Part shown: positions 1-64,000 of the stretch, in pieces
Position numbering within the stretch: position 1 is the first letter of the stretch
How the letters are laid out: every line of letters starts with the position of its first letter
IMG/VR virus record: IMGVR_UViG_3300050821_003742
Span: 1 to 64,000 of that record
Origin: a virus
Length of the DNA: 64,000 nt
Direction: 5' to 3' (one strand)
Notes under the pieces: model-generated
The model's database searches: none
What the model saw: only the letters and a program-made list of their open reading frames with translations
What the model was told of the DNA's origin: nothing
Translations under genes and position numbers: made by a program

Positions 1-434
1 CCATACCGGTTGCCAACAACATCATTACCGTTGATGGAAGTCAGATTACTACCCTTGCTCAGGCGCTTTCTCTGTGCCCATCAACCGGATGCACTGTGGA
101 CATGCGTGGTAATGCTTCGGCCCTAAGTTTAGGAACCATAGATGTTGGTAACAACGGAAAAGCTCTTACATTGCTACTTGGACCTTTTAGCTACACTGCT
201 ACGCAGATTGTTCTCCGCACGGGAACTAAGATATTTGGTATGGGTGCCACAACAGGTACAACACTGGGAACGAGTATAACCGCTACAAGTACCACTAATC
301 CCCTAATTATTTCTTGTACTTCTTGTTCGACTGACCAACCTTCTGCTCATGTTGAATTGAAGGATATCAATCTATTCGGGGCTTCTAACGGTTCCAATAC
401 CAGCGACGGTATTTTCTTCGACTCTTCGGTATCG
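1..434 (+). repeat. Diverged direct repeat, copy 1 (partner 63567-64000)
   Basis: Aligns without a single indel to 63567-64000 (offset 63566). I count about 42 substitutions in 434 bases (about 90% identity). All are synonymous except one codon, where Thr becomes Val. The last 45 bases or so are identical. It is either genome-end redundancy with strain variation or a paralogous tail-spike copy. Confidence 0.9.
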
Positions 435-1505
435 ACCAGTGGACTTGGCGGTGTTTGGTACTCACTTTTTACCGATGTCAACATTTTCAAGTTTGGAGGA
501 GTAGGTATTCACTTAAAGGGTCCTTCTACCGCAGGGCATAACGGCGACAATCAGTGGATTACATTCATCAATACCAACGTATTCAGGACTCAAAATGGTG
601 GCAATGCCATGCGTATTGAGGGCACTAATAACTTCGTTACCTTTATCAACGGTGAACTGGATGGATACTTGGGAAATGGTGGCATAGATCCATCGGCTAC
701 GCCGAACATATTCATCGGCGGTGGTCCGGGAACTGCAAGTGCGGGAGCGCCATACATCATAGATTTCATTGACACCGCCATACAGGGTTCCAACGTGCTG
801 GTACAGATTGACGGTGGATACAGCATTAAGTTCGATCATTGCCACCATGAACAAGCAAATGGCGTGTTTCATATTACTCAAAATCAGAACGGCTCCGTTG
901 TTCCCACCGTGGGACTTCTCATTGACGGTGAATCGTTCAACGGAAACGTAGGACTCAACTCCGGTAACGGATATATTATGCAGTTGGATTCCGGAGTTAC
1001 CGCTACTAACGTAGCTCTAAGGAATTCCGTATATGTTACGGCCAGCGCTGCTCCAGATCATTGGATAGTGAACAATGCTACGGATACCTCTGGACTGGAC
1101 TTCTCCAACAATAGTTATGGTGGCTCAGCTGGAGCCGGAGCCGCTGGTACATATATTGCGGTTGACGGAGCGCTTCAAGCTTCTGCCAACGTATCATTTA
1201 CAAGCATGGGAACAGGCGCATCTGTTACATCTATAAAGGGAACCGACAAAGCATTTACACTTGTTTTCTCAACTGGTACGGGATCTCCGTCCAATGGCGG
1301 AGGTATTACAATCAACTTTGCCAGCAATTTCAGCTTTCCTCCGGTATGCATGGCCAATAGGGCCGATTCACAGGCGCAGCAATTCAATTACATCTACAAT
1401 CTTCCTGGATCAAATACCAGTGCTACGTTTACAACTAGCGGGACTGCTCCGTCCGCTAGTACTTCCTATGCAATGAGTGTTATCTGCGTGGGTAAGCCCA
1501 ACTAA
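1..1505 (+). CDS. Tail spike / beta-helix protein, 3' part (5' end outside window)
   Basis: Open from base 1 in the frame that stops with TAA at 1503-1505, so the start lies upstream of the window. The visible product is rich in Gly, Ser, Thr and Asn with short alternating beta strands, typical of right-handed beta-helix tail spikes that bind or cut surface glycans. No catalytic residues can be assigned. Bases 1-434 match the end of the window (63567-64000) in the same codon phase. If the genome is circular this is the C-terminal two thirds of the gene starting at 62852, giving about 739 residues. The methionine at 96 is an internal codon, not a convincing start. Confidence 0.75.
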   Translation, partial: IPVANNIITVDGSQITTLAQALSLCPSTGCTVDMRGNASALSLGTIDVGNNGKALTLLLGPFSYTATQIVLRTGTKIFGMGATTGTTLGTSITATSTTNPLIISCTSCSTDQPSAHVELKDINLFGASNGSNTSDGIFFDSSVSTSGLGGVWYSLFTDVNIFKFGGVGIHLKGPSTAGHNGDNQWITFINTNVFRTQNGGNAMRIEGTNNFVTFINGELDGYLGNGGIDPSATPNIFIGGGPGTASAGAPYIIDFIDTAIQGSNVLVQIDGGYSIKFDHCHHEQANGVFHITQNQNGSVVPTVGLLIDGESFNGNVGLNSGNGYIMQLDSGVTATNVALRNSVYVTASAAPDHWIVNNATDTSGLDFSNNSYGGSAGAGAAGTYIAVDGALQASANVSFTSMGTGASVTSIKGTDKAFTLVFSTGTGSPSNGGGITINFASNFSFPPVCMANRADSQAQQFNYIYNLPGSNTSATFTTSGTAPSASTSYAMSVICVGKPN

Positions 1506-1506
1506 C

Positions 1507-2196
1507 ATGGCTCCACGTCAACAATTCACCCTGACGCAGATACAGGGGATGTTCTACGACCGCGTTCAGCGGTCTCCATTCTTTGCAAATAGCGAAGTTA
1601 CGGGATTCATAAACGAAGCCTTGCGTGTTTGGTCGTGTCTAACGGGATACTGGAAACAGCGCATTGTGATGACCACATTGCCATCGTTGCCGTACTACAG
1701 CCTTGCTGGATTCCTGTCTTCCGGTATGCACATAGAGTGGAACTCCAAACCACTAGATCAATCCAGCGTGACTAACTGGGATAAGGGATACCCGTTGTGG
1801 GAAGGACAACCCGGCACACCGCTAGAGTGGGCGCCCATAGGTATCAGCCTAATCGGCATTCGTCCCGCAGACATTGCTGGTGGAAATTCACTGGTAATTG
1901 ACGGCCTAACAGTGGCTCCAACGCTATCGGCTCCGGGAAGTTTCATAGATATCGGTGCCGAGGAACTTAGCAGTTTGCTAAGTTACTGCCAGTACCTAGC
2001 GGCATTCAAGGAAGGTGGTGCGGAATTCGAAGCTGCCATACCGCTCTATCAAGGATTCCTCAAGGCAGCTTCGGTAAAGAACGAGAAACTATTGGCATCT
2101 GCTGTATTCAGGAAGGCCATGGGCATGGATACAGACCTTGCGGGACAACGTCCAAGGCGTACTAAGTCTCAATTACAGCCTGTAGGAGAGCGATGA
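1507..2196 (+). CDS. gp4-like neck / head-to-tail adaptor protein, paralogue 1
   Basis: 229 residues, starting at the ATG one base after the spike stop codon; an in-frame upstream Met at 1477 would overlap the spike and is less likely. The N-terminal half is helical, with a pattern (FTLTQIQGMFYDRV, then FINEALRVW) typical of phage neck proteins that sit under the portal, like P22 gp4. The C-terminal half includes a beta-rich segment. Two other window proteins (15255-15953 and 61350-62594) have the same general build and position next to tail genes. Its stop overlaps the next start (ATGA), implying translational coupling. Family assignment is by pattern only. Confidence 0.5.
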   Translation: MAPRQQFTLTQIQGMFYDRVQRSPFFANSEVTGFINEALRVWSCLTGYWKQRIVMTTLPSLPYYSLAGFLSSGMHIEWNSKPLDQSSVTNWDKGYPLWEGQPGTPLEWAPIGISLIGIRPADIAGGNSLVIDGLTVAPTLSAPGSFIDIGAEELSSLLSYCQYLAAFKEGGAEFEAAIPLYQGFLKAASVKNEKLLASAVFRKAMGMDTDLAGQRPRRTKSQLQPVGER

Positions 2197-5100
2197 TGAA
2201 AAGACTTTTTACACTGTTACTTCTTGCCAGCGCGGCATTCGCTCAAGACTACACGACCACACCCAACCTCGGCTTGAAGCTGCCCAAGCAGGGATCAACC
2301 AACTGGGGTCCGTATGTTAACCAGGACTTTACCACCCTTGATGCTGCCGTAGGTCAATTCAAGGGTGGATTCGTCACCGTACCGTTCAGTGCTACACCGG
2401 TATTTAATCTTACTCTTGGTAATACGTTTCAGCTTACGCTTAGTGGCAATGTAACTTCATCTACGGTGAATCAGCCCGGTATCACTGCCGGTCAACTTCT
2501 ATATTTAATCGTATGCCAAGACGGTTCCGGAAACAGAATCTTTACATTTCCGGCAAGCTTCCTGGCACCACTTCCATCGGTTACGGTGGTAGGTAATCAG
2601 TGTACTGCCACAACTTGGATATGGAGTGCACCTCTAGCCAAGTGGGTATCTACCGGCGCCGGAGGAGGAGGTGGCGGAGGAGGCGGTGGAAACCCGGGCG
2701 CTCCCAATCTGTCATTGCAATACAACAACGGTGGAGTACTTGGTGGAAGCAATATTCTATTTACCTCTCCTGGAACCTATAGTTCAACAATAGATACTTC
2801 AATTTCACTTCTTTCATCTGACAGCTTGAATTCCATTTCTTTATCTGCGGATTCAAATATTCCAGCAACTCCGGGTGGGGCAGCATTTATTAGATCAAAT
2901 GTTTCTGCGGCGCCATCAGCTTATAGCTTCGTATCCGCTACGGCAATTGGGGGAACTCAAACGGGTGGCAATTGCTATGGTGGAGGAGCAGGAAGCCCTC
3001 CATGTGCCGTTGGTGGATTCTTTAATGTTGGCGATCTTGCCGGAGATACAAATAATGGTCAGGACGCAGTAGGTGCAGATGTAAGTCTTACGATGAGTAA
3101 AACATCGGGGAGCATGAACAACGTATCTGGAGTTGCCATACTTACTCCAAGGAATGCTCTGGGCGGTTCAATTGCCGAAACTGCCACTAATCTATGGGGA
3201 GTAAAGATTCAAGACCTTGGTGGATTTGGCACTACAGATCAAGCGGCCATAAAGATTGATTCACAAACCGCTGGTTCCGGTACAAGCTATGCAATAGAAG
3301 CCTCGTCTGGTTCCGGGCTTAGCTTACTCAACGATGGTGTTCAGTCTAGCTTCTTTAGGAAGGGTGCGGCAACTCCTGCGGCGGCAACCGGCGATGTTCG
3401 CTTGCCCAACAATGAGAGTGTATGTTGGCGCAACTTTGGAGGGTCCGGAGACAATTGTATTACCAGCAACGCTTCGGACCTATTCAATTTCTCAACCGGT
3501 ATCACCGGAACTGGAAGCACGGGAACCCTTACACTGGGCACTGGTGCCACAAACACTGCCAACACATGGACCGCTAACCAGACTCTTTCCAATGGTACTG
3601 AGTTGCGCTTTATCTCGTCTGACTTATCTCACTATGCCGGATTCAAAGGCGGGGCCAGCGTAAGTAACTTAGTATGGTTATTCCCAACCACCGACTCTAG
3701 TGGTACACAATGCTTGGCATCTAACGGTTCCTTACAGTTGTCGTGGTCCGCGTGCTCTGCTGGTACGGGCACACCTGGTGGCGCAACTACCAACGTTCAG
3801 TACAACAACTCTGGCTCATTCGCCGGTTCTGGTAACTTCACATTCGATGGTACAGGACTAGTGGGCATAGGTCTGGCCAACACTACCCTAGGAAAACTTA
3901 AGCTTTTCGGTTCAACCAGCGGCGATGTAACCATTCAGCCGCAAGCGGTGGCGGGCACGGCCACGGTACTTACTGCTCCCAATACCACCGGTACGATTGC
4001 AGATGGAGCCAGCGTTCCGCTAGTTCTCTCAGTTACCACGGGTAACCTGACTTGTCCTACCTGTACCACCAATGCTGCAGCTCTTACTGCCAATCGAATC
4101 GTTCTTGGTGGCGGGGCTCAGGCTACCACCGTACTTGGTTCTCTAGGAACTACTACTACCTTGTTGCATGGTAATGCCGCTGGAGCACCAACTTTCGGTG
4201 CCGTAGGTCTTACTACCGACGTAACCGGTGTATTACCAGTGGCCAATGGTGGTACGTCTGGAGCTACGGCTGCGGCAGGATTCGACGCCTTGGCGCCAAC
4301 TACGACACAGGGTGATTTGATTATTCGCGGTGCCAGTTCAAACGTTAGGCTACCAATCGGAGCCATTGGAACCTGCTTAGTATCCAATGGAACAACGGCT
4401 GCATATGGATCTTGCGCATCTGGCACAGTTGGTGGTTCTGCTACTGCGGGACAAGGAACATTCTGGACTGGAACGGGAACCATTGGAGGCAGTTCCAACT
4501 GGCTGTATTCCTCTTCAAGCGGTCACAGTACGATTCAAGGTGCCAACAACACTGACTTGTTTTACGGACAGCGCTTTACCGACTCCGCACCAACCGGTAA
4601 CCTATTTCACTTCCAGAATGCCGCTGCCAATGCTGATGTTGCCAAGCTTGACGTTAATGGCAATCTTACCATTTCCTCTGTGACTTTTAATGGTGCAGGT
4701 GCCGCCGGGGCGATTAATCTATTACAGGGTACGACGCCAGCATTGATAGCCAATACCGTACAGTTAGTTGCTCCAACAAGCGTTGCGGCTGGCGGTATCC
4801 AGTATCTATACCCCGGCACGCCTGCCAGTGGATTCATTCGCTGGACCAATCTTACTGGCACAGAAACTGGAGCTCTTACAACTGCCTCGGGTACAGGCGC
4901 ATGCGTTGTAGGAACCTATGTAACAACACTCAATGACAATGCGGTTCCAACATGTTCTCCACTGGTTGCAGGAGGATTCAGTTCCCAGGCTGCAAATACC
5001 TTTGTTGCAGCTCCCAGTGGTGTTGCCGGACTTCCTACGTTTAGAACGATTGTTAACGCCGATCTTCCGGCCATTGTATTGACCAGCGGAGTTACTGGAA

Positions 5101-6761
5101 CGCTTCCAATTGCCAATGGAGGAACAAACGCAACCACGGCATCTGCGGCGTTCAATAATCTATCTCCAATGACTGCTGCAGGAAGTTTGATTTACGGTGG
5201 TACCAGTGGTGCTGGAACTGAATTGGTTGCCGGTACAGCCAACCAGGTACTACATAGTGGTACTACTCCATCGTGGGGTGCGGTAGCATTGGCCACACAG
5301 GTTAGTGGTACGCTGCCAATTGCCAATGGTGGTACCGGGCAGACTACCGCAGGAGCGGCATTTAATGCGTTAGCCCCTGCAGCCTCGGCCAATGCGGTAT
5401 TGTATGCCACGGGAAGTAACACTTGGGGACAGTTGCCGGCGGGTAATGGATGCTTACAAGAAGTTAGTTCCGGCACTCCAACGTGGGGTACTTGCGGAGG
5501 TGCCGGAGGAGCTAACTGGGATACTATCGGAAATCCTGGAAGCGATTTGTCACTTTTAATGGGCACTAATAACACCCTATTTACATGGGGTGTGATGGTA
5601 AGCGCAAGGAATGCATTTGAAATGGTAGACGGTGCATCTACGAGTACTGGAAGCTTGCTTAGCCTGCATACCGGCGCTACGTCAACAATGAAACCTTTAA
5701 CAGTTACTGCCAAGGGTACGGCTAACGGTGTTCAGATGAGCAACGTTGGAAGTTTGGGAGTAATAGGTACCGGCCATATCGTAGCCGATCAACTATCAAG
5801 GACAATTACAACCACTACGCCATTGACTATCGGTGGCGGAGCAAGTGCCGATCTTACCGCAGACCGTACACTGGCATGTTCTACTTGCGTAACCAGTTCT
5901 TCGGCATTGTCTAACGGCGCTATCGTTCTTGGTTCCGGTGGAGGTCAGGGTTCTGCAACTGATGCAAATATTACAAGTACAGGAGCTGGAGTATTAACCA
6001 TTGCCAATACGGCTACGAACACAGTTCCTCTTACGGTCAATGCTCCAACTGCGCAGACCAGTGATTTGTTAGATTTGAAAGTCAATGGCACCAGGCAATT
6101 TTATGTAACCAATACCGGAGGATTTGTTGGACTTGGTAACTCGGTCCTTGGTGGAACATTGAACGTAGGCACTAACGGTGGCACGGGTGGTGCCTTAACT
6201 CTTAATGGCGCTACCAGCGGTGCTTGCACCATCAACGTTGCTTCTACTGGTGGCCTGGGCCTTGGCATGTGCGGGACTAGCGTTACGCCGGCTAACCTTG
6301 TTGTGGCATCTTCTCCCGGAGCAGGTATCGCTCACTTTGCCGGAAGTACGCAGACGGTTACATCGTCTTCCATCGTGGCAGCCGACATAACCAGTGGAAC
6401 CATTACTGGTACGCAGATTGCTTCCTCGGTTGCGTTAGCTGGAACACCTACAGTTACCGCTGGATCAATAACCGGAACAGTTGCCAGCGGTACATCGGCA
6501 ATGGGGACTGCATCAATTTCTTCCGGTGCTTGTGCCACCGTAGTTACCACATCTGCCACTGGAACAGCGACTACGGATGTGATTCAATATACTCCCAACG
6601 CTGATCCTACGGTACTAAATGGATACGGAGTTTCATCTACCGGGTCACTCTACATCTGGGCATATCCTACCGCCAACAACGTAAATTTCAAGGTATGCAA
6701 TAACACCGCAAATCCGATTACTCCATCGGCATTGACACTAAATTGGAGGGTTGTACGGTAA
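2193..6761 (+). CDS. Giant tail fibre with Sec-type signal peptide and ANGGT repeats
   Basis: 1522 residues. The N-terminus is a classical signal peptide: MMKR, a hydrophobic core, then cleavage after AFA-Q near residue 18. It is followed by a compact domain of about 120 residues and a poly-glycine linker (about residues 155-168). A long shaft follows, rich in Gly/Thr/Asn, with phage-fibre repeats of the type LP-I/V-ANGGT (near residues 683, 972 and 1041) and QYNN units. Such shafts form trimeric fibres for receptor binding. The start is ATG at 2193 (or 2196), preceded by AGGAGAG. The export signal on a fibre gene is odd, because phage fibres normally assemble in the cytoplasm. Confidence 0.85.
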   Translation: MMKRLFTLLLLASAAFAQDYTTTPNLGLKLPKQGSTNWGPYVNQDFTTLDAAVGQFKGGFVTVPFSATPVFNLTLGNTFQLTLSGNVTSSTVNQPGITAGQLLYLIVCQDGSGNRIFTFPASFLAPLPSVTVVGNQCTATTWIWSAPLAKWVSTGAGGGGGGGGGGNPGAPNLSLQYNNGGVLGGSNILFTSPGTYSSTIDTSISLLSSDSLNSISLSADSNIPATPGGAAFIRSNVSAAPSAYSFVSATAIGGTQTGGNCYGGGAGSPPCAVGGFFNVGDLAGDTNNGQDAVGADVSLTMSKTSGSMNNVSGVAILTPRNALGGSIAETATNLWGVKIQDLGGFGTTDQAAIKIDSQTAGSGTSYAIEASSGSGLSLLNDGVQSSFFRKGAATPAAATGDVRLPNNESVCWRNFGGSGDNCITSNASDLFNFSTGITGTGSTGTLTLGTGATNTANTWTANQTLSNGTELRFISSDLSHYAGFKGGASVSNLVWLFPTTDSSGTQCLASNGSLQLSWSACSAGTGTPGGATTNVQYNNSGSFAGSGNFTFDGTGLVGIGLANTTLGKLKLFGSTSGDVTIQPQAVAGTATVLTAPNTTGTIADGASVPLVLSVTTGNLTCPTCTTNAAALTANRIVLGGGAQATTVLGSLGTTTTLLHGNAAGAPTFGAVGLTTDVTGVLPVANGGTSGATAAAGFDALAPTTTQGDLIIRGASSNVRLPIGAIGTCLVSNGTTAAYGSCASGTVGGSATAGQGTFWTGTGTIGGSSNWLYSSSSGHSTIQGANNTDLFYGQRFTDSAPTGNLFHFQNAAANADVAKLDVNGNLTISSVTFNGAGAAGAINLLQGTTPALIANTVQLVAPTSVAAGGIQYLYPGTPASGFIRWTNLTGTETGALTTASGTGACVVGTYVTTLNDNAVPTCSPLVAGGFSSQAANTFVAAPSGVAGLPTFRTIVNADLPAIVLTSGVTGTLPIANGGTNATTASAAFNNLSPMTAAGSLIYGGTSGAGTELVAGTANQVLHSGTTPSWGAVALATQVSGTLPIANGGTGQTTAGAAFNALAPAASANAVLYATGSNTWGQLPAGNGCLQEVSSGTPTWGTCGGAGGANWDTIGNPGSDLSLLMGTNNTLFTWGVMVSARNAFEMVDGASTSTGSLLSLHTGATSTMKPLTVTAKGTANGVQMSNVGSLGVIGTGHIVADQLSRTITTTTPLTIGGGASADLTADRTLACSTCVTSSSALSNGAIVLGSGGGQGSATDANITSTGAGVLTIANTATNTVPLTVNAPTAQTSDLLDLKVNGTRQFYVTNTGGFVGLGNSVLGGTLNVGTNGGTGGALTLNGATSGACTINVASTGGLGLGMCGTSVTPANLVVASSPGAGIAHFAGSTQTVTSSSIVAADITSGTITGTQIASSVALAGTPTVTAGSITGTVASGTSAMGTASISSGACATVVTTSATGTATTDVIQYTPNADPTVLNGYGVSSTGSLYIWAYPTANNVNFKVCNNTANPITPSALTLNWRVVR

Positions 6762-8068
6762 TGATTAGGTTTCTTTCTCTGCTGTTCATCTTATCTCCAG
6801 CATTTGCGCAGATGCCTATGGGCGGAGTTACCAGTAGCGCATGCGGTCCGGTGACTAGCGGACATGTGTACAACACTACGTTTCCCCTTACCGAAGTTCC
6901 AATTTCAGAATGCGGTAACTGGACGAATGGCGGCGCATTCGGCTGGAACAACGTTAACACTACAACCAATCTGGCTTACGGAACACAGTCTGGGGCAAGT
7001 AACGATTTCAAGGATTCCACCGCACTGCTTGGTGGGACATGGGGAAACGACCAACAAGTTTCTTTTATCATCAAGAATGGCAATCCGGGAACATCACAAC
7101 AGGAAATAGAAGCGAGGTTAAGAAGCCATCTGGCATCTAATAGTTCAACTGGGTATGAAGCTGATTTCATCATAAGTCCAGCCGCTAGTTGTGGTGCTCA
7201 AAATGTCCGTTGGAATGGAGCAGTGGGTAATTTCACGGTTCTTGGTAATCAACCGATGACCTGTCCAGTAACCGGGGATACGTTCACCACCACAATGATT
7301 GGTACAACGATGAAGCTGTATTCTAATGGTCTGCTATTAGTAACCAGTACTGACGCTACCTACGCTTCTGGCCAACCAGGGATGGGGCAGTATTTTTTCG
7401 GTACTGGAGCAACTGGAACGGACTTTGGTCAGAGTTCGATGCGTTTCACAGATAAGCCGTTACATTCGGTAGCGCATACTTCGAAAGATAATACCTCTAC
7501 GGCGGTTGCACTTACAGCCATTAATACAACCGGAGCTACGGAGATTGTAGTGGTGGTGTTTTGGAATTCAACCACTAGAACAGTTACCTGTACTGGCAGT
7601 ACATCCGGGGCTTTGTCCGCCATTACCGGCCCTACCACGATTACTGGATTGTCTAACTACCGCATGGAGATATTTCACAAGGACAATCCCACAACGGGAG
7701 CATCAGACGCTATCACCTGTACGCTATCAGGTTCTGGAAACATAGATATCGGGGCTGCCGCTAGTGCGATTATGGGGGTTTCTGCTGTCGATCAAGCCCC
7801 GGCTATTCATGTCGCTACGGCTGCTACGGCTGCTGCTACGACAACCTCGACAACTACAGCGGTTGATGAGTACTTGATAGGCGCATGCGTTCTCGGGGGC
7901 AATTTGACATTAGGTAGTCAAACTACCCAATTCAGCTTGCTAGAGAATACCAACTTCGGTGGGAATGCTTTCTATGATGGCATCTCTGTTAAGTTGCAGA
8001 CCATTGCATTTAGCGTAAGTCAAGGTGCGTCAAATCCATACGGTTGCTGGGCTGGAACATTCAAGTGA
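6761..8068 (+). CDS. Secreted-type lectin-like virion or envelope protein
   Basis: 435 residues. The start is the ATG overlapping the previous stop (TAATG); an upstream Met at 6743 would add a non-signal extension. It begins with a signal peptide (MIRFLSLLFILSPAFA-Q). Residues about 30-230 form a concanavalin/LamG-like beta sandwich. This domain contains NTTFPLTEVPISECGNW, closely matching the N-terminal domain of the next gene. The rest (about 245-435) looks like an immunoglobulin-like beta domain found in phage tail proteins. A role in glycan binding is inferred. It is coupled to the neighbours by one-base overlaps on both sides. Confidence 0.7.
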   Translation: MIRFLSLLFILSPAFAQMPMGGVTSSACGPVTSGHVYNTTFPLTEVPISECGNWTNGGAFGWNNVNTTTNLAYGTQSGASNDFKDSTALLGGTWGNDQQVSFIIKNGNPGTSQQEIEARLRSHLASNSSTGYEADFIISPAASCGAQNVRWNGAVGNFTVLGNQPMTCPVTGDTFTTTMIGTTMKLYSNGLLLVTSTDATYASGQPGMGQYFFGTGATGTDFGQSSMRFTDKPLHSVAHTSKDNTSTAVALTAINTTGATEIVVVVFWNSTTRTVTCTGSTSGALSAITGPTTITGLSNYRMEIFHKDNPTTGASDAITCTLSGSGNIDIGAAASAIMGVSAVDQAPAIHVATAATAAATTTSTTTAVDEYLIGACVLGGNLTLGSQTTQFSLLENTNFGGNAFYDGISVKLQTIAFSVSQGASNPYGCWAGTFK

Positions 8069-11000
8069 TGAAGCGCCTCCTATTGCTCTTGTTTCTTTCT
8101 CCGCTAGGGCTTCTGGCGCAGGTTCCTACGCCGAATACCAACTATCAGACGAACTTTCCACTCACGCAGAATCCAATCTCCGAAGGCGGTAACTGGCTGA
8201 ACGGCAACACGAACGGCGGCGGTAAGTGGGGCAACGTACAGACTACGCCAGGAATGGTATTTGGGACGGTAGAGAGCGCTGGATGCCCTGGAACGGCTAC
8301 GCTTTGTAACGACAACACTGCAGTCCTTACAGGTACTTGGCAATCGACCCAGATGGCCATGGCTACGGTTAGGATTGCCAATAGTAGTGGCCTTACTTCT
8401 GGTGCGCATGAGGTAGAACTACGACTACGAAGCACCATCAACGCTACCGGTGGTGGAACAAACTCAGGATATGAGATCAATTGTTCAGTGAACACTGGTA
8501 ATCCCTACGTTCAAATCGTTCGATGGAATGGGGCGTTAGGTAGTTTTTCTTTACTTAACTCCCAGAGTCCAGGCTCTGCATGCGCGAATGGTGACGTGCT
8601 AGCAGCTACTGCCATAGGATCGACTATCAGCGTATATAAATCCTCCGGTGGAGGATCTCTTGCATTAATTTTTAGCGTTACAGATTCAACGTTCAGCGGC
8701 GGATCTCCAGGCGTAGGATTCTTCAACAACAACGACACAAATCAAAGTTTCTTCGGCTTCTCGAACTTCACCGCATGGGATGGGCCCGCTGCTGCGCAGA
8801 TGATTCTTCCAGCCACATGTAGCCAAGCCAACGTGTCATCGGCGCTAACAAGCATCGCCAATGATGGCAGCGTGGTGCTAATTCCCCCTGGTACTTGTTT
8901 GTGGGCTTCAGGGATTAACTATACGCAGACTAAGACGTTCGTGCTCGCGGGAGCTGGGGCAATTTCAGGCGATGGCAGCGGAAGTAACACCAGTGGAACG
9001 GGCTTCGACAATACCATTATTCAAGACGGCGCTGGCGGCAATAATGTTCTGACGTTTACGTTCATTAACGGGAAGTCCTCTAGGATAACAGGATTCGCAC
9101 TAGCCGAAGGGTCCGGAGGAGCAACTAAGAATGGCGCACAACTCCAACTAGGAGGCTCGTCCGTATCGACCCGTCTTGACCATATGCACTTTAATCAGCT
9201 TCATGGCGGGTCCGTGGTTCAAGTAGAAGGATGCGTATATGGAGTTGGGGATCATAACCAGTTCGATGCCATCCTTTCTGAAACAGCCTTTAGCTTTAGG
9301 TATCACCACGGCAACTGTAATGGGGACACAACCAACAACGGAAATGGTACTTGGGCCGCTGCCGATCTCTGGGGGAGCAGTTCATTCTTCTATACCGAGA
9401 ATAACAACTTTCAAATGTTGCCGTTGAATGCGTCCGCTGGCGCTCATAACTTCGACTTTGATTGTGGCCGTGGTGGTCGTTTCGTGTTCCGCTATAACTA
9501 CAGCGGGTTCCGCATGATAACGCAAACCCACTTCGATCCCGGAGGAAGCCCCAACGTTCCCATTCGCCCTTGCCGCGCTCACGAAGAGTACAACAATATC
9601 TTTGCTTGGAGCACCAGTCCAAGTACAGACAGCGGGGGAATGCTTGAAGATAACGAGTCTGGCGCAGGATTGTTTTACAGCAACACTATCAGTGCGCTGA
9701 CCACTGTACAAAGGGTGCAGATAACTCGCCAGAATAATGCTACGTATACATGGGCAGCGCCTCCAAACGGATGGGGCTACTGTGGTACTGCTAACGGACC
9801 AAGCAATTGGGATGAAAATACGGGCAGCACGGGATACAGATGCTTGGATCAAGTGGGAGCGGGGCAGGGCGATCTCCTAACCAATACTGCTCCAAACAAC
9901 AACCCCACAACGAATAGCACTACGGGATGCGTTTCAAGCCAATCATGTGCATGGCCACGGGAAGCACTTTCCCCTTGGTATGTGTGGAATAACGCATTTT
10001 CCCCGGTACCAAATGCTACGAATCATTTATGGGCTGATTTCAATTCCCCCACTCCAGTTGTGGAAAACAGGGATTATTATCTCAGCCTTCCCAATGTCAA
10101 TGAACCAGGAACGTTTACGGGCGCAACCGGAATGGGCTGCGGACCTACCGCAGCGGGACTTTGCACTACGCCCGTAGCGCGTCCCGCCACTTGCACGGCG
10201 GGGCCGACGACGAACAGCCCGTACAACACACCAGGCTCGCCAGGGGTCGGCTACTGGGACAACAGCACAACTCCGGGCAAACTGTACGTCTGCACGGCCA
10301 CGAACACTTGGACCCCGTACTACACGCCGTACACTTACCCACATCCTTTGGTTGGCGGGGCAGCTCCTACCATAGTTATTCCAACGGTAACAACAACAAC
10401 GGCTACGAGTATAACGACTACAACGGCATCTTCTGGCGGAACGGTGACATCCAATGGAGGAGACCCTAACGGAATTTCCTCCGAGGGTGTATGCTACGCA
10501 ACAACGGCGAATCCAACTTCGCCCTGTACTTCGAACGGTACAGCAAGTCCATTTACCAGTTCCATATCTGGATTGACAACCAACACCCTATATCACTACA
10601 GGGCTTTTGCAGCTAATACTGCAGGTACTGGATTTGGAAGTGATCTTACATTCACCACACTAAGCAATGGAGCAGTTCCTCCTTCGTTCAGTCCGGCGCC
10701 AGGAACATATACAACCCCACAGAACGTAGTGCTTACAACAACTACTCCCGGGGCGCAGATCATCTATACCATGGATGGTGACGTTCCAACGTCTACCAAT
10801 GGAGCGTTCTATTCCAGCTACGGACCCATAGTTGTTTCGTTTACCGATACGATCAAGGCATATACTACTGCTCCCGGATTCGTGGATAGTCCGGTTGTTA
10901 CCGCAACATACACGATTAATCCCGGTCCCGGACCTCAGCAGAACTACACGGTTCGTACCGATAAGAACGGTGCAGCTCCGGAAGATTGGACAACAATACC

Positions 11001-14000
11001 TATTCCCTGTTCTCCTGCGCCGTGTAACTTTGCCGTATCGGATGTTAACGCAGGTATGATGTACACCAAACTAAGCGACTATAATTTCCCTGCCCCTTCG
11101 TCGTTTGGATTCTACTATGGAATGGTTAATTCCAAGGTCAATCAGTGGGAGATGAACGATAACGAATTTGTAATTAATGAAAATCCCGGTGGTGGACTAA
11201 TCGTTCTCAAGTTTGATCCCGTGGCGCAGACGGTATCCAAGGTTAACTGCACGCGCAGCGCTTCAGGTTGCAACGATGGTAACAATCTGTTCATCAACCT
11301 AATTACAAATGCTACGTATCTTAACAATCAACCCCATAAATTAATTGGATTCAACCGTTTCACCCGTTCGATGTTGACTACGGAAGATTATACGGCGATG
11401 TTGACCAATCCGACTGGTTCGCCAATCCTAACGGATATAACTGCCAGCACTGCCGTGAATTGTCCTGGAATACCAACATCTAAAGTAAATGCCAACAACA
11501 CTGGTAACCTAGTTGTCAGTGCGGACGATCAAAAGGCTGCTGAAGGCTACGGTGGTGGACAGAACGCCTTTATGCTTCTGTACTTTTTTGATGCAACTGC
11601 TAATGCAGGAGCTGGTGGTTGCCGCTGGTTTGACACTTCCACTGGAACAATAGGTGGAAGCTATGGACCTACGGGATCTGTTCAATCATTCGATGATAAC
11701 GGAAATCCTATAGCATGGATAAACAACAGTACCATCCACAGTCTGGATCTTGATCGCAGCGGGACACTCCTTAGCTGGCAATTTTTAACTGATCCCGGAG
11801 GGCCAGCTTGCGTCAACAATACGAAGCAGTGCGAAGATGCATGGCGTTGGGACGTTACTAGTCTTAGGGCGTATAGACTTAATTACAACAGAACACCACA
11901 ACACATGTTTGGCCACGACGTTGCACTTTATAATGGTTGGGCATGGGGTTGGTATGGTCTATCTACATTTACCACTGGCATCATCAGCGTCCCGGGCATA
12001 AACCTGATCCCGATTCTTGGTAACAACGCTACTGGAGATCTTCCTACGGCATTCAACGTATTCTGTTGCGACTCGCACGAGAACGGAAACAACCAATTAC
12101 CGGCTGTAATACCGTCATCGTTCTTCGGAATGCATGTGGCATATGGAACTACTTCCTATTCGACGCCAATTTTGCCACCTATCATTGTTGGTGAGCAGGG
12201 TAAACCGGCTGGTACCAACTGGCCCTATCTTGAAAGCGCTAGGGGAACTTATAGCTTTACTAACTTGGATAACGCAATGGTTTTTTCCCAGGCTAATAAT
12301 GCTCCTCTGTTTTATAGCTTTGAGGATGAGCCCATATGGGCCGTGACCGATACCAGCGGTTGCGTTGCTGGGGCTGGAGGGACCCAGAAATGTCCCTCTG
12401 CACCTTCAGATTTAACCGTTAGTGCCGCTTGCCAAGCTCCATTGCTGGGCACAACTACAACGGATTGTCAGTTAAAAGAGTTCGTCACTACCCTGGTGCA
12501 GCGTTATAAGAGCACTGGGACTCAAACAGGATGCACTGCCGGCAATCCGCAATGCAATGGCGTAATTCCACTATATGAATCGTGGAATGAGCCCATAGGT
12601 CTTGGTACCGGTGGAGTTCTAACCAATGCTCAGCTTGTAACCCTATCAACAGACTATCTAAATACTATAAGAGCTAATGATCCTAATGCCAAGGTATGTT
12701 CTCCGGCATTCACCATCAGTGCGGCTTTGCCGTCTCGTTCTACGCTGATGCAAAACTTCTTCTCTGGCGGTGGTCCCACAACTTACGACTGCTACGATTT
12801 CCATATCAATGAAACTACTCCAGAAGCACAGATTGCGGACATAAATACGTTCAAAGCTAACTTGACTACGGCAGGTGTTGTTAATCCTACCATCTATGCC
12901 ACGGAAGCTGGACGCTGGGGTGGATGCGCTACGTCCGTATCTGGCATGACGCAGCAAGCTTACATAGGCAGAATTGAATTGTTATATGCCAGTAACAACG
13001 TCAAGCGTCACTACTGGTACGCCTATGACATCTGCCCTGGCTTAACAAATCAGCCTGGGACTTCAACTCTCAATGCTGCTGGTATCGGATATGGCAACGT
13101 AGAAAGTTGGATGATTGGGGCCAACCTATCTACTCCGTGTGCTGCCAATGGCACGGTGTGGACTTGCGGCTTGACCCGTCCAAGCGGATATAGAGCGTTG
13201 GCGGTGTGGGATACGTCGGGTAGCAGTACCTTCTCGGTTCCCAGTCAGTACACTCAATTTCAAGACCTGGAAGGGAATACTACTGCGGCCGGAGCTACGA
13301 TAACTATTGGTACTGAACCCATTCTATTGGAGAACGGAACTATACCATCTAACTTGGCAGGACCGTATCCACTCAACCCCGTGGTATGGGCTCCGTACAT
13401 GGACGTGAATCCTCCAAGTCCATGGGTTGATGAGTTTCTAGCTACAACACTGGATGGATTCAAGACTACTTACAGGTTTGCTCATTTGTTTGATCGATAC
13501 CACGAAGATACGCAGGGACATAAGGACTTTACGTCTTCGGCTCTGTGGCAGATATCTCATGATGGACAGTGGATCATATGGGCTTCCGACTGGACAGGTA
13601 CGAGGGATGATGCGTACCTTGTATCCTTGAATCCTACAAACTCGGTAGCTGCTCCTACGTTCAGTCCTGTTGGCAATGCAACTTATGCAGCAACGCAGAA
13701 CGTAACTATACTTACTGGACCACTGGATACCGGCGTTACCGTGCATCATTGCTTCGACAATACACCATTGACTCCGTGTACACCCAATGTTACCGGGACC
13801 ACGGCAACAATAAATTCCACGGGATACTTGAGGGCTAACGTTACTGCAGCCGGTAAGACTACCAGCGCAACTTCGTCAGCTCTTTACAGTATAGGTTCAG
13901 GTCTAGCTGTTCCAACGTTTAATCCGTTGCCAGGGGTCTATACCACAACTGGAATGAACATTACAATGACTCCGCCAAGCGGAGCAACGGTATGTTTCAC

Positions 14001-15255
14001 AATTGACGGATCAACTCCCACTGATGATGGCAATGGAAACTGCCTCCATGGAAACATTTTCCCGAATCCTATTCTATACAATCCGCTTCCTCCGCAAACG
14101 CTAGCGTGGCCAAACTGTATATCACCGTGCAATATTAATGCCATAAGTATTCAGGTTGGACAAACAGCTTCGGTTATGACAACCGGAACCTTCACTACGT
14201 CATCCGGAACGGTTGCCTCGCTTACTCCAGCCACGCTGGCATTCGGGAATCAGAACATAAATACGACCAGTACGGTGCAACTGGCTACGCTTACCAATAC
14301 CGGAACAAATTCCGTGACCGTTTCCGCCGTTACAATAGCGGCAAACTTCGCACGTAGCGGTGGAACATGTTCTCTAACTGTTCCATTCACACTGGCAGTG
14401 GGGGCAAGTTGCACCATAGGGGTTAACTTCACTCCAACCGTGGCTCAGAATTACAACGGAACATTGGTCGTAACTTCCAATGCTCCTACGCTAACTACCA
14501 ATCTTACTGGGACTGGAACAACTCCGGCGCAGCCAACGGCAACATTACTGCCAACAACGATGGCGTTCGGAAATCAAGCTATAAACACTACCAGTTCTCC
14601 CATCTCCGCCACATTGACAAATACAGGTACGGTCAACGTTAACGTAACAAGCGTAACGGTGTCTCCTAGTATTTTTGCAGAATTAACTACTGACACTTGT
14701 CCTAATGCACCGTTTACATTGCCGCCAACCACTAATAACTCTTGTACCATTGCGGCTACGTTCACTCCCACCGCTGCGCAGGCTTATAGCGGAACATTAT
14801 CAGTGGCTTCCAACGCGCCTACGCTGACCGTCAATCTTACCGGAACGGGAACCAATACCGTTGCAACATCGACGCTAACTCCTGCTTCTTTTAACTTTGG
14901 ACAGGGCTACATTAATAGTTCGAATGACAAATCAACGTTTACATTTTCCAATACTGGATCGGTTGATATCACCGTTTCTAATGTCATAGTTTCTGGAGCA
15001 GACTTTGTATACAGTGGCGGAACGTGCCCCAACACCACTCCAACTACTCCATTTACGGTTCCTGCGGGAACCTCTTGTTCATTCATTATTACATTTACTC
15101 CGCTATCTCCCGGTAATAAGAGTGGATCGCTTTCGGTAAATAGTAACTCATCAAATGCCAGCCAGTCTTCGTTCTCTGGCGTAGGAATTCCAGTTCAAGT
15201 ATTCACCGGCTCTGGTTCGGTAAGCGGAAACGGTTCCGTAGTGGTGAGACCATAA
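8068..15255 (+). CDS. Giant multidomain tail protein with embedded GH-A-type glycosidase
   Basis: 2395 residues, starting at the ATG that overlaps the previous TGA. In order: a signal peptide (LLLLLFLSPLGLLA-Q); a LamG-like domain (about 25-240); a beta-helix resembling pectate-lyase tail spikes (about 245-700); a fibronectin-like and a chitobiase-C-like beta domain (about 770-950); a propeller-like stretch (about 960-1340); a TIM-barrel glycosidase-like region (about 1350-1750) with YESWNEP (candidate acid/base E1508) and YATEAG (candidate nucleophile E1613); more propeller-like sequence; two chitobiase-C-like domains; and three choice-of-anchor-D repeats (about 2050-2390). The family within clan GH-A cannot be fixed. 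The repeats resemble acidobacterial secreted proteins, suggesting acquisition from the host. Confidence 0.75.
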   Translation: MKRLLLLLFLSPLGLLAQVPTPNTNYQTNFPLTQNPISEGGNWLNGNTNGGGKWGNVQTTPGMVFGTVESAGCPGTATLCNDNTAVLTGTWQSTQMAMATVRIANSSGLTSGAHEVELRLRSTINATGGGTNSGYEINCSVNTGNPYVQIVRWNGALGSFSLLNSQSPGSACANGDVLAATAIGSTISVYKSSGGGSLALIFSVTDSTFSGGSPGVGFFNNNDTNQSFFGFSNFTAWDGPAAAQMILPATCSQANVSSALTSIANDGSVVLIPPGTCLWASGINYTQTKTFVLAGAGAISGDGSGSNTSGTGFDNTIIQDGAGGNNVLTFTFINGKSSRITGFALAEGSGGATKNGAQLQLGGSSVSTRLDHMHFNQLHGGSVVQVEGCVYGVGDHNQFDAILSETAFSFRYHHGNCNGDTTNNGNGTWAAADLWGSSSFFYTENNNFQMLPLNASAGAHNFDFDCGRGGRFVFRYNYSGFRMITQTHFDPGGSPNVPIRPCRAHEEYNNIFAWSTSPSTDSGGMLEDNESGAGLFYSNTISALTTVQRVQITRQNNATYTWAAPPNGWGYCGTANGPSNWDENTGSTGYRCLDQVGAGQGDLLTNTAPNNNPTTNSTTGCVSSQSCAWPREALSPWYVWNNAFSPVPNATNHLWADFNSPTPVVENRDYYLSLPNVNEPGTFTGATGMGCGPTAAGLCTTPVARPATCTAGPTTNSPYNTPGSPGVGYWDNSTTPGKLYVCTATNTWTPYYTPYTYPHPLVGGAAPTIVIPTVTTTTATSITTTTASSGGTVTSNGGDPNGISSEGVCYATTANPTSPCTSNGTASPFTSSISGLTTNTLYHYRAFAANTAGTGFGSDLTFTTLSNGAVPPSFSPAPGTYTTPQNVVLTTTTPGAQIIYTMDGDVPTSTNGAFYSSYGPIVVSFTDTIKAYTTAPGFVDSPVVTATYTINPGPGPQQNYTVRTDKNGAAPEDWTTIPIPCSPAPCNFAVSDVNAGMMYTKLSDYNFPAPSSFGFYYGMVNSKVNQWEMNDNEFVINENPGGGLIVLKFDPVAQTVSKVNCTRSASGCNDGNNLFINLITNATYLNNQPHKLIGFNRFTRSMLTTEDYTAMLTNPTGSPILTDITASTAVNCPGIPTSKVNANNTGNLVVSADDQKAAEGYGGGQNAFMLLYFFDATANAGAGGCRWFDTSTGTIGGSYGPTGSVQSFDDNGNPIAWINNSTIHSLDLDRSGTLLSWQFLTDPGGPACVNNTKQCEDAWRWDVTSLRAYRLNYNRTPQHMFGHDVALYNGWAWGWYGLSTFTTGIISVPGINLIPILGNNATGDLPTAFNVFCCDSHENGNNQLPAVIPSSFFGMHVAYGTTSYSTPILPPIIVGEQGKPAGTNWPYLESARGTYSFTNLDNAMVFSQANNAPLFYSFEDEPIWAVTDTSGCVAGAGGTQKCPSAPSDLTVSAACQAPLLGTTTTDCQLKEFVTTLVQRYKSTGTQTGCTAGNPQCNGVIPLYESWNEPIGLGTGGVLTNAQLVTLSTDYLNTIRANDPNAKVCSPAFTISAALPSRSTLMQNFFSGGGPTTYDCYDFHINETTPEAQIADINTFKANLTTAGVVNPTIYATEAGRWGGCATSVSGMTQQAYIGRIELLYASNNVKRHYWYAYDICPGLTNQPGTSTLNAAGIGYGNVESWMIGANLSTPCAANGTVWTCGLTRPSGYRALAVWDTSGSSTFSVPSQYTQFQDLEGNTTAAGATITIGTEPILLENGTIPSNLAGPYPLNPVVWAPYMDVNPPSPWVDEFLATTLDGFKTTYRFAHLFDRYHEDTQGHKDFTSSALWQISHDGQWIIWASDWTGTRDDAYLVSLNPTNSVAAPTFSPVGNATYAATQNVTILTGPLDTGVTVHHCFDNTPLTPCTPNVTGTTATINSTGYLRANVTAAGKTTSATSSALYSIGSGLAVPTFNPLPGVYTTTGMNITMTPPSGATVCFTIDGSTPTDDGNGNCLHGNIFPNPILYNPLPPQTLAWPNCISPCNINAISIQVGQTASVMTTGTFTTSSGTVASLTPATLAFGNQNINTTSTVQLATLTNTGTNSVTVSAVTIAANFARSGGTCSLTVPFTLAVGASCTIGVNFTPTVAQNYNGTLVVTSNAPTLTTNLTGTGTTPAQPTATLLPTTMAFGNQAINTTSSPISATLTNTGTVNVNVTSVTVSPSIFAELTTDTCPNAPFTLPPTTNNSCTIAATFTPTAAQAYSGTLSVASNAPTLTVNLTGTGTNTVATSTLTPASFNFGQGYINSSNDKSTFTFSNTGSVDITVSNVIVSGADFVYSGGTCPNTTPTTPFTVPAGTSCSFIITFTPLSPGNKSGSLSVNSNSSNASQSSFSGVGIPVQVFTGSGSVSGNGSVVVRP

Positions 15256-15953
15256 TGGGATGGGGTCAAGGCAAGTACGGATGGGGCACCTTCGGATCTG
15301 CTGCGCCACAGTATGATGTGACGGATCAAGATGTGCTTTCTAATGTGCAGTTGGCATTGATAGAACCAACCAATGGCGGAGCATCGTTCCAGTCCGGTAT
15401 ATGGACCCAATCGCAGGCATTGGATTATCTCAACCAGAGACAAAACAGGTTCCTAAGTGAAACGGGATTAACGGTCATGGTTACTTACAATGCTGGGCAA
15501 GCTAATCAGACTCGGTATCCCGTTCCCGTAAACACAATAGATATACGTAGGGTTGCCTGGGCCAACGTGGATTCGTCTATGACCTATGTGGAACTACCAG
15601 TTGCTACGGCGTGGGAAATGGATCATGGGCGTAGCAACTGGTCTACGGCAACGTCTAAAAGTCCTTCGGTATACATGGAAGATCATCTACCTTCGTTGAC
15701 CATTGAGGTTAATCCTGCGCCGCTGGATAATGGCGAGATAGAACTGATAGCCGTGGCGCAAGGTACCCAGGTGGATGGTAGCGGTCAGTTTCTTTCTGTT
15801 CCCGATGACTATACACCGTATATTAAGTGGGGAGTATTGGCTGATATGCTATCAGGAGAGTATGAAGGTAACGACCCGATACGCGCAAAGCATTGCGAAG
15901 AACGATTTGCCGAGGGAATAGAGCTGGCTAGGATATTAACGGGAGAAATGTAG
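15255..15953 (+). CDS. gp4-like neck / head-to-tail adaptor protein, paralogue 2
   Basis: 232 residues. The ATG overlaps the stop of the giant tail gene (TAATG). It opens with a Gly/Trp-rich stretch (MGWGQGKYGWGTF). A helical segment follows (ALDYLNQRQNRFLSETG), then an alpha/beta part, and it ends with a helical segment containing KHCEERFAEGIELARIL. This architecture is seen in phage neck adaptors, where helices pack on the portal and the tail side receives the hub. Its position directly before the hub-like gene supports a connector role. The symbol is left blank because the assignment rests on pattern and context. Confidence 0.5.
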   Translation: MGWGQGKYGWGTFGSAAPQYDVTDQDVLSNVQLALIEPTNGGASFQSGIWTQSQALDYLNQRQNRFLSETGLTVMVTYNAGQANQTRYPVPVNTIDIRRVAWANVDSSMTYVELPVATAWEMDHGRSNWSTATSKSPSVYMEDHLPSLTIEVNPAPLDNGEIELIAVAQGTQVDGSGQFLSVPDDYTPYIKWGVLADMLSGEYEGNDPIRAKHCEERFAEGIELARILTGEM

Positions 15954-15962
15954 GAGATTCTG

Positions 15963-18701
15963 GTGGCAACTGAACTACAACATGACGGATCAAAGTTCGC
16001 CTTGGCTGGACTGGACTTAAACGTTCCGGTAGATCTCGTTCCGCCCACTAAGTATTCCCAGGCTACCAACGTACTATCCAGGATTGAAGGGCAACTACAG
16101 GGAAGAGATGGGATAGACAAGATAGCAACGATTGATCCCGGCGTACCTATTCATACCATCTTTAGATTGACACAGCCCAACCCCAGTGTTATTGGCGAAA
16201 GGCTTGTCGGTGCAGGATCATTACTATTCACTGCTCCTCTGCCTGACGGTAATTCCTTTTCTCAATTGACCGGTGGACCTTCGTTTGACGGAAGTCCACT
16301 TTCTATTATTCAGTTTTCATTCGATGCCGACCCCGCTGTATGGGCAATCATTGCCAATAGCGCCGGGATGATGAAGCGTAGAGCAGGATATTACCAACAA
16401 CTTGGCATAGCTCCACCACTTAACCAGGCCACGGCCGTTGCTGGAACTATTCTTCCAGGTAATCTAAATTCTACTACTGGTACGCCATACGATTGGCGCT
16501 ATACGTATGTAAATACCGTAACCAATAGCGAAGGAAATCCTTCGCCCATAATGAGTACGTCTCAGGAGATCAAGCGTCCTACGGCGAACCTTGATCCAGA
16601 TCCGAGGTTGGGAGGTTCGGCGTTCATTAATCCTGGCAATGCCTACGATGGAGTTAATTCAACTGCCGCAACCAATGCCGGTGTAGGACAGTTTGCGGCT
16701 TCCATGAGGGTCCTCAGTATTCCTGCTACAACTAATCAGTATACTTCATTGACACTTAATGTTATCGTTGGAGTATCTACGTTCCCTCTTAATTCCCTAG
16801 TAGCAGTATTTTATTCTACGGATGGTGGGAATACCTTTAATACTTTCGCTACAATACATGGAGTCTTGGCACCGAAACAGTTCTCCATTGCGCTTCCTGC
16901 AGGACAGGATCTAACAAAGGTTCAGGTAAGCATCTTCTCATCCAGTGAGAACGGAACTGTTACGCCATGCCCCGCAACGGGGTTATATGAAGTGTGGACA
17001 ACTGGGAATATCAATCCTCCCGTAAACGTTACGCTGGCATTGAACAACCAGAGCGCTAATGTATGCGTAGGTGCTCCGGTAGATCCGCAAGTAGATGCTA
17101 TAAGACTATACCGACGCGGCGGAACACTGCCTAACAACTGGTTCATGGTAGGACAGTTTGCCATATCCTCATTGACTCAGGGTGGTTGTGGTCTGGGGGC
17201 ATATCAAATCAATGATAACGTTCCCGACTCCGTAGCTCAGTTAGGACCGATACTCAATATAGATAACTTCCAGCCGATACAATCGATTCAGGCGGTTAAC
17301 TTTCCGTTGCCTATTATATTCGGTCCTGCGGCCAACAGGGTGTTGGCGTGCGGAGATCCCGCAAGACCCGCAGCCGTCTACTTTAGCGTTGATGGCAACG
17401 CCGATCAGTGGCCGGCGGAGAACTGGATTAACGTAGCCAACCCTGGCGAGCAGGTAATGAACGGGATTAACTATTCTCTTCGTACCTTCGCATTCTCCCG
17501 CGAGCGCATGTATATCATGCTACCTAACATCATTGCCGGTGTTACATTTACTCCAGCTGAGACCTCTTGTAGGCGCGGGCTTAAAGGCAGATTCGCACTG
17601 ACTGCCGGAGAGCAGGGTATCTATTTCGTATCTAAGGATGGCGTGTATCGAACCCAGGGAGGACCGGAGCAATCTATAATTGATGATTCCATTAGGCCGC
17701 TATTCCCCACCTACGATATTCCAAACGGTGTTCCGGTCAATGGTTATGATGCCGTAGATATGTCACAGGAAGATTCGTTGCGTATGACATACCACAATGG
17801 CGAGGTGTGGTTCTACTACCGGGGGCTTACGACGGAGCTAATTCAGTTGATGATCTTCGATGAGCGGCGTTCCCGGTGGCGCCCGGGAGATTATACACCG
17901 GACATGGGAATGTCTTATAGCGAATCCAACACCGTGTCCAGCCTGCTATTTGGCGGAATAGATGGAACGCTATACTCAAGTGGTGGGCCCAATGATAACG
18001 GATCACCTATCTTTGTTGAGGCGCAAACCGGGGCAATGGACCAGGGTAGGCCACTGAACCTTAAGGAATATCTTACCGTTAACTTCGACGTAGACCCGGG
18101 AGGAGCGAGCACAAACAATCCCATTGTTGTTACGCCTCTGTTGAATGGCAATACCGTATCCGATTCAGCTATCTATGTAACCGGGTCGGGAAGGCAGCGA
18201 GTAACGTTACCTCTTAACCAGAATGGTCAAGAGGTGTATGCCTACAACATAGCGTTCAGGCTGGCATGGCAAGAGAGTGCCAACATATCACCTATCTTCT
18301 ATCAATACGAAATATTATATAGGCACGAACCTACGGAGACTACGCACTGGGAGCTGCCGCAAACCGGATTAGCCATGGAAGGATGGTTTCACATAAGGGA
18401 TATATATGTGGTACTTAGGTCACAGGCCGATGTTACGTTGACCGTTACTCCCGGTGTAGGTACCGCACAGACCTTTGTATTGCCTAATACCAACGGAGCC
18501 AAGAACACAGTGTACGTACAACTGGCGGCTTCTAAGGCCAATAGCTATGCCTTTGCCTTGGATTCCACGTTGCCCTTCAGAGTGTATTCGGATGAAACAG
18601 ATGTAAGATGCAAGCAATGGATTACTAACCTGGGGTATAAGAACCTGCCATTGATATCCAGGGAGCAGGTAGGAAGGCCTTTTGGACAAGTAAATGTCTA
18701 G
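15963..18701 (+). CDS. P22 gp10-like tail hub / stabilisation protein
   Basis: 912 residues with a GTG start preceded by AGGAG (15954-15958). The protein is beta-rich with a propeller-like middle. It has features recurring in phage hub or nozzle proteins: an N-terminal NVPVDL segment followed by ATNVLSRIEGQLQGRDGI, and a YFSVDGNADQWPAENWI block near residues 475-490. P22 gp10 and T7 gp12 form the hexameric tube that closes the neck of short-tailed phages. Placement straight after a gp4-like gene matches that order. No signal peptide, in contrast to the neighbouring fibres. Confidence 0.6.
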   Translation: MATELQHDGSKFALAGLDLNVPVDLVPPTKYSQATNVLSRIEGQLQGRDGIDKIATIDPGVPIHTIFRLTQPNPSVIGERLVGAGSLLFTAPLPDGNSFSQLTGGPSFDGSPLSIIQFSFDADPAVWAIIANSAGMMKRRAGYYQQLGIAPPLNQATAVAGTILPGNLNSTTGTPYDWRYTYVNTVTNSEGNPSPIMSTSQEIKRPTANLDPDPRLGGSAFINPGNAYDGVNSTAATNAGVGQFAASMRVLSIPATTNQYTSLTLNVIVGVSTFPLNSLVAVFYSTDGGNTFNTFATIHGVLAPKQFSIALPAGQDLTKVQVSIFSSSENGTVTPCPATGLYEVWTTGNINPPVNVTLALNNQSANVCVGAPVDPQVDAIRLYRRGGTLPNNWFMVGQFAISSLTQGGCGLGAYQINDNVPDSVAQLGPILNIDNFQPIQSIQAVNFPLPIIFGPAANRVLACGDPARPAAVYFSVDGNADQWPAENWINVANPGEQVMNGINYSLRTFAFSRERMYIMLPNIIAGVTFTPAETSCRRGLKGRFALTAGEQGIYFVSKDGVYRTQGGPEQSIIDDSIRPLFPTYDIPNGVPVNGYDAVDMSQEDSLRMTYHNGEVWFYYRGLTTELIQLMIFDERRSRWRPGDYTPDMGMSYSESNTVSSLLFGGIDGTLYSSGGPNDNGSPIFVEAQTGAMDQGRPLNLKEYLTVNFDVDPGGASTNNPIVVTPLLNGNTVSDSAIYVTGSGRQRVTLPLNQNGQEVYAYNIAFRLAWQESANISPIFYQYEILYRHEPTETTHWELPQTGLAMEGWFHIRDIYVVLRSQADVTLTVTPGVGTAQTFVLPNTNGAKNTVYVQLAASKANSYAFALDSTLPFRVYSDETDVRCKQWITNLGYKNLPLISREQVGRPFGQVNV

Positions 18702-19110
18702 CAATACGGACCCTGTACAAAAGTTTCCTTCGGTGCAGGCACCGCAACCGTTCACCCAGCAACGGTGGCGCCCCAAGCCGTTCCAGGACCCTGAGCTAGA
18801 CCTCTCCACCAAGACCCTTTACGATAACGTCTATGGCCTTGAGGCTACGGCAACCCAGGCAGTAAAGGCTTTACAAGGTAGCAAGATAAGTTCAGGAGCA
18901 ATAGCGGTAACCGGCAATATGAAAGGGGTTGCGACCGGTCTTGGTACTCTTTCTAATATAGTAGTATCCATAGATGCAGGGTCAACCCCTACGAATATGA
19001 TTGTAACTGCCACGCCTTCAACGATTACCGCAGGAACCTTCGACGTTTATGTTTGGAATTCATCTTCTCCCGCTAACGCCGTTGTACGGTGGTTAGCCTG
19101 GGGAACATAA
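18694..19110 (+). CDS. Small virion-associated protein, unknown
   Basis: 138 residues, starting 8 bases inside the hub gene. The N-terminus is Pro/Gln-rich and likely flexible. A helix follows (DLSTKTLYDNVYGLEATATQ), then a beta-rich C-terminus of short Val/Thr strands. This head-to-fibre layout suits a short tail appendage or a protein that anchors onto the hub, but I recognise no family. It is in the same operon as hub and ejection genes. Confidence 0.6.
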   Translation: MSSNTDPVQKFPSVQAPQPFTQQRWRPKPFQDPELDLSTKTLYDNVYGLEATATQAVKALQGSKISSGAIAVTGNMKGVATGLGTLSNIVVSIDAGSTPTNMIVTATPSTITAGTFDVYVWNSSSPANAVVRWLAWGT

Positions 19111-19117
19111 GGGATAT

Positions 19118-19768
19118 ATGGCTGAACCACTTTCGAGACTAACCCCACCTGATAATATCGAGTCTGCTGAAGAGCGAGTTCGGCCAGTCCCTGTTGCAGG
19201 AGCTGGCGTAGAGAAGAGGGAATGGGTCATTACCGACTTCGACGCTACCAAGATGCCGGGGACAGAGATATTTCTCCCTGGACTATGGAAGCGTATGCAC
19301 GATGATGGAACCTTTGGAATGTTCTTCCATGAAGGTCCGGACATGAGCTTCATTCAGTTTGGGGCTGTGCTCACCAGTACCTCTAGCAAGATTCAGATTA
19401 TCGTTGGCCATGATGCCGAGGGCAATGCCAAGGAACATGCTGGCATGCTGATGTTGGATCACATTCTGTTTAATGATCAAGTTAAGCGTGCCGTTGGTAA
19501 CTTCCTGTTCTTCAAGGAGTATTGGCATCGCCATGATTCATTGGAGATTGGCCATGCGGTAATGGATCACTGGTTCTTTAACATGGGATTTGATGTGATA
19601 GCGGGGATTACGCCGAGGGGTAACAGGGCTGCTATTGCATTCATCAAGAGGTTGGGATTCCAAGTGGTAGGGGATGTTCCCGGGTTCACTATGTATGATG
19701 GCAAGAATTGTGCCAGTGCTACATCATTTATGACTAAGGAAATGTGGACAAAGAGGCGAGATGGGTAA
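19118..19768 (+). CDS. GNAT-fold (acetyltransferase-like) virion-region protein
   Basis: 216 residues. The C-terminal half carries the GNAT pattern: GITPRGNRAAIAFIKRLGF, followed by a strand and VVGDVPGF. This matches the acetyl-CoA-loop helix and the beta-bulge region of N-acetyltransferases. Similar GNAT-fold proteins occur in short-tailed phages beside ejection proteins, where the activity is usually unproven. The upstream half (about 35-130) is alpha/beta with several His residues. The start ATG lies 7 bases after the previous stop, preceded by AGGGATAT. The substrate is unknown, and a purely structural role is possible. Confidence 0.55.
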   Translation: MAEPLSRLTPPDNIESAEERVRPVPVAGAGVEKREWVITDFDATKMPGTEIFLPGLWKRMHDDGTFGMFFHEGPDMSFIQFGAVLTSTSSKIQIIVGHDAEGNAKEHAGMLMLDHILFNDQVKRAVGNFLFFKEYWHRHDSLEIGHAVMDHWFFNMGFDVIAGITPRGNRAAIAFIKRLGFQVVGDVPGFTMYDGKNCASATSFMTKEMWTKRRDG

Positions 19769-20306
19769 GGGTCCTAAAGTACCACAATCATCGGTAGATA
19801 CGAACGTTGGATTACAGAAGCTTGAATTCCAATATCTTCCCCAATTTGCATCTCAAGGACTGAGAAACCTTGGTGCATCATCACAGTATTGGACAGATAT
19901 TTTGCACGGTGGTCCTGCAGCACAGGCTGCCACGGCACCATACGCACAGACCATCGCACAACAAACGGCACAGAATCAAAAGAACATTCAGAATACGTTG
20001 CCGGCTGGCGGTGAAAAGAATCTAGCGTTGGCGCAGAATCAGACAGGGATGGGACAGTCCATTGCCAATCTGTATCAAGGACTGGGACCAACTGCTGCTG
20101 CTCAATTAGGTTCCCTGGGACTTGGTAGCGCCGGAGCTGGCAATGCTGCTGGCGGAGTAAGCGCCGGTGCAGGAGCATCGAACCTGAATCTTGCGGGACA
20201 GCAAGCTAATGCCAAGGGTCAGATGTGGGGTGGTATTGGCTCCGGCGTAGGTTCACTGGTTGGCGGTAAATTGGGAGCCGGTAACGGCATCACGGGGAAG
20301 TCTTAA
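19761..20306 (+). CDS. Ejection / internal virion protein (small, Ala-Gly-Gln rich)
   Basis: 181 residues, overlapping the previous gene by 8 bases. The N-terminal part is helical and rich in Gln and Ala. The C-terminal third is almost entirely Gly, Ala and Ser and ends in a Gly-zipper-like segment (WGGIGSGVGSLVGGKLGAG) that could insert in membrane. P22 gp7, gp16 and gp20 show such composition and are injected with the DNA. First of three genes in a row with this character. Confidence 0.6.
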   Translation: MGKGPKVPQSSVDTNVGLQKLEFQYLPQFASQGLRNLGASSQYWTDILHGGPAAQAATAPYAQTIAQQTAQNQKNIQNTLPAGGEKNLALAQNQTGMGQSIANLYQGLGPTAAAQLGSLGLGSAGAGNAAGGVSAGAGASNLNLAGQQANAKGQMWGGIGSGVGSLVGGKLGAGNGITGKS

Positions 20307-21967
20307 TGGCTACTAGCGGTGGTGGATTCGCAGCTTCGGGACTACTGCAAGGGTTTGCACAGGCGTATAACTCTGCCTATCAACGACGAACTCAGCAGGA
20401 TCTTGAACAGCGTCATCAGCTTGCTGGTGCCCTTGCTACGATGTATCCCAATGCAAGGCCGGAAGCGCAACAGGATATAGCCCAGAGGCTATTATCTATT
20501 TACTCTACGCCAATAGGTAAGAAACTAGACAAGAAACTTGGGGATGTATCTACGCTTGGACAGGGTGCGATGCAACAACAGGCCCAGGCTGGACAAGCTG
20601 GGGCTGCGCAGAGTCAAGCGGGATTGCAGCAAGGCATGACGGCTCCGCCAGTAGCACCACCACCGGGAGTCGAACCGCAAGTACAGCCAACACCGCAAGG
20701 TGCCATACCGCAGCAAGCTCCGGCGATACCTGCGCCTCCGCCGTATAGCCCGTTTCTATCACCACAGGAGAAGAATCAACAAGAAGCAGCCCGTATCACC
20801 GCACAAACCGAAGCACAAACTACTGCTCAGGTTCAATCTCATTTACAAGCTTACGATCAGTGGAGGGCTACGCATCCTACGGGTACGATGCAAGAGTTCT
20901 TGGCTGCTTCTGGTCGCAGTCTTGGCGTAGGTGCATTGACGCCAAGGGTTTTGGGACACAACATTGCTGGAAAAGATTTACTGGATGCTCATCCGGATAT
21001 TACAACCATTGGTGGAGAGCAACTGGACCCTGCTAAATACTACGATTTATCTTCTGTTGGCGGTCAGCCAGTGGCGGTACCTGCAGGCTTAGGTGCCCAA
21101 GTAGCACTATCTAACATTGCCGGAACGCCGTTCAAGTCTTTCGTTCAGCAAAAGATGTCTGAGGGTATGACCAGGGAAGAAGCTAATACCCTGTGGAATA
21201 CCACGCAATCTACGCAGCATGGATTTAAGTCTGAGCCTCAGCCTGACGGTACTATCAAGATGGTTCCGGTTACCACTACTACTACCAAGACAAAGGGTAG
21301 CGGTATTCCTGCCCCTCCCAGTGCTAGCGGTGGAACTTCGGCTGCTGGTCCCGGTGCCGGTACTCCTGGCCGTACAGTTGGCGGTAAAATTCCACCCGAG
21401 GTAGTCAAGGCTCAATCTACTTATCTACAGTCCATTGAACGTTATAACGTAATGAGTTCCGCGTTGCCCAAGGCCCTTGCTGGCGACCAACAGGCAATGA
21501 TTAACCTGTTGTATAACCATATTGGTATGACGGTTGGACTGCAGAAGGGCGCTAGAATCACACGAGATATTATTAGTGAAGCACAGACTTCTGCTCCGTG
21601 GATGGCTACGTTACTTGCACGCATTGGTGTCGGTAATGAGTTTACGATGACACCAGATGCCTTGCGCGGCGTGGTCATTCCCCCTGAGACAATGCACAAC
21701 ATGATTGGATTAGCCGAGGACCGTGTTAGCGAAGACTACAATCAATTGAACGCACAGAAGCAAGCCTATGCGACTGGACAGATACAGACACCAGAGCAAG
21801 TTAAAGCTGGTGGACAACAAAGACAAAGTGGTAAGCCGCTTAGTCAGACCGCTCCTCCCAAACAATCTGGTCCTCCATCTGGAGCTACGCACATTGGTAC
21901 GTCCAAAAAAGATGGCAAGGACCATTATCTTGATGCTAGTGGCAAGGATCTTGGTGTGGTGCAATAG
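20306..21967 (+). CDS. Ejection / internal virion protein (large, Gln-Pro rich)
   Basis: 553 residues; its first base is the last base of the previous stop (TAATG). The N-terminal segment is helical (ALATMYPNARPEAQQDIAQRL). A low-complexity Gln/Ala/Pro stretch follows (about 80-150), then a helical region, a Gly/Thr/Pro linker (about 330-360) and a helical C-terminal domain. Disordered, Gln-rich composition next to tail genes is characteristic of DNA ejection proteins of podoviruses. No lytic transglycosylase motif was found. Confidence 0.6.
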   Translation: MATSGGGFAASGLLQGFAQAYNSAYQRRTQQDLEQRHQLAGALATMYPNARPEAQQDIAQRLLSIYSTPIGKKLDKKLGDVSTLGQGAMQQQAQAGQAGAAQSQAGLQQGMTAPPVAPPPGVEPQVQPTPQGAIPQQAPAIPAPPPYSPFLSPQEKNQQEAARITAQTEAQTTAQVQSHLQAYDQWRATHPTGTMQEFLAASGRSLGVGALTPRVLGHNIAGKDLLDAHPDITTIGGEQLDPAKYYDLSSVGGQPVAVPAGLGAQVALSNIAGTPFKSFVQQKMSEGMTREEANTLWNTTQSTQHGFKSEPQPDGTIKMVPVTTTTTKTKGSGIPAPPSASGGTSAAGPGAGTPGRTVGGKIPPEVVKAQSTYLQSIERYNVMSSALPKALAGDQQAMINLLYNHIGMTVGLQKGARITRDIISEAQTSAPWMATLLARIGVGNEFTMTPDALRGVVIPPETMHNMIGLAEDRVSEDYNQLNAQKQAYATGQIQTPEQVKAGGQQRQSGKPLSQTAPPKQSGPPSGATHIGTSKKDGKDHYLDASGKDLGVVQ

Positions 21968-21970
21968 ACC

Positions 21971-23167
21971 ATGCCCCAAGGCACACAGGAATTTACCAAC
22001 ATAAGACCCATAAACGGTCCTGCTCCTACCGGCGAATTTACCAATGTACGTCCCATAAGTTCCAGTGAATCACAACAAGTATCTTCTGGGTTACCAGGTA
22101 TTCCCACTCCACCATTGCCACAGGGTCTGCAGAATAATCAAACAGAACGTACATATATGCAATCTGGCGTAGCCGGTGTTCCAATTCCTATAGATGTACC
22201 AAAGGGATATGCAAAGCCAATGCAGGATGTACAATCCCATGCTATTAATGCGGGAGTGTTAGCAGGAAGTGCCATAGATGCACCGTTGGCCACGGCATCC
22301 AGCTTGGCTACTGGCTATGCCACTGGTAAGGGAACCAAGTATGCAGCCGGTAAGCTTGGCGCCGGTCCCGAGGGACAAAGGGCAGCAGAAATTGGCGGTA
22401 ATATTGTTGGCGGTGGTGTAGGGGCCTTTGTTCCGGGATTAGTTAGGGGAGGTATTCAGGGCCTTGCTTATGGTGCCAACGGAGAACTAACCCCCGAGGC
22501 ACAGTTACTGTTCCGACATCCACCAGAAGCTATATTCAAACATTTGGTTCCTTCTCCGGGAGCTGAACCTATACCGGAACCTCCCATGGCCATGCCTAAA
22601 CCCGGTCCCTTTGAAGGCGCCACTTCAACTTCTACTCCGGTTGGTAACGCCAAGCTACCTGCACCTTCCACTACTTCCACTACATCAACTGGCAGTGTCG
22701 GTGTAAAGGCCACTCCACCACCATCGGTTCAGTACGTACAAAAGTTCGGAGCACCAGAGAAAGGTATCATTGTTGATCCCAATGCACCTCCTCCGCCAAT
22801 TAACAAGACTCTGGTAAGTTACGACGGCAAACAACTTCTTGAGATGGCAAAGAAGGGTGACCTTGATGCCCTCAATGAGCTGATAAGGAATCCTCGCGGA
22901 ATCAATCTGCGCGAGGCACTACCCAATGCTAAGTTCCTTATGGAACCTGGACGATCAACCCGTATTTATGGTGGTCCCGGCTCAGCCAAGGCATTGCTTC
23001 CGGCTGTAGGCATTGTCGGCGCCGAGTTTAATAAGCTAGGACTAGCTGACCCTGTTAATCCGAGACAGCAAACCACGCTTGAGACCATGATGAATGGACC
23101 AAGGTGGAAAGACTTCGACCGCTCAGAAAAAATTGAAGCAGTTAGAGATATACTAGGTCGTAAATAG
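21971..23167 (+). CDS. Ejection / internal virion protein with Gly-rich membrane-like segments
   Basis: 398 residues. The N-terminus holds a short duplicated motif (EFTN-I/V-RPI twice within 30 residues). Residues about 85-160 contain Ala/Gly-rich stretches (NAGVLAGSAIDAPLATASSL and IVGGGVGAFVPGLVRGG) that could form transient membrane helices. The remainder is Pro-rich with a small C-terminal helical domain. Together with the two preceding genes it forms the likely ejection apparatus that crosses the host envelope. No enzyme signature seen. Confidence 0.55.
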   Translation: MPQGTQEFTNIRPINGPAPTGEFTNVRPISSSESQQVSSGLPGIPTPPLPQGLQNNQTERTYMQSGVAGVPIPIDVPKGYAKPMQDVQSHAINAGVLAGSAIDAPLATASSLATGYATGKGTKYAAGKLGAGPEGQRAAEIGGNIVGGGVGAFVPGLVRGGIQGLAYGANGELTPEAQLLFRHPPEAIFKHLVPSPGAEPIPEPPMAMPKPGPFEGATSTSTPVGNAKLPAPSTTSTTSTGSVGVKATPPPSVQYVQKFGAPEKGIIVDPNAPPPPINKTLVSYDGKQLLEMAKKGDLDALNELIRNPRGINLREALPNAKFLMEPGRSTRIYGGPGSAKALLPAVGIVGAEFNKLGLADPVNPRQQTTLETMMNGPRWKDFDRSEKIEAVRDILGRK

Positions 23168-23178
23168 AGGAGATAGTA

Positions 23179-23451
23179 ATGGGTACATGGGAACAATGGT
23201 TAAACGGAGTTATCGGAGCATTTATCGGGGCAGCGTCTAATGCCATTACCCTCCTGATTATTGACCCGTTAAAGTTTTCACCGACGCAGGCCGGTGGGTG
23301 GAAGAACCTGGGAGCTTCCCTACTTATCAGTGGCGGCGTAGGGGCAGCCCTGTATTTAAAGAATCACCCCACACCATTCGATGAAACCACAAAGGTAACG
23401 ACTACCGTATTAACAGAGACACATTTACCCACGAAAGATTCCAAACCATGA
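23179..23451 (+). CDS. Two-helix membrane protein, holin candidate
   Basis: 90 residues, ATG preceded by AGGAGAT. There are two hydrophobic segments (about 8-28 and 43-60) separated by a short loop containing LKFSPTQAGGWKN, with a polar C-terminal tail. Size and topology fit a class II holin, and the gene begins a cluster of three small membrane proteins at the end of the late operon. An alternative is a membrane anchor for the neighbours. Its stop overlaps the next ORF (ATGA). Confidence 0.55.
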   Translation: MGTWEQWLNGVIGAFIGAASNAITLLIIDPLKFSPTQAGGWKNLGASLLISGGVGAALYLKNHPTPFDETTKVTTTVLTETHLPTKDSKP

Positions 23452-23600
23452 GTTATTGTCTGGAAGCCATGTTTTCAGCCTTCGTCCTCGGGCTCGCCTC
23501 AAGGAATTTGATGCTTTATGCTGTACTATTGTGGAGAGTATGGAGAGAAAGCAATGCCAACCGGCCCGGGCCTCATGGAAAACATACACAATATAGTTGA
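23448..23600 (+). CDS. 50-residue membrane peptide, overlapping ORF
   Basis: Begins at the ATG overlapping the previous TGA (ATGA) and ends inside the next gene. The hydrophobic core (MFSAFVLGLASRNLMLYAVL) is followed by a basic, Pro-rich tail. The nested arrangement recalls overlapping lysis genes such as spanin pairs or holin/antiholin, though no lipobox is present. Supported only by overlap geometry and composition. Confidence 0.4.
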   Translation: MSYCLEAMFSAFVLGLASRNLMLYAVLLWRVWRESNANRPGPHGKHTQYS

Positions 23601-23766
23601 TGCACTGGCTCTATTTGCCGTGGGGTTATCAACCATTATAGGGTATAAAGTACACTCTATTCTGTTCAACATGAAGCTGATGGAGCGCATCGCCATGCTT
23701 GAAGGTGCCGCCAGGGATCATGAACGGGACCTTGATAAATTAAGCAAAAAAGTGTTTGGGGTATAG
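23554..23766 (+). CDS. Small membrane protein with coiled-coil tail (lysis-cassette candidate)
   Basis: 70 residues. I chose ATG 23554, preceded by GGAGAGAAAG, over the in-frame 23518 start, which lacks such a site. One transmembrane helix (about 12-32, ALALFAVGLSTIIGY) is followed by a charged heptad-like tail (MERIAMLEGAARDHERDLDK). An N-terminal anchor plus periplasmic coiled coil is the shape of an inner-membrane spanin or of the XhlA-type small phage proteins. Third membrane gene in a row. Confidence 0.6.
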   Translation: MPTGPGLMENIHNIVDALALFAVGLSTIIGYKVHSILFNMKLMERIAMLEGAARDHERDLDKLSKKVFGV

Positions 23767-23821
23767 GATTTTTGCTGCATTTTCGTGCAACTTGTGGTAG
23801 TGTGTTTACACTGGAGAGGTT

Positions 23822-24247
23822 ATGATCGGGAAAGAGAAACTAAGAAAAACGTTATTTGACTATGTAAAGGCTGACCTTGACCAGCGTGATAAGTTGGGTT
23901 TTAGTATCCACGGCAAGGACCTGTTTCATACTAACAAGAATGACTTCATCAAGGAGGCATATGAGGAGGCTCTAGACCTCGCCATATACCTTCGTGGTGT
24001 GCTGCAAAGACAAAGAGACTCCAGAATGGCATGCATGAACAGGTACAGAAAAACTCCCAAGGCAAAGATTACCTCGCATCGTTACAACACTAGCGATAAG
24101 GGAAAGGCAGCAGTGAAGCGTTATACCAATACCCCCAAGGGCCAAGTGTCCAAGAAAAGGTACTGGAGATCTCCCAAAAGGGTTGAGAGGGCCAAGTGGC
24201 AAATGAAAAGCTATCGGACTCGAAACATGATAAAAGCGCTATTGTAG
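23822..24247 (+). CDS. Basic protein with four tandem 13-residue repeats
   Basis: 141 residues; GGAGAGG precedes ATG 23822. The first 65 residues are helical (DLFHTNKNDFIKEAYEEALD then LAIYLRGVL), resembling a helical module common in phage nucleotide-metabolism or hypothetical proteins. The rest consists of about four repeats of the form RY-x-x-(T/S)-PKG-x4-K, strongly basic and likely nucleic-acid binding. No catalytic residues. The preceding 55 bases contain TGTGTTTACACT, a short palindrome-like site, so this gene may have its own promoter. Confidence 0.65.
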   Translation: MIGKEKLRKTLFDYVKADLDQRDKLGFSIHGKDLFHTNKNDFIKEAYEEALDLAIYLRGVLQRQRDSRMACMNRYRKTPKAKITSHRYNTSDKGKAAVKRYTNTPKGQVSKKRYWRSPKRVERAKWQMKSYRTRNMIKALL

Positions 24248-25092
24248 AGGCTAAGGCGCATCAATTTGTACGCCGGTTAGGGATAGAGCCTCGTGACTTT
24301 AAGCTGTATACCGGGATGAACCATGGGCACCAGGAGAAGTATGTCACAGCTCGCTTCACGGATGCCCAAGTTAAGAAGTGGGGCTTCTTGGAAGTCCTTC
24401 ACATCACAGATGTACAGTTTGGACATGTTTGTTGCTCGCAGACAAGGGTAAAGGAATTTAACGATTGGGTGTTGGCTGAACCCAATCGTTTTGTTGTTTT
24501 TGGCGGAGATATGATCGATGCAGCTAACATATTTAGCCCTGGACAGCCGTGGGAGAACGTATTTGAGTCGCAGTCTCAGGTATTCCAGTTCTGCCAAATC
24601 TATGCTCCCATTGCCCACCGCGTTTTAGGCTATGTCGGCGGCAACCATGAGCGCCGGGGTCTAAAAACTTTTGGTGACATTGGTATATTACTAAGTAAGC
24701 TATTGCAGATACCGTATAGCTCTGGGCAACAGTTCGTGGATATCCATTTCGGCAAATGGAATCCTTTTAAAGTAGATCTGTGGCATGGTAAAGGTGCGGC
24801 ACAGACTGCGGGTGCCAAAATGAATATGCTACATGCAGCCATGATAGCGTCAGATGCCAACCTGGTACTAGTAGGTCATCTGCACGATGCGTTCAGCAAG
24901 TTCAGATGGATGAGGAACCGGGATGCCAACAACTTGAAAGTAAAGTTCGTTAAGCAGGGTGGCGCTATGAGTTCCTCCTTCTTGGAGTATATCGGTAGCT
25001 ATGCCGAGATCATGAATATGTCCATGAGCGATTGCATGATGGCATGCGCCAGAATTGAGCCTTCGGGGCACTGGCAACTAAATTTGAGGTGA
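24196..25092 (+). CDS. Calcineurin-like metallophosphoesterase
   Basis: 298 residues with a GTG start; GAGAGG lies 5 bases upstream and the gene overlaps the previous one by 52 bases. The two-metal phosphoesterase motifs appear in order: D72-x-Q74 (Q replaces the common His), GGD105-MID108, GGN150-H151-E, H197 and GH228-LH230. These enzymes hydrolyse phosphomono- or diesters; phage versions may act on nucleic acids or nucleotides. The Q in motif I also occurs in active members, so activity is plausible. The C-terminal 60 residues are Met-rich and not assigned. Confidence 0.85.
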   Translation: MANEKLSDSKHDKSAIVEAKAHQFVRRLGIEPRDFKLYTGMNHGHQEKYVTARFTDAQVKKWGFLEVLHITDVQFGHVCCSQTRVKEFNDWVLAEPNRFVVFGGDMIDAANIFSPGQPWENVFESQSQVFQFCQIYAPIAHRVLGYVGGNHERRGLKTFGDIGILLSKLLQIPYSSGQQFVDIHFGKWNPFKVDLWHGKGAAQTAGAKMNMLHAAMIASDANLVLVGHLHDAFSKFRWMRNRDANNLKVKFVKQGGAMSSSFLEYIGSYAEIMNMSMSDCMMACARIEPSGHWQLNLR

Positions 25093-25199
25093 TGATGAGA
25101 TTATTGTGCTTTATTATATTTCACCGATGGACATATCTCGGATTAGGATATTGGCGATGTCAAAGGTGCGCCAAGGAGGAATATAGATGGAGATGGTAG
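25092..25199 (+). CDS. 35-residue CxxC mini-protein
   Basis: ATG overlaps the previous stop by one base (TGATG), and the end overlaps the next gene by 13 bases. The product opens with a hydrophobic MRLLCFIIFHRWTYLG-type stretch, then CQRC and a basic/aromatic tail. Very short proteins with RLLC, HRW and CxRC are common in phages and may bind zinc. Function unknown. Confidence 0.45.
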   Translation: MMRLLCFIIFHRWTYLGLGYWRCQRCAKEEYRWRW

Positions 25200-25558
25200 T
25201 CAAGAGAGCACTTCGAATTGGCTTAGCCCTTCCCGGTGAGATGTTTGTAGACGATACCCATGTTTGCTATACCCTTGAAAACGCCGACGAAGCCATTCCT
25301 GCGGGCCGCTATCAAGTCACCATGTATCCCTCGCCCCGATTCGAACAGATGATGCCCATGCTCAACGATGTTCCGGGACGTAGCAACATAGAGATCCACT
25401 GGGGATCGTTTCCGAAGAACTACGAAGGTTGTATTGGCGTAGGAGAGCTTCAGGACTATACCGGGGCTATATTCAATACTCGTAAGATGTGGCAGAGTCT
25501 AGTATTGCCCATTGAAGCTGCCGTTGCCGCTGAAGGCTGTTGGATCACCATTGGTTGA
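25187..25558 (+). CDS. DUF5675 family protein
   Basis: 123 residues; AAGGAGG precedes ATG 25187. The family pattern is clear: early FVDDTHVCYTLE, then IPAGRYQVTMYPSPRF, then IEIHWGSF and EGCIGVG. The spaced His and Cys in the last two blocks recall L,D-transpeptidase-like active sites, but the activity of DUF5675 is unproven. Members usually sit near phage lysis genes, as here, where it closes the late operon just before a terminator. Confidence 0.85.
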   Translation: MEMVVKRALRIGLALPGEMFVDDTHVCYTLENADEAIPAGRYQVTMYPSPRFEQMMPMLNDVPGRSNIEIHWGSFPKNYEGCIGVGELQDYTGAIFNTRKMWQSLVLPIEAAVAAEGCWITIG

Positions 25559-25623
25559 CAATTAGCTAATACTGATGTATGGTTAATTAATCTACAGCGA
25601 CACAGAGCACACCTCTTTCCCAC

Positions 25624-25652
25624 GGCCCGTAGCCTCCACTGCGGGCCTTTTT
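25624..25652 (+). terminator. Rho-independent terminator of the late plus-strand operon
   Basis: GGCCCG at 25624-25629 pairs with CGGGCC at 25642-25647 across a 12-base loop and is followed directly by five T residues. It lies 66 bases after the DUF5675 stop. Confidence 0.85.
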
Positions 25653-25676
25653 AAATGGAAACGGGCCTCGCGCCCG
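25652..25676 (-). terminator. Likely terminator for the minus-strand operon
   Basis: CGGGC (25662-25666) and GCCCG (25672-25676) form a 5-bp stem with a 5-base loop. On the minus strand it is followed by a U-rich tract (TTTCCATTT). It faces the plus-strand terminator, as expected between converging operons. Confidence 0.55.
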
Positions 25677-25715
25677 AAGCCCGTAACCCTTCTCCTTCTC
25701 CGTTATTTACAAAGG

Positions 25716-25889
25716 CTAAGCTGAATAGGCAGCGAGGAAGCATACCGCAGGGAGGGGTCCTAAGATGTGCGAAACCCCAACCGTGTCGGTCCAGACTGTT
25801 GTCACATTACCTGTATTTGGATCAACGGCCATAACCGTCATCAAGGCGCCTTTACTATTAAGAATCACTACGTCGCCAATTTTAAACAT
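25716..25889 (-). CDS. DUF2158 (YodC-like) small protein
   Basis: 57 residues. It starts with MFKIGDVVILNSKGALMTV and continues with VDPNTGNVTTVW, the pattern of the DUF2158/YodC family (normally 55-75 residues, small beta barrel, function unknown). The ATG directly follows the glycosyltransferase stop (TAA then ATG) and GGAGG lies upstream. Last gene of the minus-strand operon. Confidence 0.8.
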   Translation of the reverse strand: MFKIGDVVILNSKGALMTVMAVDPNTGNVTTVWTDTVGVSHILGPLPAVCFLAAYSA

Positions 25890-26897
25890 TTAACTTCCTC
25901 CAAGAAATTGTTGCCACAAAACGAAGCTATCGATATTGCGTTTTGTCAGCGAGTCTCTTCCTTCACTTACTGCCTTATTTCTGTGATGCAGCAATCTCTC
26001 GGCTACTCGCATAACGCTAAAAACATCATCTGCTTTAGCTACCCAGTCCCCTGGTACCCATGTAATGGCGTTTGAGGTAACCGAAGGAACACCTTGGCTA
26101 ATACCATCGGCAGTTACCATGTTGAATGATTCCGTATACGACATTTGGAACAAAAGATCCATTTCTCGGATGCTTTGCTTGAATTCCATCCAGTTGGACC
26201 AGTTACGCTCGATGAGCTCAATTCCGGGAACTTGACCCATCATCTGCCTTATGGCATTCAGAATGGTTCCACCGCCGCCATCTTCCCTGCCAGTGCTAAC
26301 GTGAAATTGCACTGGCTTACCCAAGAACCTGGCTACCAACATTGCTGAGGCCGCAGAGGTCATTACGTTTTTCTGGGGCCTAATAGCTCCGAATGATCCG
26401 ATCTTGATAATAGATTCCATTGGCTTACCAGGAACAGGTTCGCCAACCTCGTATAGATTTGGCAATGCCAGTGCCGGTGTGTCGTATACATCGCTGAACC
26501 ATCTGGCGAATATCAGGGAATTTCCGCCAATGAAAAGATTGGGAACCTCTTTGGATATCAGTGCATATTTACGAAGCAGTTGCAGGGCTCCTCCATCTGC
26601 CTGAAGAAATCCAATGTTTGAGTGAGATATGATGGCAAACTTTACATCCTTGAAGTGTCGCACCATCGTATCTACGTCCAGGGCGCTCAGCCAAGGAGCA
26701 GAAATGATTACGTGCGTGAATCCGTATTTACGAATAGCCTCCACTATGTCGATGTTGTTCTTTGCCGCAACAACTACGGCATCATATCCACCATAGAGAA
26801 TCAGATATTCGGCATTCTTCAGGGCTGCTACGCCAAGGCCAATGTGACTTATTCCGGCATGCGCGGCGAAGTTCTTGTAAAACAACCCTATTTTCAT
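25890..26897 (-). CDS. GT-B fold glycosyltransferase (GT4-like)
   Basis: 335 residues; GGAGG precedes the start. The N-terminal Rossmann half begins MKIGLFYKNFAAHAGISHIG. The C-terminal half contains IKIGSFGAIRPQKN (the donor-domain opening strand with the usual GxxRPxK turn). Further on is MSYTESFNMVTADGISQGVP, matching the E-x7-E type nucleotide-sugar site of GT4 enzymes. It would transfer a sugar from a nucleotide donor to an unknown acceptor. A second glycosyltransferase lies at 45490-46731. Glycosylation of virion proteins or modified DNA are both possible roles. Confidence 0.8.
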   Translation of the reverse strand: MKIGLFYKNFAAHAGISHIGLGVAALKNAEYLILYGGYDAVVVAAKNNIDIVEAIRKYGFTHVIISAPWLSALDVDTMVRHFKDVKFAIISHSNIGFLQADGGALQLLRKYALISKEVPNLFIGGNSLIFARWFSDVYDTPALALPNLYEVGEPVPGKPMESIIKIGSFGAIRPQKNVMTSAASAMLVARFLGKPVQFHVSTGREDGGGGTILNAIRQMMGQVPGIELIERNWSNWMEFKQSIREMDLLFQMSYTESFNMVTADGISQGVPSVTSNAITWVPGDWVAKADDVFSVMRVAERLLHHRNKAVSEGRDSLTKRNIDSFVLWQQFLGGS

Positions 26898-26935
26898 TTT
26901 CCGTTGACCCTCCGAATTCTATTCTAACATCGTTG

Positions 26936-27058
26936 TCAACGGCTTCGTAGAAGGAGTGTGCGAATCTTTTCTGCTGGAACCGAAAAAGAAATTAAAACTT
27001 CGTCGCCTTCGAGCGAAATGGTAATGGTGGTTTCTTTTTCTTCTTCAACAACTTTCAT
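26936..27058 (-). CDS. 40-residue hypothetical protein
   Basis: Starts at an ATG overlapping the stop of the ORF 27055-27183 (ATGA). The product begins MKVVEEEKETTITISLEGDE, is beta-like and charged, and ends basic. The same frame stays open to a TTG at 27190, which would give 84 residues. I prefer the shorter form because of the overlap, but neither start has a strong ribosome site. Confidence 0.45.
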   Translation of the reverse strand: MKVVEEEKETTITISLEGDEVLISFSVPAEKIRTLLLRSR

Positions 27059-27183
27059 TCCAGATTGAATATTGAGAACGTGGGGCCGGGTGTGTACTTG
27101 GCTTTCGCCTTTTCTCTCGCCCTTTTCAGCTTCCGCCATAGGCCCCATGTCTCCTTCGTTGTGGGTATTTCGCTTAAGACCAT
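27055..27183 (-). CDS. 42-residue basic peptide
   Basis: ATG at 27183 lies 10 bases inside the end of the protease gene; the stop overlaps the next ORF (ATGA). It contains TWGLWRKLKRAREKAKAK, a strongly basic helix, followed by TPGPTFSIFN. It competes with an alternative frame over the same bases, so only one may be real. Confidence 0.35.
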   Translation of the reverse strand: MVLSEIPTTKETWGLWRKLKRAREKAKAKYTPGPTFSIFNLE

Positions 27184-28007
27184 TTTCCAAGGTGTTGTAT
27201 CACCGCATCGCTTACCACGTTAGGATCTGCAGCCATGGCGTAACTCATGTAGAAATCGCCGGACTTACCCCAGTCTTTTCCCCAGGAGTTTCGAATCAGG
27301 AAGCTGCCGCCGTGGACGCCATCGTCATAACCGTACGCCAGAACCTCGTGGTAACCTAAAATCTTTCCGGCTGCGTACCAAATGCCATCGCTGCCGATGC
27401 CTTCGAATCCTTCATCCACCGCAAAGCCCATACGGAAGTTATATCCCGTAGCAATAATGGACTTCATGTCATCTACGTTTTTGGCGAAGTGGAATTGTCC
27501 GGTGATCCACTTGGTTGCTTCGGCGAGCTGCCCCGGGAGAGGCGCCGTTGAATAATCTGCATCGTTATAGGGCATGTCCGCCCGAGTAGCGCATCCAAAA
27601 TGGTTAAGTACTTTGCAAGAACTTCGTCCGGTAGATCCGACATCTCCGAGGCCTTCAATGAATGGTCCTCCTGTCCAGCCTGCATCGATTTGCCTTTCAA
27701 GGAAATATAGGAAAGAAGGGCTATACATACCTCCCTTAGGAGGTGCCACAGTACCACCAAGACGTGCTATCTGCTGCCAGTGTAGGAATTCTCTATCTTC
27801 TACCGCAGCATGCGCCGTACAGGCTCCCTGATTACCCTGATTCAGAATATCGGGCATAAAGATGGCATTGTTCATGGAGGTACGTTGCGGCGTAGCCAGT
27901 AAAGGAACACGTCCCAATCCAAGGTCCCGATGGTCAGGAGGATTAGGCTTATAACCGAGGGGGAAGCCCGAAGCTCCCCCGATTCTCGGTAGGGGCATTG
28001 CTGTCAT
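27174..28007 (-). CDS. Papain-like (C1A) cysteine peptidase
   Basis: 277 residues. Papain-fold signatures are complete: oxyanion Q57 with QGNQGAC63 (catalytic Cys), H220 in LGYHEVLAYGYDD, and N240-SWG in SFLIRNSWGKDWG. The N-terminus (MTAMPLPRIGG) has no signal peptide. The start overlaps the lipoprotein stop (TAATG). C1A peptidases are rare in phages. Possible jobs are lysis, cleavage of host defence or cell-wall proteins, or processing of phage proteins. The adjacent lipoprotein and membrane peptides suggest an envelope role. Confidence 0.9.
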   Translation of the reverse strand: MTAMPLPRIGGASGFPLGYKPNPPDHRDLGLGRVPLLATPQRTSMNNAIFMPDILNQGNQGACTAHAAVEDREFLHWQQIARLGGTVAPPKGGMYSPSFLYFLERQIDAGWTGGPFIEGLGDVGSTGRSSCKVLNHFGCATRADMPYNDADYSTAPLPGQLAEATKWITGQFHFAKNVDDMKSIIATGYNFRMGFAVDEGFEGIGSDGIWYAAGKILGYHEVLAYGYDDGVHGGSFLIRNSWGKDWGKSGDFYMSYAMAADPNVVSDAVIQHLGKWS

Positions 28008-28615
28008 TACTTAACCACATCCAGTGTTAGGACGTGAACTAGCTTACCGTGTTCCGGCAACTTATTAGCCTTGGCAAAGGCATCAACTGCGGCGTTGCCG
28101 CTAGGCTTGGTCAAGGCGATGTTGTAAGCCGATACCAAGGCTCCTACATCGATCTTGGCAACCTTAGCTGGCACAGAGGCCTTCAAGGCAGCCGGAGACG
28201 CACAGGATGGAATAAGACCTACGATTACGATTACGAAAGCGTCGGCGGCTGCAAAGATAGCTGCAAGATTGCTGTTGGCTGACCCTACGGATTGAACTAA
28301 TACCAGTACCGTAGCAGCATCATCGTTCAACAGATTGGCGGCGGCCTGGACTTCTTGGCATGTAGTGGGAGTGGGACCGGTGCCATTGGCGAAGTCTGTT
28401 GCAAGTTTCTTTAGCGCGGCAGCATCGGTCGTAATCTTGTCTTCAAGAACTTGGTTCACTGGCTTATTTTGCGACAGAGCAACGATGGTAATTACGTTGT
28501 TTAGCGCTGGAGCCGCAGCGGCAACAAGCCTATCGAGAGTAGCCACCCAGGATACGGAACAACCCTGCAGTACGAGGGTGTAACAGATTAGAATTGCGAG
28601 AAGTCCTTTTTTCAC
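28007..28615 (-). CDS. Lipoprotein, Ala-rich
   Basis: 202 residues with a GTG start. Signal and lipobox: MKKGLLAILICYTLVLQGC, with Cys19 as the lipidation site. The mature part is helical and Ala/Val-rich with a hydrophobic stretch near 130-150 (AFVIVIVGLIPSCA). It could be an outer-membrane lysis or superinfection-exclusion protein. It lies between a signal-bearing peptide and the cysteine peptidase, overlapping both by a few bases. Confidence 0.75.
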   Translation of the reverse strand: MKKGLLAILICYTLVLQGCSVSWVATLDRLVAAAAPALNNVITIVALSQNKPVNQVLEDKITTDAAALKKLATDFANGTGPTPTTCQEVQAAANLLNDDAATVLVLVQSVGSANSNLAAIFAAADAFVIVIVGLIPSCASPAALKASVPAKVAKIDVGALVSAYNIALTKPSGNAAVDAFAKANKLPEHGKLVHVLTLDVVK

Positions 28616-28809
28616 TTAGATTCTCCTTCCGAATTAGATTTTACATCTGTTGTGTTGCTGGGAACAACTACTTTCCCGTGTTCACCCTTCTGGTTGGGCT
28701 GAATATGATCTACGAAGAAATTGGTAGTTGCGTAGAATGCGCGGTGAATAACACTTCTAATCGCCGCAAATGGATTGAACAACAAAGCTGCTAATACAAT
28801 TGTTTTCAT
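28612..28809 (-). CDS. 65-residue signal-bearing peptide
   Basis: I chose ATG 28809, preceded by GCAGGAGAAA; the longer open frame starts in the neighbour and looks spurious. The N-terminus MKTIVLAALLFNPFAA is a short export signal or membrane anchor; the rest is polar (DHIQPNQKGEHGKVVVPSN). Coupled to the lipoprotein downstream. Function unknown. Confidence 0.6.
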   Translation of the reverse strand: MKTIVLAALLFNPFAAIRSVIHRAFYATTNFFVDHIQPNQKGEHGKVVVPSNTTDVKSNSEGESK

Positions 28810-29138
28810 AGTTTCTCCTGCGGATCGTCTGGCGTGGACTGACGCACAAATATTGCACCTTTGTCGTCTGGGCCACATTGATTAGCGTTCCATTGAACGT
28901 AATCACCCATACTCTTGCCGGTGCCGTCAGGTAGCGTCCAGCTGCGTCCGGCACGGTAGTCCACCACACCCGCGTAGACGGCGTCGGCCAGGTCCTCGCC
29001 CATCCAATACCCCGGGCAGTCCGTCGGCAGCGATCCCTCAAACCCTCCGCACACGGTGCAGGCGTAAAGCCCACCCTCGCAGAACATGCAGTAGGGGTTG
29101 TCGGTGCACTTGCAGATGTACTGAACGTGCTCGCTCAT
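28806..29138 (-). CDS. Cys-rich zinc-binding-type phage protein, GC-rich
   Basis: 110 residues. Cys pairs occur at CKC, CMFC, CTVC and a single Cys in LPTDCPG, forming at least one likely zinc site in the first 45 residues (YCMFCEGGLYACTVCGG). The C-terminal part (GDYVQWNANQCGPDD) is conserved-looking. Close relatives are widespread in phages of Proteobacteria, from my recollection of the family. Base composition is visibly more GC-rich than the surrounding genes, suggesting recent transfer. Confidence 0.75.
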   Translation of the reverse strand: MSEHVQYICKCTDNPYCMFCEGGLYACTVCGGFEGSLPTDCPGYWMGEDLADAVYAGVVDYRAGRSWTLPDGTGKSMGDYVQWNANQCGPDDKGAIFVRQSTPDDPQEKL

Positions 29139-29893
29139 GGCTTCACCTTCTCGGCTGGCGTGGGCGCGGAGAGCAGGGTATTGAGTTCTTCAGTGAGTCG
29201 GGCATAAAACTTATTCTTGCCATCAAGTGTTTCCAGCGCGGCAGTTCTCCTTGGCGTGGCAGTGGTTCGTCGCTTATCTACGTTCTCCCGAATCATGCGA
29301 CCAATGCGGCGATGCATTTCCTCTTCGGTTTCGTCCTCGAATGGATTTGGCTCTGGCGTGGTGGTTGCTGGGGTGAGGGCGCGAATGCGCTTGGCAACCC
29401 AGATAGCGCCACAGTTTTCGGATTCCTTCGCAGCTTCCTCTAATGCGTCGAGTCTAGTCCGCTTAATGTACTCAGCCCACGATTCCCAACTGTCGTCCTC
29501 CAGCGCATCTCGCAACTCTTGGGATGGGGCGGGGTCATTCTTGCGTATATCTCGTAATCGCGCCTCACTCAATTCCCGTTGAGATAGTGGATATTTCGGC
29601 TCGGCTGGCGTGGGCGCGGAGAGCAGGGCGTCAATCACACTTAAACACTGTCCGTGATTGTACGTCACACTGCGAATCGTGTTAATCCAATTAACCTGCT
29701 CCTCCGTCAATCGCCCCTGCGCTCGCTGAAGTTCGGCCAGGATGGGCTGGACATCGCTTTCAACATAATTTAGGCCGCTTACAGCCGTGTTGCGAACTGC
29801 TTCCATGTTGTTGCGGTCCCAGTTGTTAATAATTGCTTCAAAGTGACGGCGCAACTTCGCCACCACCGCTGCCAGTTTGTCTGTTGGAGTCAT
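29135..29893 (-). CDS. Mosaic helical protein 1 (shared repeat modules)
   Basis: 252 residues. Start at ATG 29893, which overlaps the upstream gene stop (ATGA) and has GGGGAAG upstream; the frame is open further to 29920. It is helical and charged. Modules MTP-x-(D/E)-(K/R)-L, AELQRAQGRL and L-SA-PTPAE recur in the next gene at the DNA level with almost no change, while the rest differs. Short acidic helical modules like DSWESWAEYIKRTRLDALEE are typical of phage early genes of unknown function. Confidence 0.6.
   Translation of the reverse strand: MTPTDKLAAVVAKLRRHFEAIINNWDRNNMEAVRNTAVSGLNYVESDVQPILAELQRAQGRLTEEQVNWINTIRSVTYNHGQCLSVIDALLSAPTPAEPKYPLSQRELSEARLRDIRKNDPAPSQELRDALEDDSWESWAEYIKRTRLDALEEAAKESENCGAIWVAKRIRALTPATTTPEPNPFEDETEEEMHRRIGRMIRENVDKRRTTATPRRTAALETLDGKNKFYARLTEELNTLLSAPTPAEKVKP
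29151..29178 (-). repeat. Direct repeat encoding SAPTPAE module (copies also at 29601-29628 and 30532-30556)
   Basis: The 28-base unit that begins TCGGCTGGCGTGGGCGCGGA on the plus strand occurs identically at 29151 and 29601, and with a short deletion at 30532. A second unit (AATCGCCCCTGCGCTCGCTG and following) occurs at 29709-29739 and 30324-30354. They lie in reading frame inside two neighbouring genes and probably drive recombination or gene mosaicism. Confidence 0.8.
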
Positions 29894-30645
29894 TGCTTCC
29901 CCAGTGGAATCAAATAACAAGGCCCGAATCCGGGATCACTTTGAATGATATTTTCTATGTATACCTTGGGATGCTTGCCTACCCTTATCTGGCAGGTTCC
30001 CTCTAAATTCCAGTTTGTCAAAATGCTGTCGTAGTTTTTGGAGAGAACGGCATAGCGCATTTCGGCTTTACGGTGAATCCATGGCGTAGGATCAAAATCA
30101 GAGATAGGCAAGCTAGCTACATCGTAAGAATCTTTAGGAAAACCCAGCATGCCAGCAAACCAGCCGATTTTGTAACCCCGCTCATTTCCGTCATTAAAAC
30201 CTTCTTGATAGCCAATCCGCAGTTCATACACATGGTCTTGGGATAGAAGCCCAATTCCGTCGCTATAGTCCAGTTTGTCAATCTCGCTGCGCGTGTAAAC
30301 GTGCAACTTGCGAACCTCTTCGCTCAATCGCCCCTGCGCTCGCTGGAGTTCGGCAACTTGCCAGTCTAACTCCTTCAGTAAATCCTTAAATGTATCGCCG
30401 TGCCCGGTAGCGAAACTGTGCGCTATCATCCATGCTGCTAGTTGCTCGCGTTCCGGCTCGGATGGCGTGGGCACGGCTTCCACGACAACCATTTCCGTGC
30501 AATCATCATGGTCGCCGGTTTCGCAAACGTTCTCGGCTGGCGTAGCGGAGAGCAGGGCGCACATTTCATCCATCAACCCATCGGCATCGCTGCACGCCAT
30601 AAAGTTCCATTTCTTGGATTTCATCAATCGTTCTGCTGGAGTCAT
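29890..30645 (-). CDS. Mosaic helical protein 2 (shared repeat modules)
   Basis: 251 residues. I chose ATG 30645, which has GAGGAAGCC directly upstream and a start motif (MTPAERL) parallel to that of the preceding mosaic gene. The longer frame to 30687 overlaps the zinc-type peptide at 30642-30782. It shares AELQRAQGRL and SATPAE with its neighbour. The middle has YQEGFNDGNERGYKIGW. The C-terminal 60 residues differ in character (WNLEGTCQIRVGKHPKVYIE) and may be a separate small domain. Function unknown. Confidence 0.55.
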   Translation of the reverse strand: MTPAERLMKSKKWNFMACSDADGLMDEMCALLSATPAENVCETGDHDDCTEMVVVEAVPTPSEPEREQLAAWMIAHSFATGHGDTFKDLLKELDWQVAELQRAQGRLSEEVRKLHVYTRSEIDKLDYSDGIGLLSQDHVYELRIGYQEGFNDGNERGYKIGWFAGMLGFPKDSYDVASLPISDFDPTPWIHRKAEMRYAVLSKNYDSILTNWNLEGTCQIRVGKHPKVYIENIIQSDPGFGPCYLIPLGKQ

Positions 30646-30782
30646 GGCTTCCTCTTTCCAGCGGTAAGGTTCTTGTGGCATGGACACGGACAGCTTAACT
30701 TGTAGCAGTCATCGTGTCTACCTGTTTGACAGCCTTTGCTTACCGCTATCGTGATATCAACTTTGTGTATTCGCGTTGCCAT
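30642..30782 (-). CDS. 46-residue Cys/His mini-protein (CxCxCH type)
   Basis: ATG 30782, stop overlapping the next start (CCATGA). Contains CQTGRHDDCYKLSCPCPCHK, a dense Cys/His set that likely binds zinc. A very similar tail, CAKGAHCQCYKINCTCTCHH, ends the protein at 36465-36671, so the motif is used at least twice in this genome. Confidence 0.65.
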   Translation of the reverse strand: MATRIHKVDITIAVSKGCQTGRHDDCYKLSCPCPCHKNLTAGKRKP

Positions 30783-30815
30783 TTAATTTGTTCTCCGAGA
30801 CCCGGCATTCTCTAC

Positions 30816-31052
30816 CTAAAGCATGCACGCGGCGTTCCGTTTATCTAATTCTGACTTTCGAATCCATTCGATTTGTGGTGGCGTTGTATATGTCATAGTC
30901 ATTACCGAGCTACTAGACCAGAAACCATCAGGTGTTTTAGGCACAGGAACCATCTCGTGCATAACTGCGCACCGCGGATTGGTTCTATCGTATTCGGCTT
31001 TGACCCATTCCCGTTCCAGGTTCATATTCTTCCATCTAATTATCACTGACAT
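30816..31052 (-). CDS. Hypothetical protein, 78 residues
   Basis: ATG 31052 is preceded by GTGGAGG; the open frame extends to 31091 but without a site. The product begins MSVIIRWKNMNLEREWVKAE, with mixed alpha/beta character and a Ser-rich central loop (GFWSSSSVMT). I do not recognise it. Part of the minus-strand operon. Confidence 0.6.
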   Translation of the reverse strand: MSVIIRWKNMNLEREWVKAEYDRTNPRCAVMHEMVPVPKTPDGFWSSSSVMTMTYTTPPQIEWIRKSELDKRNAACML

Positions 31053-31264
31053 TGTTCCTCCACTTCCCCGCCGTTTATATGCTTTAGGCAAGGAAGGCCG
31101 GGTCTTCTAATTCGGCGAACCATACATGCTTTGAGGCTGTCAACTAGGCGCCGGGTCAGGTTCCCGTGACATTTAGTGCCGATATGATTCGCCGCCCGTG
31201 GACCGCTTAGCGAAGTCAGGATTGCCACTCATTCCCAACCTCTCGACGGCCCACGGGCTGCGGA
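31053..31264. other. Gene-poor 212-base stretch with inverted repeat
   Basis: No convincing gene. A GTG-initiated frame of 61 codons (31043-31228, minus) is open but has no ribosome site and reads as basic and Cys-containing. GCCCGTGG at 31194-31201 and CCACGGGC at 31251-31258 form an 8-bp inverted repeat that continues after one mismatch. Being downstream of the Cys-rich Tat gene, it could fold in that transcript's 3' end; no U-tract follows. Confidence 0.45.
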
Positions 31265-31936
31265 TCAACAATCGGTTTCGCACCACACACAGCACTGACA
31301 TCCGCAATTAAAGCATCGTCCATTGTTCGTTAGGCAGCAATGGCATAGATTACAACAGGCATACATGCAGCAACATCCCGGTTCGCCGAATGGTCCTGTA
31401 CACCTGAAGAACAGTCCCGCCACCCACCCCTTCACCTGTATGGGCTGTCCCAAGTCGATAACTCCGCTATCGTTGGTTGAGAACTTGTACGTTGTGCTTT
31501 CAACGGTTTTAATGGTTATGGAATACGTATTTCCGTCTGTAACATGCTGTAGTTCCCATCCTGGTATCACTTCTGAGTCCTTGAGATTCAACGACGCTAT
31601 CAGCGATGCCCATTTCTTTGCCTTGATACGTCCCATTGCCGGAGAAGAGAACAGCTCCTCTAGATCAACGAACTTTCCCGTTTCTGCCTTGTGCCAGTTC
31701 TGAGCCGTGTTCAACAGCCGTAGAACTTCTACCGCTGTCCTATCGTTGGCTACGGCAGCTTGGGCCTTGATAGTCTTGGCTCCCAGACTGAATGCCACTA
31801 CGCCAATTGCCGCGCTCTGTAAGAATCCCCTCCGGCCCTTGCTAACATTGTTCAACAGCTCTTTCCGTTCTTTGCATCCACTACAAGGCTTAATACCAAT
31901 GGCCTTGGTTACTGCTTCAATCTTGTCTCCAACCAT
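31265..31936 (-). CDS. Tat-signal protein with 16-cysteine C-terminus
   Basis: 223 residues; AAAAGGAGGAGC precedes the ATG. Residues 1-30 hold a CSGC pair (PCSGCKERKELLN). Residues about 33-60 look like a twin-arginine export signal (KGRRGFLQSAAIGVVAFSLG, then AKTIKAQA). The middle (about 65-175) is an alpha/beta domain of unknown family. The last 45 residues (179-223) contain 16 Cys, including CCC and CC pairs. Tat exports folded, often metal-loaded proteins, so a metal-cluster or disulfide-rich cap is plausible. The Tat signal is not at the very N-terminus, which is unusual. No known family recognised for the whole. Confidence 0.75.
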   Translation of the reverse strand: MVGDKIEAVTKAIGIKPCSGCKERKELLNNVSKGRRGFLQSAAIGVVAFSLGAKTIKAQAAVANDRTAVEVLRLLNTAQNWHKAETGKFVDLEELFSSPAMGRIKAKKWASLIASLNLKDSEVIPGWELQHVTDGNTYSITIKTVESTTYKFSTNDSGVIDLGQPIQVKGWVAGLFFRCTGPFGEPGCCCMYACCNLCHCCLTNNGRCFNCGCQCCVWCETDC

Positions 31937-31953
31937 TGCTCCTCCTTTTAATT

Positions 31954-32005
31954 GGGAATACCAGGGTTTACGTTCAACGGCGAATTGACGTGGTCCGGTA
32001 TTCCC
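31954..32005 (-). repeat. Inverted repeat in the leader of the Cys-rich gene
   Basis: GGGAATACC (31954-31962) and GGTATTCCC (31997-32005) are perfect 9-base arms around a 34-base loop, ending just before the AGGAGG ribosome site on the minus strand. The loop can form a smaller internal helix. A CCCCGGGG palindrome follows at about 32008. It may be a regulatory leader hairpin or an attenuating structure after the SSB-like gene. Confidence 0.6.
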
Positions 32006-32024
32006 ATCCCCGGGGAAACTTAAA

Positions 32025-32600
32025 CTACTTTCGCTTCGTGTCTACCTTGGCAATCTGCGTAATCTTGCCAAACCAGCTCTTGCGCTCGTCTTCGTCGGCT
32101 GACTTCATCTCTTCCTTGGTAACCGCTCGTGAGTTCTTCTTCGTTTCATCCGTGAACTTCTGAATGCTCAGATAGAAGTCCGCAGTGGTACCAACGAGCT
32201 TGCTGGTATCGAAGCCGCCGTGACCGTTGATCTCAAGGGTTAATCCCGCCTTCTCAAGATCGTTTAGGCGAGACAATGACATGAAATCACGAAAGTCGGA
32301 GCCGCCCAACTGAGCACCGGACTTCTTGGCCTCTCGCAGATAGTTCTTGCGATCATCTGAAAGAGCCTCGGTCCGATAGTTGTAGGTAACGCTCTTGTTA
32401 TCCGTCTTGTTCCCGTTCACCAACACAACAGCCAACTTGAGATTGCGGCTGTCGCCATTGGTGGAAACTACGTCTTCTGTCTTGATAACCTTCGCAAAGG
32501 TTCCCGTGGTCTCGTACTCCGGCACAATTGCTCCGGCATACCATCCCGGGTCCCACTGCTGATACTTGCTTTCCATCTCAAAACCACTGAAATTACTCAT
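32025..32600 (-). CDS. Putative single-stranded DNA-binding protein
   Basis: 191 residues, ATG preceded by AAGGAG. It has a beta-rich middle with NLKLAVVLVNGNKTDNKSV and a charged, Lys-rich C-terminus with acidic patches (KSADEDERKSW). Its position directly downstream of RecT-like and RecB-like genes is where phages place their SSB or accessory annealing factor. The OB fold cannot be proven by eye, so the call relies on context. Confidence 0.45.
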   Translation of the reverse strand: MSNFSGFEMESKYQQWDPGWYAGAIVPEYETTGTFAKVIKTEDVVSTNGDSRNLKLAVVLVNGNKTDNKSVTYNYRTEALSDDRKNYLREAKKSGAQLGGSDFRDFMSLSRLNDLEKAGLTLEINGHGGFDTSKLVGTTADFYLSIQKFTDETKKNSRAVTKEEMKSADEDERKSWFGKITQIAKVDTKRK

Positions 32601-32713
32601 CTTTGTTTCTCCTTATATGCTTGTTTAATTTTCCGTAATACGGAATCTTGTCCCCAGAAATATCCACTAAACCACGATACGATGCAAAACATGAACGAAA
32701 ACAAATCGTGCAT
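32597..32713 (-). CDS. 38-residue membrane peptide between RecT and SSB-like genes
   Basis: Begins directly after the RecT stop (TAA then ATG) and its TGA overlaps the next start (ATGA), so it fills the gap exactly. One hydrophobic helix (LFSFMFCIVSWFSGYFWG) is followed by a basic tail (RKIKQAYKEKQR). A membrane peptide inside a recombination operon is unexpected. Confidence 0.55.
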   Translation of the reverse strand: MHDLFSFMFCIVSWFSGYFWGQDSVLRKIKQAYKEKQR

Positions 32714-33415
32714 TTATTTAATTCCCGAAGGAATCTCTTTTGGCGCCTTGGGCTCTACCATCTTCACCGCTGGCGAAGTTGCATCCACATCCACAATGTC
32801 CTCGCTTACTCCGATACCGGTGCCAAGAGCCAAACAACGTTTCTGTGCCGAAACCCGCAACATCCAGTCAGAACGGCTGGACCAGTTGGGATTCTTCTCC
32901 ATGAACCAGTTGGTTAGCCATGCTGTGTATTCAACCGGCTGATCGTTTATGGTCATGTTGCACTTGACACCTATCTCTTTTGTTCCCGCAATCCTTGGCT
33001 GGAAGGTTGCTCCCTTGGGCCATTCCCTTTCAACGTCGGTGAACACGGGAGCCGATAGCTTATATCCGTTTAGCTTCGCTTCTTTCAATGTTCCCTGAAG
33101 CGAGGTCCCAATCTTTCCCGAAGGAAGAACATAGATATCCCCGTCCTCGGGGTTAAGTCCTCGCCTGTGGGCTGTAATAGCCAGCATTAGGGCATGGGGA
33201 ATGGTCAGTGAATACAGCGCCGAGTATAGCTTAGCCATCATCACCGGTGGTATCTCAGCCTGATTGTAGGTGTTAATTCCTGCCCATTCAGCGTTCTTAT
33301 CCTCCCGTTGCATTGCCGTAGCTGCTTTCTGCAACTCTAGCAACTTGGCTGCTGTGTTTTGTGTGTCTTCTTGGGCCGTTGGAATCATTCCCAGTGCCCT
33401 TTGAGCTTCACTCAT
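32714..33415 (-). CDS. RecT/Bet-like single-strand annealing protein
   Basis: 233 residues. It carries the conserved core of the Redbeta/RecT group: LMLAITAHRRGLNPEDGDIY, GKIGTSLQGTLKEA, and near residue 190-205 SDWMLRVSAQKRCLALGTG. It anneals complementary strands during recombination-dependent replication. It is coupled to the RecB-like nuclease upstream (4-base overlap), the classic exonuclease-annealase pair. The C-terminal 25 residues are Pro/Lys-rich, probably a tail. Confidence 0.8.
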   Translation of the reverse strand: MSEAQRALGMIPTAQEDTQNTAAKLLELQKAATAMQREDKNAEWAGINTYNQAEIPPVMMAKLYSALYSLTIPHALMLAITAHRRGLNPEDGDIYVLPSGKIGTSLQGTLKEAKLNGYKLSAPVFTDVEREWPKGATFQPRIAGTKEIGVKCNMTINDQPVEYTAWLTNWFMEKNPNWSSRSDWMLRVSAQKRCLALGTGIGVSEDIVDVDATSPAVKMVEPKAPKEIPSGIK

Positions 33416-34275
33416 GCCGTCACCTCTTCCCTTTTTTCTTTAATTTGATAGAGAGTTCTATCATTAACGTCGGCTTTGCCGGAACATACCGACAGGAAAT
33501 CGCATTCTCCCCACATACTGACGCATGCCGTATTGCTCATTGGCCACGGCGCCGCATCCTTACAGCTGGCATAGAATTGGCACATCTCTCTAATTGTCCA
33601 GTCCAGTTGCTGCCTGAATATTGGTTGGAATTTTACCACTTCTTTGTCTACGTCGATAGTCTCAATTCGGGGCTCAGAACCTCGATAGGGCTTGACAATA
33701 ATCTCGTATTCAATCCCGCTCGGGGTAATCCCGGCTTCCTCAAGATAGGCTAAATAGAATCCCATCTGGGGTTCTCTCAACAGACGTTTCTTGAGATCCG
33801 TCTTCCAGTCTTTTCCAACCGCACTAGCCGTCTTGGTGTCGATAAGAACACGCCGATTACTGAGCCTATCAATAATCCCGTTACAAACCACGTCCATTCC
33901 CGCATGGTTCCCCCAGTTCCATTCCACTACTTTCTCGTTCATTAACGCTGGCTCAGTCTTTGCTTTATCCCCGTGATACCCGTAATACAGCGTAGTAATG
34001 GGCGCAATTGCTTCCTGCAGACCGACCCACTTCACCTGGTCTTTGGCGTCTATCTTTCTTACGTCATACAACGAGGCCTCCTCCAGGGCCATGTGAAAAG
34101 TCTGGAGATATTCTTTACCCGCCCAATATCCCTCGGCAATGCGGTGGATCACGGAACCAAAGGCATAGTGAATCGACCACTGCACGGGCTCCTTCTCAAG
34201 CAGGTATTGAATCCGGTGCTTCTCCCGGCATTCTGACCAGAGCTTAATTTGTGTCGGACTAATCCTTAACTCCAT
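33412..34275 (-). CDS. PD-(D/E)XK nuclease with Fe-S-type cysteines (Cas4/RecB-like)
   Basis: 287 residues. Motifs: GSVIH near residue 41-44, IID136-RL, LID146-TK148, and Q170-xxx-Y174, which together define RecB/Cas4-type exonucleases. C16 and C251, C258, C264 are spaced as the four Fe-S cluster ligands of Cas4 and AddB. Acts as the 5'-3' resecting partner of the annealase. It overlaps the RusA gene by 17 bases upstream. There is no CRISPR array here, so a recombination role is favoured. Confidence 0.85.
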   Translation of the reverse strand: MELRISPTQIKLWSECREKHRIQYLLEKEPVQWSIHYAFGSVIHRIAEGYWAGKEYLQTFHMALEEASLYDVRKIDAKDQVKWVGLQEAIAPITTLYYGYHGDKAKTEPALMNEKVVEWNWGNHAGMDVVCNGIIDRLSNRRVLIDTKTASAVGKDWKTDLKKRLLREPQMGFYLAYLEEAGITPSGIEYEIIVKPYRGSEPRIETIDVDKEVVKFQPIFRQQLDWTIREMCQFYASCKDAAPWPMSNTACVSMWGECDFLSVCSGKADVNDRTLYQIKEKREEVTA

Positions 34276-34687
34276 TGAATTCCTCCACCATCACTCTTAC
34301 TTGAACACCTTCTTTACCCGCCGCAATCCATCTCTTGCTGGGGTTCTCCATCCGCCACACCAAGTTATCATCCGCAATCAAAACCTTCTTCAGCCCATCC
34401 TCGGCTGCTTTTATCAAATTTGTGAGATCCGGGTCCTGCAAGTGCGGTTGATTTTCCGCCAGCTCTCTGGTTCTTGTTTTGGGTATCGGGAAATAGAAGT
34501 GCAACTCCAGCGTCACCGCACCAATCATCTTCTTGTATCCAGGTCCAGCCGCTATCGTCGCCGCTATTGCAACCGATCTTTCCCATGCCACCACATCTCC
34601 CTTGTTGTAAATTACGCCCGACTTCGTCTGACGGTATTGCTTGCTTTTGGGTACGCCCGGAACAAAGAAGTTAAACGTTCTTGACAA
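34259..34687 (-). CDS. rusA: RusA-like Holliday junction resolvase
   Basis: 142 residues. Family pattern: FFVPGVPKSKQYRQ at the start, Lys/Arg-rich KTRTREL, and the acidic core D85-PDLTNLIKAAEDGL followed by DD106-107. RusA dimers cut four-way junctions symmetrically with metal bound by these acids. Fits the recombination module with the nuclease and annealase downstream. The ribosome site is inside the preceding gene. Confidence 0.85.
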   Translation of the reverse strand: MSRTFNFFVPGVPKSKQYRQTKSGVIYNKGDVVAWERSVAIAATIAAGPGYKKMIGAVTLELHFYFPIPKTRTRELAENQPHLQDPDLTNLIKAAEDGLKKVLIADDNLVWRMENPSKRWIAAGKEGVQVRVMVEEFNGVKD

Positions 34688-35024
34688 ATTCCATCTCCAT
34701 AATCGTCTTAACTTCTACAATCTTTCCCTGCGGCGTAAGATATTCCCTCGTCGTGAATCTCTCCCCCAACACTTCGTTTCGACGCTCTCCAAGGATAATC
34801 GTATGCGTAGGTCTTAACACCTGTCTAAGTATGTTGTCCATGTACCTATCTTTCCAACCTTCCAGCTCCCGAGAACCGATGGAGGGCACCGAACCCGTCG
34901 GTTCTGCTTTAATGCGGTTCTCGGGAGGTCTGGAACCCTTAATCTTGTCCGACAACTTCAGTAGCTTTCTTGCTATTGAGTCGTGATTCGATAATCTTGT
35001 TGATGTTTTCTTCTTCGGTCGCAT
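34671..35024 (-). CDS. Hypothetical protein, 117 residues
   Basis: Overlaps RusA by 17 bases and the upstream gene by 86 bases, so the true start may be later than 35024. Very basic N-terminus (MRPKKKTSTRL) and a C-terminal beta segment (TREYLTPQGKIVEVKTIMEM). No recognised family. Confidence 0.55.
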   Translation of the reverse strand: MRPKKKTSTRLSNHDSIARKLLKLSDKIKGSRPPENRIKAEPTGSVPSIGSRELEGWKDRYMDNILRQVLRPTHTIILGERRNEVLGERFTTREYLTPQGKIVEVKTIMEMEFVKNV

Positions 35025-35142
35025 CTATCCACCGCCTATGGACGGAGTACCACGCATCCCGGGCTACTTCGGCTTCTTTCATTCGCCGTTCCCAAATAGC
35101 AAACAGTCGCAGGTCTTCTTTTCTTAGTTCTTCGATGGTCAT
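34939..35142 (-). CDS. Small helical protein, 67 residues
   Basis: ATG 35142 with GCTGGAGGGCG upstream, a ribosome-site context reused by other genes here (39866, 40235). Amphipathic helices (MTIEELRKEDLRLFAIWERR). Unknown role. The long overlap with 34671-35024 is noteworthy. Confidence 0.6.
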   Translation of the reverse strand: MTIEELRKEDLRLFAIWERRMKEAEVARDAWYSVHRRWIDATEEENINKIIESRLNSKKATEVVGQD

Positions 35143-35157
35143 AACGCCCTCCAGCGT

Positions 35158-35313
35158 TTATTGATTTACCGCTTCTAGTTTTTTACTCTCTCTCTTCACA
35201 TTCCACAGCCGGGACTTACATGCTGGACATGCCAACGGTAGTTCTCTCGACCTTGGCAGCCAATTGTGCTCGCAACGCTCGCATGTAAGTCCCGTAATCT
35301 TTATTGTTTTCAT
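35158..35313 (-). CDS. 51-residue zinc-ribbon protein, apparently leaderless
   Basis: Starts MKTIKITGLTCERCEHNWLP and continues with PLACPACKSRLW; the two CxxC knuckles form a classical zinc ribbon common in phages. The ATG at 35313 lies 8 bases after a near-consensus -10 box, with no room for a ribosome site, so the message is probably leaderless. Confidence 0.8.
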   Translation of the reverse strand: MKTIKITGLTCERCEHNWLPRSRELPLACPACKSRLWNVKRESKKLEAVNQ

Positions 35314-35321
35314 TGTATCTT

Positions 35322-35350
35322 ATGATAACCCCGTTTCTCCTATTTGTCAA
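35322..35350 (-). promoter_or_regulatory. Sigma70-type promoter, leaderless type
   Basis: On the minus strand, TTGACA (35350-35345), 17-base spacer, TATCAT (35327-35322). The expected transcription start falls 1-3 bases before the ATG at 35313. It lies between two genes of the same direction, giving an internal promoter for the recombination module. Confidence 0.75.
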
Positions 35351-35358
35351 CAACTATT

Positions 35359-35499
35359 TCAAGATGTTTCGAGCAATTCCAGCACAGCTTGGCCAATTGC
35401 AATAATCAGTCGACGAAGACCTTCGTCTCCACTTGTGGGTGCGGCCTCAAGTGATTCATGTAATTCCTTTATCAGTGCTTCGTAGGTCATTTCGGTCAC
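35359..35499 (-). CDS. Small helical protein, 46 or 65 residues
   Basis: I prefer GTG 35499, which overlaps the preceding peptide's stop as GTGA; MTYEALIKELHESL begins three codons later. The frame is open up to a GTG at 35556, which would add YRCRNC, a possible zinc knuckle; the choice between the two is uncertain. The C-terminal part LRRLIIAIGQAVLELLE is an amphipathic helix. Confidence 0.5.
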   Translation of the reverse strand: MTEMTYEALIKELHESLEAAPTSGDEGLRRLIIAIGQAVLELLETS

Positions 35500-35618
35500 T
35501 TTGTCCTCGCTATCTGAATCAATACGTAGATCACAGTTCCTGCAACGATACGCCACAGGAATTCCCAGCCGCGTGCCCGGTGTTGGAAATCATGCTTGAA
35601 ATGCTCCCAAAGTTTCAC
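35496..35618 (-). CDS. 40-residue membrane peptide coupled to the methyltransferase
   Basis: GTG 35618 overlaps the methyltransferase stop (GTGA) and its own stop overlaps the next GTG. Basic/aromatic N-terminus (KLWEHFKHDFQHRARGW), then one hydrophobic helix (FLWRIVAGTVIYVLIQIA). Evidence is the chain of overlaps plus the clean helix. Confidence 0.5.
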   Translation of the reverse strand: MKLWEHFKHDFQHRARGWEFLWRIVAGTVIYVLIQIARTK

Positions 35619-36214
35619 TTCGCGGACCTTTGTTCGATGATTCGCTCGACATAGTCCGCTACGCAGTTGGCCAGCTCTGGTGGGATGATCGCCAGGTGCG
35701 CAGCCTGTTCTTTACGACTATATGGAAGGTTTTTGCGAAGCCGTTTCACCTTATCAGTGCTCATGTGTAGGGCACCTTTTAGAATGCCCCGGTTTACCAG
35801 TGGGGGGGTTGCATTACCCCACAAGTGAAATGGCCAACAGTTTTGTATGGATTCGCCTACGAAAGCCTCTGCTGACCTTACGTTCTCCATCACGTAAAGG
35901 ATGCCTGATGTCTCACACAATTCTCGCGTATAATTAAATAGCTTTATGCCCAGTTCCGGGTACGGCGGATTAGGGTGAAAGTGCTTCATGCCATGCACGC
36001 TGAACTGCTCGCATGGCGAACTAGCGACAATGAAATCAAACCGACAAACTTTGATTATTTTCGCTGTCCATTCAAGAATGTCGTCTTGTACAAACTCACA
36101 ACCGGATGGTGTCTCAGGTGGTTCCACAAGGTCCACGCCAACACACTCCCAACCCCGCGCAGCAAACGCCCTGCTCCAGCCCCAGCGTCCGCAGAATAGG
36201 TCCAGTAGCTTCAA
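35615..36214 (-). CDS. DNA cytosine-5 methyltransferase, compact
   Basis: 199 residues with a TTG start overlapping the upstream stop (TTGA). Motif I LLDLFCGRWGWSRAF, catalytic Cys68 in SSPCEQF (motif IV, PCE rather than PCQ), and motif VI ME110-NV. Full-length C5 enzymes exceed 300 residues with a target-recognition domain; this one is a short phage form, so specificity may be relaxed or partner-dependent. Probably protects phage DNA from restriction. Confidence 0.8.
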   Translation of the reverse strand: MKLLDLFCGRWGWSRAFAARGWECVGVDLVEPPETPSGCEFVQDDILEWTAKIIKVCRFDFIVASSPCEQFSVHGMKHFHPNPPYPELGIKLFNYTRELCETSGILYVMENVRSAEAFVGESIQNCWPFHLWGNATPPLVNRGILKGALHMSTDKVKRLRKNLPYSRKEQAAHLAIIPPELANCVADYVERIIEQRSAK

Positions 36215-36468
36215 AACTCTACCCTCTCAACCTCAATGTGACACCATTTCTCCGCAGGCTTCTTTCTTCCCCTATTCCACTCAATGCAATTATCGTGTGC
36301 GTATATTTTACGATCTATCTTATTTCTGTCATCTCCCCACATGGATAGAATATCCGGAGGAGGAAACGGCTTAGGCTGATGAAATAGCTTGTATGTTTGC
36401 CATCCCAACTCCATGCAGACAAAGAATAGAATGGCAAACAGTGTGATTAGTATGCAGTTCTTAATCAC
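36211..36468 (-). CDS. Single-pass membrane protein
   Basis: Start GTG 36468, which overlaps the upstream TGA (GTGA) and has AGGAG 8 bases before; upstream ATG codons in frame lack a site. It gives 85 residues: one helix (CILITLFAILFFVCMELGW) and a polar, Lys-rich domain. Unknown function. Confidence 0.6.
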   Translation of the reverse strand: MIKNCILITLFAILFFVCMELGWQTYKLFHQPKPFPPPDILSMWGDDRNKIDRKIYAHDNCIEWNRGRKKPAEKWCHIEVERVEF

Positions 36469-36671
36469 CGGAAGATCTCCTGCATTTCCCACGGATGATG
36501 ACATGTACAAGTACAATTAATCTTATAGCATTGGCAATGTGCTCCCTTGGCACACAGTCCACCAAGGCTGGGCTTATGTTTCCGCAGCTTTCTAAGGTCA
36601 CCAGGATCAAATTTACCGCGAGAGATCTCTCCCAGGTCTGCATTCCCCGTTATTTTGGTCCATCTAATCAC
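36465..36671 (-). CDS. 68-residue Cys/His-rich protein (CxCxCH type)
   Basis: GTG 36671 overlaps the stop of the upstream 57-residue gene, with AAGG upstream; the frame extends to 36740, but that would bury the neighbour. The basic first half (LRKLRKHKPSLGG) is followed by CAKGAHCQCYKINCTCTCHH, matching the motif at 30642-30782. Likely zinc-binding, perhaps DNA- or protein-binding. Confidence 0.6.
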   Translation of the reverse strand: MIRWTKITGNADLGEISRGKFDPGDLRKLRKHKPSLGGLCAKGAHCQCYKINCTCTCHHPWEMQEIFR

Positions 36672-36837
36672 CGGCGACCTTCTTTGCACGAGCTTCGTAC
36701 CACTTGCGGCGTATTGCCAGGTATTGTTTCTGTACCTCAAGGCTCTCCCGGGCTATCTTTAGCATGGCGTTATCGTCCAAACAGATCTTGAGAATTGCCG
36801 TAGTTTCCACTATCAACAGGATGTCTTGCCACGTCAT
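36664..36837 (-). CDS. 57-residue helical protein, first gene of the minus operon
   Basis: ATG 36837 to TAG at 36664. One long amphipathic helix (MLKIARESLEVQKQYLAIRR) and a basic tail. First gene behind the divergent promoter; an ATATGAC half-site overlaps its start codon in inverse orientation. Too short for common gene finders but clean in frame and overlapping its successor. Confidence 0.6.
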   Translation of the reverse strand: MTWQDILLIVETTAILKICLDDNAMLKIARESLEVQKQYLAIRRKWYEARAKKVAGD

Positions 36838-36856
36838 ATGATTCCGTTAAATGCAT

Positions 36857-36902
36857 CAAATGTGACATTTGAATCCCTATATGACATCACATATGACATC
36901 AC
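36857..36902. promoter_or_regulatory. Operator cluster in divergent region
   Basis: A perfect 7-bp dyad CAAATGT-G-ACATTTG (36857-36871) is followed by a tandem perfect 12-mer ATATGACATCAC at 36879-36890 and 36891-36902. TGACAT recurs three times, and an inverted ATATGAC sits at 36833-36839. Such clustered sites are typical repressor operators; the binding protein is unknown, with the HTH protein at 41713 a candidate. Confidence 0.65.
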
Positions 36903-36928
36903 CTTCCGCTCTCCAGCTAAGATTGATT

Positions 36929-36956
36929 ATGATAACAGATATTCCCTTGAAGTCAA
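36929..36956 (-). promoter_or_regulatory. Minus-strand promoter of the early operon
   Basis: TTGACT (36956-36951), 16-base spacer, TATCAT (36934-36929), the same -10 as the leaderless promoter at 35322. It would give a leader of about 85 bases containing the operator cluster. Confidence 0.6.
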
Positions 36957-36976
36957 GAGGAATCTATGCATAATAG
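36947..36976 (+). promoter_or_regulatory. Plus-strand promoter overlapping the minus promoter
   Basis: TTGAAG (36947-36952), 18-base spacer, TAATAG (36971-36976). Its -35 box overlaps the minus-strand -35 by two bases, so simultaneous occupancy is unlikely. The 90-base leader before the ATPase gene contains GGGCGC/GCGCCC and GTCC/GGAC inverted repeats. Confidence 0.4.
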
Positions 36977-37067
36977 ATGAGTCCGCTGATCCCGGACCTG
37001 GATTGCCGAGCGCAAAACAGAATCGCTGGGCGGGGCGCTTTCCTCATAGGGCGCCCTGGCTCAGACT

Positions 37068-37826
37068 ATGAGGCTCATGTCTGAATATCTGATTGACAGA
37101 ATTCTTCCACGAAATAGAATCCACTTGATAGCAGGAATAAGCAGTGCTGGAAAAACTAGATGGGCGATACCAACGTTGATGATGTTTGGTGTTTCTATGC
37201 CCGTTCTAGGGCTCAAGTCTAATGCTGTACCGTGGGGAATTGTGTGCCGTGATAGACCACTTGCTGATGTCGAAGAAGGCATGGCCAAGATGCGTCTTAA
37301 AATGTCGGATCTTACCATTATTCCGGCGTGCGGAAGCCAGAGCAAGGGATACGGAGACATAATTGCGGAAATAAGAAGACTCAAATTGGAGCTGGTTTTA
37401 TGGGAAGGTTTTGACCTCATGGTCGAGAACATTAACAGCCAAGGCGAAGTGCAACAGTTTTTGAATCAGGCTATTGCTCATTGCGAAGGCGGATTGACCA
37501 TTATTGGCAGCACAGGCGTAGCGAAACTTAAGCCACATGAGATGTATCAGAATCCTAGGCAGTTAGTTGCTGGCAGTTCAGTGTGGGAACGTATGACTAG
37601 TACCGATTTCATCATCCAGCCAATTGACCCAGCTAATATTGAAGATCCACGTCGCATTCTCTATGTATCCCTGAAGAATGATCCTAGCTTTGCTGTTGGT
37701 GGTAAGTTCGATCACAATGGAGTACTAGTATTTGATGATTATGAGCATAGAGAACGAGGCGCCGAACTTGCCAAGGCGAAAGGCAATGAGCGCATAGAAG
37801 TATGGGAACGACTCTTTAAGTACTAG
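37068..37826 (+). CDS. RecA-fold ATPase (RepA/replicative-helicase-like)
   Basis: 252 residues. Walker A GISSAGKT (residues 23-30) and a Walker B-like strand LELVLWEGFDLM place it with RepA/DnaB-type AAA_25 ATPases. An alternative start at 37077 is possible. No primase or DnaB N-terminal domain, so it may be a RepA-type loader or helicase for replication. First plus-strand gene of the divergent pair, hence probably early. Confidence 0.7.
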   Translation: MRLMSEYLIDRILPRNRIHLIAGISSAGKTRWAIPTLMMFGVSMPVLGLKSNAVPWGIVCRDRPLADVEEGMAKMRLKMSDLTIIPACGSQSKGYGDIIAEIRRLKLELVLWEGFDLMVENINSQGEVQQFLNQAIAHCEGGLTIIGSTGVAKLKPHEMYQNPRQLVAGSSVWERMTSTDFIIQPIDPANIEDPRRILYVSLKNDPSFAVGGKFDHNGVLVFDDYEHRERGAELAKAKGNERIEVWERLFKY

Positions 37827-37839
37827 TACATTTACTGTA

Positions 37840-37868
37840 TTGTATAAAACAAAACCTTTAGATATAAT
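37840..37868 (+). promoter_or_regulatory. Promoter of the HNH gene
   Basis: TTGTAT (37840-37845), 17-base spacer, TATAAT (37863-37868). Preceded by TTTACTGTAT (37831-37840), which matches half of the palindrome at 40990-41007. Confidence 0.65.
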
Positions 37869-37917
37869 GTGCAGAGAGACAACCTAACTCTTTCTTTCTT
37901 AGGTGTGCTCTCTGCAC
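37869..37917 (+). repeat. Long imperfect hairpin at the promoter/leader
   Basis: GTGCAGAGAG (37869-37878) pairs with CTCTCTGCAC (37908-37917); after a 3-base mismatch ACCTAA pairs with TTAGGT, leaving an 11-base pyrimidine loop. It starts directly behind the -10 box, so the left arm straddles the expected transcription start. Could be an operator, or a leader hairpin that blocks or stabilises the message. Confidence 0.7.
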
Positions 37918-37938
37918 ATGAGAAACAAAGGATTAATT

Positions 37939-38274
37939 ATGATGACTTATAAACAGCACTGTTATACGGCGCGATTCCGCAAGGTGATTAATAAACTTAC
38001 CGAGGCAGAACATGCGGCGCTTTTATCTGGGCCATGTTTTTACTGTGGTGGTAAAGCTGGTGGTATAGATCGGAAAGATCCCAGTATGGGATATGCATTG
38101 GACAATTGTGTTTCTGCTTGCAAGCGTTGCAATGCAAGAAAGCAGGTATACGAACCATTGGGATTTGAGGCAGCTATGGATAAGGCAAAGGAATTGGCAT
38201 ATAAAAACGCCATTCCCCCTCCTTCTCAGAGAGAATGGCGTAAGTTTGGTCCCTGGTACAAACCAGTTGATTAG
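37939..38274 (+). CDS. HNH endonuclease
   Basis: 111 residues from ATG 37939 (AAAGGA upstream); the frame opens earlier at 37903, inside the hairpin. Zinc pairs C33-x2-C36 and C61-x2-C64 bracket GGIDRKDP (HNH motif with D44) and N56/N65 in the metal-binding helix (CKRCNARKQ). Free-standing phage HNH of this kind may be homing nucleases or nicking factors for packaging. Its stop abuts the converging gene at 38275 with no spacer. Confidence 0.8.
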   Translation: MMTYKQHCYTARFRKVINKLTEAEHAALLSGPCFYCGGKAGGIDRKDPSMGYALDNCVSACKRCNARKQVYEPLGFEAAMDKAKELAYKNAIPPPSQREWRKFGPWYKPVD

Positions 38275-39120
38275 CTACCATGCTCCGTTCTTCTTGGAAT
38301 ACGCAATCCCGGCTGTATTACTAGCTATCATCCCGATGAACGGTATACGCTCTAGTCGATGATGCCCATGACGGTGTAGCTGATAGCTTAGATACGTCAT
38401 ACCTAACCCCATAGCTATACCTACGCCTACCAGTGAGCCACAAGACTTCATTGGCATCCATACCTCTCTACCACCGTTAGCTATGCTATGGCAGGTCTGG
38501 GCCAGGTCGAATGAGCCTACCGACACCATGAGTGTGGCCAATCTCTTGTTCTGACGGTCCCAGTATAGCTGCACGATAGGCTCTGGGTTACCGTAGGGTG
38601 CTATTACAGCGACTTTAGGCTCTGGAACGACTGGAAGTGCCTGCGCGGTGTTATCTGCGCTCATAACGGCCCTCTGTGCGTCCCGCAGGGTCTCTGCGCA
38701 TGCTCCTACCATCTTTCCCGGGCCTGCATCTTTAGGCTGGGCATCGATACACCACTGATTCTCTGATTTGTCCCAGGTGAGCTGGGCCCAGACGAATTGC
38801 GATTCAAACGCTGGCAGTCTTGGGCTAACCTCCTGACCATGTACCGCTGAGGCCAGTAAGAACAGCATTATGGAAAGTATGATTATTGCGATACATATGA
38901 GAGAACTACCAACGGTTAAAAGGATCTCTCTTTGGTTTTCTACGCTACTCTGTGCCCTTTGTAGTTGATACCACTTGACTTGCACCTGTTGTGCGTTCAT
39001 TAGCTTATTGCGTCGATCTATGGCGTTGGGTTCCCATTCCCAGGCATATGCTTGGCGCTGTCCGAGGTCCTCGTCCCACGCTCCCACTGCATTGTCTTCC
39101 CGGTCTGATTCGTCTCTCAC
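38275..39120 (-). CDS. Membrane protein with large extracytoplasmic domain
   Basis: 281 residues from GTG 39120, which overlaps the upstream TGA (GTGA) and has GGAGG before it; 39132 is the longer alternative. A cytoplasmic helical segment is followed by a transmembrane helix (SLICIAIIILSIMLFLLASA, about residues 75-95). Then come a 130-residue domain with WDKSENQWCIDAQP and LRDAQRAVMSA, and a second hydrophobic segment (LVGVGIAMGLGMTYLSY). No family recognised. Possibly superinfection exclusion or lysis control. Confidence 0.6.
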   Translation of the reverse strand: MRDESDREDNAVGAWDEDLGQRQAYAWEWEPNAIDRRNKLMNAQQVQVKWYQLQRAQSSVENQREILLTVGSSLICIAIIILSIMLFLLASAVHGQEVSPRLPAFESQFVWAQLTWDKSENQWCIDAQPKDAGPGKMVGACAETLRDAQRAVMSADNTAQALPVVPEPKVAVIAPYGNPEPIVQLYWDRQNKRLATLMVSVGSFDLAQTCHSIANGGREVWMPMKSCGSLVGVGIAMGLGMTYLSYQLHRHGHHRLERIPFIGMIASNTAGIAYSKKNGAW

Positions 39121-39287
39121 GGTTTCCTCCACTTATCTTGTTTGTTCTTAAGTATTTCCGCATCATGCAACCAACACTGAAAGCACAGCTGATTCATTTC
39201 TGCTTGGATCTTATCGTGCTCCTCCTGCAGTCTACGCCGGCGTTCTTCGTTCCTAATCTCTTGGGTAATGCGAGCCAGCCATCCCAT
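39117..39287 (-). CDS. 56-residue coiled-coil protein
   Basis: The ATG overlaps the upstream stop (TAATG) and the TGA overlaps the next GTG. Arg/Glu-rich helix (RNEERRRRLQEEHDKIQAEM), then CFQCW and a basic end. Possible weak zinc site. Unknown function. Confidence 0.65.
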   Translation of the reverse strand: MGWLARITQEIRNEERRRRLQEEHDKIQAEMNQLCFQCWLHDAEILKNKQDKWRKP

Positions 39288-39490
39288 TAGTCACCATCCT
39301 TGGGCAGTAGTTCCACGTCCAGTTCATCCCTAAACCATCTCCGCGCATCTTCCTTCGTTTTGAACGGCCCTGTGCGCAAGGATACTGAACCTTTCCCCTC
39401 TACCACGTACCATAGACCTCCATCAGCAGGTCCGTACAGGTGCTCCCAGGTGTATTCCGTTCTCTGTTCCAACATATGTTTCCAGGTCAC
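39287..39490 (-). CDS. Hypothetical protein, 67 residues
   Basis: GTG 39490 overlaps the upstream TGA (GTGA) with AGAGGGG upstream; GTG 39499 is an alternative. Compact alpha/beta (GGLWYVVEGKGSVSLRTGPF, then TKEDARRWFRDEL), as in small SPOR- or dsRBD-like folds. No firm family. Confidence 0.65.
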   Translation of the reverse strand: MTWKHMLEQRTEYTWEHLYGPADGGLWYVVEGKGSVSLRTGPFKTKEDARRWFRDELDVELLPKDGD

Positions 39491-39675
39491 GATATCCACC
39501 CCTCTTCCTCGCTGAGATACGCGAAGTCTCTACACGCTCGCCTAAACTCCATCGTTGTTTCTACTCCATCGTTCAATGCCAAGAGATCTTCCGCATCTAT
39601 TCGTTGCATAGCTTCAACGATTGCAGCCGTAGCTACTTCTTCCTGCGTGCTTACACATTCGCGTTGTGGTTTCAT
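39487..39675 (-). CDS. Hypothetical protein, 62 residues
   Basis: ATG 39675 with GGAGG 8 bases upstream. Helical and acidic (AAIVEAMQRIDAEDLLALND, then FRRACRDFAY). Overlaps both neighbours by four bases. Confidence 0.7.
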   Translation of the reverse strand: MKPQRECVSTQEEVATAAIVEAMQRIDAEDLLALNDGVETTMEFRRACRDFAYLSEEEGWIS

Positions 39676-39866
39676 CGCGCACCTCCGTTAGGACCGCATT
39701 TGCCGGCAATGTAGTTAATCCATCTCTCGCGGTTGAAGCGTGGATTTGTGCTAGCGCAAAAATTGGCCAGCATCTCGATTTGACTGGGAAGCAATTGCAT
39801 TAACCCAGCTCTATCATTGTGAGTCCTAATTGCATCTGCTAACGCAATAAAGTGTTTCTTGCTCAT
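39672..39866 (-). CDS. Conserved phage protein, 64 residues
   Basis: Starts MSKKHFIALADAIRTHN and ends NFNRERW-like (PRFNRERWINYIAGKCGPNG). This pattern recurs in many phages of Proteobacteria and others, always as a small protein of unknown function. Ribosome site GCTGGAGGGCG. Confidence 0.8.
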   Translation of the reverse strand: MSKKHFIALADAIRTHNDRAGLMQLLPSQIEMLANFCASTNPRFNRERWINYIAGKCGPNGGAR

Positions 39867-39926
39867 ATTGGCGCCCTCCAGCGCTATTAAATGCTTAGAA
39901 TTGTCCGAATACTATTACATACAGCA
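39867..39926 (-). repeat. Duplicated leader segment (partner 40236-40300)
   Basis: On the minus strand both carry GTGCTGTATGTA, then GTATT, a stop-codon-bearing AT-rich stretch, and (G/C)GCTGGAGGGC before the ATG, at equal spacing. In the partner the same bases encode the end of a membrane peptide; here the frame is broken, so this is a decayed copy. Confidence 0.6.
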
Positions 39927-40235
39927 CTATGACTGAATCATCCCATACGCTACCGGAGTCTTTTTATCTGCACGACGGTATATTGCATACAGCTTATCTG
40001 GCTGATCCACGATTGCTAACAATCGTTCTATTTCCATCTCTACGGCCATACGAAAGATTGTAAATGAATCGGATGTCGGGACAAGCCCATTGCGTATCCA
40101 CTCTTTGTGCGATTGTCCAAGAACGCGCTCTAATGCTGCAAGTGCTTTCCAGGCTTTCGCTACGTCCTCCTTGTACTTCGATTCAGCTCCGCGAACCTTT
40201 ACTGGCAATGCTTTATTGCAATGTGGACAATTCAT
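39927..40235 (-). CDS. CPxC-headed helical protein, 102 residues
   Basis: Begins MNCPHCNKALPVKV, a half zinc ribbon, then a helical domain (KAWKALAALERVLGQSHKEW, EIERLLAIV). The ribosome site is GCTGGAGGGC. Function unknown; perhaps a DNA-associated early protein. Confidence 0.7.
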   Translation of the reverse strand: MNCPHCNKALPVKVRGAESKYKEDVAKAWKALAALERVLGQSHKEWIRNGLVPTSDSFTIFRMAVEMEIERLLAIVDQPDKLYAIYRRADKKTPVAYGMIQS

Positions 40236-40261
40236 ATTTTGTGCCCTCCAGCACGATTTGT

Positions 40262-40378
40262 TTATTGACCTACGTGAAATACTACATACAGCACATACAG
40301 AACCAATGCTATACCGATTAGACCTCCTGCGACCGCAAATAGCTTATCCGTAGAATGACCGTCTCTACCTTCGCTCAT
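40262..40378 (-). CDS. 38-residue membrane peptide
   Basis: The ATG overlaps the upstream stop (ATGA). Polar N-terminus (SEGRDGHSTDK) and one clear hydrophobic helix (AVAGGLIGIALVLYVLYVVF). Fourth single-helix mini-protein in the early regions. Confidence 0.6.
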   Translation of the reverse strand: MSEGRDGHSTDKLFAVAGGLIGIALVLYVLYVVFHVGQ

Positions 40379-40578
40379 ACGTTCTCCATGGCAATGATTT
40401 GCTCTTCTGTTGGATGTACATCTGTGAGTGCAACGAAGAGTTCTCGGATGGCTTTGTGCTCTCTGGCTTGTAGCACCTTGGTTACGCGGCCGCTCCCCGT
40501 GTTGATTGCCTTCACAATATCAACCTCAGTCGAGATGAGATCGTTAATGAGATCAATTGCTTTTCCCCCTGGAATCAT
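40375..40578 (-). CDS. Hypothetical protein, 67 residues
   Basis: ATG 40578 follows the upstream stop by one base and has AGGGGAAG before it; ATG 40596 lies inside the neighbour. Helical (AIDLINDLISTEVDIVKAIN). Unknown role. Confidence 0.65.
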   Translation of the reverse strand: MIPGGKAIDLINDLISTEVDIVKAINTGSGRVTKVLQAREHKAIRELFVALTDVHPTEEQIIAMENV

Positions 40579-40579
40579 G

Positions 40580-40738
40580 TTACTTCCCCTTTCCATGCGT
40601 GCCAGAGATTCGAACGCGATTTAGACCCACGGGCGTTACGGTCACCTTGTCATACTTGCTATAGAGCCGGGCTTGGTACTTTTCGCTCGCCGTATATCCT
40701 TTCGTGGTTCTCAAGTCAAACACTTTTGTTTCGCTCAT
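40580..40738 (-). CDS. Hypothetical beta-rich protein, 52 residues
   Basis: ATG 40738 overlaps the upstream TGA (ATGA). Composition basic: KVFDLRTTKGYTASEKYQAR, then VTVTPVGLNRVRISG, likely a small beta barrel. Not recognised. Confidence 0.6.
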   Translation of the reverse strand: MSETKVFDLRTTKGYTASEKYQARLYSKYDKVTVTPVGLNRVRISGTHGKGK

Positions 40739-40911
40739 TTTCCCCTCCCATTCGCAATTCTAATCCTCTCGGCCCTCTCGCGCGCAGCCCTCTGCAGCGC
40801 AAGCTTATCCGTTCTACGGTAGTCGATCAGCTTCTGATTGGTCTCTTCGCTCATGGTACCCTCCACTCTCTTCTTCCAGCTTGCTAACATCAGATGTAGT
40901 TCGTTATTCAT
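40735..40911 (-). CDS. Small basic helical protein, 58 residues
   Basis: Start ATG 40911 (GGAGG upstream); a second in-frame ATG at 40851 has its own GTGGAGGG site and could give a 38-residue form. Basic helix (LALQRAARERAERIRIANG). First gene of this minus-strand block, behind the palindrome at 40990. Confidence 0.6.
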   Translation of the reverse strand: MNNELHLMLASWKKRVEGTMSEETNQKLIDYRRTDKLALQRAARERAERIRIANGRGK

Positions 40912-40989
40912 TGGTCTAGCCTCCACTGAGCTCCATTTCCCTTGTACTGCCTTGATGTACTGAGATTATCATAAGGAATATAGAGCGCA

Positions 40990-41007
40990 ATACAGTGTTT
41001 ACTGTAT
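40990..41007. promoter_or_regulatory. Perfect operator palindrome ATACAGT-GTTT-ACTGTAT
   Basis: 7-bp arms around 4 bases, between the divergent genes starting at 40911 (minus) and about 41052 (plus). The right half TTTACTGTAT recurs upstream of the HNH promoter (37831-37840). It overlaps a possible minus-strand promoter (TTGCGC, 16 bases, TAATCT). Likely repressor site. Confidence 0.65.
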
Positions 41008-41051
41008 ATCATGCAAATAGTTGGAACTCGAATTGCTCTAATTGCAATAGA

Positions 41052-41462
41052 ATGACCACGAATGTTAATATTGTGTTAAATTCTCTAATCTCAGGCAACC
41101 CGAGGCATATTTGGCTGAATCTGCATTGTAGGGCCTCGCGCGAAGAGATCAATGCTAATATAGACTTGCTAATGCCCCATAATCGACTCTACGCTAATCC
41201 TCACCCGTTAGCTCAATTCAGAGGCGTTATCAGCTGGTCGTGCCCACAATGCGAGTCGTTACACAAGACAAGAATAACTCCAGGTACATTCACTCTCGAT
41301 TGCGGTACATGCGAGCGGAAATGGGGTTTTGGGCTGCGCTTCCTAAAACTCTCGCCAGGAATTAATCGACCACCAATGGATGCTACATTCCCTGAGATCG
41401 CAATATATAGGTCCGGAGGACGTGCGAATGCGGTGGATGAGTTATCCGATGAAGAACGTTAA
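41052..41462 (+). CDS. Zinc-ribbon protein, 136 residues
   Basis: ATG 41052 is chosen; the frame extends to a GTG at 40995 inside the palindrome, which would add a CSNC pair. The central ribbon has SWSCPQCESLHK and LDCGTCERKWGF. The C-terminus is acidic. Possible DNA- or RNA-binding regulator. The codon context lacks a strong ribosome site. Confidence 0.55.
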   Translation: MTTNVNIVLNSLISGNPRHIWLNLHCRASREEINANIDLLMPHNRLYANPHPLAQFRGVISWSCPQCESLHKTRITPGTFTLDCGTCERKWGFGLRFLKLSPGINRPPMDATFPEIAIYRSGGRANAVDELSDEER

Positions 41463-41676
41463 CCGATGAATGCACATCCGATGACGCCGGCGAAACTCGG
41501 CCGTAACTAATTCAGTTGCGTACTAACACCTACCACGCCGCTAGTATAGAATCAATACTATATATATAATAGTAATATCATAGATCTCGATTCGTTGTCC
41601 AAGGGGTGGGGGAGGGGGACGGCAAATCGGGAAGCCAGTTCTAGCCGTTCTTTAAAAAAAAATAATAAATTGCATC
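41463..41676. other. Non-coding AT/G-rich stretch before the HTH gene
   Basis: No gene seen. Contents: three CCGATGA copies spaced about 16 bases around the end of the previous gene; an inverted repeat TAGTAT-7-ATACTA (41542-41560); a run of alternating TA; a G-rich tract at 41603-41618 (runs of 4, 5 and 5 G) that could form a quadruplex; and an A-run near 41653. Confidence 0.6.
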
Positions 41677-41705
41677 TTGACTTAGTACGTAAAACTCCGT
41701 ATTAT
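41677..41705 (+). promoter_or_regulatory. Sigma70-type promoter, leaderless type
   Basis: TTGACT (41677-41682), 17-base spacer, TATTAT (41700-41705). The ATG of the HTH gene begins at 41713, where transcription should start, and no ribosome site fits between. Same arrangement as at 35322-35313. Confidence 0.7.
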
Positions 41706-41712
41706 AATTCGA

Positions 41713-41907
41713 ATGAGCGACAAAATCATTATGGACAAGCTCTACGAACTGTACGATGACCTTGGTTCGTGGGCCAACGTTGCTTCAAAAATTGGAATAT
41801 CTCCGCAATATCTCAGCGACGTTGTTACCAAAAGATGCAAGATAAGCAACAAGCTGGCCGAGAAGCTTGGCTTTAGAAAGAATGTGGAATTTGTTGAAAA
41901 ATCATAA
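41713..41907 (+). CDS. Helix-turn-helix regulator (Cro/C1-like), 64 residues
   Basis: HTH core: WANVASKIGISPQYLSDVVT, with the usual A-x3-G-x-S pattern and a following basic segment (KRCKISNKLAEKLGF). Size fits a Cro-type dimeric repressor. Its leaderless promoter and position at the head of the rightward late block make it the main candidate for binding the operators at 36857 and 40990. Confidence 0.8.
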   Translation: MSDKIIMDKLYELYDDLGSWANVASKIGISPQYLSDVVTKRCKISNKLAEKLGFRKNVEFVEKS

Positions 41908-42253
41908 AGTCTACATTTTGATTGATCCACGAGACGGAGAGATTCGTTACGTCGGAAGAACACAATTATTGTTGAAGGACCGTCTTTCCAATCACATTCA
42001 TTCAAGAAATCAGTATACGCGAAGGGCTGGATGGATAAATGAACTTCTCGAATTGGGATTAAAGCCTGATATATTGATGATTCAGGATTGCGGAAGTGAC
42101 ATGATAGGAGTTGATAGAGCGGAAGAACAGTGGATTCGCAGGTTTTCTCTTGCTGGTTGTCAACTATTCAACGGTTCGGTTCATGATGAAAATATAATGT
42201 TTGGGAAGAAAATGCCCAGACCTGAATGGGTTCCATTACAATATGGCCGGTAA
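41882..42253 (+). CDS. GIY-YIG endonuclease
   Basis: 123 residues from ATG 41882, overlapping the HTH gene by 26 bases. Signature: VYILIDPRDGEIRYVGRT (GIY-YIG variant YIL...YVG with R26), then DRLSNHIH and RAEEQWIRRF carrying the conserved Arg/His/Glu. Free-standing GIY-YIG nucleases are usually homing enzymes. It sits just upstream of the packaging genes. Confidence 0.8.
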   Translation: MWNLLKNHKVYILIDPRDGEIRYVGRTQLLLKDRLSNHIHSRNQYTRRAGWINELLELGLKPDILMIQDCGSDMIGVDRAEEQWIRRFSLAGCQLFNGSVHDENIMFGKKMPRPEWVPLQYGR

Positions 42254-42929
42254 AAAGACCGTCAAGGACAAAGAAACCGGCGAATGGAAGGTTGTTCCTC
42301 GCCAGGGACCCCCGCGCAGGGATACCTACTTCCGTAGATTAGAAGATTCTATTGAGAAAGACGAACTGCTAGAGGTTCTAGACGCTTCTACCGATGAACG
42401 AGCCCATCATCTCATGTTGAGAATGCTAGATCCGGTAATTGGAAAGCGTACCCTGCCACAGTTAGCTAAGGAAGTCGGTCTATCCTACGCCCAGGTCCTC
42501 CAGCTCATAACCCGTCACAACGTGGAAGCAGGCATCCTCGCAATGGCCAGACGGGCTCCCAAGGTCCTTGAAGACGTAGCCATAGATTCAGAATCAAAAG
42601 AGGTGAAATGTGGACAGTGTAAAGGAACGGGGGAAATTGATGAGTCCGGAAGTACGGGAAGTAAAGGAACCGGAGAAGTTACGGAAACGGATAGTCCGGG
42701 TGAGGATCGACACAGCACATGTTTTGTATGCGATGGAACGGGAACTCTCCGTAAAGTCGGAGATGAAGCATCTCGTAAGCTCATGTTCGAAACTCTTAAG
42801 CTTACTGGAAGAGGAACTGGCCCCCAAGTCCAAGTTAACGTAGGTAGTAACCAGACCATGGAAGATACCATTGCAAGCGTTAGAGATGTCTTAGATGTGA
42901 AAGCAGAGCCGGATGACAAACAAAGCTAG
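42243..42929 (+). CDS. Terminase small subunit candidate with DnaJ-like zinc pairs
   Basis: 228 residues; ATG 42243 chosen over 42201. A helix-turn-helix-like segment (LPQLAKEVGLSYAQVLQLIT, about 95-115) fits DNA recognition. CGQCKGTGEI and CFVCDGTGTL form two CxxCxGxG units as in DnaJ zinc centres, unusual for terminase small subunits. The C-terminal tail contains GTGPQVQVNVGSNQ. Placement two genes before the large-subunit ATPase supports packaging, but regulation is an alternative. Confidence 0.5.
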   Translation: MAGKKTVKDKETGEWKVVPRQGPPRRDTYFRRLEDSIEKDELLEVLDASTDERAHHLMLRMLDPVIGKRTLPQLAKEVGLSYAQVLQLITRHNVEAGILAMARRAPKVLEDVAIDSESKEVKCGQCKGTGEIDESGSTGSKGTGEVTETDSPGEDRHSTCFVCDGTGTLRKVGDEASRKLMFETLKLTGRGTGPQVQVNVGSNQTMEDTIASVRDVLDVKAEPDDKQS

Positions 42930-43143
42930 GCTCTACCTCTTCCTAATATGCGTACTAGTGGCAATAATTGTATCTATGCTATTCGGCTGCGCTCCCGTGC
43001 GCCACGGTGCAGCTCCAGTTCCCGGTTGTATCGACGCTTCCGTACAAGTTCCCAGTGGTTGCTATGCGAATTCGATTCCAGACGGAGTAGAAGTTCGGTG
43101 TCCCACTAGTACCAATACCTATCGCTGTAAAGGAAAGAAATGA
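42913..43143 (+). CDS. Small lipoprotein
   Basis: 76 residues. Signal ICVLVAIIVSMLFGC with lipobox Cys, then a short periplasmic part with four more Cys (GCIDASVQVPSGCYAN, RCP, YRC) that may pair as disulfides. Precedes the secreted protease with a 4-base overlap, so they may act together at the envelope. Confidence 0.7.
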   Translation: MTNKARLYLFLICVLVAIIVSMLFGCAPVRHGAAPVPGCIDASVQVPSGCYANSIPDGVEVRCPTSTNTYRCKGKK

Positions 43144-44081
43144 AAGTTCTAATCCCGGCTCTGTTATTTGCTATACCAGTGTTTGCACAAAAGGATATTC
43201 ATTGTCTTAAGCCAGAAGGGTGTTTCAGCATAGATACCCATGTCAACGATGGTGAGTTGCGCATTGATAGGGGCAGCGGAAAGGTTCTAGATCATCGTTC
43301 TGGCCAAGACCTAATAAAATACATCTACTCCGCTACCGCACTGCTCTATCAGCAATCCGCTGACGGTGGTATGCACATGGATTGCACCGCTACGGCATTT
43401 GAGAAGACCGCCACGGGCTATCTCTTCGCCACGGCGAGCCATTGTGTGGGCGAAACCGATAAGGAGCACGAACGTGTCGAAGTCACTAAAACTAGGTTTT
43501 ACATTACTTTTGACGAAAAGGAAGAAAAGAAGTTTTACCCCGCCAAGCTGGTTATGGCTGGTTATCAGCCCAAAGGGGATGACTTCTCTATCCTTTCAAT
43601 CGAAACTGAAGATAAGGTTCCTCTGGTTCCTCTGGGTGATGAGAAACTGGAGGAAGCAGGAAGTTCCGTTGTCAACGTCGCTAGTCCGAACGGCCTTGGA
43701 AAACAAGCGTTCCATGGTTATGTCAGTTCTCCGTTTGTTGATAGGCCCGTTGTAGAGGACGACATAAACTGGCAAGGAGTGATGTTACTGCAGATACAGT
43801 CAGGTCCCGGGAGCTCAGGTAGCGCCATCATTAGTGCCAAGCAAGAAGCCATCATCGGTTTTCTCGTGGGTCACTTCGGAGAGAACACCTTCGTTATGCC
43901 GGTAAGCCGATTCCGTGCGTTCAAAGCAGCAGTAGAATCAGGAAAGTACAAATACTTCAAGAAGGACCAGGTAGAAGACGTAATGCCTGATAAGCCCGTG
44001 GGAAAGATAATCTCGGTACCGGCAACCGGATGGTTCGATCATGAAAAGACCAAGCCTGAGAGGCTAGATGTCCCTCATTGA
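43140..44081 (+). CDS. Secreted trypsin-like serine protease
   Basis: 313 residues. Signal peptide MKVLIPALLFAIPVFA-Q. Chymotrypsin-fold triad in order: H101 (FATASHCVG), D147/D148 (KGDDFSIL), S226 (GPGSSGSAI). No PDZ domain, so simpler than HtrA. A phage-encoded exported protease between packaging genes is unusual. It could degrade host surface proteins, protect from periplasmic defences or assist release. Coupled to the lipoprotein upstream (ATGA). Confidence 0.85.
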   Translation: MKVLIPALLFAIPVFAQKDIHCLKPEGCFSIDTHVNDGELRIDRGSGKVLDHRSGQDLIKYIYSATALLYQQSADGGMHMDCTATAFEKTATGYLFATASHCVGETDKEHERVEVTKTRFYITFDEKEEKKFYPAKLVMAGYQPKGDDFSILSIETEDKVPLVPLGDEKLEEAGSSVVNVASPNGLGKQAFHGYVSSPFVDRPVVEDDINWQGVMLLQIQSGPGSSGSAIISAKQEAIIGFLVGHFGENTFVMPVSRFRAFKAAVESGKYKYFKKDQVEDVMPDKPVGKIISVPATGWFDHEKTKPERLDVPH

Positions 44082-44307
44082 AATCAATCCGGATGTAAAG
44101 CTTCTAGTCAAAGAACTGAAGCGTATAGCCTCGGCCCTTGAAGCGTACCTCATGCTCGTGCATCACTACCGTCAGGAACCGGTGAGTATTAAGGAGCTCC
44201 AGGGCGAAGAACCGGACGTAAGCTACTCCAGCGACGAAGAAACCATGAAACGGGAATTTGAGATAGCCATTGGAAGGGCTAAGGATGTTCTCTCAGAAGA
44301 CGATTGA
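44068..44307 (+). CDS. Hypothetical helical protein, 79 residues
   Basis: Overlaps the protease end by 14 bases and the terminase start by 23. Two helices (KLLVKELKRIASALEAYLML; EFEIAIGRAKDVLS) with an acidic loop. Not recognised; could be a packaging accessory. Confidence 0.65.
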   Translation: MSLIEINPDVKLLVKELKRIASALEAYLMLVHHYRQEPVSIKELQGEEPDVSYSSDEETMKREFEIAIGRAKDVLSEDD

Positions 44308-45493
44308 ACGAGATCAGTCCCGCGTGGAGGCCGCTACCAAGCTTACGCTCAATCGTTATTCCATTGCCGAGGTCCAAACCCGTAAGGCCGATTTCAAAAG
44401 GTTGGTCAAGGATGACGGCACGCTATCCCGAGATCTTAATATGGATGAAAAAGCCTTCATCCGAAATGAGCAACTTCTATGCATGATCGACTTCCGTTAC
44501 TGGTTACAGCGCTATGCCTCTTTACTTATGGATCAGGGTGGGCTTGGCTCATTCGCCGAACCATGGGAAAGCCAAGAAATCCTCCTAAGGGTAATAGCGG
44601 CAATTGAAGATGAAATGTTTGAAATGGCCCTTAGGGGAGATTCCGTGGATGGAATACTCATATTCCTGCATAAAGCCCGTCAACTCGGTGCTACGGCCAT
44701 CGCAAGGGCCATTAGCTGCCATTCCATGCTATCCAAGGAACACACCCGCGCAATGGCAGCATCGGTAGACGAAGACAAAGTATTGGAACTATATGACAGA
44801 GACAAACTTATTATTGATAATCTTCCTTTCTATCTTCGCCCTAGTGTTGGTTTTGACGAGAAGGCGCAACACATCTTTTTCGACAAGCTTGGCTCCAGGG
44901 TCATTTATCAACTCGGAACTCAAAAAAGCGGTTTGGGACAAGGAAGGCAATTTGACGTTACTCATCTCACTGAATGTGCCTCTTGGCCCTATCCGGGAAT
45001 TATTGAACACGACTGGATGCCAACTATCCCTCAATCCTTACGAGCTTTTGCTCTCCTTGAGTCTACCGCGCAAGGACGCGGCAACTGGTGGCACCAGCAA
45101 ATCAAAAAGCTCCAAGAACATCGGCTAAGACGCTGGCACCTAGTCTTCATACCATGGTATGCGGAAGTTAAGAAGTATCGTGCTACGCCACCAACGGACT
45201 GGAATCCTTCAGACGAAGCCATGGCGCATGCAAAGAGGGTATGGGAGACCTCAAGCAAATATGTCGGAAAAGAAACCGTGCTCAGCAGGGAACAACTCTA
45301 CTGGTGGCAATCAACCCGAGATGAATACTACCTCAGTAACAACCTGGCCGTGTTCTATACCAATTACTGTGCAACAATTGAAGAATCTTTCCAACATCGT
45401 ACTAAATCAGCGTTTGGATACGACACACTTGAGTATTATCGGGCAAGAACTCACGAAGGAACCTCCTACAGATTGGACCTTGAAACTGCATGA
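44285..45493 (+). CDS. Terminase large subunit, ATPase half (split gene)
   Basis: 402 residues; ATG 44285 with GGAAGGG upstream. It carries the degenerate P-loop KARQLGATAIARA (about 130-142) and the Walker B/catalytic segment FDVTHLTE230 of P22/lambda-type packaging motors. The C-terminal linker (LSREQLYWWQSTRDEYYLSN, then EESFQHRTKSAFGYDTLEYY) is also typical of this family. The protein stops exactly where the nuclease domain should begin; that domain is encoded 1.85 kb downstream at 47345. The TGA overlaps the next ATG. Confidence 0.85.
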   Translation: MFSQKTIERDQSRVEAATKLTLNRYSIAEVQTRKADFKRLVKDDGTLSRDLNMDEKAFIRNEQLLCMIDFRYWLQRYASLLMDQGGLGSFAEPWESQEILLRVIAAIEDEMFEMALRGDSVDGILIFLHKARQLGATAIARAISCHSMLSKEHTRAMAASVDEDKVLELYDRDKLIIDNLPFYLRPSVGFDEKAQHIFFDKLGSRVIYQLGTQKSGLGQGRQFDVTHLTECASWPYPGIIEHDWMPTIPQSLRAFALLESTAQGRGNWWHQQIKKLQEHRLRRWHLVFIPWYAEVKKYRATPPTDWNPSDEAMAHAKRVWETSSKYVGKETVLSREQLYWWQSTRDEYYLSNNLAVFYTNYCATIEESFQHRTKSAFGYDTLEYYRARTHEGTSYRLDLETA

Positions 45494-46731
45494 TTAAACC
45501 ATCGGATTACAAAACCAAGATCGTTGTTGGCATCCCGTTCTCAGGCCGCTACGTTCCTCCCGAATTCGCCATGGCTCTAGCATCCTTCATCTGGCCGATG
45601 AACATCCGTTACTCCTACGTAGCTTGCAAGGGATTGCCACGCGAGAATGCCCGTAAAGAGATCGTAGCCAATGCCCGTAAGCTCAAGTCCCAGTATGTCT
45701 GTATGCTGGACGATGACGTAGTTCCTCCGTCCGATGTATTCCAAAAGCTCTCTTACCAGTTGGATATGCAACCGGAATTCGACTATATAGCTGGCGTAGT
45801 TCCATCGCGTTCCACTCCGTCAGAACCAATGATCTTCATGAACGAAGAAATGGGGGCTTACTGGCACTGGAGAACCGGAGACGTATTCGAAGTATCGGAA
45901 GCTGCTACCGCCTGTATGATGTTCCGTACCTCCATATTCGATAGTATCCCCGAACCATGGTTTATGGATCTAAACACCATCGAAGAACGTACAGCCGCCG
46001 GAGAAAAGATCGATGAAAATGTTAATCGCGGTGCCATGACAGATGATATCTACTTCTGTAGAAAGGCCAAGAAGTACGGTCATCGTCTACTGGCCCACGG
46101 CGGCGTTATCTGTCAGCACTATGGCCGTCACAGTGAGGTATTTGAACTCGATCCTGGTTCCTATCCGCTTCAGAAGGAAGGATGCAACATAACTGAGGCT
46201 CTTAAGATCGATGGCTGGATGCAGCCTAGGGAACTCCGTTGGCTTGCCGAACATGCCAGCACGAAAACCAATATCCTTGAGGTGGGATCATTCCTCGGAC
46301 GTTCTACCCGGGCATTGGCAGAGAACACCAAGGGAAAGGTAGTAGCCGTAGATACCTGGAACATTTCCGATATCCCCAAAGGTTCAAGAAACGAAGCCAT
46401 AGAGAGCCTTGATAATAAGCCGGTAGATTACATCTATGACCAGTTCCGTACCAACATGCTGGGACTCGATAACGTACATGTAATCAGGATGAAGAGTACA
46501 GACGCCGCCAAGACTATTCCAGACGATCTTAAGTTCGATATGATCTTTATCGACGCCGATCATACCTACGAAGGCTGTAAGGCTGATATCGAGACGTGGA
46601 AACCCAAGTTGAAAGACGGTGGAATGATTTGCGGCCATGATTACAGCTGGGAAGGTGTAGGCAAAGCACTGTCGGAATTGCTTCCCAGCGCTGAACGGGC
46701 TCAAGGCGACTTGTGGTATGTACCCGTATGA
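45490..46731 (+). CDS. Glycosyltransferase-methyltransferase fusion
   Basis: 413 residues. Residues 1-225: GT-A glycosyltransferase with the metal site LDD75-D (MLDDDVVPPSDVF) and PRENARKEIVANA. Residues about 245-413: class I SAM methyltransferase (NILEVGSFLGRSTRALAE, glycine loop; FDMIFIDADHTYEG, acidic post-motif). Such fusions modify surface glycans or virion glycoproteins. It lies inside the split terminase, coupled to the ATPase half by ATGA and to the endonuclease by another overlap. Confidence 0.8.
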   Translation: MIKPSDYKTKIVVGIPFSGRYVPPEFAMALASFIWPMNIRYSYVACKGLPRENARKEIVANARKLKSQYVCMLDDDVVPPSDVFQKLSYQLDMQPEFDYIAGVVPSRSTPSEPMIFMNEEMGAYWHWRTGDVFEVSEAATACMMFRTSIFDSIPEPWFMDLNTIEERTAAGEKIDENVNRGAMTDDIYFCRKAKKYGHRLLAHGGVICQHYGRHSEVFELDPGSYPLQKEGCNITEALKIDGWMQPRELRWLAEHASTKTNILEVGSFLGRSTRALAENTKGKVVAVDTWNISDIPKGSRNEAIESLDNKPVDYIYDQFRTNMLGLDNVHVIRMKSTDAAKTIPDDLKFDMIFIDADHTYEGCKADIETWKPKLKDGGMICGHDYSWEGVGKALSELLPSAERAQGDLWYVPV

Positions 46732-47375
46732 CCAAGGGTGCAATAAATAAAAGATTGTGGATTGCCGCCAATAAACTGGCAGGTAAATGTCGTCGTTGTT
46801 CCAGGTTGTCGGTATGCGATGAAAATGGAAACAAATTAACCTCGTGTGAATATCATCGCAGGCGCAAACGTAAGGTTTTGGGTGTTCATGGCTATACTCA
46901 AGAAAATCTTATGTCCATTAATTACTTTGTTGAGCATACCACTGAAAATGACAGATGCTATGCTGCTGGACTTATTGAAGGAGAAGGATGCTTTCTTCCT
47001 GATGCAAGAAAGCATTCCAAAAGATCATTTCCATCTATCAGGGTTAATATGTGTGATAAAGAGCCTGTAGAATGGCTGTTCAAAATGTTCGGAGGATCAT
47101 TTTCATTTAGAAAATCATTTAATCCTAAGCATATGGATCAGTGGGCTTGGTCATGTGGTGGTCGTAGAGCCGGTGCCGTTGCGGCATCTATTCACAGATA
47201 CATTAAATCTGAAAGGAAAAGAAAAGCGGCTTCCTTGGTTGTTAAATCTGCCAGCATAAGTGGTTGGTGGAGGTCTAACAAATTTGCAACTCTTGATAGT
47301 GTAGTTCAAGTTGTTATTTCCAAGGTGAAAGGAGAATGTATGCTATGGCGGAATCTCCCTCATCGTGGAAGATAG
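46728..47375 (+). CDS. LAGLIDADG-type homing endonuclease, single motif
   Basis: 215 residues from ATG 46728 (overlaps previous TGA). N-terminal Cys-rich basic segment (KCRRCSRLSVC, then SCEYHRRRKRK), likely DNA-binding. LAGLIDADG-like motif YAAGLIEGEGCFL (about 78-90) followed by the usual beta saddle (SIRVNMCDKEPVEWLFKMFG). A single motif means it should act as a homodimer. Lying between the two terminase halves, it is the likely agent of the split. AT-richer than its neighbours. Confidence 0.8.
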   Translation: MTKGAINKRLWIAANKLAGKCRRCSRLSVCDENGNKLTSCEYHRRRKRKVLGVHGYTQENLMSINYFVEHTTENDRCYAAGLIEGEGCFLPDARKHSKRSFPSIRVNMCDKEPVEWLFKMFGGSFSFRKSFNPKHMDQWAWSCGGRRAGAVAASIHRYIKSERKRKAASLVVKSASISGWWRSNKFATLDSVVQVVISKVKGECMLWRNLPHRGR

Positions 47376-48178
47376 GTAACAGACTCGTCGCCCCATATAC
47401 GGCAGATGACGACGATGAAAGGGGAATCCTTTATGTCTGGGAACAACCTAGAAGTACCGAGACTTACGTCGTTTCGATTGATCCTACGGTTGGACGAGCT
47501 GGTTGGACAAGAGAATTCAGAACAGAAGCGGATCTGGACACCGACAATGCATGTGTGGAGGTCTTTCGTGCTGGACGCGGAGGACGCCCAGACGTGCAGG
47601 TCGCTGAGTATGCAGCGCCAATCGACGCTATCGACGTTGCTCCTATTGTTGCAACTATTGGATTACTCTACGGCGGAAGTCATGAGGACGGTCAAGCGCT
47701 TATCATCGGTGAAGTTACCGGCCCCGGAGCAGTCACTCTCCGCGAGCTCATAGACCACTACAACTACTCCAATCTCTGGCAATGGACCCAGTGGGGTTCC
47801 TCCCAGGTTAAACGTACCCAGAACTTCTGGTGGTATTCCTCCCGCAGTGCCAACAAGGACCTTTGGATGCGTGGCATGCACCACATCCAGAAACAAAGAG
47901 TCCAGATACACTCCAAATGGTTAGTAGAAGAGATGGCGGATTGCGTATCCGATATCTGGATGCTGATAGGAGAAGCCCGTTATGGCCGGCATGATGATCG
48001 TGTTATGTCTACCCTATTTAATCTCTGGGCTTTACATGATTGGTCTACCCGGGAAGAACTGGAACCCATGGAAAGACCGGTGGAAACGGGTGCGCCGAAG
48101 TGGGAAGCCTCGGACATGAGCTATGATGAGTGCATAGCGGCATGGAATCAGCGTGTAGCGGACATGGACAATGACTGA
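47345..48178 (+). CDS. Terminase large subunit, nuclease half (split gene)
   Basis: 277 residues from ATG 47345 (AAAGGAG upstream; 47336 is the alternative). It starts with the linker normally joining the two terminase domains (RGILYVWEQPRSTETYVV). The RNase H-like nuclease acids follow: D46 (SIDPTVG), E123 (LIIGEVTGPG) and D217/D218 (GRHDDRVM). Without an ATPase it can only package in complex with the product of 44285-45493. The start lies within the endonuclease gene. Confidence 0.85.
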   Translation: MAESPSSWKIGNRLVAPYTADDDDERGILYVWEQPRSTETYVVSIDPTVGRAGWTREFRTEADLDTDNACVEVFRAGRGGRPDVQVAEYAAPIDAIDVAPIVATIGLLYGGSHEDGQALIIGEVTGPGAVTLRELIDHYNYSNLWQWTQWGSSQVKRTQNFWWYSSRSANKDLWMRGMHHIQKQRVQIHSKWLVEEMADCVSDIWMLIGEARYGRHDDRVMSTLFNLWALHDWSTREELEPMERPVETGAPKWEASDMSYDECIAAWNQRVADMDND

Positions 48179-49037
48179 GAAAAACGTAATCCTGCTAATA
48201 AGTTACGAATACGTAAATTACGAAGTTCTTTCTACCCGTATAGCCGCTCTTTACCCAGCCACCGTCCACGTAGCATCAAAGAATGGTCTTGGCAGGGTGG
48301 TTCTAAACTCCAAAACACGTATCAAGGCCGTTCCCATCGAGTGGCGTCCCAACTATCAGAAGTCCAAGCTTGAAACGAACTTTGATGAGGCCCTAATATT
48401 CTGGGATGGCAACGCCTATAACCGCGTACCCGGGGAATGCAACCTTTTCAGCTCCGCCAAGTTCTTCGAATCTCACAATATCCCCTTTACGGTGATAGGC
48501 CCTGACGCGAAAGAGGTTGCACCATCCACTTTCTATGCTACATTCCAAGGAGAACATAAAATGGGCACTAGACCCAATGTAATAGTCGATAAACCGGTAG
48601 AACAACAGTCCTACGGTAACGACGGCAGCAAAACCAACACCAGAATCAGGGTGACTATCTCTATTCCGGAAGAAATGTACCAGCAATACGAAACTCAAGC
48701 CAAGCTTGCAAAGGTAACCGTAGAGAAAGTGTTAAGCGACAGGCTGCGGCAGTGCGTAGATCACACTAGCGGTCGTGGTTTGTACTTCACCGATGCTCAA
48801 AGGTCCGATATCGAACGTATTACCGGCGGACATCTCATCATGAGTGCTGAACAGGCCCTGGAGAAGATCAAAACTACGGTAAACCTCAAAGTTGGCGACA
48901 TCAACGTTGAAGTAACTGACAGAGTTCTTGCAAGATGCGCCAGTAGGGCCAGGGCAGAGCGAAAAGACTTTGAAACCTACGTAAAGAAGGAAGTTATTCA
49001 AGGATTAGAAAGATCTACGGGTTTAAGGCCGTGGTGA
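48171..49037 (+). CDS. Two-part protein: SLOG/DUF2493-like and ribbon-helix-helix-like
   Basis: 288 residues. The N-terminal 115 residues look like a Rossmann-type SLOG/DUF2493 domain (LIFWDGNAYNRVPGE, then IPFTVIGPD). Residues about 155-195 (TRIRVTISIPEEMYQQYETQ, then VEKVLSDRL) resemble a ribbon-helix-helix DNA-binding motif; the rest is helical. If right, it could couple ligand sensing to DNA or terminase binding. Neither domain is certain. Overlaps the nuclease half by 8 bases. Confidence 0.45.
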   Translation: MTEKNVILLISYEYVNYEVLSTRIAALYPATVHVASKNGLGRVVLNSKTRIKAVPIEWRPNYQKSKLETNFDEALIFWDGNAYNRVPGECNLFSSAKFFESHNIPFTVIGPDAKEVAPSTFYATFQGEHKMGTRPNVIVDKPVEQQSYGNDGSKTNTRIRVTISIPEEMYQQYETQAKLAKVTVEKVLSDRLRQCVDHTSGRGLYFTDAQRSDIERITGGHLIMSAEQALEKIKTTVNLKVGDINVEVTDRVLARCASRARAERKDFETYVKKEVIQGLERSTGLRPW

Positions 49038-49045
49038 CCAATGTA

Positions 49046-49068
49046 GAATCAATGCCTGAAGTTGATTC
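49046..49068 (+). repeat. Hairpin in the gap before the capsid/portal block
   Basis: GAATCAA (49046-49052) and TTGATTC (49062-49068) pair perfectly. A second pair CCTGTT/AACAGG follows at about 49094-49116. No U-tract follows the first stem, so it is a processing or regulatory structure rather than a standard terminator. Confidence 0.5.
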
Positions 49069-49139
49069 CGTGAGAGGGAAACGGTGGGCGGCCTGTTCCG
49101 TGTGGCAAAAACAGGTAGTTGGTTATAAAAGGAGATAAC

Positions 49140-49352
49140 ATGGCAAAACAGAGAATCCCAATCGCAACATCTCACGATACCGACCCCGAAGGTAGCCGTC
49201 CCGAGAGCGATTTCGAGCATTCCCAGCGTTATTTGAACGACATTGATCGCAACACCTGGCGCGGGACTCATGCGCCGGCAAAGGGCGCTAAGGGGTTGGT
49301 CCACAAGATTTCCGTAGCTGAAAACGCACCACATATCTTCAAAGCTGTTTAA
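49140..49352 (+). CDS. Hypothetical protein, 70 residues
   Basis: ATG 49140 with AAAAGGAGATAAC directly upstream (strong). Hydrophilic (SHDTDPEGSRPESDFEHSQR; RNTWRGTHAPAKGAKGLVHK), probably a flexible virion or portal-associated protein. Not recognised. Confidence 0.65.
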   Translation: MAKQRIPIATSHDTDPEGSRPESDFEHSQRYLNDIDRNTWRGTHAPAKGAKGLVHKISVAENAPHIFKAV

Positions 49353-49363
49353 TAGGAGCTAAA

Positions 49364-49501
49364 ATGGCGAAGGAACACAAGGATTTCAAGGAAAAGCCGA
49401 TCTTTGGCAAGTCTGGTGGCGGAAAACAGGGTAAATTCGGCGATGGCATGAAATCCAAGGGCAGCGGTCTCAAACCCAAGGGCTCCAAGAAAAAGTACTA
49501 A
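49364..49501 (+). CDS. 45-residue Lys/Gly-rich protein
   Basis: AGGAGCTAAA before ATG 49364. Highly basic and glycine-rich (FGKSGGGKQGKFGDGMKSKG) with Lys at the end. Similar in style to the basic peptides at 57645-58186; could be a DNA-condensing or capsid-internal peptide. Confidence 0.7.
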   Translation: MAKEHKDFKEKPIFGKSGGGKQGKFGDGMKSKGSGLKPKGSKKKY

Positions 49502-49505
49502 TACA

Positions 49506-49886
49506 ATGCCAAAGTTCCTCGACTTAGAGTGTCCGTGCGGCGCTGAAGTTACGGATATGTTCGTAATGAGGGTTCCAGAACACGTTATCCACATGGAATG
49601 CGGAAAAGAGATGGAACCTGTGTACCGTGTACGGAAAAAAGCCGTACAGGCCCAATGGTCCGATAGGGACGCAGTTGTGATATACCAGAAGCCAGATGGC
49701 TCCTTTGCGTATCCGGGCCGTAATGACCAGAGTACTCCTGCTGGCTATGAACGCATTACTCTACGTTCTCTTCGTGAAGTTGAGGCCCATGAAAAGAAAG
49801 CTAATGTTCGCTCTGAAATGGCTTGGTTCGACCGAGGAAGCGGAAGAGGGTTTGACGACCAATACCGTGGAGAAAGATACACCTAA
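49506..49886 (+). CDS. FmdB-like zinc-ribbon protein
   Basis: 126 residues. An N-terminal ribbon (LECPCGAEV ... HMECGKEMEPVYRV) resembles the FmdB/CxxC regulatory ribbons that phages often place next to the portal. The remainder is charged and hydrophilic. Its stop overlaps the next ATG (TAATG). Confidence 0.7.
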   Translation: MPKFLDLECPCGAEVTDMFVMRVPEHVIHMECGKEMEPVYRVRKKAVQAQWSDRDAVVIYQKPDGSFAYPGRNDQSTPAGYERITLRSLREVEAHEKKANVRSEMAWFDRGSGRGFDDQYRGERYT

Positions 49887-50059
49887 TGCGCCGTGAATAT
49901 TCCATTTCCAACCTGCGGTGGATTTATGAATGTTGGAAGCTTAAAGATTTTTCAACGTGGCATTGTTTACGATGTGTAATCAACGGTTGGCATCCATTAC
50001 CAGATAGGATATTTGTAGCAACTCCATTTCTTTCTTTTCTAAAGGATAAACGTGGCTGA
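49886..50059 (+). CDS. 57-residue Trp-rich peptide
   Basis: Starts on the overlap TAATG and ends 8 bases inside the portal gene. MRREYSISNLRWIYECWKLK then TWHCLRCVINGWHPLPDR; Cys spacing CLRC with upstream Cys might bind metal. AT-rich compared with the portal. Unknown. Confidence 0.5.
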   Translation: MRREYSISNLRWIYECWKLKDFSTWHCLRCVINGWHPLPDRIFVATPFLSFLKDKRG

Positions 50060-51971
50060 GCCGCAACCACCGAAAGGAGCACTGAACGAAGATGAGAAGG
50101 CTCATCTTGATGAGGTATTAGGCTGGGCCAACGAGGCATTAACCGAAGGCGAAGCGTTTATCAAGTCCCAGGTAGGCTACTCCAACATATCCACCTGCAT
50201 TGACTACATCATGGGAGATTACTCCAGAGATCTTACTCCCGGATCATTCTCCCGCATTATCGACAACCGTTTTGGCAAGATAGCCCTGGATTTCGCCGGT
50301 GCAATGACCGATATCAAGCCCTTTTGGGAATATCACACCTTCAACAAGAAATTCGAGCCCCAGGGCGATATGGCCAACAAGCTCACCAAGCATTGGTGGA
50401 CTTCACGGCTTATTGACCTGAAGTTCGCGGATTGCATAAAATATGCCGAGGTAGCAGGAAGTGGTTACGCGCATCTTTTTTACAACGAAATGCTGGGTGA
50501 TAACGACTGTGCGCCCGAGGACCCCCGTGACGTATTACCGATTCGTCCCGCCAACAATATCGTCCTCCAGGATGCAATGGGAGTCATTACCCGAAGAGAA
50601 CGACCCCTTAATTATTTACGGGATAAATATCCTAGACAGTTCGCAAGAGGACTGATTAGGGCCGACCGCGATGCTGCGGCGGCCACCATGGAGAAGATCA
50701 CCCGTGCCCAAAACCTCATGTCCAGAATGGGTTTCTCCGGTTTTATGCAGAACCTGTGGGCGTCTCTTGGCGGTAAACCCTCAGCCCACATGGTCATACC
50801 ATCTGCCGATGTGTTTACCATGCATGTCAAGGATAATCACCGAAATGAAACCAGTAGTAAGGTATGGGTTGGAGAAGGCACTCCTGAAAAATCACCCAAC
50901 TGGTCCTACTGGGTAGAACCCGGTGAACTTATATATCCTCGTGGCCGTACTATTGTATTTACTAGAACTTGCGTGTTGCGCGATGGTCCTAATATTTATT
51001 GGCATGGCCTATTTCCCATCGTAAAGATTCCCCTTGATCCCTGGCCCTGGACCTTCCTTGGAAAGCCTCCTCTCATGGACGTTCTAACCATGCAGGACGA
51101 GCTCAACCGCTTAATGCGCGGCGTAGCAGATCACAATCAAAAGGTCTTCCGTCCCGACTTAGTGGCCGACAAAAATTCAATGAGCCGAGCCGCAATGGCA
51201 GCTGTCGATACCCGCAAGTCGGGACTGAAGCTTAGAACCAACCCCGTGGCTGGCAAAGCAGCCGAATTCGTCTATGCTCAGCCTCTAGATCCGTCGGTGC
51301 AAGATTCCATCATAGATTTACGTGATGAAATGGATAAAATCACCGGAACCCGGGATATGCAACAATTTATGAATCTCGGCCAAATTCCATCCACAGAAAC
51401 AGTAGAAAAGATCCTGGAAGCGATGTCGCCGGCAATTCGCATGCGCAGTCGGGTACTAGAGGCCGCTCTGCGCGAATTCGCCATGATGACCCTATCCAAC
51501 ACGATGCAGTTCTATACTTTGCAGGATAGACTGGCAATACTGGGCGAGCAAGGTATGACTTTTGAAGATGCCGACAACGATCCCGGTACCATGATTCCCG
51601 CATTCATGTCACAGGAGGACCAAAGGAGTGGAAAGAATGTTGATCGTCATATACGTGCTCGCTGGTTTCTTAAGCAGTTTACTTACGACATTGCTCCCGG
51701 ATCTCTATTATCAGCGAGTGAGGTTACAAGTAAGTTACTCTACATTCAGCTTTTCCGGGCTGGCGTACTCGACGTGTGGACGCTCTGGGAAAAATTGGGA
51801 ATACCTAACGCCGGAATGCCTCCTGGCGGAGAGATCACCATCACCGACAGACTTCAGGCTCAAAATCAAATGGGACTTGGACAGCAAGTAAGCACTACCG
51901 GACGTAAGGCTTCTGGTGAGACAATGCCCAAAGTAAAAGCCTCTACGGGGGGCATAACTGAATCAAAATGA
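50052..51971 (+). CDS. Portal protein
   Basis: 639 residues with GTG start (AAAGGATAAAC upstream). Portal features: an early helical clip with KSQVGYSNISTCIDYIMGDY, a central wing region, and the stem/crown helices around LTMQDELNRLMRGVADHNQK. The C-terminal region has ITGTRDMQQFMNLGQIPSTE and a Gln/Gly-rich tail. Length is typical of podovirus portals. Dodecamer at the capsid vertex, docking the terminase pair encoded upstream. Confidence 0.85.
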   Translation: MAEPQPPKGALNEDEKAHLDEVLGWANEALTEGEAFIKSQVGYSNISTCIDYIMGDYSRDLTPGSFSRIIDNRFGKIALDFAGAMTDIKPFWEYHTFNKKFEPQGDMANKLTKHWWTSRLIDLKFADCIKYAEVAGSGYAHLFYNEMLGDNDCAPEDPRDVLPIRPANNIVLQDAMGVITRRERPLNYLRDKYPRQFARGLIRADRDAAAATMEKITRAQNLMSRMGFSGFMQNLWASLGGKPSAHMVIPSADVFTMHVKDNHRNETSSKVWVGEGTPEKSPNWSYWVEPGELIYPRGRTIVFTRTCVLRDGPNIYWHGLFPIVKIPLDPWPWTFLGKPPLMDVLTMQDELNRLMRGVADHNQKVFRPDLVADKNSMSRAAMAAVDTRKSGLKLRTNPVAGKAAEFVYAQPLDPSVQDSIIDLRDEMDKITGTRDMQQFMNLGQIPSTETVEKILEAMSPAIRMRSRVLEAALREFAMMTLSNTMQFYTLQDRLAILGEQGMTFEDADNDPGTMIPAFMSQEDQRSGKNVDRHIRARWFLKQFTYDIAPGSLLSASEVTSKLLYIQLFRAGVLDVWTLWEKLGIPNAGMPPGGEITITDRLQAQNQMGLGQQVSTTGRKASGETMPKVKASTGGITESK

Positions 51972-52186
51972 GCGACCCTACCAGAATCGACGCTGGCATC
52001 AGCAAGGATGATCTCCACATTGAAATCATCGTCAATCCCACTAACAAGTCTATCTCCATCAAGGAGAATGTAAACGATCCCATCCTATTCCAATACCTTA
52101 TGGGTCAAGCGTTACAAACATATAGCCAGCGTCAAATGAAGATTCGCGCCGAAATGAATAGCCGACGCATAACGGTGCCGCAATGA
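51968..52186 (+). CDS. Hypothetical protein, 72 residues
   Basis: ATGA overlap with portal and with the next gene. A beta hairpin (DLHIEIIVNPTNKSISIKEN) then a helix (LFQYLMGQALQTYSQRQMKI). Possibly a portal accessory; not recognised. Confidence 0.65.
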   Translation: MSDPTRIDAGISKDDLHIEIIVNPTNKSISIKENVNDPILFQYLMGQALQTYSQRQMKIRAEMNSRRITVPQ

Positions 52187-54882
52187 AACGTTTCCTAATA
52201 CTTGCAGTTATTTGCCTGGGTTTCGTAGCAACATCTAAAGCCCAGACTCCTCCGGTCTGCACTTTTGCCCAGGTAGCATTCAACTCCGTAAACAACACCT
52301 TTGAGTATCATTGCCCCAACACTAATCAGTGGTTTCCGGCAACAATTACCGGTGGTGGCGGAGGTGGTACGGGAAACGGATTATTGGACCCAGGTGCAAA
52401 CGGTATCGTTCTTAGAACCGCTGTAGATATCACAACAATAGCTACTTCTGCGGATATTATTGCTTTGTTTGGTGGCACCTGTGGACCCTCCAGCTTCCTT
52501 CGCGGTGACGGTACTTGCGCGACTGTAAATGCCTTTACTTATCCTTCTGCGGGCATAGCGGTATCTGCGGGAACATCTGGGCCATGGTCTGCATCGTTGC
52601 AAGTAGGAACTGCTCCAAACAACCTTGTTCAATTAAATAACAGTAGCCAGCTTCCTGCTGTAAGTGCTGCAAACCTAACTAACTTCCCTACGCTCAATCA
52701 AAACACCACTGGAAACGCAGCTACGGCAACGTCATTATCTGCTACTCCGGTTATATGCGGTCCAAATCAAGCGCCAAGAGGAATCGTAACTAACGGAAAT
52801 TCTACGGGTTGCCAATCAATTCAGGCCAGTCCTGCTCCGGCTACTTCCATACAATATGCAGCCGGAACTTGTACCGGTGGAATTCCTTGCGTGGATACCA
52901 ACGACGGAGTTTCGTGGGGAACCGCCAAGTTATCAATTGACAGGGCCCTTGCGGCTCTTCCAGGTGGAATTGGAAAACAAGCCGGAAAGGGAACCATATT
53001 TGTTGGTCCCGGAGCTGTAAGTAACTCCGCCGGCGCCCAATATGGAATATGGCTTATGGGTAGCAAGGACCCCAATTTCAATACTCCTCCAACCGGTTGG
53101 ATGGTATGTGTTCAGGGTGGACCGGCATGCGATGTATATATCGTGGGAACCCCCAACGATGGTTTTGGTCCCAATACACACAAGCCCAAGGTTGGAATGA
53201 ATGCATCTGGTGGAGGCTTCGATACACACCATCCTGCAGTATGGATATCGGGTACTGCCGGAGTATGGATGTCCAATCTTGATTTTCAGTATCCGGGAAG
53301 AGGATTGGTTATCGGAGAATGTTCAACCGGACTAAGGGACGGAACTTGCGCGGTAACCAATTCTACCTTTGAAAATGATGCATTTTTGCTAAACCAATTG
53401 CCGGGAAATGGTCCGTGTACCGACATTACAGGAGCTAGTTTCTGGCTATGGTTTAGAGATTTTGGCTGCGGTGGTAACGCTGTTAATGCTTCTGGCGGTA
53501 TAACTGCGAACAATGCAGCGGCTATGTTAATTGATGGCACCGGTAACACTGGAAATGGATTAATACATGTTACCGACACCTCGTTTGCCGCTGGCGGAAT
53601 TAAATTTATCCCCGGTCCCAATGGCGGGGGACTCTACGCTGACAACATCAACGAAGAGGGAGACTTCGTTCACCAGATGCCCCCGGTTGTATGGTTTACC
53701 AGTTTCCCGGTACAAACGGATTGTAAACTATCTAACATACAACTAATCGACTCTGCTTCATCTACTGTTGTTGTAGAGAATGACGGTGGCGGTCCGGGAT
53801 GCACTATTCTCAATGCTCTTGGGCAAATTACCGGAGCCAACGTTGTCGTTAGCCAAGATATTAGAACTCTTATACAGAACAGTCCCAATCCAAGAGGACA
53901 AAGGCAGGTTGGATTCTTCAACGGGTATGAAGTTGGAGAAAATGACGTAGCTCGCCGCATAGCGGGAATTACCCCAGCTAGGTTTACAAACTTAGCTACA
54001 AGCTTTGCCAGTGGATGGACCTTAAGTAGCGCCCCTGGAAATACGTTGACAACGGGAATTCTTGATCCGTTTGGAGGTACCTCAGCCGGTACTATTTCAT
54101 CTACTGGCGCCGGAGGTGCCGTATTTCTTTCTCCGGGAAGCGGCAGTTGTACTCAGGCATATACCCCCACTTCTGGTGATTGGCTTATTACCGGTGGTTG
54201 GGTAGAACTTTCTTACGTAGTTACCAATCCTCCCATAAACTTTAACTATTGTTCATTTCCCACTCCTACGTTTTCTCAGACCTTTTCTAACCTTCCTATT
54301 ACTAAGCCAGATGGTGGAAGTTGGTCCTTCGTATGGACTGCCAGCAAGGTTTCCGGTGGGAGTGCAACCCATCTAGGTTCAGCTGCTTCATTCTCTCTTG
54401 GCTTTCCTCTTACCATCTATGGACCGGTTCTTTACATCATTCCAGCTGGAACCATAAGCGATAACGAAGTTTTAGAGTTTGTTTCCAGCATGAATTCCGT
54501 GGATACCAATTGCCCAGCAGGTTCCGTATGTACTATTCAGGGACATCCATTGGTAGCTGATACGTATGGAACTATACTGGATTGCGCCGATCCATCTTCT
54601 CCGGCAGTGTGTGGTGCTTCGGCAACAGGAAGCATTGCGGTTCCCGCTGGAGCAAACTCCACCCTAACCGTAGGGGCCAACAGGGTTACTGCAAAGAGCC
54701 AGATACTTTTAACCATCGATGCCAGTTTGGGAACAAGGCTTAGTGTTACTTGTAATACTACCGCTGCGACCTTGGTTCAGCCGTTTGTAACATCTAGAAC
54801 TCCCGGAACCGGTTTTACAATAGAAGTTCCGGCAACAACATCTGTGAATCCAGTATGTGTAAGTTATATGATTATCAACTGA
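52183..54882 (+). CDS. Tail fibre/spike with Sec signal peptide and beta-helix
   Basis: 899 residues. Signal peptide MKRFLILAVICLGFVATSKA-Q, then a small Cys-containing domain, a poly-Gly linker (about 59-66, as in the 2193 fibre) and fibre-like repeats. Residues about 230-590 form a beta-helix-like stretch (YAAGTCTGGIPCVDTNDGVS; AVWISGTAGVWMSNLDFQYP). A C-terminal beta-sandwich-like region follows (about 600-899). Glycan binding or depolymerisation is likely; catalytic residues cannot be named. Confidence 0.75.
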   Translation: MKRFLILAVICLGFVATSKAQTPPVCTFAQVAFNSVNNTFEYHCPNTNQWFPATITGGGGGGTGNGLLDPGANGIVLRTAVDITTIATSADIIALFGGTCGPSSFLRGDGTCATVNAFTYPSAGIAVSAGTSGPWSASLQVGTAPNNLVQLNNSSQLPAVSAANLTNFPTLNQNTTGNAATATSLSATPVICGPNQAPRGIVTNGNSTGCQSIQASPAPATSIQYAAGTCTGGIPCVDTNDGVSWGTAKLSIDRALAALPGGIGKQAGKGTIFVGPGAVSNSAGAQYGIWLMGSKDPNFNTPPTGWMVCVQGGPACDVYIVGTPNDGFGPNTHKPKVGMNASGGGFDTHHPAVWISGTAGVWMSNLDFQYPGRGLVIGECSTGLRDGTCAVTNSTFENDAFLLNQLPGNGPCTDITGASFWLWFRDFGCGGNAVNASGGITANNAAAMLIDGTGNTGNGLIHVTDTSFAAGGIKFIPGPNGGGLYADNINEEGDFVHQMPPVVWFTSFPVQTDCKLSNIQLIDSASSTVVVENDGGGPGCTILNALGQITGANVVVSQDIRTLIQNSPNPRGQRQVGFFNGYEVGENDVARRIAGITPARFTNLATSFASGWTLSSAPGNTLTTGILDPFGGTSAGTISSTGAGGAVFLSPGSGSCTQAYTPTSGDWLITGGWVELSYVVTNPPINFNYCSFPTPTFSQTFSNLPITKPDGGSWSFVWTASKVSGGSATHLGSAASFSLGFPLTIYGPVLYIIPAGTISDNEVLEFVSSMNSVDTNCPAGSVCTIQGHPLVADTYGTILDCADPSSPAVCGASATGSIAVPAGANSTLTVGANRVTAKSQILLTIDASLGTRLSVTCNTTAATLVQPFVTSRTPGTGFTIEVPATTSVNPVCVSYMIIN

Positions 54883-54883
54883 T

Positions 54884-57262
54884 ATGGCTAACACTCAAGT
54901 ACTAGCGTCTGACAATTGGGCTGGAGGCTCATTATCCGCTAGTTGGGCTGTACTATTCGGTATCCTTAAAGGGCAGGTAGTTGGCACCACGCCAAAACTG
55001 GTTGAGCCGAATGCAACGAGCACAGAAGCCGGGCAGATTTGGACTGCTCTAGGTGTTCTAGGAGAGCAAAACTCCGCAGTCGTAGTACAGACATTGACTA
55101 ATGAAGCCGGTACATTTCTTTCTTTGCATGTCAGGTTTGCCTCCGGAACCAAGTCTGGCTATCGCATGGATATCGCCAATGCCAAGCTGAATATCTATCG
55201 TTGGGATGCCGGAACGCCAACGCACCTTGGTGCTACGGACTTAGCCATCACAGCTCCTGTGGCTGGTGATGTCATCAGATTTCAAGCCGCCGGTGCTGCG
55301 CTAACTGTTTACATTAACGGAAGGCTTATTGAATCCGTATACGACGGTACTTACACAACCGGCTATCCGGGATTCTCGCAATACTCTTCAGTAGCTATAG
55401 CTCATACACAAGTTGCTTCTTGGGCTTGCTACTCGAACGTTAATCAGGACGGTATCTGGCAGAAGCAAGGTGTTACGTTTGCGCCTATAACTGGTGACTT
55501 GCCGAATGGTATTCAGTGCCACAGTCCAATCATCTACGAGGGTAACGCGCAGATACTTTCGGGCACCGTCTATAAGATGTGGTTCGACAATTTCACTAGT
55601 ATGTATTATGCTGAATCGACAGACGGTATTACTTGGACAAGGAAAGCCGCTTCTCTACTAGGACCGGGATTAACCAATACCTCCGTTTTTAAAGTCGGTT
55701 CAACTTACTACGCTTATGTGGAACAGAACTCCAACGCCAATGGCCCTATTCAAGCTTACACTAGTTCTGATGGCATTACTTTCACGCAGCAGAATGCTTC
55801 AGCCATCGCTATCGGCGGAGTGGGTACGTGGGATCATGCCAACCTTGGGGGAATTTTTGCACTTACAGTAGTTGCCGGAACTTGGTACGCTTATTATGGT
55901 GGATGCGCGAATCTGGCCACTACGCCATTTTCATCCGGCCTAGCTACTTCAACCGATGGCATCACTTGGACTAAATATGTAAGCAATCCGGTATTGAGCC
56001 AGAAAGGTAATTTCTTCGGCCTCGTTGTAGTCAATGGAAAGTATTATACTTGGGTACAATCGAATCAGCCCGGGCAAGGTTCCGCCGCTCCTTTTTTCGA
56101 TCCAGTTGAGAGTATTCGTTATGTTTCTACCGATCTACTAACTTGGACACTTGATAGCCACTCTACGCAGAACACGCAGGGTTTCGAGTCTTATAATAGC
56201 GTAACTGGCTACGCCACTGGCGGAAATCTCATTGACGTAGGTGGAGTAGCTTACAATTACTTGACCGTTGGAACCGGTGACGTAGCGGGAGCTATCGTTG
56301 GCCAAGTGCAACTGGCAATAGGTCCAGCTGCTACATCGTCCATTGTTACTAAGTCTGAAAGTGCCTGGACTCAGGTAGCTACCGATGGCTTCACCTCTGG
56401 AAACGGAGATTTAAGCGGTAATTGGGTAACTCCCACAGGTGGAACGAAACTTAAGATTGTCTCCACTAATCTTTGTGAGCCAACTGCGGCAGCCACTAAC
56501 TGCCAGATGCTTTATACCGGAACATCATTCTCAAATGACCAATATTCCGAAATAACCATTGCGACTATGGGCGGAGAGCCGGATTTTTGCCAACCCATCG
56601 TCCGCGGGCAAACTGGAGCCAAAAGTTTTTATGCCGTGTTGATTGCAGGACCTACCGGCTCAGCATACGCAGCACAGGCGTACATCTATAAGGTAGTGTC
56701 TGGAAGTAGTACGCAACTAAGTTCTACGGCTCCGCAGATTACACCGCAAGTTGGAGATGTTTTCAGGCTTCAGGCAGTTGGCTCTAGCCCGGTGCAATTG
56801 TCATTTTACCAGAATGGGTTTCTGATCCTTACGGCTGAAGATTGGTCCAATGCATTCACTTCTGGCTCTCCTGGAATTCAACAATACGCACAAACGACAC
56901 TTGCGAATGCACAATTAAGTCTATGGGCAGGTGGAAATGCTGCGGTTATTCCTACTTATGGAATTACCGTAAGCGGAACAATAGTAGATAGCCACGGAGC
57001 TGCACTTTCTGGAGTTACGGTTGCTTTTACGGGACAATCCAGCACTACCACGGACGGTTCTGGAAATTATTCATTTGCGGGTATTGTCGATGGTTCTTAC
57101 ACAATTACACCATCAAAAACAAACTATAATTTTGTTCCACAGAGCACACCTGTAACGGTTTCAGGGGTAGATGTTCCCGGTGAGAATTTCACTGCCTATA
57201 CTAATGTAACTAGCGCTAGTGGTGGTTTGCCAGTAAACTTCTTTGGTAATACTGTAGATTAA
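54884..57262 (+). CDS. Propeller/lectin tail protein (GH43-like propeller)
   Basis: 792 residues, no signal peptide. Order: LamG-like domain (about 8-185); a five-bladed beta-propeller of the GH43/GH32 type (about 190-480) with the recurring STDGITWT blade motif (for example SDGITF, STDGITWTKY, STDLLTWT); a second LamG-like domain (about 490-690); and a carboxypeptidase-regulatory-like beta sandwich (VSGTIVDSHGAALSGVTVAF, TTDGSGNYSF) near the end. It probably recognises, and may hydrolyse, a surface polysaccharide. Confidence 0.75.
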   Translation: MANTQVLASDNWAGGSLSASWAVLFGILKGQVVGTTPKLVEPNATSTEAGQIWTALGVLGEQNSAVVVQTLTNEAGTFLSLHVRFASGTKSGYRMDIANAKLNIYRWDAGTPTHLGATDLAITAPVAGDVIRFQAAGAALTVYINGRLIESVYDGTYTTGYPGFSQYSSVAIAHTQVASWACYSNVNQDGIWQKQGVTFAPITGDLPNGIQCHSPIIYEGNAQILSGTVYKMWFDNFTSMYYAESTDGITWTRKAASLLGPGLTNTSVFKVGSTYYAYVEQNSNANGPIQAYTSSDGITFTQQNASAIAIGGVGTWDHANLGGIFALTVVAGTWYAYYGGCANLATTPFSSGLATSTDGITWTKYVSNPVLSQKGNFFGLVVVNGKYYTWVQSNQPGQGSAAPFFDPVESIRYVSTDLLTWTLDSHSTQNTQGFESYNSVTGYATGGNLIDVGGVAYNYLTVGTGDVAGAIVGQVQLAIGPAATSSIVTKSESAWTQVATDGFTSGNGDLSGNWVTPTGGTKLKIVSTNLCEPTAAATNCQMLYTGTSFSNDQYSEITIATMGGEPDFCQPIVRGQTGAKSFYAVLIAGPTGSAYAAQAYIYKVVSGSSTQLSSTAPQITPQVGDVFRLQAVGSSPVQLSFYQNGFLILTAEDWSNAFTSGSPGIQQYAQTTLANAQLSLWAGGNAAVIPTYGITVSGTIVDSHGAALSGVTVAFTGQSSTTTDGSGNYSFAGIVDGSYTITPSKTNYNFVPQSTPVTVSGVDVPGENFTAYTNVTSASGGLPVNFFGNTVD

Positions 57263-57270
57263 GGAGCTAT

Positions 57271-57591
57271 ATGCTATATCAGACTCAAGTAACCATTGCA
57301 TCGACGGGAACGGCGGTTCCCTTGGCAACTACGGGGACTACGGCCAAGCCACTACATGCTACGTGGGTTCAAATACAAAGCTTTTCTGCCAATAATGCTG
57401 CAGGTCTAACTATCGGCGGTAAGCCCGCTACGCCCAGCGTGGCTTCTGGTGCCAACCCTGGTGTCGTATTGGCTCCTAGTGGTATTCAGTTTCTACCGGC
57501 TACCGGAGCTCCCGGTGCGTATCATCTAACGGAGATCTACGTTAACGGTACCACTGGCGATATCGCCAACGTCCTGTACTTCAAGCGGTAA
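57271..57591 (+). CDS. Small beta-sandwich virion protein (fibre tip or decoration)
   Basis: 106 residues, AAGGAGC before ATG. Compact beta protein (LHATWVQIQSFSANNAAGLT; PGAYHLTEIYVNGTTGDIAN), a style seen in phage decoration proteins and fibre-tip modules. Directly follows the propeller protein. Confidence 0.65.
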   Translation: MLYQTQVTIASTGTAVPLATTGTTAKPLHATWVQIQSFSANNAAGLTIGGKPATPSVASGANPGVVLAPSGIQFLPATGAPGAYHLTEIYVNGTTGDIANVLYFKR

Positions 57592-57644
57592 GGCTTCAGT
57601 TGAAAGGGGTTGCGTGAATTCCCCTGATAGGATTGACTACAGTC

Positions 57645-57818
57645 ATGGCTAAAGATGGTCATTGGATGGAGCATGCCGCTGCCAAGATGAAGGCGAAAGG
57701 CACTGTAGGTAGTTTCGGAAAGGTTACTCCTAAAAAGATTAAGGCTGGCTTGGCTAAGGGTGGTAAGCAGGCTAAAAAAGCAGCATTTGCTAAGGCGGCG
57801 CTAAAAGCGAAACACTGA
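57645..57818 (+). CDS. 57-residue Lys/Ala-rich basic protein
   Basis: ATG 57645 (a TTG at 57633 is in frame). Histone-like composition with many Lys and Ala (KKIKAGLAKGGKQAKKAAFA). The final stop overlaps the next ATG. Likely DNA- or scaffold-binding. Confidence 0.65.
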   Translation: MAKDGHWMEHAAAKMKAKGTVGSFGKVTPKKIKAGLAKGGKQAKKAAFAKAALKAKH

Positions 57819-58021
57819 TGCCAGCGGTAAGCAAAGCACAGCAGAAGGTTATGGCGATTGCGGAGCACGAACCCGGCAAGCTGTATGCGCGTAACAAGGA
57901 CCTATCAAAGATGAGTCATTCGCAGTTACATGATTTTGCCGCAACGCCCACCAAGGGGTTGAGGCAGCACGTAGATAAAACGGTATCCCGCGGTAAAAGC
58001 GTTTCTAAAAGGAGCAAGTAA
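57818..58021 (+). CDS. DUF3008-like small basic protein
   Basis: 67 residues beginning MPAVSKAQQKVMAIAEHEPG, with MSHSQLHDFAATPTKGL, matching the DUF3008 pattern (SKAQQ ... DFA-x-T) that occurs in many phage structural regions. Function unknown; basic tail. Confidence 0.75.
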   Translation: MPAVSKAQQKVMAIAEHEPGKLYARNKDLSKMSHSQLHDFAATPTKGLRQHVDKTVSRGKSVSKRSK

Positions 58022-58186
58022 ATGGCTAAGGATTTGGTTTCAGGTTCTCCCAGCGATTCTATCGCTACTAAACACGGCGGGTCAGTCAAGCAGTTGACCC
58101 ATACCAAGCATCCCGGTGGACATGCGAAGCACAGTAGCGGCCACAAGGGTGGCAAGTCGCACGGTCCTCACGGGAAAAAGATGTAA
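58022..58186 (+). CDS. 54-residue His/Lys/Gly-rich protein
   Basis: ATG one base after the previous stop. Eight His and many Lys/Gly (THTKHPGGHAKHSSGHKGGK). Could bind metal or nucleic acid. Third of three consecutive short basic proteins before the scaffold. Confidence 0.65.
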   Translation: MAKDLVSGSPSDSIATKHGGSVKQLTHTKHPGGHAKHSSGHKGGKSHGPHGKKM

Positions 58187-58636
58187 ATGGCGGCAGGCGC
58201 CCAAACTCAGGATAGTACTACCAGACCATCAAGGCTAGACGGTCCTCCGCCATTGCCGCCTTCGTTGAGCGATAAGAAGGCACCGGATCTGGCGAAACTG
58301 GCAGGTACACCATCTGGTACCCCGCCAACAGGGCAGTTGATGCAGGTGGTACTGGAACACGCGCAGTTAGCGGAACAGATACTAACCTCGTTAGGGCACA
58401 TGTTGCCATCTTTTGTTCCAGTAGCGGCTCAGATCATAGCAAGCATGAGACTTGGGGTAATCTCTTCCCTGAAGAACTCTCAGGGCAATCCCCAGCAATC
58501 TTTGGCTCAGGGTGCGGGTCCATCGCAGCCAGCTCCGCCGCCAGACCAGGGTCAACAGGCCCAGGCTCCGGCGCCGGCAGGGGTGCAACCGCCTCCGGGT
58601 CAACCCGCAATTCCAGGTGCTGGCGCTGGCCAATAG
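58187..58636 (+). CDS. Pro/Gln-rich virion assembly protein
   Basis: 149 residues, abutting the previous gene. A central amphipathic helical core (LMQVVLEHAQLAEQILTSLG, then LPSFVPVAAQIIASMRLG) is flanked by disordered Pro/Gln/Gly/Ala tails. Resembles phage structural proteins encoded between portal and scaffold; exact role unknown. Confidence 0.6.
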   Translation: MAAGAQTQDSTTRPSRLDGPPPLPPSLSDKKAPDLAKLAGTPSGTPPTGQLMQVVLEHAQLAEQILTSLGHMLPSFVPVAAQIIASMRLGVISSLKNSQGNPQQSLAQGAGPSQPAPPPDQGQQAQAPAPAGVQPPPGQPAIPGAGAGQ

Positions 58637-58678
58637 TACGATCAAATTGGTTAGCAGGTACTGGCGGAAAGGCAAGTA

Positions 58679-59419
58679 ATGTCAACGATTCAAGAATATC
58701 TCGATACGCTGGCTCAAACGGCTGGACTTGAAGATGAAGTCAAGTCTGCGCTCAAGAAGGCGCTCGGGAACGAGAAGTTTGCAAAAGAGTTGGAAAGCGG
58801 CGTCAAGCGGCATTCGGATTACTCTAGGGCTATGGATGAAGTTCGGGCTCAAACTACAAAGTTAGAGACCGAAAAGAAGTCCTATCTGGAGTGGTACGAC
58901 AACGCTCTTAAAGTAGACGCCGCTAGAGAAGAGGAATTGCAGCAGTACAGGGCGGGTAAGGGTGGTACAACCACCGTTACTCCCACAACTGTTGTTAATC
59001 CCGGCTTCTCTAAAAAGGAAATCGAAGACCGGGAAGGCAATCTTATTCAAATCGTAAAGCAGGGTATGCGACTCGCCTCGCGCCATGCGGCAAAGTTTGG
59101 TGAGGAACTTGATACGGATGCCCTAGAAAAGCTCGCCGTAGAAAAGGGTCTCAATCTCGAACGCGCCTACGATGAATACGTTCGCCCCCGAGTCGAAGAA
59201 GCCCGGCAAAAGGAATTTGACGAAAAGGTTAAGCTGGCCCGCGAAGAAGGCATCCGCGAAGGCTTATCCAAGCGTGATCTTCCTGGCGAGGGTGAAAAGG
59301 CTGCTTTCCATCCCATCTTCGGCTACTCAAAGGCAGTCGAAGCTACTAAGGGATTGACGGGGCAGCAACGAGTCTCAAGCTTCGAAGAAGCATGGAACTC
59401 GGCAACAGCAAAGAAGTAA
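58679..59419 (+). CDS. Scaffolding protein
   Basis: 246 residues. Highly charged, mostly helical with coiled-coil stretches (SYLEWYDNALKVDAAREEEL; RVEEARQKEFDEKVKLAREE) and a Thr-rich linker (about 96-108). It sits directly before the capsid gene, the normal position. No protease domain. A 51-base gap with a TTGGC/GCCAA hairpin separates it from the capsid start. Confidence 0.75.
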   Translation: MSTIQEYLDTLAQTAGLEDEVKSALKKALGNEKFAKELESGVKRHSDYSRAMDEVRAQTTKLETEKKSYLEWYDNALKVDAAREEELQQYRAGKGGTTTVTPTTVVNPGFSKKEIEDREGNLIQIVKQGMRLASRHAAKFGEELDTDALEKLAVEKGLNLERAYDEYVRPRVEEARQKEFDEKVKLAREEGIREGLSKRDLPGEGEKAAFHPIFGYSKAVEATKGLTGQQRVSSFEEAWNSATAKK

Positions 59420-59470
59420 GTAATTTTGGCCGGAGCGCCAAGGATGCGCTAGTCGGCAACGAGTAGTCAA

Positions 59471-60544
59471 ATGGCAGATCTGGATCAACTTAACGTTGCG
59501 ACAGAGCGCTACATCCAGGAAACTCCCGCTCTAGTCGATAACGTCTTTCAGGCTGATCCCTTGCTAGCCTATCTGAAACTCAACGTCCGCGACGATTTTG
59601 ATGGCGGTACGCTGATTCAGGAAGGTTTCTTCTACGATGGACTCATCGGCGGCCCGTACTCCAAGGGTCAAGAGTTCAACATCACAGAAAAGCAAGTGGA
59701 ACAGGCAATTCAGCTCAACATGAAGTTCTTTGAAGTCAACGTCACAATGTCCTTGGAAGACATCAAGGTCCTTAACAAGGGTCCGCGTGCAGCTTTCAAG
59801 CTCATTGACAGCCGTATGACCAACGCGTACATGACGATGGGCGCTCAAATGTCCATCCTCCAGTACCTGAACGGTCAGAACGCTGGCTACACGTCCAACT
59901 TCAACGGTTTTGCAGAAGCTCTCAACGACAACGGCACGGCGAGTTTTGACGGCAACACCTACGCTACCTACGGTGGTATCACCCGTGGCGGCTCTGTGTC
60001 TCCGGCTCTTAACTCGATTCCGATCAACGTCGCCGGCGCTATTGAATACAATACGCTGGAAGAGACTTACGGAACCGCATCGTTTGGCAACATCGAAGCT
60101 AACCTGGGCGTAACCACAGTTCTTGGCTACTCCTATGTTAAAGAGAAGTTCCAAACACAGCAACGTTTCAACGATACTCAGGACCCTGCAATCGGATTTA
60201 ACGGACTGAAGTTCAACTCAGCCACGATTATCAAGTCGCGTTACGCTCCCGGTTCCGCAATCAGCGGCACTTCGGACAAGAACGCTGTGACTGCGCTTAC
60301 CGTTATGTCTCAGGGTTCCGTCACTGCGTATCCGACACTTACCGCCGAATCGTTCTGGTGGATCAATGCGCGGAAGCCGTTCTTGCGCTTCTATGTTAGC
60401 GACGATCCCCTGTTCGGGTTCGGGTTCACCGGTTTCAAGCCTGCCCAGGGCAACACGAAAGTCTCGGGTCAGGTTCTCGCCTCGTGCCAGATTACAGTTC
60501 CTGGCCCCAGGTACCACAAACAGCTTTACGGGATTACAGGATAA
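59471..60544 (+). CDS. Major capsid protein (HK97 fold)
   Basis: 357 residues. Pattern of the HK97-type family: an N-terminal arm (LNVATERYIQETPALVDNVF), beta-rich E-loop (GGTLIQEGFFYDGLIGGPYS), a spine-helix region (FKLIDSRMTNAYMTMGAQMS) and a C-terminal A-domain with WWINARKPFLRFYVSDDPLF. Placement between scaffold and decoration genes supports the call. The codons are C-ending and look optimised compared with neighbours. The ribosome site is weak (GAGTAG), surprising for so abundant a protein. Confidence 0.85.
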   Translation: MADLDQLNVATERYIQETPALVDNVFQADPLLAYLKLNVRDDFDGGTLIQEGFFYDGLIGGPYSKGQEFNITEKQVEQAIQLNMKFFEVNVTMSLEDIKVLNKGPRAAFKLIDSRMTNAYMTMGAQMSILQYLNGQNAGYTSNFNGFAEALNDNGTASFDGNTYATYGGITRGGSVSPALNSIPINVAGAIEYNTLEETYGTASFGNIEANLGVTTVLGYSYVKEKFQTQQRFNDTQDPAIGFNGLKFNSATIIKSRYAPGSAISGTSDKNAVTALTVMSQGSVTAYPTLTAESFWWINARKPFLRFYVSDDPLFGFGFTGFKPAQGNTKVSGQVLASCQITVPGPRYHKQLYGITG

Positions 60545-60559
60545 GGGGGTATATAGAAA

Positions 60560-61096
60560 ATGCCAGCAACAAACCAAGATTCAACAGTATATATCTCTAC
60601 CGGTAACCCGGAAACATTCTTCAATATCACCTCGCTATACAAGCCCGGTGAATTGGGGAAGCGTTTCACCGCCCTAAATGGCAAGCGTTATCAAATCGTT
60701 CAGGTGGACTCTGCGGCTTCTACCATCACAGCTACCGTGGCTAATGGCCTCGTGTACTGGACGGATCAGAAGAACTACAAAGTTACGCCTAACGAAACCG
60801 ACTCGCTTAACCTCGGCCTTATCAACGGTGTCGCGGGACGTTGCCCCGGTATCACCTCGGCAGGCAACTACTTCGCCATGCAAATCGCAGGTTCTGCCGT
60901 ACTGGTCTATGGTGGTACAACCACCGCAGGCGCAGTTGGCGGAGCAGTGATTGGCAAAGCGACCACTCTCAGCGATGCTAACGCTGTTACCTACAACACT
61001 GCTCCGACCAACAAAGTAGTTGGCTGGGTCACCGTTGCGGGTACCACAAACGCCATCACTTGCAACATGGTGCTGGATGACGAGGAGGTTGGCTAA
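60560..61096 (+). CDS. Head decoration / capsid-associated protein
   Basis: 178 residues. Beta-rich (YQIVQVDSAASTITATVANG) with a Gly/Ala-rich central stretch (GGTTTAGAVGGAVIGKATTL). Follows the capsid gene with AGGGGG upstream. The next ATG overlaps its stop. Typical of Hoc/cement-type proteins, not identified to family. Confidence 0.6.
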   Translation: MPATNQDSTVYISTGNPETFFNITSLYKPGELGKRFTALNGKRYQIVQVDSAASTITATVANGLVYWTDQKNYKVTPNETDSLNLGLINGVAGRCPGITSAGNYFAMQIAGSAVLVYGGTTTAGAVGGAVIGKATTLSDANAVTYNTAPTNKVVGWVTVAGTTNAITCNMVLDDEEVG

Positions 61097-61329
61097 TGGC
61101 AGCTGCCACTATTACCAGTCAGCGAACCAACGTTGATGGGGCACTTCGTGAGAAGTATTACGTTCTCACGGTTGCCGACACCAACACTCTCGTTACCGGT
61201 CTTCACATTATCAGGTCCGTTGGTTTCAACGACTCCCTGATTACTAAGGCTGCGGTATCTGGGGGTACGATTACGTTCTCGTGCTCCAGTACCTCCACCG
61301 GTGCATTGGTTCAAGTAACTGGTCTCTAA
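61096..61329 (+). CDS. Small head protein, 77 residues
   Basis: Beta-rich (KYYVLTVADTNTLVTGLHII) and compact. Coupled to the decoration protein by TAATG. A second head-associated or vertex protein is likely. Confidence 0.6.
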   Translation: MAAATITSQRTNVDGALREKYYVLTVADTNTLVTGLHIIRSVGFNDSLITKAAVSGGTITFSCSSTSTGALVQVTGL

Positions 61330-61349
61330 CTCTAGGGAGCGAGTGTGAT

Positions 61350-62594
61350 ATGCAGGAAACCTATCAGGAGTTGTGGCGTGCGCTGCAACTCCATAGTTCC
61401 ATTCTGCCGACCACGCTCGCTCAGCAGTTTATTCGTTCACGCTTCCGCGATATCCGCCGCAAGCGTCTATGGTCTTGGCGCATAGCGCAATCACAATTCA
61501 TTACTCCTGCCGTATACAGTACTGGTTTGGCCAGCACCACACTAAACTCCCAGTTCGTTATAGGTGCCGGAACTCAATGGACCAGCGCATTAGTGGGGCA
61601 GCAATTCCGATTTGGTGGAGTAGCTCCCATCTACACAATAGTAGAAGTAGACGCCCCCAACAGTCTTCAAATTGACCAGCCGTATGGTGGGGTTACTTCT
61701 CCCGATTTTACCGGTTATCAGATCTTTCCTGCTTATGTGACTCCTCCGTCTGACTTTCAGGACTTCATATCTCTCAAGGATACGTTTAATAACTATCGTC
61801 TCTACCTGCACATGACGCAGGAGCAATTGGACACTTACGATGCACAAAGAGCTTGGGCTGGTAATCCTTATGGGGTTGCCGATTATCGCTATAGCACTTC
61901 TCCTACTGCTGGCAGTGTGGGTACTTGCACGCTTGCTGTTGGTACTCAGGGTGATTCTTTACCCTTTCTCTTCGGTACTTACACTGGTCGTACTAAGTCT
62001 ATTTTCGTTGTTACGGTTACTACGGGTGGTCCTACGGGTACGGCGGTATATAGTTGGTTTAAAGACAGTGCTCAGCCCAATGCTGGGATACTTACAGATA
62101 ATTCAGCATTCCTACTTCAAGATGGTGTTAACATCCAATGGCCCTTGGGAACCAACTACACCCAAGGTGACGTGTTTGTAGTATCCTGTACACCAGGTTT
62201 CTCCACACAGGTTCCCATGTACGAACTGTGGCCTTACTCCATGGCGCAGCGCGTATATCCTTTCATCTATGACAAAAGATTCCCTGACATTGACGATCCC
62301 AACGGAATGTTACCTCCTTTTATTGATGGTGATATCCTTGTCAAAGGTGCTTTGGCAGATGTATGCCGTTGGAAGGGTACACAGACGGCGCCGAATCCGA
62401 TGTATGGACTCGACACTGCGGTATCATTCGATAGAGAATTTGAACATAAGGTAGCGGAAATGGAACGGGAAGATGACGAAACCTATCTCGTGGATGTACG
62501 CTACCAAATCAATGCCTGGCAGGGCTTAGGTATGGCTCCATGGCCGTTCGCCATGGGTGCCGACTGGGCTCAAAGTCACGGTGTAAGCGCTTAA
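61350..62594 (+). CDS. gp4-like neck / head-to-tail adaptor protein, paralogue 3 (extended)
   Basis: 414 residues from ATG 61350, preceded by TAGGGAGCGAG; the frame is open to 61281 inside the previous gene. The N-terminal helices (ELWRALQLHSSILPTTLAQQ, then FIRSRFRDIRRKRLWSWRI) match the adaptor build of the other two copies. A long beta insertion (about 60-330) makes this the largest paralogue. It is the best candidate for the portal-proximal ring since it follows the capsid genes. Confidence 0.6.
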   Translation: MQETYQELWRALQLHSSILPTTLAQQFIRSRFRDIRRKRLWSWRIAQSQFITPAVYSTGLASTTLNSQFVIGAGTQWTSALVGQQFRFGGVAPIYTIVEVDAPNSLQIDQPYGGVTSPDFTGYQIFPAYVTPPSDFQDFISLKDTFNNYRLYLHMTQEQLDTYDAQRAWAGNPYGVADYRYSTSPTAGSVGTCTLAVGTQGDSLPFLFGTYTGRTKSIFVVTVTTGGPTGTAVYSWFKDSAQPNAGILTDNSAFLLQDGVNIQWPLGTNYTQGDVFVVSCTPGFSTQVPMYELWPYSMAQRVYPFIYDKRFPDIDDPNGMLPPFIDGDILVKGALADVCRWKGTQTAPNPMYGLDTAVSFDREFEHKVAEMEREDDETYLVDVRYQINAWQGLGMAPWPFAMGADWAQSHGVSA

Positions 62595-62603
62595 AGGAGA
62601 GTT

Positions 62604-62840
62604 ATGGCAGAGCATAAACCAGATAAGTCGTTGGTAGAAACCCCAGTTGAGTATATTTGTGGGGACCCCGGTGTCCGCGACGGTGCGGGTACAACGGATA
62701 CCATCTATGGGCTTCAAGGACCAGAGGGAGTTAGCGCGAATGGCGGTATTAAGTTCAACCTAATTCGCACTGATCTTACTTCTAGTCCTTCTGATGAGCC
62801 TTCAGATGCCAAACAGTTCAAGGGTCAATCCAGCGACTAA
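62604..62840 (+). CDS. Hypothetical protein, 78 residues
   Basis: AAAGGAGAG upstream. Hydrophilic with a collagen-like short run (GLQGPEGVSANGGIKFNLIR) and a polar tail. Lies between the adaptor and the tail spike; perhaps a spike chaperone or anchor. Confidence 0.6.
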   Translation: MAEHKPDKSLVETPVEYICGDPGVRDGAGTTDTIYGLQGPEGVSANGGIKFNLIRTDLTSSPSDEPSDAKQFKGQSSD

Positions 62841-62851
62841 GAGAGGCTCTA

Positions 62852-64000
62852 ATGTTTCGCAGGTTCCTCATAGCTCTGGTAGTAATGGGGGCACTATCGG
62901 CCTGTTCTTTAGCCAATGAGAAGCGCCAGGGTAATTGTGTAACTGCGGCCGGAACGCAATCCCTTGGCTGCACAGTTACCGTGTTCCTTACGGGAACCAC
63001 GCAGATTGCCCAGATATATCAGGATAATGCCAATACACCCAAGAACAACCCATTTACCGCTGATGCCAATACCGGCGCATGGTTCTTCTATGCCGCCAAT
63101 GGACGACTGGACGTGCGTTTCAGCGGCGGTAATCCCTCCATTACTCCGGCGTATACCTTATCTGATCTGTTATTTGAAGATCTTTTATCGCTTACTTCCG
63201 GAAGCCCAATACTTCCATCCCTGGGATCTACCAGTGCCAACATAGCGCAATCGGGATTCATTCAGATGGCTCCAGGAGATTGTTTGTCGTGGCGCAACAA
63301 TGCCAATGCTGTAGACAACTGTCTGACCGAAAATTCAAATGACCTGTTGGCCTATTCTGGAGGAATAATTCCCACTACTGGAACAACGATATTAGCCTCC
63401 GGAAACTGTGTTCAGGCTGGTCCCAACAATACCCTTACCACTATTGTGGGCGCCTGCAGCCCTCCAGCCAGTGGGACGGTTACTGCCACCGGTTCTCCTT
63501 CTGTCCCATTTCCGGCAGTGTGGAGCGGAGGAACGTCTATATCTTCTCCGGGAACTAATAACATAGCCATACCGGTTGCCAACAACATCATTACCGTTGA
63601 CGGAAGCCAGATTACTACTCTTGCCCAGGCGCTTTCCCTGTGCCCATCAACCGGATGCACCGTGGACATGCGCGGTAATGCTTCGGCCCTAAGCTTAGGA
63701 ACCATAGATGTTGGCAATAATGGAAAAGCCCTTACATTGCTACTTGGACCATTTAGTTATACTGCCACGCAGATCGTTCTCCGCACAGGAACTAAGATAT
63801 TTGGTATGGGCGCCACAACGGGTACGACGCTGGGAACGAGCATAACTGCTACGAGTACTGTTAATCCCCTAATTATCTCCTGTACTTCCTGCTCAACCGA
63901 TCAGCCTTCTGCCCACGTTGAATTAAAGGACATTAACCTATTCGGGGCTTCTAACGGTTCCAATACCAGCGACGGTATTTTCTTCGACTCTTCGGTATCG
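62852..64000 (+). CDS. Tail spike with lipoprotein-type signal, 5' part (3' end outside window)
   Basis: Open from ATG 62852 to the window edge (383 codons). Begins MFRRFLIALVVMGALSAC, a lipobox with Cys18, highly unusual for a spike. Then come a beta domain (about 30-110), a Gly/Ser/Thr-rich linker and the beta-helix whose sequence from 63567 on matches the start of the window. Joined to 1-1505 it would give about 739 residues. Preceded by GAGAGG. Confidence 0.75.
   Translation, partial: MFRRFLIALVVMGALSACSLANEKRQGNCVTAAGTQSLGCTVTVFLTGTTQIAQIYQDNANTPKNNPFTADANTGAWFFYAANGRLDVRFSGGNPSITPAYTLSDLLFEDLLSLTSGSPILPSLGSTSANIAQSGFIQMAPGDCLSWRNNANAVDNCLTENSNDLLAYSGGIIPTTGTTILASGNCVQAGPNNTLTTIVGACSPPASGTVTATGSPSVPFPAVWSGGTSISSPGTNNIAIPVANNIITVDGSQITTLAQALSLCPSTGCTVDMRGNASALSLGTIDVGNNGKALTLLLGPFSYTATQIVLRTGTKIFGMGATTGTTLGTSITATSTVNPLIISCTSCSTDQPSAHVELKDINLFGASNGSNTSDGIFFDSSVS
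63567..64000 (+). repeat. Diverged direct repeat, copy 2 (partner 1-434)
   Basis: Same frame and no indels relative to 1-434; see the first copy. The homology extends through the very end of the window, so the true length of the repeat is unknown. Confidence 0.9.

Follow-up and report, generated by a model that had tools for sequence, protein, structure and literature searches.

The window analysed here, which comprises 64,000 of the 64,035 bases in IMG/VR virus record IMGVR_UViG_3300050821_003742, encodes the large terminase subunit (TerL) in two separate and intact genes, one for the ATPase and one for the nuclease, which are separated by the genes of a glycosyltransferase–methyltransferase fusion (GT-MT) and a LAGLIDADG endonuclease (Table 1). 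The initial annotation described the same division of TerL and the same intervening genes, and our analysis confirms both: the open reading frames are as described, the two halves are predicted to fold like the two domains of T4 gp17, and the inserted genes have the expected profile matches. Those of GT-MT are to Methyltransf_24 (E 1e-18) and Glyco_tranf_2_3 (E 1e-6), and those of the endonuclease to I-MsoI (E 8e-7) and I-AniI (E 5e-5); by motif and fold family, the latter is a predicted homing-type LAGLIDADG enzyme. The PHROG family matched by window positions 46713–47375 (PHROG 5046) is labelled HNH, yet the protein matches LAGLIDADG structures. All junctions had been read as ATGA-type overlaps, which holds for ATPase/GT-MT and for GT-MT/endonuclease (endonuclease start ATG 46728); the nuclease start (ATG 47345) lies instead in a 31-nt overlap with the end of the endonuclease gene. 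The start of the ATPase homologous to that of relatives is ATG 44285, and an in-frame TTG is also present at 44270.

Table 1. Genes of the packaging region in the window
Feature	Coordinates	Strand	Evidence or remark
Candidate small terminase, HTH-like segment and CxxC repeats	42201..42929	+	Conserved; lies 5′ of TerL
Conserved protein, 79 aa, just 5′ of the ATPase	44068..44307	+	Profile matches in L003–L006, L018 and L022
TerL ATPase half, 402 aa	44285..45493	+	Walker A KARQLGATA, catalytic E230, motif III LLESTAQG
GT-MT, 413 aa	45490..46731	+	Pfam; conserved position in the window clade
LAGLIDADG endonuclease, 215 aa	46728..47375	+	YAAGLIEGEGC motif; I-MsoI / I-AniI profile match
TerL nuclease half, 277 aa	47345..48178	+	D46, E123, D218; RNase H fold
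Conserved downstream protein, 288 aa, C-terminal ribbon-helix-helix-like region	48171..49037	+	
Portal protein, 639 aa	50052..51971	+	PHROG 332 E 8e-10, PHROG 156 E 6e-6

The candidate small terminase, a role that we infer, has weak matches to DnaJ-type zinc ribbons; its profile finds matches 5′ of the ATPase in most relatives, and a homologue travels with the ATPase in a relocated cassette of one contig (L087). A GIY-YIG endonuclease-like open reading frame lies directly 5′ of this gene (41867–42253), and the packaging cluster also holds a gene for a trypsin-like serine protease with a signal-like N terminus (43140–44081; Pfam Trypsin_2, E 5e-12). Elsewhere in the window, an open reading frame of 2403 aa (8044–15255) matches a PHROG hydrolase in its C-terminal part. 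The portal protein was used for a portal tree.

Sequence libraries barely detect either half of TerL, the best PHROG terminase matches having E values of only 0.04 (ATPase) and 7e-4 (nuclease). AlphaFold models of the ATPase and nuclease, built on 16 and 19 relatives, reached mean pLDDT values of 82.9 and 73.1, respectively. The predicted ATPase fold matches the T4 gp17 ATPase domain (2o0j, E 1e-11), with a profile match to gp17 of E 2.5e-4. The predicted nuclease fold matches T4 gp17 (3cpe, E 2e-9) and the RB49 gp17 nuclease (3c6a, E 8e-9), bearing out the assignment as a terminase nuclease, and in the profile comparison with RB49 gp17 the first Asp strand and the HDD motif align. The closest solved structures for both halves are thus those of T4 and RB49 gp17, with the same motif order and the same RNase H nuclease acids, and the terminase is not P22-like as had been proposed; the P22 nuclease (4dkw) ranks far below gp17 in the structure search with the nuclease half. 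The catalytic acids were said to be kept in each half: E230 of the ATPase and D46 and D217/D218 of the nuclease are invariant among relatives, but E123 fits by motif only, its alignment column being shifted in part of the set. The acidic Walker B pair D-E of T4 gp17 is absent, the window and its relatives having T-E with Thr in the Asp position; this change is unrelated to the split, because a fused outgroup (L002) has S-E. The window thus encodes an ATPase with Walker A and the catalytic Glu and a nuclease of RNase H fold, as in gp17-like terminases, although not on one chain. No second complete terminase was found in the record, which gave a single match each for the ATPase and the nuclease and none for Terminase_6N.

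In each of five close relatives (73–83% ATPase identity), TerL is split and GT-MT separates its two parts. The GT-MT of L003–L007 is 48–50% identical to that of the window (about 50% between window and relatives, compared with 71–82% for the terminase halves), and GT-MT also lies between the halves in L038. The LAGLIDADG gene has both occupied and empty sites among relatives: it precedes GT-MT in L003 and L004 and follows it in the window, is missing from L005 and L007, and is replaced by an open reading frame of 86 aa in L006. In the sister of the window clade (L056; support 99/94) the two halves are adjacent, with a 4-nt overlap, which places the split before the arrival of GT-MT; the LAGLIDADG gene was the last to arrive, because it is sited differently in, or missing from, near relatives. 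As the relatives show, the order of events was the split, then GT-MT, then LAGLIDADG. The L005 ATPase ends in RVVEAQGYKIDVERVA, which is also the C terminus of the LAGLIDADG protein in L003 and L004, whereas the ATPase tails of L003, L004, L006 and the window are of the EGTSYR type. On the simplest reading, a LAGLIDADG gene was inserted at the end of the ATPase gene and later lost from L005 and L007, and its last codons would have been left as an ATPase tail, an apparent insertion–deletion scar. If this holds, there is no tight constraint on the extreme C terminus of the ATPase.

Alignment-guided scans yielded 98 distinct contigs with both halves, the window included. Proportions in this survey are skewed towards this clade, owing to the use of profiles of split members for gathering: the halves are adjacent in 44 of the 98 contigs, separated by more than 35 nt in 47, fused in 6 and unlinked in 1. 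Uninterrupted genes, which the initial annotation had proposed seeking in relatives, therefore do occur, but far more members are split with no insert at all. At 90% ATPase identity the contigs form 72 clusters (36 adjacent, 30 gapped, 4 fused, 1 unlinked and 1 mixed); at 70% identity, six clusters contain adjacent and gapped members together, which indicates that junction inserts come and go. These inserts include HNH genes (L017, L026, L054 and L076), a D12-methylase-like fragment (L044), a weak radical SAM match (L055), a 981-aa open reading frame (L057) and many small open reading frames. ATGA and 1-nt overlaps at the junctions recur over deep divergence. We do not claim a strict insertion hotspot at the split, as the junction downstream of the nuclease takes inserts too: a C5 cytosine methylase gene follows the nuclease gene, ahead of the next conserved one, in L003, L004 and L010 (L004:9902–11008) and is absent from L005 and the window. 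A search of cellular genomes for a host returned only two distant fused genes, both in metagenome-assembled genomes.

Several ATPase genes in the set have unusual structures. Those of L067 (1455–3428) and L070 (1496–3490) encode 657 and 664 aa, with an intein that has a LAGLIDADG-like domain near Walker A, and the L139 ATPase (663 aa) is of similar size. The ATPase gene of L026 (5881–7130) is apparently frameshifted near 6690 (299 + 180 aa), which may be a sequencing error, and that of L023 (6172–7122; 316 aa) is without roughly the first 95 family residues.

In a tree rooted on one-gene outgroups (L002, L028 and L029), split members and the fused members nested among them form one clade (support 100/99). 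Fused L073 and L090 have split L080 as their neighbour within a split group of good support, and L063, L064 and L024 are fused at other places in the clade, L024 and a few other rows being long branches. At least five changes between split and fused states are required. AU tests reject one common origin for all split members, whether or not re-fusion is allowed for: constraining all split rows together was rejected (p = 6e-6), as was a single split with re-fusion of L073/L090 allowed (p = 2e-5) or with re-fusion also of L063 and L064 (p = 0.0015). Either an early split with repeated re-fusion or several splits would fit the data, and the direction is not provable.

The placement of the break at the interdomain linker, as first proposed, is borne out by linker lengths counted between two motifs, SFQ at the end of the ATPase and RG at the start of the nuclease. 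Fused members have linkers of 58–72 residues; tail and head of split members sum to a median of 63, and those of the window to 61 (35 + 26). As these lengths are about the same, the break is a stop and start within the linker with no domain lost. Both halves are under purifying selection and are maintained, as indicated by low dN/dS values (L004 versus L005, 0.09 for the ATPase and 0.11 for the nuclease; window versus L004 or L005, about 0.08 for the nuclease). The two halves have been inherited together over a long time; their distances correlate across 89 contigs (r = 0.93), as shared descent alone would also produce. Unlinked halves are known from a single contig (G003, 63,022 bp; IMGVR_UViG_3300027857_000019), in which the sole ATPase gene (34992–36185, minus strand) and the sole nuclease gene (8012–8836, plus strand, beside the portal gene) are about 26 kb apart. 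Its ATPase lies in a small cassette with the usual upstream neighbours, and opposite-strand genes on both flanks mean that one chimeric join would not explain the arrangement.

The closest isolate terminase is that of Tunturiibacter phage Tunturi_1 (PP887698), which has 26% identity to the ATPase and 24% to the nuclease and the same TerL–portal order, but is encoded by one gene (723 aa) and has a longer linker; by tblastn, ATPase residues 1–383 and then nuclease residues 22–252 both fall on it. By extension from Tunturi_1, Acidobacteriota are conceivable hosts of the lineage. The only split-TerL precedent that we found in the literature is Parabacteroides phage phiPDS1, in which the TerL domains were annotated as two coding sequences and a genetic-code or assembly problem was suspected by the authors (PMC10773633). 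Because its second frame opens within the first gene, a frameshift may be involved. We did not retain phiPDS1 as a homologue of this family, because it gave no profile match. In the annotations of some actinobacteriophages, TerL likewise appears as two genes, ATPase and nuclease. Split phage genes near homing endonucleases include Aeh1 nrdA/mobE, T4 gene 60/mobA and phage 25 gene 43A/43B, in the last of which the endonuclease may have entered a gene that was already split (PMC2988022). Two polypeptides likewise derive from one ancestral gene in these cases, with an endonuclease near the break; what sets the present case apart is that the split hits the packaging motor, is lineage-wide and reversible, and has GT-MT in its insert.

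We propose, with a probability of roughly 70%, that a gp17-type TerL was divided long ago, throughout this lineage, into two essential genes, the products of which most likely reassemble non-covalently into a working motor. The sequences show a stop and start inside the flexible interdomain linker, which parts the ATPase from the nuclease and leaves both domains whole. The two proteins most likely come together on the portal through the ATPase–nuclease contact that is also present in tethered terminases, and the pair would package DNA as a two-polypeptide motor; the basis for this is the interface of more than 1000 square angstroms that the domains of T4 gp17 share (PMC9958956). Since the linker has ceased to be coding sequence, the junction tolerates insertions; as the relatives show, GT-MT settled there first and a LAGLIDADG homing-type endonuclease inserted beside it later. 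By the tree, changes between the split and the fused state have occurred several times. The requirement for a hinge in T4 counts against a two-chain motor. The hinge of gp17, a single chain, is reported to be essential for packaging and its separated domains lose translocation (PMC9958956); the split lineage must therefore differ or compensate.

It is unlikely that the halves do not reassemble at all, the ATPase protein translocating alone and the nuclease serving as a separate endonuclease for initiation and headful cutting only. Such independence agrees with the existence of unlinked halves on opposite strands and with a lineage that mostly does without the linker, but T4 translocation requires both domains in full-length gp17 (PMC9958956), and fused relatives nested in the same tree argue for the same architecture in both states. 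About as unlikely is a nuclease that acts as a dissociable subunit and would bind the ATPase ring just for initiation and for termination, perhaps not in a 1:1 ratio.

The initial annotation attributed the split to the insert itself, with a homing endonuclease fracturing the gene and GT-MT carried along as cargo. LAGLIDADG genes, HNH genes and inteins are indeed common in and around the TerL genes of these phages, and Aeh1 nrdA and T4 gene 60 provide precedents (PMC2988022). The 44 contigs with adjacent, insert-free halves, sister lineage L056 among them, nevertheless argue against such a fracture, as do close relatives that are split without the LAGLIDADG gene (L005–L007) and its varying position. 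The proposal is very improbable, being refuted for the window insert by L056 and L005–L007; a homing endonuclease could still have caused the first split, which lies much deeper in the tree. The cargo role of GT-MT is unsupported, the LAGLIDADG gene lying on different sides of it in different genomes and another fusion of this type occurring in L133. That fusion, in an intein-bearing relative, has a methyltransferase of a different family and lies 3′ of the portal gene (L133:8308–9468). Rejoining of the halves after transcription or translation, by an intron, a split intein or a frameshift, is likewise very improbable: inteins exist inside the ATPase genes of some relatives, but about 1.25 kb of other coding sequence separates the halves and one genome has them on opposite strands. 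No Rfam match to an intron or structured RNA was found at the junction, and no intein in the tails at the split point, inteins being present only inside the ATPases of L067 and L070. The contigs are metagenomic, which could raise the suspicion of an assembly artefact or a decaying gene; we consider the chance of either negligible, given the same arrangement in several separate assemblies, the strong purifying selection on both halves and the recurring ATGA and 1-nt overlaps.

Models of the packaging motor of tailed phages couple ATP hydrolysis to DNA movement via a tethered nuclease domain. Here, a lineage of uncultivated soil phages has had this tether removed, restored and even its halves unlinked, in conflict with the textbook T4 case. 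Were the nuclease a dissociable subunit, cutting would be governed by its recruitment instead of by hinge movement. The lineage offers ready-made pairs of fused and split motors for testing hinge function.
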